Positions 1 through 64,000 of a stretch of 64,000 nt of DNA are shown piece by piece. The translations under genes and the position numbers were made by a program. Position 1 is the first letter of the stretch; each line of letters starts with the position of its first letter. The DNA is from Asterias amurensis (Eukaryota; Echinodermata; Asteroidea; Forcipulatida; Asteriidae), in NCBI RefSeq assembly GCF_032118995.1, contig NC_092649.1, positions 28,331,927 through 28,395,926 on the forward strand, written 5' to 3'. The notes under the pieces are model-generated. The model saw nothing but the letters and a program-made list of their open reading frames with translations. It searched no databases and was not told where the DNA came from.

Positions 1-13
1 CTTTTAAGTAACT

Positions 14-186
14 AGGGGTCGATTTCACAAAGAGTTAAGGCTAGTCCTAACTTGGGACTAGTCCTAGGAGATATTAAAAACTCTAGGCTTGTCTTAAGTT
101 AGGAGTGTAACTCGTCCGAACTCGAGAGTAACTCGTCGTAACTCGAGATAAGACTAGTCTTATAACTCTTGGTGAAATCCACCCCT
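14..186. mobile_element. Foldback MITE, GATTTCAC-ended family
   Basis: The ends are inverted repeats: AGGGGTCGATTTCACAAAG on the left, and on the right a segment whose complement reads AGGGGTGGATTTCACCAAG. The interior has further inverted pieces built on GACTAGTC and AACTCG. A related copy lies at about 10852-11030. It is short and non-coding, so it is a non-autonomous DNA element; the superfamily is not assigned. Confidence 0.6.
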
Positions 187-326
187 GGCCCACTTTTATA
201 AAGCCTCTAAGCACAAAAATGGCTAAGCACATGAACATCTTGCTTAGCATTCCATAAAGGTTTTTGTTGGCGTGACTGTTGCTCAACTCATATTTTGCTC
301 TGCATTGCTTTATGAAATTGGGCCCT
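187..326. repeat. Repeat of the GGGCCCAATTTCAT family
   Basis: The left end GGCCCACTTTTATAAAG and the right end TTTATGAAATTGGGCC are inverted relative to each other, with AAGCAC/GCTTAG-rich interior sequence. The same family recurs at about 5085-5340, 12960-13062, 13999-14230, 19300-19560, 22376-22560, 29757-29967, 32735-32890 and 55497-55692. No coding sequence is present. Confidence 0.5.
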
Positions 327-1146
327 GTTCACCATGAGCAACTCGCAAGTTGAATTTGTTAGCGTTAGAATAAAATCTGGCAAAATGGCTTGCTTTGACA
401 AAAGTAACCATCTTAATTTGAATTTCTTAGACAATTGAGACAGTTTCTATGTCAATAGGTTCAGTCAAGGTTTGGTATAGCAACCTCCAGATCAGCGAAC
501 CCTGGTACCATGGTGCTAAACACATTGATTCAAAAAGATGTATGGGTGTCCTCGGGCCCTCACTTGACTCTACAAAAGCTACCCACAAACCCTGCAGGAG
601 ACTTGCTAAATACATGTAGTCCATTCACAGATTTCCAAAAGTGGACTATTTAAACCGAATATTGCCACCAACTGCCATTATGATTCCTTTCGGGTGCAAC
701 TTTATCTCAAACACATGAATACAATGTATGTCAGGCTTTGGGTATGGTTAGGTTTATTTAGTATGTCATAGCAGCATACCACTGAATTGCGACATAATTC
801 ACAATACTGTAGTTAAAAACGTTACAATAGAAAAGACAGTATGAAAATCCAACACAAAGGTCTTGGATAACAGAATTGTACTGATAATATCTACAATTAA
901 TAATGAGATATAAAGAACAATATTTGTTTAAAATGTTATTTAAGTGTTCAGAAAATTTGTGAGATACATGTAGGTCAAGGGCCTGTTTCAAAACCTTCTC
1001 ATTTTACAGTTTAGAAGGCCAAACTTGGGGTTTTGACAAAGCAAGTTTCATTGTTTAGGTGTACTCGGAACAAAGAACAACCTTGAAATTCTCTTTGAAT
1101 GTAGGTAAACTCCTAATGATTTTTGTTCATCCCTAATTTGTTTTAG

Positions 1147-1338
1147 TGTCTACGAGCCAGTGGTATTCCAGCCGTATCCATGGCGGAAGGAAGACGGCAC
1201 GATCAACCAAAAGGAGCTCAACAGAATGATGAAAGGAATCTGTCTTCTCGTCACGGAAAAACCTGGCATCAAAGAATCCGCCATCTTGGACAATTTCAAG
1301 GATATCTTGAGACGAGTAGACTGCCAGAGAATTCTTAA

Positions 1339-1381
<43 letters not shown>

Positions 1382-2036
1382 GCTTCTTATATCGCGCTCA
1401 GGTCCGTCACACAGTGACGCTCATGGCGCTCCAACATTATAAACGCTGGTCACTGGCCATTAAATCATTCCTTAAACCATTTCAGCTCCCTGGGGAGTAT
1501 ACAGCCTTGTGCAACAAATGCGCTAATCGGCTAAATCAATCACAGTATAGTTAAGTGTCTTGCTCAGGGACACAACTGTCACGACCAGGATTCGAACCCA
1601 CACTCTGCTGAAATAGAATCACTAGGGCTTACTATTATTTATTATTATTGTTTATTTATTTGTTTTAATTTTTTTTTGGAGGGGGGAGCGTGCACCACCT
1701 GGAGTCCATTGGTACTCAACTCTGGACCAGGGTAAAGCCTACCATCAGGGCTTGGAAATGGGAACTTGTATTTTGTTGGAGGTGTACAACATTTGGATCT
1801 AAATTCTACGGACAGTTAATTGATGTTGCTGGGTTTGTTTTTGCACCCCGTAGATGATGTCAGAACTTCAACTCATCACCAGACACTGTGTCCACCTGCC
1901 TCAGCCTGGCATATTCAACAATAAGTCAAGGCGCCAGACTTCCTTCTTCCACTACCACACCAGCCTAGACTGTTTGATAAATATTGGAACACTGCTTAAT
2001 GGATCAGGATTGAAATTGGACGGTTTTCAGGAGTAA
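1147..2036 (+). CDS. GTF3C1: 3' end of GTF3C1-like gene (TFIIIC largest subunit)
   Basis: Two exons carry the C-terminus of a protein whose start lies left of the window. Exon 1147-1339 follows a TTTTAG acceptor and ends at AAG|GTAATA. Exon 1854-2036 follows a CCGTAG acceptor, stays in frame (phase 0) and ends in TAA. The peptide contains PYPWRKEDGTINQKEL, a winged-helix-like stretch ending in FKDIL, then SFFHYHTSLDCLINIG near the end. This matches the C-terminal layout I recall for TFIIIC220/GTF3C1: PW-x-x-DG-x-LN, then a later TLD-x-x-x-x-LG segment. TFIIIC binds the B box of tRNA genes and recruits TFIIIB for RNA polymerase III. The assignment rests on two short exons. An AATAAA at 2331-2336 would give a 3' UTR of about 300 bases. 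Confidence 0.65.
1340..1625 (-). mobile_element. tRNA-headed SINE, antisense in GTF3C1-like intron
   Basis: Read on the minus strand, it starts with a tRNA-like B-box GGTTCGAATCC, continues through GTGTCCCTGAGCAAGACAC and TATACTCCCCAGGGAGCTGA, and ends in a GCGCGATATAAG tail followed by (ATT)n. On the plus strand that tail is the (TAA)n run at about 1341-1380. The tail abuts the exon's splice donor directly. Pieces of the same family occur at 10528-10800 and 37262-37345. Confidence 0.7.
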
Positions 2037-2065
2037 CATTCTTCTACTTGAGCTATCAATCTCTA

Positions 2066-2345
2066 ACATGTCGTGGCCAAGTGGTCAAGTGCATCACACT
2101 CTGCTCAAGCTCTGACGGCCGAGTCATCTGAGTGAAGGTACCAGTCCCCGTCGTGAAACATGTGTTTTTGTGTGAGACACAATAATTGCTTCTCACCACC
2201 CAGGAGTAAATGGGACCCAGCGAGGATAGAGATTGCTGTTGTGAACGATAAGTGAAATGTATGTAGATGTGGCTGCCGGTGCTGCATACTCCTAAGGAGT
2301 TGAGCTGGTTTCAGGCCTGGATAAAAGATGAATAAAAGGCTTCAG
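2066..2345 (+). mobile_element. SINE in 3' UTR of GTF3C1-like gene
   Basis: It begins with the tRNA-like head TGTCGTGGCCAAGTGGTCAA. The body has CACCCAGGAGTAAATGGGAC and CATACTCCTAAGGAGTTGAG, and the end is AATAAA-rich. It starts about 30 bases after the stop codon at 2034-2036. The likely poly(A) signal of the gene (AATAAA, 2331-2336) lies inside it. A diverged partial copy of the body is at 53040-53160. Confidence 0.6.
2331..2336 (+). terminator. Candidate poly(A) signal of GTF3C1-like gene
   Basis: AATAAA lies about 295 bases after the TAA stop, within SINE-derived sequence. No nearer canonical hexamer was seen. Confidence 0.45.
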
Positions 2346-3239
2346 GTCTGAAGTCTTGAGAAATTACTTCATTCTCAAAAACAACATTACTTTATAGGGA
2401 GCCGTTTCTCACAATGTTTTATGCTATCAACAGCTCTCCATTTCTCATTACGAAGTACATTGTAAGTTGTTATGCTAACGATTATTTTGAGGAATTACCA
2501 ATAGTGTCCAGTGCCTTTAAGAAGTACTGCAACTGAAGATTATGTTTTTGAGACATAGAATAACATTTTGAGAAACGATTCCGGTTTTAGAAACCGGGTT
2601 TCGAAAATATTTCTCAGAAATGTTCATGCATAAAATGACTCCCAGGTTGTGTATTCCAATTATATTTGTCCTAACCGCACCAGTTTTTTGTTGAGGTTTT
2701 TTTACCCCCTTTTGAATTGAAAAGTGCACAGTTTAGTTTTATATACATTAATTTAGGATAAAAAAAATTAAATGGTTAAAAAAACAAAGGTATACATTTG
2801 TTTTTAAAGAACATGTAAACTAATAAACAAAAACATGTTGAAAGGAACGTTACAGATTTGTTTTTTGCTAACACTCGATGGCAGTGTAAACATTCTATGT
2901 AATCCACAGTAAACACAAACTGACAAACCTGTAGAAGTTTTGAGATTGATCATTCATCAAGGTCACGAGAGAATAGTGAAAGACGGAAAGAAATTTGTGC
3001 ATGACATTGATTTAAAAAAAAAATGAATATAATGCTTACTGAGCAATACACTCCAAATGGGAAATTAGTTATTATTTATTTCTCATCAATTATGACGTTT
3101 CAGGCAAATATATTTCAAGGAGTGTTTTCTACATCATCATTAGACTAAGTTTATGTAAATCTGTGATCTTAAAAATTGTATTTTACCAACTCTGTGATGT
3201 TCCTTTAAGTTTACACAAAAACTTTTCAACATGCCTGGA

Positions 3240-3420
3240 ATTACAAACAGGCTACAGGGCACTGAGGCCATGGCCTCCGTTGCCCCTGGTCTTGGCCTTT
3301 GTGCCCATTCTAAAGTTTTCCATTTACTTAAAGACTTTCCAATGGATTGGAAGTACCTTTTGCAAAATCAAAGCGACCTTGTTCTTTCAAAGATGAGATT
3401 CCAGGTCTGATAAAAAGTGG
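3240..3420 (+). repeat. Unnamed dispersed repeat A, diverged copy
   Basis: GGCACTGAGGCCATGGCCTC, then GCCCCTGGTCTTGGCCTTTG and GTGCCCATTCTAAAG, match the layout of copies at 29224-29405 and 51844-52030. An inverted, internally expanded copy lies at 8650-9090. No coding content is recognised. Confidence 0.45.
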
Positions 3421-3468
3421 AGGTTATCAATATAGGTTGACAGTTTCTCATAGATTTTACTTTCAGTA

Positions 3469-3873
3469 CAGGGTGAGTCAAAAAGAAGTTGACCAAGATT
3501 TATGATTTAACAACAAAACAACAACTGACACTCAAAACCCCAGTGATGCATAATATTAAACAAGCTTTTTCTTGCATCTGATAAAAAGAATGAAACATTA
3601 ACAAGTTTATCATTTCTAAGAAAAGTTATGCCTGTTTTACAGATAACCCTCTACGTTTTGCCCATTTAATGAATACTTGACTGAATCTAATCATCTGAGT
3701 AAGGAGCAAAATGAGTACATAACTCCTCTTAATGATCAATTTCTTTCATTCAATTTTTTTTTCAAGCAGGAAAGAGTGCTTGTTAATGTGCTTTACTGAA
3801 CTTTTGTTTGTCATTTTTGTTTGTTTTGAAGAACATCACCAAATCCCAGTCCACTTCTTTTTGACTCGCCCTA
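3469..3873. mobile_element. Tc1/mariner-type MITE
   Basis: The terminal inverted repeats are about 20 bp: AGGGTGAGTCAAAAAGAAGT on the left, and the complement of the right end reads AGGGCGAGTCAAAAAGAAGT, one mismatch. TA dinucleotides lie beside the left end. The interior of about 360 bp is non-coding. TIRs of the form CAGGGTGNNTCAAAAAG are typical of IS630/Tc1/mariner-like elements. Confidence 0.7.
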
Positions 3874-6029
3874 GTGTGCATTTACTTTAGTAATTGTTGT
3901 ATTTAAATTGATCAAAAAGTTGATTAACTAGAATAACAGATTTCAGTTAGAATTAATTGGTGCATAGAAAAGAAGAAATGATACAAAGAATTTTCTTTTA
4001 TTAAAATAAACCACTCCTTTCTTGATCTTTAAAAGCCTGTAGCAATGTCATTGATTTTATTGCACTTTTCTTTAAAATCGGCGCAAAAGTTAAGTTATTT
4101 TCAAAGGGTATAGTATGTCCACTTAATGGCCGCTGGCGGCCGCCTAGACAATTGTCAGAGTATTACAATTAGTACAAGAAGAAAGCCATTGAAATTTGGC
4201 ATCTGATGGTGCCAAACTTGTTCAAAATGAGCATAGTCTGGGGTCGATTTGACCCGTTTTGTGATTTTCTCTCTGACAAGCTCTTAGCACAAAAATCCAA
4301 TTGGGGAGGCTGTTGACCACGGTTAGGAGCGTCCCCGCTTACTAATCATTTCGGATATGAAGAAGTGTCGAAGCCGCCCTTAAACTTTTGAATTCAGATG
4401 CAGGGATATGCCAGGATGACTTAGGTACAAACTGTATTTCTCTAGCATGTTTAGGTCCAGAGTTATTGAAGAGTTCGGCTCAGATTTATTTCAGAACCAT
4501 TTTTATTTAATTCCCGAATGGTGTCTAGCAATTGAAAGAGGGCGCTATTTACACACACCGTTAAGTAAACTAACCCACAATTGGACCATAGCGGGCGCTA
4601 TTCAATGCCACCGTTAAAACTGTTGTTGGGCGCACATAGGCCGACAGGTGCATGAGTTCAATGCTAATGATATAGGCTAAGTGTAATAGCATGGCAAAAA
4701 TGCTATATATCCAAAAACGCTCAATAAGCCAGTCAAAACAGTCTCGAGGCCTCTTGAAATCGATCAGATATATTTCAGATACGTACAGGCCTGGATACGT
4801 ACACTTCAGATTTCTTTTCTTTTGGTAGGGCCGTTGGGAATTTTTGCTCTTTATAGCCTTGAGAGAATATTTCGGAGGTTTTTTCCCAACCGGCGACTCA
4901 CTGCCAGAGAGCGGTCTGTGGGCATTTCCCCAGTGAACTTGCTGGGTGAAGCACAGTAAAATACTTCTTAGCAGAACAAGTACTATGAACCAATGGAGCT
5001 ACTTGCAGACATTTGCTTAGCAAAACCCTAGAGCAAGGAAAACAATCACGTAGCAGTATTTTCTGCTAAACGGTGGATTTATGAAATTGTGCCCGGGCCA
5101 AATTTCATAGAACTGCCAAGCACAAAATTTGCTTAGCATGAAATTTCTGCCTGGATTAAAAACAGGATTACCAAAAATCCACATAATGCCGTTCAATACA
5201 TGAGCATGGAGGAGGCAAACAATAGCAATGCAACAAATGGAAATTTGGTTGGTATTCCTGATTTTATCATAGTGGAAATTTCATGCTCAGCATATTATTT
5301 TTTGTGCTTATATATAGCAGCTCAGTGGTGCAGATGTTGCTACGCAAATTAAAGGGAAAATGGGCACCTCAGTGAAAGTAAATTTAAACTTTACTGTTTG
5401 TCACACCTATGGTCACCATGGACAAAATTTGCATTCTTGGTCTGAAAACCATTCAAAATTTAGTCTTAATCGTCTCTAGTTTGTCTTCACGAGCACCAAT
5501 AAAAGGAATGAATAATACAAATGCCAATTGTCTCGTTTCTCGCTTGCTTTAAAATCTCCCAGCTTCATGCATGCGGGTAATGGGGTGCGACTCCCCAGGT
5601 ACATTCAATTAGCAAGATGACTCCCCGAATTAGTAACAATTTGTGCTACATTCGTACGTTTGAAATGCAGTTAAATTATAATTCTGTTATTTTTTGACAA
5701 GATGAAATGTACTATCTTCACCTAATATTTTAATTGGTATAAGTTATTTAGTGTAAATATGCTATTTTTTTAAAGTTCAAAATAATCTTGATTACTTTTT
5801 TCGGAATAAGCGAACGTGCCTAGAGAATGATGAATTGTGGTACATTTTACCACGTACATTGGCTACCGGGGTAACTTTTCCCACACCTTAGCGTGGCAAT
5901 TTGTGGCCGTTTTATTCCACCAAAAACACCTTAAAATTTCGTTCTTCTTGAATACTGTTGGCATGGTAACAAGTTTGTACCACATAGAATAACATTTTTG
6001 ATAAAAATCGGTGAAATTTGTCAGCTGTA
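3874..6029. other. Intergenic DNA before SPS1-like gene
   Basis: No gene is seen here. It holds GGGCCCAATTTCAT-family fragments (about 5085-5340), AT-rich stretches and the likely promoter of the downstream gene in its last 200 bases. A stretch at 5826-5842 matches, in degraded form, the Staf/ZNF143-like motif upstream of the second selenophosphate synthetase. Confidence 0.5.
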
Positions 6030-9000
6030 ATGGGGTCTCGACGTTCTCCTTTCGATCCAGTTGCTCATGGGCTGGACAAAGATTTCCAGCTAACCAACTA
6101 CACTTTCACAGATCCGAGAGGAGTTGGGTGGAAGGTCCCTCAAAAAGATCTCCTTAAACTTCTCGATGAGTTTAAGGATGATGGAGGCAAGTCAGCGGAA
6201 GAGATGATGCTGCAAAGAACAGAGTTTGGTGAGTTATTAAGTTTCATGGAGTTGTGAATTATTAACTGATAATGTCTCGAAACTGGGATTATCTAAATCT
6301 AAATTTATACACAAGTTAATATAGGTTTAATGCTGGAAGCTAGGGAGCCATACTGTACCAGGGAAGTCGCATGTCTTCCCCGTTCATCAACATGATCAAC
6401 GCTTGTTTGGATTTTATTTATTGTTATAAGGTCATAATATTGTTGTCTCTTACGTTAAATATTACTACTGCACTGTGGCTGCAAAAAAACAATTTGCATC
6501 AGCTTCATTTTCACAAACAGTAAACAGATATTTTTAGACCATTGCATTTTGTTGAAAAGTTACTAAACACTGAGGCTTTAAATCATACAAAAACACGACA
6601 GTGCATGGATTGAAGACAATTACCCAAGCTAGGCAAGTTTTTGCTGCAGTTTGACTGACCAAGCCTAATAAGTTTGGGCTAATTTGCATATTTATGATTA
6701 ATTTGAATACTTAAAGGAAGTGGGCCAAACTTAATAATTATGGTTTACTATTATAAACGGGAAAACTTGTAATTTATATGTAATAAAAAAATACTTTTAA
6801 ATAAAGGTAAATATTTTCAAAGTTTGTTAAAAAGTGTTAAACTTAAGTAATGTTTTTCAGTAACCAAATTTTAGTTGATTGATTTAATTTTGTTACAGGA
6901 AAAACTTTTCACTAGAATTTACTTTTCAAAATTTCAACCCAACCCACAACTCAAAGTTTTCTTCAGAATATATCCTCCCCTTACCAGTTTTCACGCTATT
7001 ATGCCTTTTTCTTTGAATTGGGAAAAAAATAATGATGCCTTATATCAACCGATGCCCTAATTACCTTCTTTTGTTAATATGAAGTATGCAAACATATATT
7101 AAAACTTGATGGACATTGAAATATTCACACTACACACTGATCTTTGATGACTTCAACTGGCCCCATTTGTTTTTAGTTTTTCCTGTTTTCACAGCAAACA
7201 AGAAAGCATGGTTTCCCGGTGAAGCCATAAATGGAAGAAACATCTACAGTGACTACAAGTGTTCTTTGAGACTCTGTGTATGACTCTATAGCCAGCAGTT
7301 GTCTTCGTTTTATTCAAAATATCTTTTAGTGAAATTTTAAAATTACCATGGTAATTTGTAAAAAATAACAAAAATAAATAATTTAATAAAAAGTGTTAAT
7401 AATCATTGGCTTTCAAATCTGATTTTTATTTATTTTTTCCTCTTTTTTTTCTCTTAAAATTTATAATAAAGTGTATAAATAAACATTGATAATTGAATCA
7501 ACAAGCTGATCGTTTAAATTTTAATATAAATAATAATATTGATCGGAGGGTTAAAAAAAAAACTCAACAAATATTAGAAAATGATATAAGGCACATGGCT
7601 TCTTTAAGCCTCTGTATTTTTTTTCCAGAATGCTCAGCAAAATATTCAGTCACATGATTTGATCATCATGAATTGTGAATTGAAATAGTGTTTGATGAAA
7701 CTTTTTCGGTGGGCAAATATTTTTATATGGCCTCAACATTATGACATATTTTTGTACCTTGTAGAAATGCCTAAAATACCAAACTTTTTGCATTTACAAG
7801 TGCAAATATCCAATGGAGCCTTACATGTTTCTAAGTTTTGGTCAAGGGAGAGGAGACTCTTTGCTTGGCAAATAAAACCACACAATTTTTATCTTGGGAC
7901 TGTTTACATCGCGCACAGAGAGGTAAAAGATTTGCCACGATTTTAGGGACACCTCGAAAACAGGACCTCCTACGATACATGTACTTCTCAATCTCATCGC
8001 ATAGTATTTTTTATAGTTTACATTTATACTACAACCTTCCTCTGGTTTTTGTTTACTATGTAGGAATCGGCAGTGACTGCAGCGTTAAACCTCTCCCACA
8101 TGGCGGACTTTGCCTCGTTGAAACCACCGACTTTTTTTACCCTTTGGTGGATGATCCTTATGTTATGGTGAGATCTAGTTCAAGATTTGTGCCAATATTT
8201 TTATAGAAGAAATTCACAAAAACTTTAACAGGTAGTAACTAGTAGTATAAACTATTGATAATATTAATATAATCCGAGCAAGAATTCCCTTTGAAGTAAT
8301 ATGGTTTTGATTAAAAACATTTTTATCCGAGAAATTATTCTTTCTTAAATTTCTGAGGGTTGGTGTGTATCCCTTCGAGAATGCAGTTGGTAGAGATCTT
8401 TATGGTGATAATCAAAGAAAGGTTAAGTTTAATTGCTTTCTGTACCAACTTATTGTTCCATAATAGGGGCAAATAGCATGTGCTAATGTGCTTAGTGACA
8501 TATACGCCATGGGCGTCCTTGAGTGTGACAACATGTTGATGTTGCTTGGCGTTCCACAGCGATTCAGTGACAAAGAGCGTGAGATCATAATTCCTCTCAT
8601 GATGCGAGGCTTTAGGGTAAGTACTTTTTAAATAAAGTCTTAAAAGTACAGGCCTGATGCTTCATTATTATGCAGGACAGTTTGACTTTGGTAGCTAGGG
8701 CACCTTGATGAGGGAAAGTTACTTTCCCAATTTCAACAATTCATGTGTCACCAAGGCCAAATAACCAGTGGTGAGGGGCATTGAGGAAATGACATTGGCG
8801 TTGAGGCGGACAGGCGGTGACCAGGGGCAATAAGACGATATCGATAACCAAGGGCATAAACAATAACAAGGCCAATGACCTGGGGCATGGAGGCAATGAC
8901 CGAGGACAAAGAAAAAAATAATGTGGGCATGGAGGCAATGATCAAGGGCATGAAGGCAACCTTGGGCATTAAGGCAAAGACCATGGGCATGGTGACCTTA

Positions 9001-12000
9001 GAGGGCATTTAGGCATTGACATGGGGCATGGAGGCAGTGACCAGGGTTTATTGAGGCAATGACCAGGGAAATCAAGGCAATCAACTGCCTCTGTTGACTC
9101 CGCTACGATAAGAGAAACAACATCATATTTTGAAATCTTACTTTTTTGGTCCGATTCACTTTATGCTTGACTTTACTCATTGCAGGATATGGCAAACATG
9201 GCAGGTACCAAGGTCAGGGGAGGTCAAACAGTTCTCAATCCCTGGTGCACCATCGGGGGAACTGCTACAAGTGTGTGCCCTGGGACTAGTATTGTGTGGT
9301 GAGTTGAATAGTTATCAGCCTATTTTATTTCTAGATATCTTCTTATTCTATATTCTGACCATTATATGTGAGTGTTTGAGATTATAAACCATCCACATTG
9401 TACCCCTATGGAAGAGTGAAATGCTAGACAAAGAATTCAGACAGAAATGTAGAGTAGGGTCGTAGATTGGTTGTGTCAACATAATGCTGGTATATTAATT
9501 ATGCAAATTATCAAGAAACATACATTAAAAGTCACCTGTGAAAGTTTCAGCTGAACTATAAATATGCGTTATCCATACAATAATTATTGTTAAGTTTTAT
9601 AAGACAGTGTCTAGGCCTACTTGTTTAGAAAACAACAAAAAGCTGAAATGGTATTTTCATAAGAACATTGAACCCATCCAAGATTAGCGAGGTGACAGCG
9701 GCTACCAACTGCATCTCTGGCCACAGCGTTTGCCAACGGACAGCAACCCTCAGAAATCTTAGAAATGATTCATGCATGAATCATTTCTCAGACTCGATTG
9801 TTTTTGCGGGAAAATTATCCAAACTTTGAAGTAGGGACGAGAAACTTTAAGACTTTAATCTGAATTCAGGTTTGTTTATGTCTACCTTGAGAAAAAGTAG
9901 TTGTTTTCTACAGTGATACATGAATCCTGCTTTTTTATCACTTTCTCCAGTGCTGAGGATAATGTTCCCAAAAGCTCCTTGAAATCTACCAAAAGTTGGA
10001 AATGCCGTCATTTCAATAGACATCAAATTTTAACCCCAGTTTCAGACCTTTTTGTCTGTAATGACACCCCAACTTAAGTTTGAATGGAATCCTGTCTCAA
10101 AAGAGTTAATAATACCAACAGCTGCAGTGCTTCTTACCTACTAAGTTGTTATGGCTATTAGTTTTTCAGAGAATTTAACAATCTATTACCCTACCTATAA
10201 ACTTCAAAGCTGCTTGTTACATAAGTTGCCTTCACCTGCGATTCATTTTATTCCCAAGTCTTACTCTTTGGAGTTCTTCTCATCTACAGTCCTGACAATG
10301 CTTTGGTTGGGGATGTGCTCGTACTGACCAAACCTCTGGGTACCCAGATCGCAATCACTGCCCGGCAATGGCTGTCAATCCCGGAGAAGAAGAAGAAATT
10401 GAATGCTCTCATAACAGCTGAAGATGTGGAGAGGGCCTACCAGGAGGCTGTATATAACATGTGTAAACTCAACAAAATATGTAAGTGATCCTTGTTATCA
10501 AATACTTTTACTCGTTGTTGATATTTGGCATGTCATGGCCAAGCGGTCTAGGTCACTGGACTCGAGTTTTGGCGGCTAATTCATCGGGGTGGGGGTTCAA
10601 AGCTTTTCTTCAACCTCTTAAATTTGTATTCGGGATTGCATAGTTGTGATTTATTTTGCTTGGTGCACTACATACTTGGCAGCACAGACTTTGGTAGGAA
10701 GTTGAGATGGTCTGAGGAATGAAGTAAATGGCTCAGTGACTAGAGTAATGCTGTTAAACATGTTAGATGCGCCAATTCCCAGCGCTATATAAAATCGATA
10801 CTGAATTGCCGGTTACAGCTATTGCTTCAACTGTTGCTAAAAGGATGTCCTGCTGTCGATTTCACAAAACTCTTCCTAACTTAGGATTAATCTTATAAAT
10901 GACTTAGGCGAGTCCCAACCCTGCACTCTAGCATGCAGACCTTAAGATTAATCCTAAGTTAGGACAAGTTAATCGTCCTAACTCGAGATAAGACGAGTCC
11001 TAACTATTTGTGAAATCGGCGGCTGGACTTAATCGCACGATGCACAGTATTATAATTTTATGAAGAAATCCTGTCACGGATTGATTAACTTTTGGCTCTA
11101 CAATGAAAATTTGACATTTGTAAACAACTCTCAAGCTCAATTTCACATTCAATATTAATTGGTTACTTTTATGTTTATTTGTTTACTATTAAGCACGGGA
11201 ATGAGAACTTATATGTTTTGAACAAACTCTTTGTTTCGTTGTTGCTTACCTTGCAGCCGCTAGCCTAATGGCCACATACAACGCCCATGGTGCCACGGAC
11301 ATCACAGGTTTCGGTATTCTCGGCCATGCCGAGAACCTTGCCAAGTGCCAGAAAGAAGAAGTCAGTTTTGCCATCCATAACCTTCCCGTCATTGCCAGAA
11401 TGCAGCATATCGCCAAAGGGTACAGTGAATTTAAATTGCTACAGGGTTACTCCCCTGAAACTTCAGGTACGTGATTTTCAACGTAGTTAATTCGTCACCA
11501 CTTTCACAAAAAGCCACACCATGTCAAAAGTTGTGGTTTAGATTTGCATTTTACACTGTGCTTAGTATGCGGACTCGGATTTATGAATACCACGTCCAAT
11601 TGAAAGCTTCTTGTAATGACATATTGTCACTATTTTATGAAGAGCCACTATTTACATTTTACACTATACTTTGCTTAAACCTGCAAATGTGCTTGTATGG
11701 TTTCAAGAAGAAAATCAGTGGTTTAACAACTCAACATTTTGATCAGTTTGCTCTGATCAACAATCTCCTGAAGTCAACCAGAGCATACTGATTGAAACGT
11801 TGAGTTGTTAAACCATTTGTTCTCCTCAGAACCACCACAGTTCATGAGAGTTTTGTCACCGTGTCTGCACAAACCTCACTTGACCATAGCCTTAAGGTGT
11901 GTTTCAATCCGATGATTCTGTGAATTCAGGTTTGTTTGCGCCCTCGGATTATTTTGACAGAAGCCAACATTGCCATCACAGTGAAAAAAGACTAGACCCA

Positions 12001-12447
12001 TACTGATGACGTAGTCTTCATATCTCTTTGAAGTAATGTAGAGAGTCTATCAACCTGTAAAGTGTTACATCCTGAGCTCAGAGCTGCCAACTCTACCTGA
12101 CTCTGCAGAAAGTTCCCTGAAAATAAACCAATATTTGATTATGAAAACCTTTTCCCTAATGTTGAATGTAATTCTTGGTATCTCCTTTATTGTTGTACAA
12201 AATCAAGAGGAACCAATAATATCCAATTTTTTTTTTTTTTAACTTCCAAACAATCACACCTCTTCTAATTTTGTCCACAGGAGGACTTCTCATCGCGTTT
12301 CCAAGAGAACAAGCAGCCAGTTACTGCAAGGAAATGGACAGACTCGGAGCCAGCGCTTGGATCATCGGTATCGTGGAAAAAGGGAACCGCACAGCTCGCG
12401 TCATTGATAAACCCCGTGTCATTGAGGTCAACACGAACATCACATAA
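6030..12447 (+). CDS. Selenophosphate synthetase paralogue, non-Sec (SPS1-like, Val/Trp)
   Basis: Seven coding exons: 6030-6228, 8064-8167, 8467-8616, 9186-9298, 10290-10480, 11257-11466 and 12281-12447. All borders are GT/AG and all phases join, giving 377 residues plus TAA. The start is the first in-frame ATG ([10 protein letters not shown]). Family motifs include [67 protein letters not shown] and [20 protein letters not shown]. The family makes selenophosphate from selenide and ATP. The active-site loop reads RGVGWKVPQ: Val32 sits where SPS2 has Sec (or Cys in bacteria), Trp34 replaces the next conserved Cys, and Lys35 is kept. It probably cannot do the selenide reaction as SPS2 does, so an SPS1-like role is inferred. 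It lies 4.2 kb upstream of its UGA-containing twin in the same orientation. The frame is intact, so it does not look like a pseudogene. Confidence 0.93.
8650..9090 (-). repeat. Repeat A, inverted copy with short tandem expansion
   Basis: The segment starts with CAGGCCTGATGCTTCATTAT and contains a run of imperfect units of about 20 bp built on GAGGCAATGACCAGGGGCAT (about 8770-9080). The same words appear, complemented, in repeat A copies at 29224 and 51844. It lies in intron 3 of the SPS1-like gene. Confidence 0.5.
9454..10194. mobile_element. DNA element with GTAGGGT ends, long copy
   Basis: The left end GTAGGGTCGTAGATT and the right end (complement GTAGGGTAATAGATT) are inverted repeats. The left 290 bp match the shorter element at 26235-26514, and a third partial copy lies near 45683-45855. 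A perfect 28-bp palindrome sits at 9761-9788. It lies in intron 4 of the SPS1-like gene. Confidence 0.5.
10528..10800 (+). mobile_element. tRNA-headed SINE
   Basis: It starts with the tRNA-like head ATGTCATGGCCAAGCGGTCT, has a weakened B box near 10590, and ends with CAGCGCTATATAAAATCGAT, the usual tail of this SINE family. It lies in intron 5 of the SPS1-like gene, sense orientation. Confidence 0.55.
10852..11030. mobile_element. Foldback MITE, GATTTCAC-ended family
   Basis: The left end GTCGATTTCACAAAACTC and the right end (complement GCCGATTTCACAAATAG) are inverted, with paired interior blocks around TTAGGATTAATCTTA and TAAGATTAATCCTAA. It is the same family as 14-186 and resembles the hairpin at 27664-27786. 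Confidence 0.6.
11715..11815. repeat. Stem-loop repeat with GAAAC core
   Basis: The outer arms GGTTTAACAACTCAAC and GTTGAGTTGTTAAACC pair perfectly over 16 bp. The inside holds TGATCAG-type short stems and GAAAC just before the right arm. A related structure is at 42490-42560. It may be the remnant of a retroelement end or a hammerhead-like fold; this is not established. Confidence 0.4.
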
Positions 12448-14889
12448 GTCTCACAACTTTTTTTATCCTGTCTATAGGACGTGCTCATCATTCAGAAACA
12501 CCGGACTTATAAATTGCTTTAAGTTATATCTCGCTTTCACTCTTTGTAACTATTCCACTACACAAAGTTTATCTTTATTGCTGCTTGATACTTATGTGTA
12601 GATTCCAAGTAACAATTCTGTGAGATGGTTTTACTCAACTACAAGTAAATGAAACATTCGGGGTCAGAATTCAGACTTTTTGAGGGAAGATTTTTACTTT
12701 TAAGACATGTATCATGGCCAGGTTGCTGATAGATTTGAAACTGTTTAGAGGAGAGTAGTTAAGACTTTTTGTGTGGTATTGCCCATCTACGTAGAGTTGA
12801 ACTTTCTCAAAAGTCTGTTGAAAGCTATAGGTCTGAAAAGTCCAAGAAACATTGTTTTATGTTTTTATGAAACAAATCTGTTTGAAGCAAATACATATGA
12901 AGCTTTGAATTTGAAGGAGGGCATTGTATCAGGGAATGGTTTCATTGCTCTGCTTACCGCGAAATTCTGCGCTTACAGCCCTGTTAAGCACACACTTCCA
13001 TGGGACGTAAGTGCAGAATTCCGTAGTAAGCAAAGAGAGCCTCAAAATTAGGCCCCTGTTGTCCTGATCTGGACTGCAGCAGCGATGATACCTTCCTCTG
13101 AAAAATTCCTACAGATCTCCCCCGCCAATCCACCCTTTTTTCATGGAGTTATTGTTCCCTCTTCTGGAGAATGTTCTTGGTCCAAAGCACTTGATATATG
13201 CAAAAGCCACAGGCCATTCAGATTCTGTTTAAGTCTTGCCTCTCAAAATATGCAACGCACAAGGCAAATCGGTAGACCTATGATAGACCTATGATATTCA
13301 AAGTTCAATCCATGATGAAACATGAATTACGACTTTGCCCTATTTTTATTAGCCAGTAATGGTTTACGAGATGACAAATAAACATGTGAAATTTTGTAAT
13401 CAGTAACAAGTAATCGTTTGGAGAATTTTTTTGTTTTCAAGGTCATCGCCAAAGTATGACCCTGCCTTTGAGTGCTTAAGTGCTAAACAAAGCATGTCAC
13501 AATTTAATTAACTACCCTGGCAATGCTGATCTTAAGATTAATTTGAAATCGAGCCCACTGTTCATTTTAATACGCAATCAGTTATTTCTTTGTATTCATA
13601 TTCATCAAGAACTATGTGTAACTATGTTAAAATTATGATCATTTTAACTCTGTATAAAATTTGATCCTCGGGGCCAGGAATTTCATTTTTGAGCGGGCAA
13701 GGCCATTTACATCTTCCAATGGGCATTTACATTGGAAAATCTTAAAGTTCTTGGGAAACTGATAAGGGGGCACCGGCAGTCAAGTTTGATGATGAGCTGG
13801 GAATTTCTTGGTTCGCAACTTTCAATGACATGGAGACTACGTCCAACTCACAAATTTGTCCAAAAACTTTGATTACAAAGAAGAAATGAAAGACATAAAG
13901 CCTCAAAACAGGTGCCGATGATGGCTGTAGATACTTCAGCATTCAGATACAATCAGCATAAGGTTTTGTGAATTTATCAGAAAATGTGTTTTGAGGGCCC
14001 AATTTCATGGAGCTACTTAGCGGCCGATTTTCTATTCGTAGGCACACAAAACGGCATGCACAAAAATTAATTACGTCACAATGCAAATCCATGGTGAACC
14101 CGCAATATGACCCCCTGATTTTTCTTCTAACCTGTGAAATACACTTGCACCTTAGCAATTTTTTCTGCTACAATAAGCATGAAAATTGGCGTACCGTTAA
14201 GCAGCGCTATGAAATTGGACACAGGTTAACAGTAGTAATGTAGGCACCCACTGATGAGTTATCTACAAAAACAAGTTTATTTTCTTATTTTTACAGACAC
14301 AACAAATATTCAGTGCCATTTCGCCAAGAATTCCCATCTGCATGATGCTGTTATTATTGCATGAAATGCTTGTCATTTTAACTTTTATATTCACAACTTT
14401 GCTATTTCTGTACAGTTAATATTTTACTTGGCAAACAGGTTTTGTGTCCACTTTTTTACTTTTTTTCCCTTAGGTATTTTGCAGGTATTTTAAGTGTCAA
14501 ATCATCATGCGCTAAATTAAGAAATGTTTAGATGCAATTCCATCAGTCATTAGTTGTCAAGTGTATTCTACATTAAAGTTGTTTAAAGAATTATTCATGA
14601 ATTGAAACTTGGGTTAAAGAGTGCTTTCATTTTAGCTGTAGAAAAAAATGTTCAGGTTTTGCAACCAAAGTATTATAATGTCACTTTTTGTAAACTCAAG
14701 TAAAAATACAACTTTCATTCAACTTTCAGTATTGCCAACTAGTGCTGCTCTGAATTTGTATAAAGATTTTTAATGTCAACAAATTTTACTTGATTTATTT
14801 CCAATTTATTTCCTCACAGTTTCTGTGATTACTGATGAGTCAAGTAATTGACATTTGAATGAGTATTTGAGCTCCTGTCCTCATGGTGT

Positions 14890-15375
14890 ATTCTCCAATT
14901 TTCTATTAGTATTCTTCTCTTGAGTTCCAAGTATCCTCTTGAATATTTTCATATCTTGAGTATCCTCTGTGAGTATTCTTGAGTATCCTCTTTGATCTGC
15001 TATAATGTCTGTGAGTATTCTTCTATCTTCTGAGTATTCTCCTATCCTCTGAGTATTGTCTTATGAGAATACTCAAAGGATAGGAGAATACTCAAAGGAT
15101 AGGAGAATACTCAAAGGATAGGAGAATACTCAAAGGATAGGAGAATACTCAAAGGATAGGAGAATACTCAAAGGATAGGAGAATACTCAAAGGATAGGAG
15201 AATATTTAAAGGATAGGAGAATACTCAAAGGATAGGAGAATACTCAAAGGATAGGAGAATATTTAAAGGATAGGAGAATACTCAAAGGATAGGAGAATAC
15301 TCAAAGGATAGGAGAATACTCAAAGGATAGGAGAATACTCAAAGGATGAATACTCATGCGATAGCAGAATACTAA
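14890..15375. repeat. 19-bp minisatellite with an inverted flank
   Basis: From about 15063 to 15350 a 19-bp unit, GGATAGGAGAATACTCAAA, is repeated about 15 times with a few ATATTTAAA variants. The preceding 130 bases carry the complement in looser form (GAGTATTCTCCTATCCTCTG), so the array can fold back on its left flank. Confidence 0.85.
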
Positions 15376-15684
15376 GATCATTTTCTCCCCGAGCATTCTC
15401 CTTTCCTCAAAAGATGTTCGTTCTTCCTGGAGTAGATTTTCTTGTCCTGAGGTATGGTTCTCCGCACCTCCATGAATTTTCTTCAGCCACCCAACATCCA
15501 GTTTAGTTCTTTTGAAAAAAATTCGAAGAGTTTAGGCTTTTCATATTTCTTGTCCATGTTTTTAGGGTAAGTTCATGCATTTCAAATAAAACTAAATAGC
15601 TAATTTAAAAATTAAAAATTGTGCATTTCTTGAAATCTCTTGTCCATTAGAGATTATGAAAAAATGGTCTTGTTTACTCAAATT

Positions 15685-15990
15685 TGATATTGCTTTTTGT
15701 GGCAGTTTGGTACGGAACAATTTTTGTTTGTCCCGCAGGTGCCCCCCCCCCCCCCGAACCGTTGCCCTCACGCCTGTCCCTTCCCCCTTTCCTCATTGCT
15801 TTTTGTGGCAGTTTGGTACGAAACAATTTTTGTTTGTCCTGCAGGTGCCCCCCCCCCCGAACCGTTGCCCTCACACCTGTCCCTTCCCCCATTTCCCTTC
15901 CCCCTTTCCTCATGGTTAAGCAAATTACACAAAAAATGGTTCAGTTCAGCCCCCGCCCCCCCCCCCCCCCCCCCGCCCAAGAAAAGGCTG
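15685..15990. repeat. C-rich tandem duplication of about 120 bp
   Basis: GGCAGTTTGGTACG, then AACAATTTTTGTTTGTCC, a run of Cs and GAACCGTTGCCCTCAC occur twice in tandem (about 15700-15800 and 15806-15905). A longer C tract follows near 15955-15975. The open frames across it are proline-rich artefacts of the C runs. Confidence 0.75.
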
Positions 15991-16494
15991 ACTATTACTT
16001 CCCCCAGTAGCGCAACTTTATTCCCCAATGGCCTTGTTAATGCATGGCACCGCCCCTTTAACTTGTTTCATTCATCTTGTTTTCTACCAATAGTGCTATC
16101 AATCATTTGCGACAGATTGTGTGGGCTCACTCAATAAACATCCGTGACAATGTTGGGTAAAAATGTCTTCAATAATGTAACCCCGCCCCCTTTTATTATA
16201 CTATTTTCCATGAGGGGGTTCTGCATCATTTACCTCACACCCAGGGTAAAGCTCTTCAGCTGCCAGTAATTAGTACGTCGACTCCCTAAAACAGTAACAA
16301 TTTATTCATTTAAATGTTTCTCAAACTTTTAGACAAATTAAAACGTAATGTTTTGCATCAAATATTATCAAAACGTTTTTTAAATTAATATATCATATTG
16401 ATTTGGACTAATGTGAATGTAACTTGCCCGCAAAGTGTATTAAAATTAGTCAAAATAAGCCATTAATTTATTTCCTTAAGTGAAAGAGCCTTTA

Positions 16495-16514
16495 GGATGA
16501 TGCATTGTGGGGGA
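16495..16514 (-). promoter_or_regulatory. Staf/ZNF143-like site upstream of SPS2
   Basis: On the minus strand, CCCCCACAATGCATCATC matches about 15 of 18 positions of the Staf/ZNF143 consensus (YWCCCRNMATSCMYYRCR, from memory). It lies about 165 bases before the ATG. Staf is the activator first found on the selenocysteine tRNA gene. The SPS1-like gene has a similar but degraded word at 5826-5842, about 190 bases before its ATG. Confidence 0.4.
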
Positions 16515-16675
16515 GGTTAGCAGACGGTTCACACTTCGTGCACGATATGTCGTGCTCGAGCTCCACACACACAACACAACTCAGAAAGCACCTCACAATT
16601 TAGACTAATTGTTCAATTAAAAAACGAGAATAAAGTGTACAGAGTAAGTAAAAAGGTAAGATAAAACTGTCCGCG

Positions 16676-16892
16676 ATGGCTACTCCATTGCAACAGCCTT
16701 TTGATCCCGAAGCTCACGGGTTGGACAAAGATTTCCGTCTGACCAAATTCACCGAGTTGAAAGGGTGAGGTTGTAAAGTTCCTCAGAAGGATTTGCTCAA
16801 ACTTCTGGAGGAACTACATGTGAATGAAACCGTGAACCCCGGAGACGGGACCGGTGGTGCTGATGGGACACAAGTTGAAGACTTTTTAATGC

Positions 16893-16928
<36 letters not shown>

Positions 16929-19900
16929 CGTCTGCAACACAACCCCAGTTTGGTAAGTTAATTTCTGCCTAATCTGCTTTGATTTGAGTTTGATTTGACT
17001 GATTTAATTAAGCACACACACACAAATCTTTAAATTAACTGTTTCAAATTAATAAATAACAAGTAAGCGGTCGCACTAAATATCGACAACTCACAACCCC
17101 TCACGACAACTCACGACAACAATTTTTAAATGCACTTTAACAGAACATTTGAACATAAGTCGACCGTTAAATATGTGCACAAGAGTCATATGCATCTAAA
17201 TCATCTTCAAACTGTTGAAAAAATTGTATTTTTAACTGTACAAAATGTGTTTTTTACCCTTAATTTAGTAATGAAGGGAAATTTTCGCCATGTTGTCGTT
17301 CGACGTACTTGGACGATGCAGGGGGCAGGGGAAATTTCTGAGGGCTGAGTTGTATTTTTTTCTTTTTGGTTTTAGCTGCTGTTTTTTCTTTCTTGTTAGT
17401 AACTAAAGGCCCGGTCCCACTGCAGCGATAACGAGAACGATAACGATAATGACCCCAAGAGAACGCATTCTATTGGTTGAATGAGCGTGTGCATATTCTG
17501 CGTGGAGCAATTCAACCAATAGAACGCATTCTCTTTGCGTCGTGATTGTTATCGTTCTCGTTATCGCTGCAGTGGGACCAGGCCTTAAGCCACCACTCTG
17601 GAATTCGAAGTTAAAAGGGGAGGTTTAAATATAATATTTTTAAAACTCCATGAGAGGCACATAAAATGGTAAATAATCATCTTGCATATTGCATCACCCC
17701 TGCGGTTTAATGGAATCGTCCAAGTACGTCGAAAGACAACTTGGCGGATATTTCCGTTTGTTACTATATTCGGGGTAAAAAACACTTTTTTTCACAGTAA
17801 AAAATACATTTTTTTCAACAGTTTGAAGGTGATTTGGGTGCATACGACTCTTGTGCATATATTTAACGGTCGACTTATGTTCAAATGTTCTGTTAAAGTG
17901 CATTTAAAAATTGTTGTCATGAGTTGTCGTGAGGGGTCGTGAGTTGTCGGTATTTAGTGCGACCCCAAGTAAGGGATGTAATTTAATAGTTTTTATAGAT
18001 TTGTTGTTTATTTACAACTGTAACCTTATGCCAATTTTGACCACCAAACTGTGTTTGCACCGTATTGATTTGCACATGTAACTATGTAATTTGTGCAATT
18101 TATTTCACACAGGGCTCTCCACAACACAAGGTTTATTTGTTGTCCGGTGCAAACCAATCGTGCAGAATTGGCATTGATCCATGAATGTCAATTCTGCATG
18201 ATTGTCAAATTGACTGGCCAGTCAATTTTTTTTTACATCAAACCTTGCCTGATTTAAGGAAATGTATTTCTTGATCTGTTGAGACCTTATATAGCCTTTA
18301 GGATTAAAACTATATTTTGTTTTTTTTTGTCCTTGTGTATTTGTGATTTAGTGACAGTATTAACAGATCCATATTAACTAATGTACATTATCTTTATTCA
18401 GGTATCGGAAATGACTGTTGTGTCACACCTCTTCGTCATGGCGGATACTGCCTTGTTGAAACCACAGACTTTTTCTATCCACTCGTTGATGACCCATATG
18501 TTATGGTATGATTATAATTTTCCATGGAGATGGGCCTTTCATCTTTTTTATTTCCACTTCAATGTCATCTTGGACCAAAGTAAACGATAGTTGGTCGAAC
18601 TCTTGTCAAGCTTTTATAACATGATTTTTGGGGTTGAACAAAGAATTGACTAGAGTGAGTGGGATTCGAACCAACGACCTCCGGATTAACGTGCCGGCGC
18701 TCGTTAATATGTATGAACTCATTCAAGCCTTGCCATTTTCATGGCTTCTTGTTTGCACTTAAACTTAAGTGCGCATGCACTAAATGTAGGTGCATCACAA
18801 ATCAACCACTTATTAGTTGGTCCTTAATCAAACTTGCTCATAGTCTGAAAGCTCTTACTTAGGCTCACTATCTTCAGTAGTACTAGTATTCCTAGGCTGA
18901 TAGAGAAAATACAGATGCATAAATTAGATTTTTAAATTGTTTATTTTTCTGTCTTTTTGTTTCCTTCTTGGCTTTGCTTTATGGTTGCTTTGTGGTCACT
19001 GCTACTTGATAATAACATGTTATTTTTGTGTAATGTTTAAATTCCAGGGCCAGATAGCCTGTGCCAATGTGTTGAGTGACTTGTACGCCATGGGTGTTGT
19101 GGACTGTGACAATATGCTGATGCTGTTGGGAATACCGCAAAAGTTCACCGACAAAGAAAGGGATGCAGTCGTGCCTCTGATGATCCGCGGATTCCGGGTA
19201 AGATGGGACGGAAAGAGAACATGTTTGTAGAATGTGATTGAGCAGATAAGACCAGACTCAAGCTCTGGTGTTTCAGCTAAACAGAGTGTGGGTTCGAGCT
19301 AGGCCAAATTTCATAAGCAAATTTTTGTGCTTACTGTAGCAGAAAAATGTGCGTTAAACATATTTCACCATGATTTCTAGGCGTGATTGCACGATCACCA
19401 TGGATTTGCATTATGATGTTTTAAAATTACTTGTGTGCTTACTGTGGGTTAGCCAGCATTTACCCTTGCTTACACTAAACAGCTTTATGAAATAGAAATT
19501 CTTCTAAGGGGCGCTCCGTAAGCACAAAATGGCTACTTACATGAAATTGGGCCCTGGTCGTGACACTTTTGTTAACCTGTTGACCGTTAAATGCTGTGTT
19601 CTGTGGACGTTTTTAGGTACTCACAGAACTGGCTCAAATCTCTTCTTTGCTCTCAAATAATTTTAGACTCAAGGCTGACAATCCTTTGGAACTATTTTAG
19701 TTGGTACTGGTTTAATTGAATAATTAAGTAAACTTTCTGTTTAAAATTAAGTAATTTTTATGATGAAACAAAGACTTACAAGCTATTTATTGTACCTTTG
19801 AATTTCAGGATAATGCTTTACTGGGTAAAACGAAGGTCAGAGGAGGTCAAACGGTCATCAATCCCTGGTGTACAATTGGAGGAGTTGCCTCAAGTGTGTG

Positions 19901-22900
19901 CTTAGCCAGCGACATCACGTGGTAAGTTCTACTCAGTTGAAACACCTGGGCCTGTTGCGCTGCTTTAAACACAGCAAAATTATGCTTACCAGAAGAGGGT
20001 TTCCAGCCATGTGTGTCAGGTACACATCTGTTGGTGGTATACGTACTGCTCATTTTTGCTTAGCAGAAAATATTTAAGGCAGTATTTTAAATACAAGTGT
20101 TTGTATACCAAGTATCAGGATATCTGAGAACTGAGTCCACCAGCCGAGTACCAACGACTTGGATCTCAAAATTTGAGTTACAAGTGCTTTGTTAAGTATT
20201 ACTGCAAAATGAGGTGTTGGCACATTTATTGTTGTTTTTGACAATAATGTGCTAATTATAATTATTGTGAAGGATTTGTGATCTGCAATTTACTGATTTG
20301 ATTTGTTATTTTAATATGCTACTATTATGATTATTTAACCTCAGGCAACTAACTACTTGTTGTATGTTTTTATTTTGTGTACACTGGTAAAACCAAACTG
20401 TATATTTTAATCTTATACAAGGCCTGACTGGGTTTGTGTGTGGATTTTATTCTTAAATCTTTGTGTAATGTGTGTTGTGCAATATTTGTAACTTTTGTAA
20501 CTTCCTGTATTTGGTGGTGCTGTTTAAACTTGTGCGAGCAATGTATTTTCTTCTTTTTGGAGTGTAAACTAAGTTTATATAAACTGTTTTAGTCCCAATG
20601 TAAGGTTTGCATTACTTCCATCTACATGTACCAGACAATCAATTTGAAATTGTATATCAGTCTGAGTCATGACTTATAGTGATGAATCAAGTTATTACTT
20701 CCTCCTCTCCCGTCAACAAACAAACTAGGAGTAATTGTCAAAAGCAAATAAAGGGAAAACTAAAAACGGGAATGTAAAGACACTAAGAGTTTAAAACAGA
20801 GAAAATCTAGTGAACTATCTACATCTACTTACAAATCGTTGATAAATTTTTTGCATCTCTTGTCAGCCCGGACAATGCTGTGGTCGGTGATGTCTTAGTC
20901 CTCACCAAGCCCCTTGGAACTCAAGTGGCAGTCAATGCCTACCAGTGGCTGTCAAGCCCTGAGCAATGGAAGAGAATCAGCGCGGTGGTTACAAAGGAAG
21001 ATGTAGAGAGAGGTTACCAAGAGGCCAAATATTACATGTCCAAACTCAACAGAGTGGGTAAGAACAATTCATTTTTTTTTTACATTCTGTGTAACTGTGA
21101 GCCGAAGTGCGCCCTCAGTGTTCAATTTGTAAATTCATAGTGAAAGGTTAACTTTGGGTTCATCACCTATAGAATCATTCTTTTTTTCTATTATAACTTC
21201 ATGCATAAATAGAGCACCGTATCTTTGGTCGGTAATTCTATGTATTTTGTAGGGACAAAAATCACTTTATCTAGAGGTAAGTTCATTGATCTATCTGTGA
21301 ATTTTGTTTTATTTTTAAAGCTCATTGTTCCCAAGTTATTGTGATTTGTAGGGCTCTATTTGGATCGTATAATTTGTAAACATAGTATATTGCCAGTCAG
21401 TCTTGTGTGTGCATGTAGTCACACAGCCTCGTGTATGCTGATCTTTTGTGACCTTTGACTGTGCATTATTATTGTTACTATTTGTATATTGTGTGGTATG
21501 GGTTTCAAATATTAAAACCTGTAGGAGAGATTATTTTATAATTTAGACATCATTGGCTTTTGACTTTATTTTGGCTAATGCTCGACCTTTTTAATTAGAG
21601 GACCGGCTTCCCTCCAGTGTCTCTACATTTATAACTAAGAGAGGTTTTTCATTCTGTGTACAATTCTGTGTAATATCTTTGTATAATTACATCCTGTGTA
21701 ATATATTTGTACATGTACACGTATTGTCTCGTATAATTTTTTCTATTTTTATATTAATGAATTTATAATTGCTGGCCACCTTTGAAAATCATTGTTTAAA
21801 TGAAAGAAGTCCCCATAATCATCAATAAATATATAAATATAATTGAGCTGCTTCACCCAATAATGATAGACCCTTTCTCGTTTGTCCAGCTGCTAGCTTA
21901 ATGTCTCAGTATGGAGCTCATGGTGCTACCGACGTGACGGGTTTCGGTATTCTCGGCCATGCCGAGAACCTAGCCAAGATCCAACAGAACGAGGTGAACT
22001 TTGCCATCCACAACCTGCCAATTATCGCCAAGATGCAATACATCTCCAAGGGATGCAGTGGAATGTTTAAACTCCTCCAGGGTTACTCTGCTGAAACCTC
22101 AGGTGAGTTGGCAATTTCAAGGGTTTCATAGACCACAAAAAGAGAAACTCTAAGCCAGGCCTCAAAATAACCCATGGTACATTTTGCTTTTGCTGTGGTT
22201 CTCCTGCAAGGTTCCATTACAAACTTACAATTTCCCCATAGAAGTGCCCCTTTAAGAGCAAAGTTCGAGGGCTGTGAGCAGTCAGTCGGTTTGGTGTAGT
22301 GGTATCTTTCCCGCCTTCCACCTCTGACCCTGGTTCGAATCCAGCTGGGAGCACTATGTGGGTTTTTAGTCTCTACCTGGGCCCAATTTTGTGGCTCTAC
22401 TTACTGCTGAATTCTGTGTTTGCGATTACCATTCTTTGCTTACAGGGAAAGCGCCAAATTTCAGCGCTAGCTGTGTAAGAAAAGGATGCCTCGTATTAAA
22501 CAGGGACTGCGCAGGTGCACTAGCACAAGTTCCCTGCTGAACTGTTAAACATGCTCAAATTCCCTGCTTCCATAAGTGCAGATTCTTTGCCTGATTGCAT
22601 AGATTTTCCCTGGAGTAACTCGCAAGGGTTTAAAAAAATTCCTTCCTTGTTTTCTCACCATTGGGTTCGTTGGCTAGTATTGATTAAATTTGCTTTTTTG
22701 AAAATCTTTTGCTTGACAACCAGAACTTTGAAATGAAAGAATTCAACTGAAATTCCAGAATGTTTTCTGGCAGGCAAGATCGTACTGTGTTTATAATTGA
22801 AGTTTTATGGTTTGTACTTTTAAAATGAAGTAGCTGAACAAACTACAAGATGTTTCTCATTTCATATGAAAGGGTGATAACAATTGTATACTGTATTGCC

Positions 22901-24517
22901 AAATATAAGATTTTATGTTTCCTTCTGTTTGATATGTTTAGATTTTGTACCCGTGGCTCTTTTGTAATCATGAATGCGATGGCATGAGTCAAACATTGTT
23001 TGATGACTGTATTGCTAATTTTGTTATGAACAACATTACCATTTTCAATTAGAAAAACGTTCATTTAAAGCCATTGGACCCTTCCGGTACAGAAAAACCA
23101 AAAAGTTCACAGATTTACAAATAACTTACAGGGTTTACAGAAGGTAGTGGTGAAATACTTCTCTTGAAATATTATTTCATGAAATGCTTTACTTTTTGAG
23201 AAAACAGTAAAACAATATCAATTCTCGTTAACGAGAATTACGGATTTAGTTTAAACACATGTCATGACACGGCGAAACGCGCGGATACAAGGGTGGTTTT
23301 CCCGTTATTTTCTCCCGACTCCGATGACCGATTAAGCCCAAATTTTCACAGGTTTGTTATTTGATATAGAAGTTTTGATACACGAAGTGTGGGCCTTGGA
23401 CAATACTGTTTACCGAAAGGGTCCAATGGCTTTAACCCTGCCCACAATGTATATTCGTTAACATATTCCACTAAAACCATTCAACTGTAGGGTTGTGTAT
23501 GGTGGAACAGCTGTGCACATAATTATATTGCAGACTCATTGTTTGTCATTTTAAACCATTTTTGATATGATATTGAATGGTCAGACCGTAGGCTCGGTTG
23601 ACTGTGTACTATCTAGATTCATTCACCATGTGATGTCTTGTTGCAGACTTACATTGTTGTCTATCATTTACAACCATTTTTTGTTGTCGATAAAATTGAA
23701 TAGTCAGATACATCCTACATCTAGTAGGAGAGTTGACCGTGTATTATGTATTATTCATATTATGTTTCATATTGCAGGCTGGCATTGTTTATCCATCATT
23801 CACAACCGTTTTGTGGATGTTATTGAATGGACAGAGACTAGGAATGTTTACTTCTTACATTATTGATATGTTTACAATATATTATATTGGAGGTAGGCAT
23901 AGTGTATCTTTCAATTAAAACCACACTTAAAAACTATATTTAACGGTAAGACAGTAGGAGGGTTGAATTGTGCATTTAATGTCATTTAAGTGTTTTTTTT
24001 TAGACCAACAACCTGGAGGGTTGGAAACATTTTTACTGTAAAACTCTTGAGTTTACTGAAATAGGTAGTCAAAGTGTGAAATCCAAAGCTAATCAAAAAG
24101 AAATACATGTAGGCCTAATTATTTAATAGATGTTAAAATAAATTGGATTTGAATTGTCTCTAGCTACCGGGCAAATCTTGGTGGTCTAGTGGTAAGACAT
24201 CTGCTCTGGAATGGCAAAGGTTGTGGATCCAAATCCCACCCGAGTAATATGCCTGTGGATAAAATACAGAGTAAACAGTGCTTTACACTGTGTATGGGTA
24301 AAACCAAATAATATTTGCCTAATTATGTTGTTGTTTATTTGTGTCGATAGGTGGGCTTCTGATAGCATTCCCCAGAGAGCAGGCAGCGAGTTACTGTCGT
24401 GAGATGGAGAAACAAGGCAACACGGCATGGATCATAGGCATCGTGGAGAATGGTAACCGTACGGCACGCGTCATCGAGAAGCCACGCGTCATTGAGGTGA
24501 CTACTCATATACCATAG
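16676..24517 (+). CDS. SEPHS2: Selenophosphate synthetase 2 with in-frame UGA (Sec)
   Basis: Seven coding exons: 16676-16952, 18402-18505, 19048-19197, 19809-19921, 20867-21057, 21890-22102 and 24351-24517. Phases are identical to the upstream paralogue. With UGA read through, the product has 404 residues. Exon 1 starts [20 protein letters not shown] and reaches KG-UGA-GCKVPQ, with the UGA (16766-16768) as codon 31, exactly the catalytic Sec/Cys position of SelD/SPS2. The following Cys33 and Lys34 are kept. Later motifs include [74 protein letters not shown] and [13 protein letters not shown]. The enzyme uses ATP and selenide to make the selenium donor for Sec-tRNA. An unusual insert with 12 Gln follows the N-terminal loop. 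Conventional gene callers would stop at the UGA or start downstream. I could not find a clear SECIS by eye, so an SPS1-UGA type read-through gene remains possible. Confidence 0.93.
16766..16768 (+). other. In-frame UGA, probable selenocysteine codon
   Basis: The codons run AAA GGG TGA GGT TGT AAA GTT, giving K-G-U-G-C-K-V. This is the conserved G-(U/C)-G-C-K catalytic loop of selenophosphate synthetases. The frame stays open and homologous on both sides, so this is recoding rather than a stop. The upstream paralogue has GTT at the aligned codon (6123-6125). Confidence 0.9.
16777..16815 (+). promoter_or_regulatory. Stem-loop 8 nt after UGA (candidate Sec redefinition element)
   Basis: AGTTCCTC pairs with GAGGAACT and the adjoining AGAAG pairs with CTTCT, with one bulged G. 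This gives a 13-bp stem and a 12-nt loop inside the coding sequence. Spacing after the UGA is 8 nt, close to that of known Sec redefinition elements. In the paralogue the corresponding bases no longer pair well. Confidence 0.7.
16892..16927 (+). repeat. (CAA)12 tract coding polyglutamine in SPS2
   Basis: Twelve pure CAA codons lie between MQ and SSATQPQF at the end of exon 1, in the linker between the N-terminal loop and the ATP-binding domain. The paralogue has a short acidic linker here instead. The pure repeat suggests length polymorphism. Confidence 0.95.
17068..17965. mobile_element. Foldback DNA element with long inverted arms, 8-bp TSD
   Basis: The inverted arms are about 280 bp: GGTCGCACTAAATA on the left, its complement TATTTAGTGCGACC on the right. 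They include CATTTGAACATAAGTCGACC-type blocks in both. The 8-bp word CAAGTAAG flanks both sides exactly (17060-17067 and 17966-17973), as expected for hAT-like insertion. It lies in intron 1 of SPS2 and is split by a second element at 17407-17585. The small open frames in the arms are mirror copies, not genes. Confidence 0.85.
17407..17585. mobile_element. Nested MITE, PIF/Harbinger-like (TAA target)
   Basis: The inverted repeats are AGGCCCGGTCCCACTGCAGC on the left and, complemented on the right, AGGCCTGGTCCCACTGCAGC, continuing through GATAACGAGAACGATAAC. TAA flanks both ends (17404-17406, 17586-17588), the 3-bp target typical of PIF/Harbinger. It inserted into the larger foldback element after that had landed. 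Confidence 0.8.
18560..18720 (-). mobile_element. tRNA-headed SINE, antisense
   Basis: GTGGGATTCGAACC at 18659-18672 is a complemented tRNA B box, followed by sequence like a complemented anticodon arm. The left part, with TTGGGGTTGAACAAAG, is SINE body. It lies in intron 2 of SPS2. Confidence 0.5.
19300..19560. repeat. GGGCCCAATTTCAT-family repeat
   Basis: The left end is GGCCAAATTTCATAAGC and the right end ATGAAATTGGGCCC, inverted, with GCTTACTGT/AAGCAC motifs inside. It lies in intron 3 of SPS2. Confidence 0.5.
22270..22560 (+). mobile_element. tRNA-headed SINE followed by GGGCCC-family repeat
   Basis: GGTGTAGTGGTATCTTTCCC and the B box GGTTCGAATCC (about 22332) form a tRNA-like head. 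CAGCTGGGAGCACTATGTGG and a TCTCTACCTGGGCCC join follow. From about 22378 the GGGCCCAATTTTGTGGCTCT repeat begins. It lies in intron 6 of SPS2. Confidence 0.6.
23069..23431. mobile_element. TTAA-flanked MITE, copy 1
   Basis: The inverted ends are AGCCATTGGACCCTT and AAGGGTCCAATGGCT, flanked by TTAA on both sides (23065-23068, 23432-23435). A TTAA target is typical of piggyBac-like elements. An inverted second copy of nearly the same length lies at 27994-28357. The interior holds GTTAACGAGAATTACGG and GACACGGCGAAACGCGCG. Confidence 0.75.
23470..23980. repeat. Degenerate tandem repeat of about 120-170 bp units
   Basis: Units contain TTGAATGGTCAGACCGTAGG, a TTGACTGTGTA stretch, CATATTGCAGGCTGGCATTG and ACAACCATTTTTTG in the same order, about four times. 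The same unit appears two or three times at 30795-31045. It lies in intron 6 of SPS2. Each unit holds a TATTGCAG word like a 3' splice site. Confidence 0.6.
24172..24330 (+). mobile_element. tRNA-headed SINE just before SPS2 exon 7
   Basis: The head has TTGGTGGTCTAGTGGTAAGA and a B-box-like GTGGATCCAAATCCCACCC. The body has ACAGTGCTTTACACTGTGTA and the end GGTAAAACCAAATAATAT. It ends about 20 bases before the exon 7 acceptor (exon begins 24351). A related SINE is at 42228-42365. Confidence 0.6.
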
Positions 24518-24617
24518 TCTGCCCTCGCCTCACACTCAATAAGGTCCCACTCTATTTATAAAATCAACCACCGTTATTGGTGTAACTCACAGGATCTGTA
24601 ACTCATCATGTGATTCT

Positions 24618-24623
24618 AATAAA
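24618..24623 (+). terminator. Candidate poly(A) signal of SPS2
   Basis: AATAAA lies about 100 bases after the TAG at 24515-24517. If used, the 3' UTR is too short to hold the SECIS I would expect. A longer alternative 3' UTR is therefore likely if the gene makes a Sec protein. Confidence 0.35.
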
Positions 24624-24867
24624 ACCAAACTGTTCACTGATGTTGTAACGAATGGTATACTTGCTGCTGTTTAAAATTTAATGGAATATAAATGAAAAAG
24701 AGAAGACTCCTAGGGGACTGGAATCCCAAATTTCTTCAGTGCTGAAGTCCTTCAAACTTCAACCGCCTTGGTTGTAAGCTGAATAGCAAGCTTAAAGATG
24801 TACCACGGGAAAATTGCCATAGTCAGTATTTACTGCAGACCTTAAATGTATTCATTGGATAATGTGT

Positions 24868-25000
24868 GTGGACATCGTGATCCAGTCGTTAGACTGCAGG
24901 ACTTGCATTCACAAGGTTGTGGATTTGAATCCTATCAAGCAAATCACTGAGTTCACCGAGACTAGCATGAGTACTGTCGTCTAGTTACTGAATCACAACT
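24868..25000 (+). mobile_element. tRNA-headed SINE fragment
   Basis: ACATCGTGATCCAGTCGTTA and the B-box-like GTGGATTTGAATCCTATC form a tRNA-like head. Body sequence ACTGAGTTCACCGAGACTAG follows. It is degenerate, so not a working tRNA gene. Confidence 0.45.
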
Positions 25001-26234
25001 TCTTAGTTTGGCAACAATTCATATCAAAGACGTTAAACCAATATTTGTATGAGAGAGATTGGCTGTTGCAAGTTGGTGTTTATATCCCTTTGTGGGAATT
25101 TGCCGAGTTCCCTTGACCGGAAGATCATTAAGACACAAGACAGTACGTACAAAATTCATAGTTCTTGTGCTTTGTGAAGGTTTATAACATCGAGTGACTT
25201 CCATCATCGTCATTTAGCGGTCGCAACCGAGATTCCGTTCACAACATCGTGCCAGAGAGGTGTTTATCCCTCATCATGTTTGGAAGCTCCCAAGTTTCAG
25301 ACTCTGTATCTCTACTGATCATGTTGATGTAGTTGAGTGGTCTAGGTCCTCTATTAGGGCACGGAGTGTCCAATATAACACGTCAGGTATGACCTGGTCG
25401 AAGTTCTGTTGTTATCATCAAACATTATTACGATGGAGTATGCATTGTTTAATAAGCAGACGAACAGTTGTTCAAATAAAAAACAATTCTTCACTGTTCC
25501 CTGGAACGCGCAGGTGTTTCGTACACAGTGCTGGAAATTGACCAACAGTGGGGAACAATCAAGGTAATGTACGCCGGTAACAAAACCCATGTTACCCTCC
25601 GCGCTGTGCAGCCATTGAACATGCGTCTTTGTGTTACATCAAGTGATTCGTCCTTGAACAATAAAACTTCACAATTGTTACCGAGCTATAACAATCTTGT
25701 ATGGACAGTTGATGTGGCCATCACAACACCTACATCTACCAAGCCTAATGATCGGAGAGGCAACAAAGCCAATTGCTTCATGCCCCTGGTCATTGCCTCG
25801 CAGCCCTTTGAGTTGTTTTCGTACAAGTTCACAATCCCCTTATTGTGGAGCCCTTTGAGAAAAGCTGTCTTTCTTCTTAACAAAAACAACAAACTATCGG
25901 ACCTGCGCACAAGTATGAAGGAAATTCAACGACACATGCAAATGTATTTTGCAAATGTCCCAGTTAGAACACCCCATTATTCCAATAAGTGAGTTTGAAT
26001 GACAAAGTCACAAGTTAATTATGCTACAGTCAGTTAGGACATTCAATCTTATTCAGTATTTGACCACCTTGTTTTCAGCCGTGCTATGCAATGTTATAAT
26101 GTTGTCATATTGTATGCAAGAGCAAAAATCAGTTTCTTTCTGATTAGACTTAAAGAAAAGACTTTTGAAGAGAAGTCTTGGTTGTGCTATTCTCGGTGTC
26201 AGGTTCCCCATACTGTGCAGTATGCACAATCAAG

Positions 26235-26514
26235 GTAGGGTCATAGGGTGGTTTTTGTCAAATGGTGGTATATGGGCAAATTTATCATGAAAATACAATA
26301 AAAGCCACGTGAACACAGTTTCTGCTTGCTGAGAAAACGGCAAAGAAACTGTCACTGTATTTTCACAAGACCTTCGCATCCATCCACTTAGCAAGGTGAC
26401 AACGGGTACCAACCACATCTCTGGTTGTAGCATTTGTGTATGGGCACCGACCCAAGTAAGTTTTATGTTCATTAGATTTTGCCAATTAGAGTATTTACCA
26501 ATCTATGACCCTAC
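26235..26514. mobile_element. MITE with GTAGGGT ends, short copy
   Basis: The ends GTAGGGTCATAG and CTATGACCCTAC are perfect inverted repeats. The interior shares GGTGACAACGGGTACCAACC and CATCTCTGGTTGTAGC with the long element at 9454-10194. Confidence 0.6.
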
Positions 26515-27574
26515 ACCTTAAAGGTGATTAGCACCCAATTCAGAAAGGTACATGTATAGTATGCTCTTCTTTGCATACTCAACTTTCTCCCAATCACGAC
26601 ATGCAAGCAAATTGTTAAATCATTCTTAGGGTTTAATTTTTATCAAAGCAATGGTTTGTACCATTAATAATTAAAGGAATGACAATGTGTATAAATAAGA
26701 TGTAAACAAATTTAAAGAGTAAAGTAAAAACTATTTTATTGAAACTTTTAAGAAGTAAAAAAAAAAAGGCATCAGATTTGGACACCCCCCTCCCTTCTTT
26801 GCAAAACTGAACCCCTCCTTTAGAAAAAAAAATGAAAACATTTCAGTTCAGAACTGGATCTTGCCTCAAAAACTTTCTGGTGCCTTGCCATCATCAAATG
26901 GTATTCACCAACATTAAAAAAGGTATAATGCTACTTTCAAATTATTTCAAATTCTTTTGCTTTGAACACCAACTTTTTAAGCAAATTATCTCTTTGCCCC
27001 AACCAACCCCACCAATGAACGATGTTCTTCTAATTTTTGTTAAAATTAATCTGCATTTTAAAATCGTCTGCTTGTTCTTTGTAAGTTCTGGTGGACAAAA
27101 CAGCTTTAAAAAAAATTAATACAAATAAATAAATTAAATTGCTGATTTTATGTTTGAGGCAGCCTGGTTATTATTTCTCCCAATCCAACTGATTTCTTAT
27201 GCATTTTTCCCCCAGAAGAATTGAGCAGCTTCTGGGTGAAGTAGCCCTCCAACGAACCCAGTTGGGTGTTGATTGGAACCCAGTGTATCCTTGCTTCTCT
27301 GGGTGTTCTCCATGAAACCTATTCAGGAACCCGGAGCCCATTGCTCCGGTCTGAGTGGGTGGATAGACTTGTACAAGTCGAACACTCTTAGATTAGGATA
27401 CCGAGGTTCCAATTGGGATTAATATAAACAGCATGACTGCCTTAATTTATTGCTAATTTTTGTATTGTATGGCTACAATTAATTATGTCTAAAAAAAAGC
27501 TGCATAATAAATCACAAATAAATACAAATCTGTTTGTAGGTTTTGATTGTCATTTTGTTACTTCAACCCACATA

Positions 27575-27860
27575 ATAATAATTTATTTTTATATAGCACT
27601 TTCTCTACAGGCATTTGAAAGCTGAGAAAGATTAAAGGGATGTTAGTTACCCGATGACCAGGGGCCGATTTCACAAAACTTTACGCAACTGCGTAAGTCC
27701 ACTTGCGCAACGTTTATGGCGTAAGTTGCGCCATAAACATTGCGCAAGTGGACTTACGCAGTTGCGTAAAGTTTTGTGAAATCGGCTGCAGGGCACTAAT
27801 GTAAAGCGCATTGAGACGGTTTTTGTGAATAGCGCTATATATAGATGAGAGTTTACTTTA
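27575..27860 (+). mobile_element. SINE tail pieces around a 123-bp hairpin MITE
   Basis: A left fragment, TTTATTTTTATATAGCACTT, and a right fragment, GTGAATAGCGCTATATATAG, look like SINE tails. Between them, 27664-27721 and 27729-27786 are inverted arms of 58 bp with one mismatch and a 7-base loop. The hairpin ends (GCCGATTTCACAAAACT) match the MITEs at 14-186 and 10852-11030. Confidence 0.65.
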
Positions 27861-27993
27861 CTTTGGTTTACTTTGGTGTTGATGCTTGAAGCTACAGCTT
27901 ATGGGCCCCTCTTTACTGCATTGGGTTCACGTTGATAAGTTGATAATTTGTTTTTTAAATTTACTATTTGATACAATCCTATATAGTAGTTGC

Positions 27994-28357
27994 AGCCATT
28001 GGACCCTTTCGGTAAACAGTGTTGCCCAAGGCCCACACTTTGTGTACCACAACTTCTATATCAAATAACAAACCTGTGAAAATTTAGGCTCAATCGGTCA
28101 TCGGAGTCCGGAGAAAACAAGGGAAAAACCCACCCTTGTTTTCGCGCGTTTCGCCGTGTCATGACATGTGTTTAAAGTAAATCCGTAATTCTCGTTAACG
28201 AGAATTTATATTGTTTTGCTGTTTTCTCAAAAAGTAAAGCATTTCATGGAATAATATTTCAAGAGAAGTTTTTCACCATTGCCTTCTGTAAACCCTGTAA
28301 GATATTTGTAAATCTGTGAATTTTTTTTTTTTTCTGAACCGAAAGGGTCCAATGGCT
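27994..28357. mobile_element. TTAA-type MITE, copy 2 (inverted)
   Basis: The ends AGCCATTGGACCCTTTCGGT and its complement at the right match copy 1 at 23069-23431. The interior is in the opposite orientation. The right flank is TTAA; the left flank is TTGC, so the target duplication has decayed or differs. Confidence 0.7.
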
Positions 28358-29223
28358 TTAACTGGCATGTAACAATTTCATTTCAAAAGTTGGTAGCGTT
28401 TTTGAGACATGTCGAGAATCACGAGCAGTTATTTTCAAAGCTACACACTGTTATAGTCCACTTTCTGAATAACAAAAACACTTTCACATACACTTGACTT
28501 GCTGTTTTTCTCTTTATTTCATTGGTAAACAATGATATTAATTGGGATCGGAAGTAATTAACAACATGGAATTTATAAAACATACACAAAGTAAAACTTT
28601 AAGAGGCTCAACAAAATGGACATTTGAAATTGATTTAAAGAGCTCCTTTGGTTTCGGATAAGTGTTCCATAAAGGTCTATATTTATTATTACTTGTAGGT
28701 TCCAGTATGAACTTCATAATCAGTAAGCTTTTGAACTAAAATTCAACATAAATGTTTTTATAATCCTTACCAATTCTGTTTAATGGCGTCACATGTTTTT
28801 ATCTAAAATAAGGTTTTTATTAATAATACACTAAATGGATGAGATCCTGAATAATTATTTCAAATATTCAACAAAAACACGTAATTAAGCAATTTAATAG
28901 ACTGCAAGTCTCGCTCGTATGTCACCCAAGTCCAAAGTCTTTCTCACTGAGTAAAACAAAAACAAAAGTGAGCCCCAAAACAATTGAAACAAGAGTATCT
29001 GGTCATGTTGGTGACTTTTAATTTAATAATTAACCCTATACACAATAAATGATCCCTGTTGACATAATTTTTACGAAAAACCAAGCTTAAAAACTAGCAA
29101 AAACGCTTTTTCTTTTTCCATTTCTTCACCGACTTTCAGCCAGTGATATATAATTCCTACAGATAATCACTATTACATTGTAGAAGCTCTATAGAAGTGG
29201 CTATTTTGATCTCCCATACTCGG

Positions 29224-29405
29224 GCCTGAAACGTCACGGAGGCAACGATGGCGATTGCCTCCATGCCCCTTAGTCATTGCCTTGGTGCCCTTGAAATGCT
29301 CCAGTAGAAATGTAAACATTCCTTAATAAGGTGCCCTTGACCAAAGGGGAAAATGCCTTGGTGCCCTTGCCCTTTCAAAAACAAAGCATACAGGCCTGCA
29401 TACTC
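29224..29405 (+). repeat. Unnamed dispersed repeat A
   Basis: CCTGAAACGTCACGGAGGCA, then CATGCCCCTTAGTCATTGCC, CTTGAAATGCTCCAGTAGAA and CCTTGGTGCCCTTGCCCTTT, align in order with 51844-52030. A more diverged copy is at 3240-3420. Confidence 0.6.
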
Positions 29406-29756
29406 AACGGGTTAAGAAGCTTGGCTGTTCTGAAGTGATATATACAATTCCTGCATATTCCATCACTCAGAAGTAGCCTTTTTGATCTCCCATACCAAAT
29501 ACTTTGATAAAATGACTACTTACAATGCGTTATTGAGCCAACTACAATCAATCTATAACGATTTGTCTATACACTTTATTTACTTCTTAATTCTTTAGCA
29601 TAAAAATACCTTACACCATAGCTGTACAAAGGCATGCAACTGAAGCTTTGTCAACAGAAAAAAAGAAAGGCTATATTTCCAGGCAAAGGACTTTGTACAA
29701 TGTTTTTTTCAGCATAATTTTTAACAGCATAAAAACCATATAACCAAGAAACTCAG

Positions 29757-29967
29757 CTGGGCTCATTTTCATGGCTCTGCTTACCACTGAAATCATTGCT
29801 TACGGTCACCATTCTTTGCCTAACCTGTGCAAGACCCAAATTGTTTGTGCTAGCTGTGTAAGCGAATAATGCCTAGTAACGAGAAATATGCACTTGCACA
29901 AGCAAAAATTCTCTGCTAACCAGTGAAGTACGCTTACATAAGCAGAGCCATGAAATTGGGTCCCGAT
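29757..29967. repeat. GGGCCCAATTTCAT-family repeat, full copy
   Basis: Left end CATGGCTCTGCTTACCACTG and right end AAGCAGAGCCATGAAATTGG are inverted. The interior has TGCTAGCTGTGTAAGCG. It aligns closely with 55497-55692 and partly with 22376-22560. Confidence 0.65.
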
Positions 29968-30794
29968 CAGATGTAAAGTTGCATGCCTGTTTACAATGTA
30001 CACAATACAAAAATGTCCGAGACAAGAAGTTTAGGTTTAACTATTGGAGGGGGGGGGGGGCTTGTTTCTGACGATATGGAGTATTTTTTTGTGTTACTTA
30101 AATTTGCACAACGCAACAGCAGTACTTTGATCTCGCTTGTGAACCCTTCAAGTGCTTCTGCCATCTTCAAAACTACACTGTATAGACGCCATACTAACTT
30201 TTTTCTTCTTCCAGCCTTACTTTTGTTAAAATAATTTGAATGTGAGAACAGCAGAAAGTCCTCATCATTTTATTCACAACATGAACTGGGAAGTACTGCG
30301 GGTATACTGTTAGTATCCAAAAATAAAACCGTGCAAAATAATGTTCAAAGAGTTTTTATTGTGGGGCCCCCAAAAAAACAACCAAATCATCACCCAAAAC
30401 ACGAGGGGACATAACAACAAACAGTAAAGCCTAAAACTCTACATGTGTTTCTCATAACCCTCTGTAACTGGAATAGAAATTTACAGCACACCGAACATTT
30501 CGCTTCAACTTAACGTTGGGTGTTTTTTTAAACCGAGTTTGGAAATCTACTCTTAACCCTCCTAGTCTTGGCACAGGTTTGGCAAGCTTTACATACCAAG
30601 TGTGGACCCGCAACCAAAGACGTCCACACCATGTAGAGACTTGAAACACTATATGGACTTACATACGTCCACACAGTGTTTTCACCAATGTTTAAGAATC
30701 TTATTATTTACACAAGAACAAATGAATGTCCACAGAGCGTTTGTAATACAGAGCTGTATGTGTTTGGTGGCACAAGTGTGCACACAACTACCTA

Positions 30795-31045
30795 TGTAAA
30801 TAATGTGTACAGTGGAGATGCATCTTACCACATGGTACCATACTGCAAGCCTGTACAGCTTATATATCCCTCAAAACCACAGTGAATGTTATAGAATGGT
30901 CAGACAGTAGCAGGGTTGACTGTGTATTACACAGATGCGAATACCACATGATACCATATTGCAGACTCGCTTAGTTTATCTATCCCTCAAAACCTGAGTG
31001 AATTTTTTTTTAAAGTTCAGACAGTAGGAGGGTTAACAATGCTAA
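30795..31045. repeat. Second locus of the 120-170 bp tandem unit
   Basis: GAATGGTCAGACAGTAGCAG, GGGTTGACTGTGTATTA, ACCATATTGCAGACTCGC and TATCCCTCAAAACC repeat in the same order as the array at 23470-23980. This shows the unit is a dispersed, locally tandem repeat. Confidence 0.55.
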
Positions 31046-31139
31046 CACCAGACGTTTAACACTGAGTATACACCAAGTTTCAACAGCCCTTCTTATTGTG
31101 ATAATGATCTTACTTGAGAATCTGCACACTAATTTGATT

Positions 31140-34100
31140 TTAAGGCAGTGGCATCTCCCCACTGCCGTTTATAGTCAGCAGTGTGCTCTCGCTGTTGCTG
31201 ACCCCTCTGGCATCTTTCTCCGAATCCTTGTCTTCTTCTCCGGGGAGTAAGTGAGACGTTGAGTCGTCTGGTGTCGATGCTTGTTCGTCCATACTCGGCC
31301 AGGCTGTCTGTTCCTCAACGGCACTCAGGCGTTCGTTCAGTGCCTTTAGAGCAATTTGTCTGTGGAGTTGAAGAAAATTAAAACGATTGAAAGCCCAATG
31401 GTAGAGAGCCCAACGACGCATTTCTCAAAGTCAACTGCTGTTTAAATTCCAACATGATAATATTATAAGCCAGTCTTTCAGGATGGCCAAAACAGGCTTT
31501 TGAATTTGCTTGGCAATTCATTAGCAATGCTGTAGAAGTTTTAAGCTAGATTTATTTGGGTTGGTAAGCAGTTTGCAACGGCTATTTCTTTTTATCATTA
31601 CAGATAGTTGTAGAGAAGTTGACCACAATGGAAGTCAAGTACCGGTAGTAAATTATACATCACTTTTGAGTTGAGGAAAGACAAACTGACTACAGTGGGA
31701 TTTGAACCTATGACCTCTGGGCTTACTTGCCAGGTGCTCTACCAACTGAGCTAACTACTTATTCCTTTTCCTCTTCCCACCTTTGCTTTTTTCCTTTGTG
31801 TTTCCAACCCCTTGTGGTCAAACCAGCACCTTCCCTATACCCACAGCCCACCCACCCCATGTCTTCTTCACTGTGTTTCAGCATGCTTTCTGCCTCTCCC
31901 TCTTTTATTTCAACTTGACTACTTCTGTTACACCAGTATACCTGTTTATGTTTGTTGTGTTGTCATTTAGCCTTCGAGAAATACTCTGCTAGGGTCAAAA
32001 CATCAGGCCATTATTGATTTTTTTTGCATTTGCTAATACAGTTCTTTATCTTCAAGTACGCGCTAATCCTCCAATCAGATTGGCAGAATGGAGTGCTTAT
32101 AAAAACCTATATTGCACGGCTAATATCACTACCATGCGTCTTGTGTGTTCTATGTCACGCCCCAAGTTTGCTTGAAGATAAATACGTTATCACACGCGCG
32201 CTCGTGGAAATACAGAAAATATAGCGCGTCTGCGTCCCATATCCACGAGTTGGATATGGGACGCAGAAGCGCTATATTTTTCCGTATTCCACTCGCGCAT
32301 GTGTGATAACTTATAATATTAGTTACAAAATACATATCCCCGGTTTCTACCAACTCATGTGGTGCTTTAAACCAACAAGCCCACTTTACAGAGAAAGTAC
32401 GGAGACACTTTCCTCCGAATTGATTATTGTATAAGTATTTCTACCAACCTTCGTCTTTCTGCATCTGCTGGATCACTGCCTGGCAAGTTGATGTTGATGG
32501 GAGACGGAGCTCCAACGTCGTACTTACGGATCTGCTTCTTGCAGACTTTGATCCGTACAAGAACACTATAAACTGTTGAAAACAAGATCATTTTTGATTT
32601 ATCAAATCAGTATGTTTTAAAATACCTTTGTGTCTTTCACCCAAAGTCATAAAAGTATGCTTGGATCACACCAGATTACAAACAGACAATTTAGCTGATT
32701 GATTAGCTTGGTTGCCATGGTATTTTGGAACCAGATGCCCAGGGACCAATTTCATAGAGCTGCTTCTCGCTTGAGCGGAAAATACTGCTTAAAAAATCCC
32801 TGATTGCAATTTAATGAGCAAGACACCAGTCACAAATTGTACATGTGACATAGTAGTTTGGTTGGTAACCTTAATCTGGTAAGCATAATTTTGACCTACA
32901 TACCTGTGTTGGACACAACATTGACTGGTGGCTGTACGGCCTCGGGAAAGAAAGTTGCAAAGCGGAATGTATCAGACATGTCTCCTTTGCCGCTGCTTTG
33001 CCTCTGGAAAAACCTTAGGTAGACCCAGCTCACCAACAATCCTGAGAATAACAAATATTGTTAATATACAAAATTGATACTGATTGTGAATTTTCCTCTT
33101 ACTGGTAAGCTTGTTTAAAACATTTAGCTGCAACATCCCACAGGCATTCACCTTAAAACAGAGAGTGCCACAGATCCCCACCCCTTTCTAAGCAGAATAT
33201 AAAATAACATTGTGCGTGTCTTAGTATAGTGCAGCAATAGGGCCTATACTTTTCAGAGCAAATCCCTCTGCCCCCTGCTACATATGCACCACCCCTACAA
33301 ACCAAACAGCCTATAATACTCAGGAAATCCGCTAGATTGCTAGTTGCAATAATCAGTCCCCCAACCCCCATCCCCTCCTGCTCCAATGTCTTTAAGCCAA
33401 CTAGGTTCATGACCAAGAACTAAGATTACCACAGCTACTTCATTGAGCGCTATGTTAGATTTTTCAGCAGTTTTTGTTTCCAATTAATAATTGTGTTCCC
33501 TCCTTTGATCTCAACTGTAGAAATATCAACAAAACACCTAAAGTTGTCAAACTCAAAGTGTAGTGTTTATAAAAATCTGTTTTTGGATGACACCTTGTCT
33601 TTTTGGAATTGGATGTTTGTTCGACTAACTTAGTAACTGAGCATTTAGCATTTTTACAGATTCATTGATTACACAGTATTGTCTATATATATTATAATGA
33701 TACATTTCACAAAATAATATCATCGGGCGGAATCTCAGATGAGAGATCCTATCTTCCATTCCAATCCAAAGGAAATGAAGAATCGTTTTACCTGACGCAC
33801 TCATACAAAGAGACGTCCCAGGGATTAGTCCAACGATCCTAAGCAGAATCGAGATCATCAAAATCAAGAGCGGCAGATCCTTCATTTTGATCTTGATGAT
33901 CCCCCTCCCAACGAGGTCCTCATCTCCCATGGTCTGTTTCAACACAACGGCCACTCCAGAAACATAACCACCCAAGCCATGCATGTGCGAGGCAAACAAG
34001 AGTTCCGTGTTAAACACTGTCAAATACATGAATAGATACACGAAGGACGACAACAGGGCTGCTCCAGTATTCACCACACAAAAGAATATGAGCATTTCAA

Positions 34101-34410
34101 GAGCTCCAAAAAGTGGTTCGATCAATTTACCAGCAATCAGTATGAAAAGTATGTCAATCAACACAAACCAAATGTGAACCTCCACAAAAGAGTGTGTGAA
34201 AAGCGTCCATATCTGGAAACTTGGTGGAAAGATCAGAGCCGGGGTGACAGCAAGCGCCTCCAGAAATTTATTTGTGCCCACGAGGAAAGAGATGATGTAC
34301 AGAAGACAAACTAGAACAGAAATGGCTTTGATTACAACGCTACTTTTCGTGAAAATTGATGGTAATTGTTGAAGGCCGCTCATCGGCGGTCCAGTGGTGG
34401 AAGTCGCCAT
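31140..34410 (-). CDS. TMEM115: TMEM115, rhomboid-like Golgi membrane protein
   Basis: Four exons on the minus strand: 33792-34410 (ATG at 34408-34410), 32904-33041, 32449-32572 and 31140-31359 (TAA at 31140-31142). Phases 1, 1, 2 join, giving 366 residues, near the 351 I recall for the human protein. The N-terminal part is a rhomboid-like membrane core, with hydrophobic segments at about residues 25-45, 79-96, 104-133 and 178-197. WTLFTHSF lies at 68-75 and HGLGGYVSGVAV at 144-155. The cytoplasmic tail begins with YLRFFQRQSSGKGDMSD and FRFATFFPE, then RKYDVGAPSP, DPADAERRRQIALKALNERL and WPSMDEQ, all matching the TMEM115 family. The family acts in Golgi organisation and Golgi-to-ER retrograde traffic. 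The end is Ser/Glu-rich and variable. It is transcribed away from the EXD1-like gene (head to head, about 3 kb apart). Confidence 0.95.
31645..32045 (-). mobile_element. tRNA-headed SINE (antisense) plus retroelement-like repeat
   Basis: On the minus strand, TAGCTCAGTTGGTAGAGCAC and GGTTCAAATCCCACTG form a good tRNA-like head (31688-31757). To its right, 31765-32045 matches 57260-57555: CCTTGTGGTCAAACCAGC, TGTTTATGTTTGTTGTGTTG, then ACTCTGCTAGGGTC and CATCAGGCCATTA. It lies in intron 3 of TMEM115. Confidence 0.55.
32186..32310. mobile_element. Hairpin MITE, 60-bp arms
   Basis: GTTATCACACGCGCGCTCGT opens the left arm and a near complement closes the right. The arms (32186-32245, 32251-32310) pair with few mismatches around a 5-base loop. 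The centre TGCGTCCCATATCCA/TGGATATGGGACGCA pairs perfectly. It lies in intron 3 of TMEM115. Confidence 0.7.
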
Positions 34411-35138
34411 GTTGGAGATTTTTATGTTGGCCCACCACCGTTAAAGTGTTATAGCGCCCTCTATAGTATGAAAACTTTTTTACTTCCGCTTTCTGCTTGG
34501 TAATTTTATGCAAATTACTCTTTAAAAATGTCCACGTGGTGTGTGCCGCCGGCGGGCAAATACACTAGTAGCTGGGAAAAATAATTATGTTTATCCTGTA
34601 AAAATAATTATTATACACATGTGAAACATGTATGTTTTAAAAAGGTGTAGAAGATTTGTAAAAGTAACACCACAAAAGTTAATGGAACTCAACAAACAAT
34701 GTAAACAAAACAAATCACTGTTATTAATCGCAACCGGAAACCCACCCTCCCACCCCCAACCACCTGCAAAAAGTGGTCCAGTCCAGCCTAATACTTCAAG
34801 CATGCGTTGTCGTGTGTGTGTGCAGACGACACGCACGACAACATTGCTATGCAGTACTGCCTGTACTTGTCAAACAAGTTTGCGGAAAATTCCGAAAGTA
34901 AAAAGTCACCAAGAATCAAGAGTAAAAACAGGTAAATTTCCATACTCGTGTATTTTCTAATGATGTAATTACAACTGCACGTTTTCGTATTTATTTTTCC
35001 TGTTAAGATTTCGGTCAATATTCCGTATTTTCATGTAGACTCTAAAAAGTCTCTAACCTAAACTCTAAACTAACCTAATTCTTCAAATTTTCTATTAGAA
35101 GTTCTAAGAAGAGTTAATAAGACTCTAATATTAATAAA

Positions 35139-35274
35139 GGATAACTTTCCGCATGGCGCCACCACTTTTTCACTCTTTTTTACAAAAAGGGATATCTCAT
35201 TGAGGTAAATTAGGTACTATATTATTGTTTCATATCGAATGAAAAAGTGGTGGCGCCATACGGAAACTTTTCCC
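35139..35274. mobile_element. Foldback MITE
   Basis: GCATGGCGCCACCACTTTTT and AAAAAGTGGTGGCGCCATAC are inverted, continuing outward as AACTTTCC/GGAAACTT. The element is 136 bp and non-coding. Confidence 0.65.
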
Positions 35275-35291
35275 ACAATGTCGAAGGGGTG

Positions 35292-35399
35292 GGCAGTGGG
35301 TACTCCTAGAACTATTTCGGTTTCGTCCGGCTATCGTCTCCCCCGTACGGGAGAGGATAGCCGGACGAAACCGAAATAGTTCTAGGAGTAGGCAGTGGG
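35292..35399. mobile_element. 90-bp hairpin with 9-bp target duplication
   Basis: Arms 35301-35335 and 35356-35390 are perfect 35-bp complements (TACTCCTAGAACTATTTCGG at the left tip). The 9-bp word GGCAGTGGG flanks both ends (35292-35300, 35391-35399). A 9-bp duplication suggests a Mutator-like element. Confidence 0.75.
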
Positions 35400-35498
35400 G
35401 AGACACACAATGGAGGGAGGGGGGGGGGGGGGGGTGGGGCACACCAGTAAGGGGGGAGCCACATAAGAGTGTGGGGTGGGGGGGGGCTGCACCTTTTT

Positions 35499-35930
35499 GA
35501 ATCAATCAATCAATCAATCGTCACATTTATAAGTCGCTAATCCATCAGTCGTAGTTGCGATATTGTAACCCTCCTCTCCGCTGTCGGGAGGAGGAACTCT
35601 CCTCTCCGCCGTCGGGAGCAGGGTCACATTATCGCAACTACAACAGTCATTGCTCATAGTGCCGTACAGTAGAACAGTAGGTTTTGAAATTTGCATGGAT
35701 GGTCTGATGTTCTGAGAAAGATGATTCCACATCCTTGGTGCTGCGATAGAAAAGGCACGCTCCCCACAATTGTGTTTAGTTCTTTGAATGTGAAAAATTG
35801 AAGTGTGGGAACAGGAACACAGATTTCTGACAGTTTCTTCGATGGACAATGAGTCAATGAGATAAGAAGGGGCTCAGGCATTGAGGCAGCGAAACACAAG
35901 TAGGAGGATCTTAACTCTTAATCTTGGCTA
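35499..35930 (-). mobile_element. LINE 3' fragment (CR1/L2-like), antisense
   Basis: On the minus strand the translation has RTKHNCGERAFSIAAPRMWN followed by HLSQNIR, the usual end of the reverse transcriptase ORF in CR1/L2/Jockey-type LINEs (RAFSVAAP-RLWN-LP). It ends in an (ATTG)n tail at 35499-35519. A small inverted-repeat insert lies at about 35550-35645. It is a 5'-truncated dead copy. Confidence 0.7.
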
Positions 35931-36399
35931 TGTATGTTACGCAGATGTAAGATTGCAGTAATTTAATCAAATTGTATATAACATCATTGGGAGCTAATGT
36001 ATGTAGAGTGGAGTAGTACCTAGACACAGTTTGGGGCACCGTAGTACTCTTTTTTTGTCTAAATTTGTCATTATCAATCTTACTATTACTAGTTACGACC
36101 GATAATGACATTGTCAGATGGTCAGAACTAGTATAGTACGCCGATAATGACAAAATTTTGAAAAAAGGAGTACAGCGCACCAGTAACTGGGTCGATGGAG
36201 TGAGCTTTTGTGGTCAGGGTGGAGATTCTGGGCATGGGAGTGGAAAATGTTGTCATACAGAAATGCAACCAAAATTACAAGGTTAAGTAACAGTGTGGTT
36301 GACCAGGGAGTTTATGCGTGGTCAGTACTGGGTGACCCTGAGGTCATAGTTGAAGAATGTGGTGTGTTTAATGTGCTAGCAAAATAAATAAGACTACAA

Positions 36400-36690
36400 G
36401 CCCTGGACTTATTCTAAGTTTTAGCCTACACACTATAACAAAGACTACTAAGAGGTGACCTTATCAAAACCTTTAAGCTGGTCAAGGGATTAGAAAAAGT
36501 GGATAGCAAGAAATTATTCACTAGGAGGGGCCACTCTAGACGAAACTTGAGAATCATAGCAAAGAGTTAATGCTAAGACAATGTCAAAGAGCTTGATGCC
36601 TACTGGCCGAAAAATATGATATAAGATTGGGGTCTCAAAGGCGGAAGCCTAAACAATTTCTCCCATCAATAGTAAGTAAGTAAGTGTAAG
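36400..36690 (+). mobile_element. LINE fragment, plus strand
   Basis: One frame reads RGDLIKTFKLVKGLEKVDSK followed by KLFTRRGHSRRNLR. This matches the RGDLI-x-x-YK-x-x-x-G-x-x-x-VD...TRGH stretch near the end of LINE reverse transcriptases. It is short and broken. Confidence 0.65.
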
Positions 36691-37261
36691 CTGTGAATCC
36701 AGCTGTTGTTACCAGTATTTATGTTTTCACTTATAGTTTCCATACACAGCCTCCATCTGACCTTAACCATGTTAACCCAATTATCAAGTTATCAAGTTTC
36801 TGTCTCACATCCTTGTCCAGTACACCCAGGTCCATAAATCAGCCCTGTGGTATGCACACCCAATTACCTCCATGGGACCATGCTTTCCAAATCCCCTATT
36901 ATAATAACCCTTCTTCCCTCACACTCTCTCTCTCTTTGAGTTCCTCTAACCATAGAGAAAGGATGATTTAACCAGCCTAGGATATAATAACTAACCTCCT
37001 GTTATATAGCAAGCTCAAGAACATCTGCGCTCTCTGTTATTCTAACACCATATTTAGGTTTAAGCTACTTAGCATGGATGGTATGGGCCACCCGTTGATT
37101 TGGTCTATTTGAGGACAGATGTAACTTTCAGAAAAAGTATCCTTGCAAGGAGAGGTTTGGAAATTATTCCCCCCCCCCTCCCCCCAAAATTAATAACATT
37201 AGGCTAACGATAAAAATAACTACGAATTTAACAATCAATAAAACCAATGAAATACTAAAAT

Positions 37262-37345
37262 AAGTGGATGCAGTGGCTGAGCGGTCTAGTGCATGGACTC
37301 AAGCTCTGGTGTTTCTGATCAGCAGAGTTTAGGTTTTTAGTTTTT
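37262..37345 (+). mobile_element. SINE head
   Basis: GCAGTGGCTGAGCGGTCTAG, then GACTCAAGCTCTGGTGTTTC and a B-box-like CAGAGTTTAGG, match the tRNA-like start of the main SINE family. The body is missing. Confidence 0.5.
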
Positions 37346-37468
37346 TTTTTTACATTCTGAATGGCCCAAAAGAGTAACAATTACAGAAACAAACGAGAGT
37401 TTATTTATTTATTCATTTTGTTTTTCGTCTATAATTTTGTCTTGCAGGTTTAGTAACCAGCTGTTGAG

Positions 37469-40400
37469 ATGGCTCACTACAACGGAGGAAATTCTACCCA
37501 AGGAGGTGGAAAAGGCAGTGTAGGCGTACACACCACAGTTATTGAAGTTGAAGACAAATGGGCAGTAGTAAGTTTATCTGACTGCAGTCGTGGCATCGTG
37601 ACCAAAGGCCAGATCCGCCGAGGAAATCTGCAGCCAGTCCAAACCATGAGAGACTTCCTACGGCCAGGTTTCACTGTGGTCACTAGCATCAGGAAAGCCA
37701 AGTATGCGGACAGCGACGCACACAGACACTACTGCAACTGGGTGGTGACAAAAATCAGCCGGCAGAATGGATTGATCTTGCCCCCGGCCCCGTACTATCG
37801 TGACCCGTCCAACTTTTTTGACTTTCAAAGTGATAAGAAGAGAAAGGGATTAAGTGTAGACATCCTCGGATCATACACCGGAGAAGCGGTGTATTACCTG
37901 AGAAACTGCCTCAAGAGTTGGAATGGCATCTCATTGGAAGCCATTATGGATAATCTGTATCAAGGCGCGAGCCGAGAAGTCTTAGATGGTTTAGACTCGG
38001 TTGAAACTCTCGCAACATTCGTACAGAGTCTTCCTCGCTTTTTCACCCTGACCTCCCTGGGATTTCTCTACTCCAATAGCCATCCCGAAGTGACGTGCAT
38101 TGAGGCTGAGATCCAACGACGGTTACCGGCGTTTGACGTCGGCATTTTCGGTGACAGAGCCATCATCATCAGCAAACCTTGGGAAGTCGCTAATGTCGTC
38201 AATATGATCATAAGGGAAAGGCAATTAAATGTCGTTGCATTTGATACTGAGAGAGCTACCAAGGGTAAGGAAAGACTGACATAATAACTGATCATTGTGA
38301 CGCTTGTGAAAACTAGAGCGTTTAGTTTATAACCAGAATCAAAATAGATCACAATTTTCAAAGCGGCAGGCTTGTAATTTCTCAGGGTTTTTCCTACATG
38401 TAATTTTAGTTCTTTTTCTAGTTGGTGGAATCTGGGTTTACACAAAAACCCCAGAAAGGGATTTTACAAGGCAATTTTTCTAGAATCTGGTGTTGCTTTG
38501 TGTAGGCCTTATGTACATTGCACAGTGGCATCACAGAGAGGGTGCATGACACTAGAAAGTCTGGGTGGGTATAAATGTCCGCAGACCGGCTGCCAGCAAT
38601 TTTTTGGGGAAAATCCACAGTTGTTACGGGTGTTAAAAAACATCCATTGTAAGTCTGTCAGAAACAAGTGAAGTGGCTATTTTGACCCACCTTTTTGAAA
38701 CTCTGTGGGGCCCCAGGAGTATTGAGCCTTTTTTCACAATACAATACAGAGCCAATTTCCAGGAAATAAAATCCTGGGAAGTTTTAACCCAACCCCCCCC
38801 CCCCCCCCCCCACGAACATAGAGCTAGGGTCTGAACCACCTGTATTTTCCTGTGAAATAAACACTGGACATGCTAATATCCCTGGGCCAAACCCCTATTA
38901 CCATGGAAGTTGTTATTTCCCAGGGATTAGGTTAAGTAATTCAGGTCAACCAAATTTGCATTGACAACAGTTCATCCTGACTCTTATCAGCTGTTATCAG
39001 TAAAGTAATTGCAAGATAAACACTGCACCCTGGTACTTTCACTCCCACAAGGCCAGTGACTGTAAGCTGGACTTTATGCCCTATCAATTAAATGGAAATC
39101 TCTGTACAAAACTTTTCAGATCTGGTACCATGCTGTTGGTACCTGCTGTCACCTCACTATTTGTGGATGGATTTGATGCTCTTGACATTCTCTAAATTTT
39201 TATTTGCGAAGTAAAAACTGCATTATTTTTAGCTGAAACTGTGACTTTTTTTGTATCGTTCTTGATAGCTTTATCAAAAAAAACAATCTAACCCGTTTCA
39301 GACAGGTGCACCAAAGTCGCCCCAAACTAAATACATTAGGAGAGACTGTACTGTAGTTCAACCGCAATCAATTTTGGTTCCACATTGGCTCGATCTGCTC
39401 ATGACAAGATCGACGTCTGAAACCATTTCAAGGCTCACCCGAGTCGTTCAGAATGACTGCAACAGTAGATCTTTTGACTGCTAGCCCATCCAGTCGCTCC
39501 TAACCATTTCAGAATTACTCAACCTGGGCAAAATCCCTGTACATGACTATAATATAAGTCATGTACAGTAAGTACATGAAAAGTACTTTAAATTCAGAAT
39601 TCGGTTCGGCCAACTCTGCTGGGGTACCTGTCTGGAAACCCTACCTTTAATTTGAAGAGTACTTGAAAATGACAAACTTTTGATTGATTTGTTAAATTCT
39701 TATATTAACCAGGATCTTCAGAGTACCTGTCTACCATTCAAATTGCTCTCATGGGGAATGATTCCCAAGCATACATATTTGATGTCATGAACTGGTCTAA
39801 TAAGAATTTCCATACCAGCAAACTGAAGAAACTACTGGAGAGCGACAGTGTCATCAAGGTGAGGTTAACTATAGGTTTTAAATTTCTGGATTCAAGACAT
39901 AAGACCCACATGGTAGCTTAAGGGTAGATTTCTGGATTCAAGACATCAGACGCACATGGTAGTGTTGTTGATGAAGAAGTGTCGGTATAGGTCCACTTCT
40001 GTCTTAGCAGCCATAGGTGGCTCCTCGTACCCGGATTCTCTACATAATGTGACACTCAAGACTTTGACATGTTTGAGGCCAAAATGAGGGATACGAGGAC
40101 ACTGACTGACTGCTGTTCATACGCTTATTCTGTATAAAGAAGACGAAGAGAATTTACAATGATGTTGGTTCGTAGTTGACGCAGAAAATAATGACGGAGG
40201 GGTCGCCATTGGTGGCACCCGAGGATACGAGTACTCATTAAAAAGGAAATTGAAAGCAAGGAAATAATTTTTGTTGGGGTATTACTTTATACCTGTTACA
40301 TAGACATGTAGGATTGGTGATTGGTGGAGCGAACAAACTGGGCAGTCAGTGTTCATGTATTGTGTGATAAACCATGTGCATAAAATAACAAACATATCAA

Positions 40401-43400
40401 AGTTTGGGCTTAATCCATTGTGCAAGTAAGAGTGACAAACATTGGTTGTAGTTACCAAAATCAGCTGGTCTAGGTTTGCTAGTTTTCTGGAATATGTCAT
40501 CCGTCTGACTGACTGCCAAAATTTATCTGGGTGCTTTGTTGTAGAATAAAAATATCCTCTGTTCTTTGCATCTTTTTTTTCCATGATCAAGGTTGTGCAT
40601 GACTGCCGAGGAGACAGTGCTGTTCTGGAGACCTATGACATTTGCCTCACCAACGTCTTTGACACCGCAGTAAGTAATCCAGCACCTCAGCTCCCTTTGA
40701 AAATAATCCGAGTTTTGGCCAAGTGGTTTCTCTCCTGACTTTACCTTTGTGGATTGCGGTTCAAATCCTGCCGCGGTGTGTGGAGCCTTGCATGGAAACT
40801 GGGTTTCAGTCCCCTACCTGGGCTAAACTTCATTGCACTGCCTCTTAAATAGAACGTAGCTAAGTGCACAAAAATAAGGCTTATATTACTGGTCTGGGCC
40901 TGTGGTTCAGTGTAAATTTCCTGCCCTGGTATTGTGTCGGTATGCAATCAAAGTGTTAATGACCACACGTTTCAACCCTTAAAGAGTCTTTCTTGAAGGC
41001 AAAATGGCATTTTAGCCTTTGGGAAATGTTCAGTACTTTTATACTCGGGGGCGAGAGTCATTACTAACGAAAAAGTCTGAAACTTGGATACAGATTCAAA
41101 GGTATGTTGAAATGATGCCAAATTCTACCGTTTGATAACCCCTGGGGTTATAGATTCCAAGGAGCTTTTGGAAACAGTATCCAAAGCACTAGAGAAGTAG
41201 ACCAATGAGCAGGTTTTCTGTTTTTGTGGAAAACAAAAATTTTCTGATTGTCTTCACCAGGCCAACATAAAAAGTCTGAATTCAGCCAAAAGTCTGAACA
41301 ATCTGTTCCCTGTATACTGCACAGGCTTGTGTATGATTTCCAGCTTCCCAGGTTGCATAGTAAACTTCTGTGTATCTGTGGCTGTACGGCAGTAACAGGT
41401 TGAATGGCTTCTTACTGGCATCCCGAACAAAGTTATCAACAAATAAGGCAACTGTCAATATTTGGGCTCGATTTGGTAGAGCACCAGCACATTCATCCAG
41501 AGGTCCCTGGTTCAAATCCTGTTCCAGCCAACTTTTATTTGTTCGACCCATAGAGTTATATATAAGAACTAGAGGGCGCACTGGTGATGCTGCTTGCACA
41601 AGCGCGACGGGACCGCAAGATGACAAGCGTGCCATTCTGTACGCAGAATATGAAATACACGTTTGAATTTTTTTTATTGAATGCTCACGCGATGCTGTTC
41701 AACTTACAAAATGGTCGCACAAACACACGCTGTGAGATGGCTGTTTTGTCAACTTAGAAAATGGCCGCCTGCGCGCATGCCGGGGTGCGTATATAGGCCA
41801 GTGCGCCCTCTAGTTCTTATATATAACTCTATGGTTCAACCCAAGAGGTTTAACATCATCGCTCATAAGCAGTTCTAAAATTAACAGGTTGTTATTATCT
41901 TTTCCAGGTTGCCTATACAACCATCATGGAGCAGTCAAACACAGTTTACGCACCCCCTCCAAACTTCTCCAAACTCTGTCAGATATTTGGACGCTTCACC
42001 CCTCAGCGAAACTCCAAGAATGTTTATCAGGGTAATCAGAACTACTGGGCCTATCGACCATTCACTAAGAACATGATTGATCACGCTGCCAGTGATGTGC
42101 TGGGGTTGGCCACATATGTTTATGAAAACATGAGAAGGTAGGTTCAGAAGTTTGCACAAGTTTTCACATTTTGTAGACTTAAAAAAAAATCATACTACAT
42201 ATGATTAAAATTATTTCTAGCTTTAAGAAAATCTCAGTGACCTAGTAGTAAGACATCTGCTACAGAATGGCCAATGTTGCTGGTTCCAATAGCACTCGAG
42301 TATGCTTTTTTTCCACAGAACTCAAGGAAAGCACCAAGTCAAAGTGCTATCTATCCCCAAAGCAAATTAATCAGATATAAACTTTTCTGAAAGTTGGATT
42401 TGGAACTTTGCACTGTGGGAGTAACTAAGTTTGGTTTGCGCAGTAGCAACATGTGTTAATCTCTTTTGAGTAGTGAATTGGTTCTGAAAAGAACCCGGTG
42501 GTTGACAACTGAAAACTTTGATCAGTATGCTTTGATCATCTTCATGAGTTGTCAACCAGTAGCCTTGACTCAAGGCGTAGTGTGCCCCGGCCCGGCACCG
42601 CACAATTCGGCAGTCTGCACGCTGTAGACTAAAAGGGCGTGCATGATCTGGGCATGTCATTCTAAACATTGGCCTATCACAGGCGCGATTGAGAAGGACG
42701 TATTACTGCTAGCAATCATGCCACGTCCGTGTGCGTGGTTGTGTAGTGTCTCATTTGAGTTGTTTATGGTTGTGTATAATTCCCATTGACTTGTGTATGG
42801 TTGTGTAGTTTCCCATTGACTTGTGTATGGTTGTATAGTTTCCCATTGACTGGTGTATGGTTGTGTAGTTTCCCATTGACTTGTGTATGGTTGTGTAGTT
42901 TCCCATTGACTTGTGTATGGTTGTGTAGTTTCCCATTGACATGTGTATGGTTGTAAAGTGTTCTACTGACTTGTGTATGGTTGTGTAGTTTCCCATTGAC
43001 TTGTGTATGGTTGTGTAGTTTCCCATTGACATGTGTATGGTTGTAAAGTGTCCTACTGACTTGTGTATGGTTGTGAAGTGTCACATTGACTTGTGTATGG
43101 TTGTGTAGTTTCCAATTGACATGTGTATGGTTGTGTAGTTTCCCATTGACATGTGTATGGTTGTGTAGTTTCCAATTGACTTGTGTATGGTTGTGTAGTT
43201 TCCCATTGACTTGTGTATGGTTGTGTAGTTTCCCATTGACTTGTGTATGGTTGTGTAGTTTCCCATTGACTTGTGTACATGTATGGTTGTATAGTTTCCC
43301 ATTGACTGGTGTATGGTTGTGTCAATTCCCATTGACTTGTGTATGGTTGTGTAGTTTCCCATTGACTGGTGTATTGTTGTGTAGTTTCTCATTGACATGT

Positions 43401-45367
43401 GTATGGTTGTGCAGTTTCCAATTGACATGTGTATGGTTGTAAAGTGTCCTACTGACTTGTGTATGGTTGTGTAGTTTTCCATTGACTTGTGTATGGTTGT
43501 GTAGTTTCCCATTGACTTGTGTATGGTTGTGTTACCCGTTCATTGTGTATGGTTGTGAAGTGTCACATCATAGAGGTCTCTGACATGTGTATGGTTGTGT
43601 AGTTTCCCATTGACTTGTGTATGGTTGTGTCAATTCCCATGAACTTGTGTATGGTTGTAAAGTGTCCATTGACTTGTGTATGGTTGTGTAGTTTCCCATT
43701 GACTTGTGTATGGTTGTGTAGTTTCCCATTGACATGTGTATGGTTGTGTAGTTTCCCATTGACTTGTGTATGGTTGTGTAGTTTCCCATTGACTTGTGTA
43801 TGGTTGTGTTGTTTCCCATTGACTTGTGTATGGTTGTGTAGTTTCCCATTGACTTGTGTATGGTTGTGTAGTTTCCCATTGACTTGTGTGTGTGTGTGTA
43901 CGCTGTACGCTAGCTGTATGGACATGAGTGGGAATCGCTATGATGTATAATGGGTCTGAATGCGCTGCCGGACGGTATACGGGCCACCGGTGTGAGCCGG
44001 ACAAGCCTCGTTCAGTCGGTACAGTGTCGAACAACTTCGAAGAGAGGAGGGGTTCCTTGGCCCTGTTGTCTTGTGCTTCATTATAAGTACTAGCATCATA
44101 AGTACAATGTAGCTGGTAGATTTGTCCCTGAATGGGAAGCTGCTTTACTATAAGTGTAACGTTGTAGTGTAGTAGTATGGCAAGAGTTAGTTTATGAAAT
44201 TGATCTTTACTTGTAGCTGTTGTTAAGCCACACGCCATCTTCTACCGTCTGGTATGTTTTCGACCAACACATAATTTATTTTCGATCCCCAACTTTGATT
44301 TACCGCGAGAAACGTAACGAATAATATGTCTAGACAAAATAAACAGCTGGGTTTCTTATCTCATCTGGTCTGAAATGGGGAAAACAGTAATGTTATTAAG
44401 TGTTTGTGCTTCAAGGGGATGGGTATGCCCAACATCTAAGAATTTTAACCAAGTAGCCATTGCCGGAAACCCATGACACCTTGATACTTTTTGAACCTTT
44501 CTCAAACACATTTCACACAATGTATGGTCTAATTTTCTCCCTTCTTATTTCTAAATTCATGATTGGTGCATTAAACCTGGTTGTTTTGTTTTGTTGAAAG
44601 CTTAGCTGCAGCTGTGCCACGATGTACTGTTGCAAATTATACACCGTACCATTGATATACAGTACACAACTTTGTTTTAGGGTAGGGATTTCTCCCTCGC
44701 GCCCGCCGCCATTGCAATTTTTTGCACAGCAGCCACAAGGCTTGTTGTTTACGTCGGAGGAGAGCACGTGCGTGTGCTTGCAGAACATTGTGATTGACAT
44801 CGCAGCGAGAGTTTATAGGTCAACCAACAACCAATGAGACCGGGTTGTTAGTAAACATTAGCATAATGAGCTCCGCCCTAAATTTTGGCAGTTACAGAAC
44901 CATCAAGGCGCTACTTTAGAAATACTCATGTACCGTACGTGTACCATATAGATGGTAATGTGTATGTACATACGCTGTACACGTATTATATGCACTGTGT
45001 TATGTATGGGGGTGCGCTGGCGGAATTCAGTGAATTCAGCTATCAACCAGGAGCTGTCAACCACTCTAACCAACCATGAGAGCCAGCACTACTCAAAAGA
45101 GTTGTACACACGGTGCTTCCACAAACCTCTCTTAAAAACGCTTATTTGTCCTTTACCAAAACTTAAATTGAATTTGATGAAGTGTTCACAGATTTTATCA
45201 GATGGTGTGTTAATTGATACCTAAAGGACAGGAATGAGTTTACTCTTACAGGAAAACAATGGTTTACTTTTAAGTTTTTTTTTTTTGCATTTATTTGTTT
45301 CAGTTTTATGAATCCCAGCTGGAAGTCTAGATTTGATGCTCTGTGCAGAAAAAGTCTAAAACATTGA
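37469..45367 (+). CDS. EXD1: EXD1/Egalitarian-like protein with 3'-5' exonuclease domain
   Basis: Five exons: 37469-38264, 39713-39858, 40592-40669, 41908-42137 and 45304-45367 (TGA). Phases 1, 0, 0, 2 join, giving 437 residues. A basic N-terminal region and a winged-helix-like segment (about 125-215, ending FVQSLPRFF) precede an RNase D-type DEDD exonuclease domain. Exo I is VVAFDTERA (D259, E261). Exo II is VVHDCRGDSAVL (D322), the HDCR form seen in EXD1 and Egalitarian. Exo III is HAASDVLGL, with D403 kept and His399 where DEDDy enzymes have Tyr. All four acidic residues are present. EXD1 acts in germline piRNA biogenesis with Tudor partners, and Egalitarian binds localised mRNAs; sequence alone does not separate these roles. 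AATAAA at 45426-45431 is a likely poly(A) signal. The last intron carries a 1.1-kb minisatellite. Confidence 0.8.
40715..40830 (+). mobile_element. tRNA-headed SINE fragment
   Basis: TTTTGGCCAAGTGGTTTCTC and the B-box GCGGTTCAAATCCTGCC, then GTGTGTGGAGCCTTGCATGG and CAGTCCCCTACCTGGGCTAA, match the SINE type at 22270-22380. It lies in intron 3 of the EXD1-like gene. Confidence 0.5.
41460..41880 (+). mobile_element. tRNA-headed SINE split by a MITE
   Basis: GATTTGGTAGAGCACCAGCA and GGTCCCTGGTTCAAATCCTG form the tRNA-like head (41465-41525), followed by the body AACTTTTATTTGTTCGACC. The body resumes at 41834 as GTTCAACCCAAGAGG. The gap is the MITE at 41549-41833. Confidence 0.7.
41549..41833. 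mobile_element. hAT-like MITE inside a SINE
   Basis: Ends CATAGAGTTATATATAAGAA and its complement at the right, continuing through CTAGAGGGCGCACTGG, pair almost perfectly over 35 bp. The flanks GTTCGACC and GTTCAACC form an 8-bp target duplication with one later change. It is non-coding. Confidence 0.8.
42228..42365 (+). mobile_element. SINE, same type as 24172-24330
   Basis: CAGTGACCTAGTAGTAAGAC, CTGCTACAGAATGGCC and CACTCGAGTATGC correspond to the head of the SINE before SPS2 exon 7. The body includes CCACAGAACTCAAGGAAAGC. Confidence 0.5.
42490..42560. repeat. Stem-loop repeat related to 11715-11815
   Basis: The arms GGTTGACAACT and AGTTGTCAACC enclose TTTGATCAGTATGCTTTGAT. It shares the GATCAGTATGC and GAAAAC words with the copy at 11715. 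Confidence 0.4.
42745..43895. repeat. 30-bp minisatellite of about 37 units
   Basis: A 30-bp unit (CCCATTGACTTGTGTATGGT followed by TGTGTAGTTT) is repeated with small changes over about 1.1 kb, with a few irregular units near 42950, 43280 and 43540. Because the period is a multiple of three and lacks stops, long repetitive frames are open on both strands (GNYTTIHKSM and its kin). They are not taken as genes. The array lies in the last intron of the EXD1-like gene. Confidence 0.95.
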
Positions 45368-45431
45368 CTCAGACGATGCGAGTTCATGGACGGTGACCCA
45401 TTCTGAAGAGTGATCCCAAAACCACAATAAA

Positions 45432-47354
45432 GGAAATTCTCATGGAAGAGAAGAAAAAGAATCTTTTAAACCGTGGGTTATTAAGGTGAACTTTAAGGAA
45501 TTGTGTCGACATGATCAAAGCAATTTAGAAATGTCACCCCCAGTACAGCATGCATGCACACGCCCTCCTTATCCTAAGAGAGCGCGCATACGCGTGCAGT
45601 AGCATGGTGATGGTTTATAATTCCATGTACAATACAGCCATATGCCTGCTGTGATCATGATGACACATACCCTTTAATGGTAGGTTCGTCGTTAGGTTGT
45701 TGTCAACGTAATGCTGGTTTATACAGGCAACATTATCAAGTACACTAAAATTCATCTGTGAAACATTCAGTTGATTATAGTGCTACTTATTAAGAAAACA
45801 GAAACAAAATCAGTCCTGTTATTTTATCAAGAACGTCAATTCCATCCATTCTAAAAGGCCAGTAAAGGTACTTTTTTACAAAGAGAGTTGAGAAAAAACA
45901 GTGTATTCATGTTTACGAAAAAGTTGTTGATAGTTTTCTAACTAAATTAAAGTGTCTTGGGGATAAATTACATTATTTTGTTTGTTAAACTTTCTAGATA
46001 CAAAATCAGGGTTACAAAAAAATAAACTACCAAATTGAACAACCTAAAAACCAGCGAAATTTTTCCAATAATAAGTGTTGACAATTCATGACATTGACAA
46101 CAAAAGCTATTTGGGGCCTGGAAAACCTTGAATAGGCCAGAATAGTTACAAATAGTTCTTGAAATATGTTGTAATAGTTTACACCTAGATGCCTTTTAAA
46201 TGCCTTCAACTTGTCAAAATGGTGCAAAGATTTTAGATCAAAGATAAATTATATTTTGATATTTTGTGTTGACATCAGATAAATAGTTTAATTTCCATAT
46301 TCCCCCAATTATTTTGCATTAACTAAAAAAGTTACTTTCATTTGTATTTCGAGAAGACAAAAGAAGATTCTTGGATGGTGCACAAACATTTTTGACAAGG
46401 TACTTTTTATTCGGTTTAGTCTTTTTTTTGTGTAAGTAAAACCCGGATTTGATTGTGTTAGGAAGGACCACAATTTGTTTCTGATATTTAAACAGATTTT
46501 ATAAATTAAAAAAAAAGATGGTACATGTGGTTAGCTGTTGGGTCATACAAAAGCACTTTGAATAGTGTAGGTTGCACAAAATGCTCTTTGCCCTTGGGAT
46601 TAAAATATTGCAATTGCAATTACATCCAGTACCAAATCAAACGTTTGATTAAAAAAACAAACATCCAAAAGGACATTTTGAAAATAAAAACATTAAACAT
46701 TCCTTCAATCATCTCATGTTTGGTTTATTTTATTTCCGTGTTCTGTGTTGCTTTGGTATTATCCTATAAAACAAATCTTGTTCTGTTTTTAATATAACAA
46801 GACTACGTTTTAGCTAGCCCCATAAAATCGGTCCACTTGGACCAATTTATGCATGGGGCTACCGTCAACTTGTCACTCTGTCAGACTCGGAGCCTGCATT
46901 TGTGATGCAAGAAAGAATGAAAATTGTGAGAATAGACTTTATATTACCACTCAACGCTGGAAATTGTGTGCAACCGCTCCAGTCTTGGTCCGTATGCTCA
47001 AAATCAATTGAATAAAATGCATTTCGAATACATAAAACCCATGCTTATGCAAATATTCAACCTATTATAACTTCATACCTCATCTTATGAAGTTTGGCAT
47101 CTTGTTTACTTTTTTCTTTTTTAGCACACCGTTAATTGTGAAGGGCGCCGCCACTTGTTGAGTTAATGACAGGCGGAACAAAACTGGTATCCTGACGTCC
47201 ATTATTATGTTTCTGAAGGACGGACGGCTGTGAATGAAGCAGACTTTCTTCTGAAGAAAAAAAAATTATTTCTCCACTTTTGCCATTCGCCAAGGGTGTG
47301 AAAGGCAAGCAACTTTCTGCATTTGAACTTCATTTTTACGCCGAAATTCCAGCG
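45432..47354. other. Intergenic DNA between EXD1-like gene and DNM1L
   Basis: No gene is seen. 45683-45855 is a partial copy of the GTAGGGT-ended element family. Around 46812-46862 a CCCCATAAAATCGGTCC stretch and a GGGGCTACCG stretch suggest a decayed foldback. The last 250 bases are the presumed DNM1L promoter and 5' UTR; AGGGCGCCGCCACTTG near 47143 is the only GC-rich patch. Confidence 0.45.
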
Positions 47355-63718
<16,364 letters not shown>

Positions 63719-64000
63719 GTAAGTGGAAAATATTGTTCAGATTTCTCAGATTTTTTCGGGGTCAAGAATTGATGAAACTTCAATACTTCAATGCTTGACG
63801 GTGCAGAAATCTAGCCGTAGCCATAGCTGTTTCTGCCTGTTATGACACAGCCTTTTTGAACATAAATAGTCATTGTAGTCTGATTAACTGCTTTGTTCGT
63901 TTTTATTGTGTTCTACAATTTTTTCCATTTAGGAAGGGGGCTGCATAAATAATAAATAAAAAGTATATAAATAACTTAAAAAGTTTAATAACATGGAGTT
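63719..64000. other. Start of DNM1L intron 14
   Basis: The donor GTAAGT follows the exon at 63718. The rest is AT-rich and holds no recognised exon. The remaining DNM1L exons, including the GED, lie beyond the window. Confidence 0.6.

What the first reader, a model, noticed from the sequence alone, without database searches (positions are those of the whole stretch)
6030..24517. Tandem selenophosphate synthetase pair: UGA copy beside a Val/Trp copy
Two genes of seven coding exons each, with identical phases, sit head to tail. The downstream copy has UGA at the catalytic position (G-U-G-C-K). The upstream copy has G-V-G-W-K: Val for Sec and Trp for the next Cys, in an otherwise conserved intact enzyme. 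Known metazoan SPS1 types carry Thr, Arg, Gly, Leu or a read-through UGA at this site (Mariotti and colleagues' work on SPS evolution, from memory). A Val/Trp form that is still physically linked to its SPS2 parent may be an undescribed independent SPS1 birth.
Basis: partly seen in the sequence, partly recalled or inferred. Interest (0 to 1): 0.88.

Follow-up and report, generated by a model that had tools for sequence, protein, structure and literature searches.

The report
Starfish selenium-enzyme pair, one copy altered
A starfish carries, side by side, a normal selenium-containing selenophosphate synthetase gene and an old, intact sister gene in which both of the residues normally found at the reaction site are replaced; this looks like an extra, starfish-lineage birth of an enzyme relative that probably no longer makes selenophosphate.

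Summary
Two seven-exon genes with identical phases (6030-12447, 16676-24517) encode selenophosphate synthetases. The downstream gene is a Sec-SPS2: in-frame TGA at 16766-16768 and a strong SECIS-like hairpin at 27312-27364, not mentioned in the finding. The upstream gene is an intact 377-aa protein with Val/Trp in place of Sec/Cys and no comparable hairpin. It is no one-assembly oddity: Patiria miniata has an orthologue (P0001, 76% identical), with Phe/Ala at the same two sites. The tree puts the duplication before the Asterias-Patiria split and separate from vertebrate SPS1. The published survey gave non-vertebrate deuterostomes other than tunicates only one SPS2 (PMC4561486), so this is an additional SPS1-type birth. 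Two features are unlike described SPS1s. The second Cys, kept in 142 of 143 readable database proteins (the exception is P0001), is lost. The Sec-less copy, not the Sec copy, evolved faster, reversing the published trend. Most likely it is a folded, selected paralogue without selenophosphate activity, with the Sec copy keeping the older roles. Function, expression and other starfish are untested.

The parts
6030..12447 (+). Upstream gene, SPS1-type (Val/Trp): exons 6030-6228, 8064-8167, 8467-8616, 9186-9298, 10290-10480, 11257-11466, 12281-12447; 377 aa
   Evidence: TIGR00476 SelD 238.9 bits against a cut-off of 125
6123..6131 (+). Val32-Gly33-Trp34 (GTT GGG TGG), the place of Sec-Gly-Cys; Lys35 is kept
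16676..24517 (+). Downstream gene, Sec-SPS2: exons 16676-16952, 18402-18505, 19048-19197, 19809-19921, 20867-21057, 21890-22102, 24351-24517; 404 aa with one in-frame TGA
   Evidence: TIGR00476 241.6 bits with C written at the TGA
16766..16768 (+). TGA codon at the catalytic position, codon 31
27312..27364 (+). SECIS-like hairpin (ATGA ... AA in the apical part, extra small stem ... GGAT), taken as the SECIS of the downstream gene
   Evidence: Script scan: inner fold -26.8 kcal/mol, best other hit in the window -10.9, best of 31 hits in six shuffled windows (one strand, single-base shuffles) -12.9; z -3.78, 0 of 200 shuffles as stable. Rfam models did not report it
27506..27511 (+). AATAAA, candidate polyadenylation signal after the SECIS
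   Evidence: one of 12 AATAAA/ATTAAA words between 24518 and 28500
24618..24623 (+). AATAAA 100 bases after the SPS2 stop; its use would leave the SECIS out of the mRNA
5777..5840 (+). Block upstream of the SPS1-type gene, alike to 16450-16510
   Evidence: Local alignment score 41, best of 200 shuffles 32; not found by the BLAST
16450..16510 (+). Matching block upstream of the SPS2 gene

Best explanation
An SPS2 gene was duplicated in tandem, introns and probably promoter region included, in the starfish lineage before the ancestors of Asterias and Patiria parted. The downstream copy stayed a Sec-containing SPS2 and makes selenophosphate. The upstream copy lost Sec, SECIS and the neighbouring Cys, kept the fold, the Lys and the metal/ATP-site Asp residues, and is held by selection as a catalytically dead (for selenophosphate), probably still ATP-binding SPS1-type protein. 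Because it changed faster than its sister and shares a derived stretch (209-232) with Patiria, I think it took on a specialised role, for example as a partner of SPS2 or in an SPS1-type complex, while the Sec copy kept the general SPS1 job as well. Shown: gene structure, replacement of both residues, orthologue, tree, rate asymmetry. Inferred: activity of the Sec copy, loss of synthesis and ATP binding in the other, the specialised role, who keeps the SPS1 job, tandem linkage in Patiria (not seen).
For: Intact models. Patiria orthologue with DFGAK. (up,P0001) support 100/99 and the four starfish proteins 100/98. The grouping (up,down) is rejected, p 1.7e-4, so the two species did not duplicate independently. 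Human SPS1 D69, D87, D110, D265 and K32 (recalled as the metal/ATP and loop residues) are matched in both starfish upstream-type proteins. Of 115 columns at least 98% conserved in the other rows, 106 (up) and 104 (P0001) are kept. The Patiria protein is predicted at mean pLDDT 86, best match human SPS1, TM 0.90. Upstream stem 0.265 (0.176-0.383) against 0.053 (0.002-0.116), longer in 100 of 100 bootstraps. The Sec copy is closer than the Sec-less copy to 133 of 133 other proteins, including all 81 with R, T, L or G at the site. 8 of 21 fixed differences lie in 24 residues (p 0.0006; 0.003 among variable columns). Sec machinery: tRNA-Sec, SepSecS.
Against: No transcript or protein data. Only two starfish species. 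Selection on the upstream copy rests on an intact frame, 76% identity to Patiria and a pairwise dN/dS that averages both copies at near-saturated dS. The (down,P0002) clade has only 89/73 support. Tajima tests give a higher count for the Sec-less copy in 14 of 14 comparisons but reach p<0.05 in only 5 of 14. Faster change can also mean relaxed constraint. Patiria has Asp at human N106, so the active site is drifting. The 133-protein panel is, by the names given, largely arthropod, and many rows are near-identical. The 24-residue stretch was chosen after seeing the differences (the permutation takes the best window).
Confidence: 0.55

Rival explanations
1. Plain SPS1 by subfunctionalisation, as in vertebrates, insects, tunicates and annelids: the upstream copy took over the non-synthetic SPS1 function and the Sec copy specialised in selenophosphate.
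For: It fits the definition of SPS1 (non-Sec, non-Cys SPS2 duplicate) and the repeated pattern in PMC4561486; fold and ATP-site residues are kept. The same paper says the differing residues suggest that this position is irrelevant to SPS1 function.
Against: In the published cases SPS1 stays slow and SPS2 speeds up; here the reverse holds. The second Cys, kept in 142 of 143 readable database proteins, the exception being the Patiria orthologue, is lost in both starfish.
Confidence: 0.28
2. Relaxed, decaying duplicate: dispensable gene on the way to a pseudogene, kept by chance.
For: Accelerated stem; the catalytic loop differs between the two species.
Against: Full-length frames (377 and 376 aa) in both species, all splice borders intact in Asterias (Patiria DNA was not seen); pairwise dN/dS 0.068; 106 and 104 of 115 near-invariant columns kept, about as many as in the Sec copies (107, 106); shared derived stretch 209-232.
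Confidence: 0.1
3. The upstream protein still makes selenophosphate or a like product without Sec/Cys at the loop.
For: Lys and Asp residues kept.
Against: Neither chalcogen residue remains; Cys and Lys of the glycine-rich loop are named as the catalytic residues in PMC7595633 (passages). Animal genomes with only non-Sec, non-Cys SPS have no selenoproteins (PMC4561486).
Confidence: 0.04
4. Assembly or individual artefact at the Val/Trp codons.
For: Only one assembly of this species was seen.
Against: The Patiria orthologue lacks both residues too; GTT needs three changes from TGA; the rest of the gene is diverged all along.
Confidence: 0.02

Closest known systems
Metazoan SPS1 (SEPHS1; SPS1-Thr, -Arg, -Gly, -Leu, -UGA), PMC4561486
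   Same: Duplicate of SPS2 with a residue other than Sec/Cys, no comparable SECIS candidate, same intron phases as its parent, fold and ATP-site residues kept
   Different: Independent origin in starfish; Val or Phe at the site; the next Cys is also lost (Trp or Ala); still next to its parent here; evolves faster than the Sec copy
Tunicate SPS-ae / SPS1-Gly, PMC4561486
   Same: Deuterostome SPS1 that keeps an intron-bearing structure
   Different: That one arose by an alternative first exon and retrotransposition; this one by tandem duplication. No further loop-coding exon was seen in this window
Patiria miniata 'inactive selenide, water dikinase-like protein' (P0001)
   Same: Direct orthologue, 76% identical
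   Different: Phe/Ala instead of Val/Trp; Asp for Gly before the site and for Asn106
Human SEPHS1 in the Zincore complex with QRICH1 (PDB 9hjt)
   Same: Among the best solved relatives, with 3fd5/3fd6; a QRICH1 family match exists in this genome
   Different: No binding of the starfish protein was tested; the Trp aligned to human W221, conserved in 130 of 133 other rows, is Lys in both starfish upstream-type proteins

Membership tests
Selenophosphate synthetase family (SelD/SPS) | Passes the curated SelD model and has the fold | tested here: met
   TIGR00476 238.9 (up), 241.6 (down), cut-off 125; Patiria orthologue predicted to fold like human SPS1, TM 0.90; the window proteins themselves were not folded
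SPS2 | Sec (TGA) or Cys at the catalytic site | tested here: met
   Downstream copy TGA; upstream copy Val, so the upstream copy is not SPS2
SPS2 | SECIS element in the 3' region | tested here: met
   27312-27364 for the downstream copy, by hairpin rules only; a transcript joining it to the gene was not seen and Rfam did not report it
SPS1 (as defined in PMC4561486) | Duplicate of SPS2 with a residue other than Sec or Cys | tested here: met
   Val (Asterias), Phe (Patiria); starfish duplication in the tree
SPS1 | No SECIS | tested here: met
   One hairpin hit between 12448 and 16675, at -2.1 kcal/mol, far weaker than the best shuffled hits
SPS1 | Cys kept two residues after the Sec site (G-x-G-C-K); a common feature in this survey, not part of the published definition | tested here: not met
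   Trp and Ala in the two starfish; Cys in the other 142 of 143 readable database proteins, and in 8 more whose loop the pattern missed
SPS1 | SPS1 copy slower, SPS2 copy faster after duplication (published trend) | tested here: not met
   Reverse; Tajima 5 of 14 below 0.05
SPS1 | Rescues the Drosophila SPS1 mutant, no selenophosphate synthesis | not testable with these tools
   Needs experiments
Vertebrate SPS1 (orthology) | One clade with vertebrate SPS1-Thr | tested here: not met
   AU p 2.9e-5

The most novel reading that the evidence does not exclude
The starfish pair is the first SPS duplication that breaks the rule of slow SPS1 and fast SPS2: the Sec-containing gene kept both ancient jobs (selenophosphate and the Zincore-type SPS1 role), and the Sec-less copy became a new pseudoenzyme whose catalytic loop is free to vary while a new stretch (209-232) is conserved.
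Probability: 0.4. Interest if true: 0.66.

Novelty: new variant of a known kind. Interest (0 to 1): 0.52.

Why it matters
PMC4561486 counts four SPS duplications in animals and sees the same division of labour each time. Starfish would be a fifth, in a group said to have only one gene, and the direction of change is reversed. Since human SPS1 is now placed in a transcription coregulator with QRICH1 (PDB 9hjt title; Bianchi et al. 2025 as cited in PMC13383152), a starfish with one Sec copy that looks like the keeper of the SPS1 role and one odd Sec-less copy gives a natural test of which parts of the protein serve selenium chemistry and which serve gene control.

Tried and rejected
Rfam search for the SECIS gave no SECIS match; a script with SECIS rules found the candidate. 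A stem-loop next to the TGA (recoding element) was weak: z -1.21, 21 of 200 shuffles as stable, so it is not claimed. An alternative first exon, as in Ciona, was sought by loop pattern in all six frames: only the two known loops appear. BLAST of the two gene blocks gave the seven exons and one shared repeat only; the promoter block shows only in a focused alignment. A third protein search on residues 1-125 of the upstream copy, meant to find fragments from other starfish, gave Patiria P0001 at 71% and nothing else above 61% among the best 120. No Acanthaster or Asterias rubens protein was named among the best 120, so other starfish remain unchecked. Trp at the Sec site in 9 database proteins may be TGA read as Trp by a gene caller; not counted as SPS1. 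The 51 proteins without a readable loop were looked at again: 8 have a loop of other spacing or glycine, each with Cys before the Lys; 37 are 360 aa or shorter without the stretch that precedes the loop; the other 6 lack the loop (skipped exon or odd gene model). One row, P0130, shows Ser in that alignment column (93 of 94 Cys) because its N-terminus is unrelated sequence. The 30-row tree uses 30 of 137 proteins (86% identity thinning after 13 hand-kept rows); the AU groups were named after seeing the tree. Searches use the 135 proteins; the 59 new ones entered only the motif counts, and five of them the alignment that was folded. The Zincore paper itself is not held; I saw a passage in PMC13383152, the reference entry in PMC13310916 and the PDB title.

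Full report
What is there. The window lies at C2:28331927-28395926 of an assembly of 491,506,623 bases in 23 contigs. Size and contig number fit the published Asterias amurensis genome (491.53 Mb, 22 chromosomes; passages of PMC10625585); the name is inferred, not given. Two genes of seven coding exons with GT-AG borders and the same phases lie head to tail, 6030-12447 and 16676-24517. Both pass the curated SelD model TIGR00476 (238.9 and 241.6 bits, cut-off 125). They are 72.5% identical over 375 aligned residues. The genome search with the downstream protein scored 14 candidates and all 14 fall in this pair; an earlier AIRS_C domain search listed three other places, on C14 and C4, that were not followed.

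The downstream gene is a Sec-SPS2. Its codon 31 is TGA (16766-16768) in LKG-U-GCKVPQ. A scan with SECIS rules over both strands of the window gave nine hits; the hit at 27312-27364 folds at -26.8 kcal/mol inside the quartet, the next best at -10.9, and the best of 31 hits in six shuffled windows (one strand each, single-base shuffles) at -12.9. With flanks it folds at z -3.78, 0 of 200 shuffles as stable. It lies 2.8 kb after the stop codon, with AATAAA at 27506. The longest open frame between (25480-25992, 170 aa) has no Pfam match; shorter frames were not searched. Rfam's models did not report the hairpin. The genome has tRNA-Sec (14 matches listed, four over the cut-off, two of these near 78 bits) and SepSecS, so Sec insertion is plausible. 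That this hairpin serves this gene is inference from position.

The upstream gene is intact but altered at the reaction loop. It reads [10 protein letters not shown]: Val32 for Sec, Trp34 for Cys, Lys35 kept, two extra residues before the loop, and Pro where 93 of 94 aligned other rows have Leu. The one hairpin hit between the two genes is weak (-2.1). The residues of human SPS1 that I recall as metal/ATP and loop residues (D69, D87, D110, D265, and K32) are matched in the alignment to 3fd5/9hjt.

It is shared with another starfish. The best database match is a Patiria miniata protein that NCBI names 'inactive selenide, water dikinase-like' (P0001, 376 aa, 76% identity). Its loop is LKDFGAK: Phe for Sec, Ala for Cys, Asp for the Gly before; it also has Asp at human N106. 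Patiria has an SPS2 as well (P0002, with C, which the tools write for U). Whether the two Patiria genes are neighbours was not seen. Of 194 proteins returned show a readable loop; 142 have Cys at the second place and only P0001 does not. Of the 51 unreadable ones, 8 have a loop with other spacing or glycine and keep the Cys, and 43 show no loop, 37 of them being 360 aa or shorter without the preceding stretch. Many of the proteins are near-identical arthropod ones, so this is not 142 independent cases.

Tree. With 30 of 137 rows, upstream copy and P0001 group at 100/99, the four starfish proteins at 100/98, and two unnamed proteins, P0059 and P0064, stand next (six rows 100/99). The pair of Sec copies has only 89/73. 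AU tests reject independent duplication in the two species (up with down: p 1.7e-4), common origin with vertebrate SPS1 (p 2.9e-5), and a duplication older than the P0059 lineage (p 0.008 and 0.004). The groups were chosen after seeing the tree. The organism of P0059 is unknown, so 'starfish lineage' means after that lineage left and before Asterias and Patiria parted. PMC4561486 states that all non-vertebrate deuterostomes except tunicates encode only one SPS2 and lists four duplications; it also expects further ones to be found. Its main text does not name echinoderms, sea urchin, starfish or Saccoglossus; its supplements were not seen.

Rates. In the published duplications SPS2 speeds up and SPS1 stays slow. 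Here the stem of the Sec-less pair is 0.265 substitutions per site (95% 0.176-0.383) against 0.053 (0.002-0.116) for the Sec pair, longer in 100 of 100 bootstraps on the fixed tree; whole paths from the duplication are longer too, by 0.166 in Asterias (100 of 100) and 0.193 in Patiria (98 of 100). Tajima counts are higher for the Sec-less copy in 14 of 14 comparisons, but p<0.05 in only 5 of 14. The Sec copies are closer than the Sec-less copies to 133 of 133 other proteins, including 81 of 81 with Arg, Thr, Leu or Gly at the site. So if either starfish gene resembles other animals' SPS1, it is the Sec copy. The tips after the species split do not show the difference (0.15 and 0.38 against 0.19 and 0.40): the burst sits on the stem.

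Selection or decay. The frame is full-length in both species and the splice sites are intact in Asterias; pairwise dN/dS of the two window genes is 0.068, though dS (2.79) is near saturation and the value averages both copies. Of 115 columns at least 98% conserved elsewhere, the Sec-less copies keep 106 and 104, the Sec copies 107 and 106. Of 372 columns, twenty-one are fixed differently between the two pairs; at 10 the outgroup majority agrees with the Sec pair, at 2 with the Sec-less pair, at 9 with neither. Eight of the 21 fall within residues 209-232 ([10 protein letters not shown] in place of [10 protein letters not shown]), including a Trp, conserved in 130 of 133 other rows, turned to Lys; p 0.0006 by random placing and 0.003 among variable columns. 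Shared, conserved novelty of this sort is not what plain decay gives.

Function. The Patiria orthologue is predicted at pLDDT 86 and matches human SPS1 at TM 0.90. In the model the loop region (residues 29-32) has pLDDT under 50, so nothing is said about loop shape. PMC7595633 names the Cys and Lys of this loop as catalytic (passages). I therefore infer no selenophosphate synthesis. The PDB list held an unexpected lead: entry 9hjt, 'Zincore (SEPHS1:QRICH1) binding to ZFP91 on DNA', cited as Bianchi et al., Science 2025, in PMC13383152 (passage); the paper itself is not held. The starfish genome has a QRICH1 family match (C14:19802494-19802805, E 2.3e-28, best of five). If Zincore is the ancient SPS1 job, the Sec copy is the better candidate to keep it here, and the Sec-less copy may be something else. 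This is a proposal, not a result.

Print status. Searches (listings of the best papers only) showed no paper on an echinoderm SPS1; PMC4561486 was read in its Results and the first part of the Discussion. The library lacks most subscription papers.

Noticed in passing
window 24618 and 27506: AATAAA words lie before and after the SECIS; use of the first would give an SPS2 mRNA without SECIS, a possible switch.
   Followed up: no
window 16892-16927: Pure (CAA)12 run in SPS2 exon 1, coding 12 Gln; may vary in length between individuals.
   Followed up: no
window 27660-27788 (-): Long inverted repeat matching MIR3440 at 86 bits (below its cut-off of 105), looks like a small inverted-repeat transposon just after the SECIS.
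   Followed up: no
window 24175-24247 (+): tRNA-like match (35.4 bits) inside the last intron of SPS2, perhaps a tRNA-derived short repeat.
   Followed up: no
window 9617-9720 and 10142-10194 against 26322-26514: A dispersed repeat shared by an intron of the upstream gene and the 3' region of SPS2 (75-76% identity).
   Followed up: no
window 15065-15347 and 42736-43900: Tandem arrays: 19-base unit x 15 between the two genes, 30-base unit x 38 further on.
   Followed up: no
window 33625-34437 (-): Open frame with DUF1751 (75.7 bits), a membrane protein family.
   Followed up: partly
G000 C1:28873558-28873643 and C4:12721785-12721870: Two strong tRNA-Sec matches in one animal genome, plus a set of weaker ones.
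   Followed up: no
database proteins P0003, P0024, P0160, P0163, P0165, P0171, P0174, P0176, P0189: Trp at the Sec site; may be TGA read as Trp by gene callers, or an SPS1-Trp; DNA not seen.
   Followed up: no
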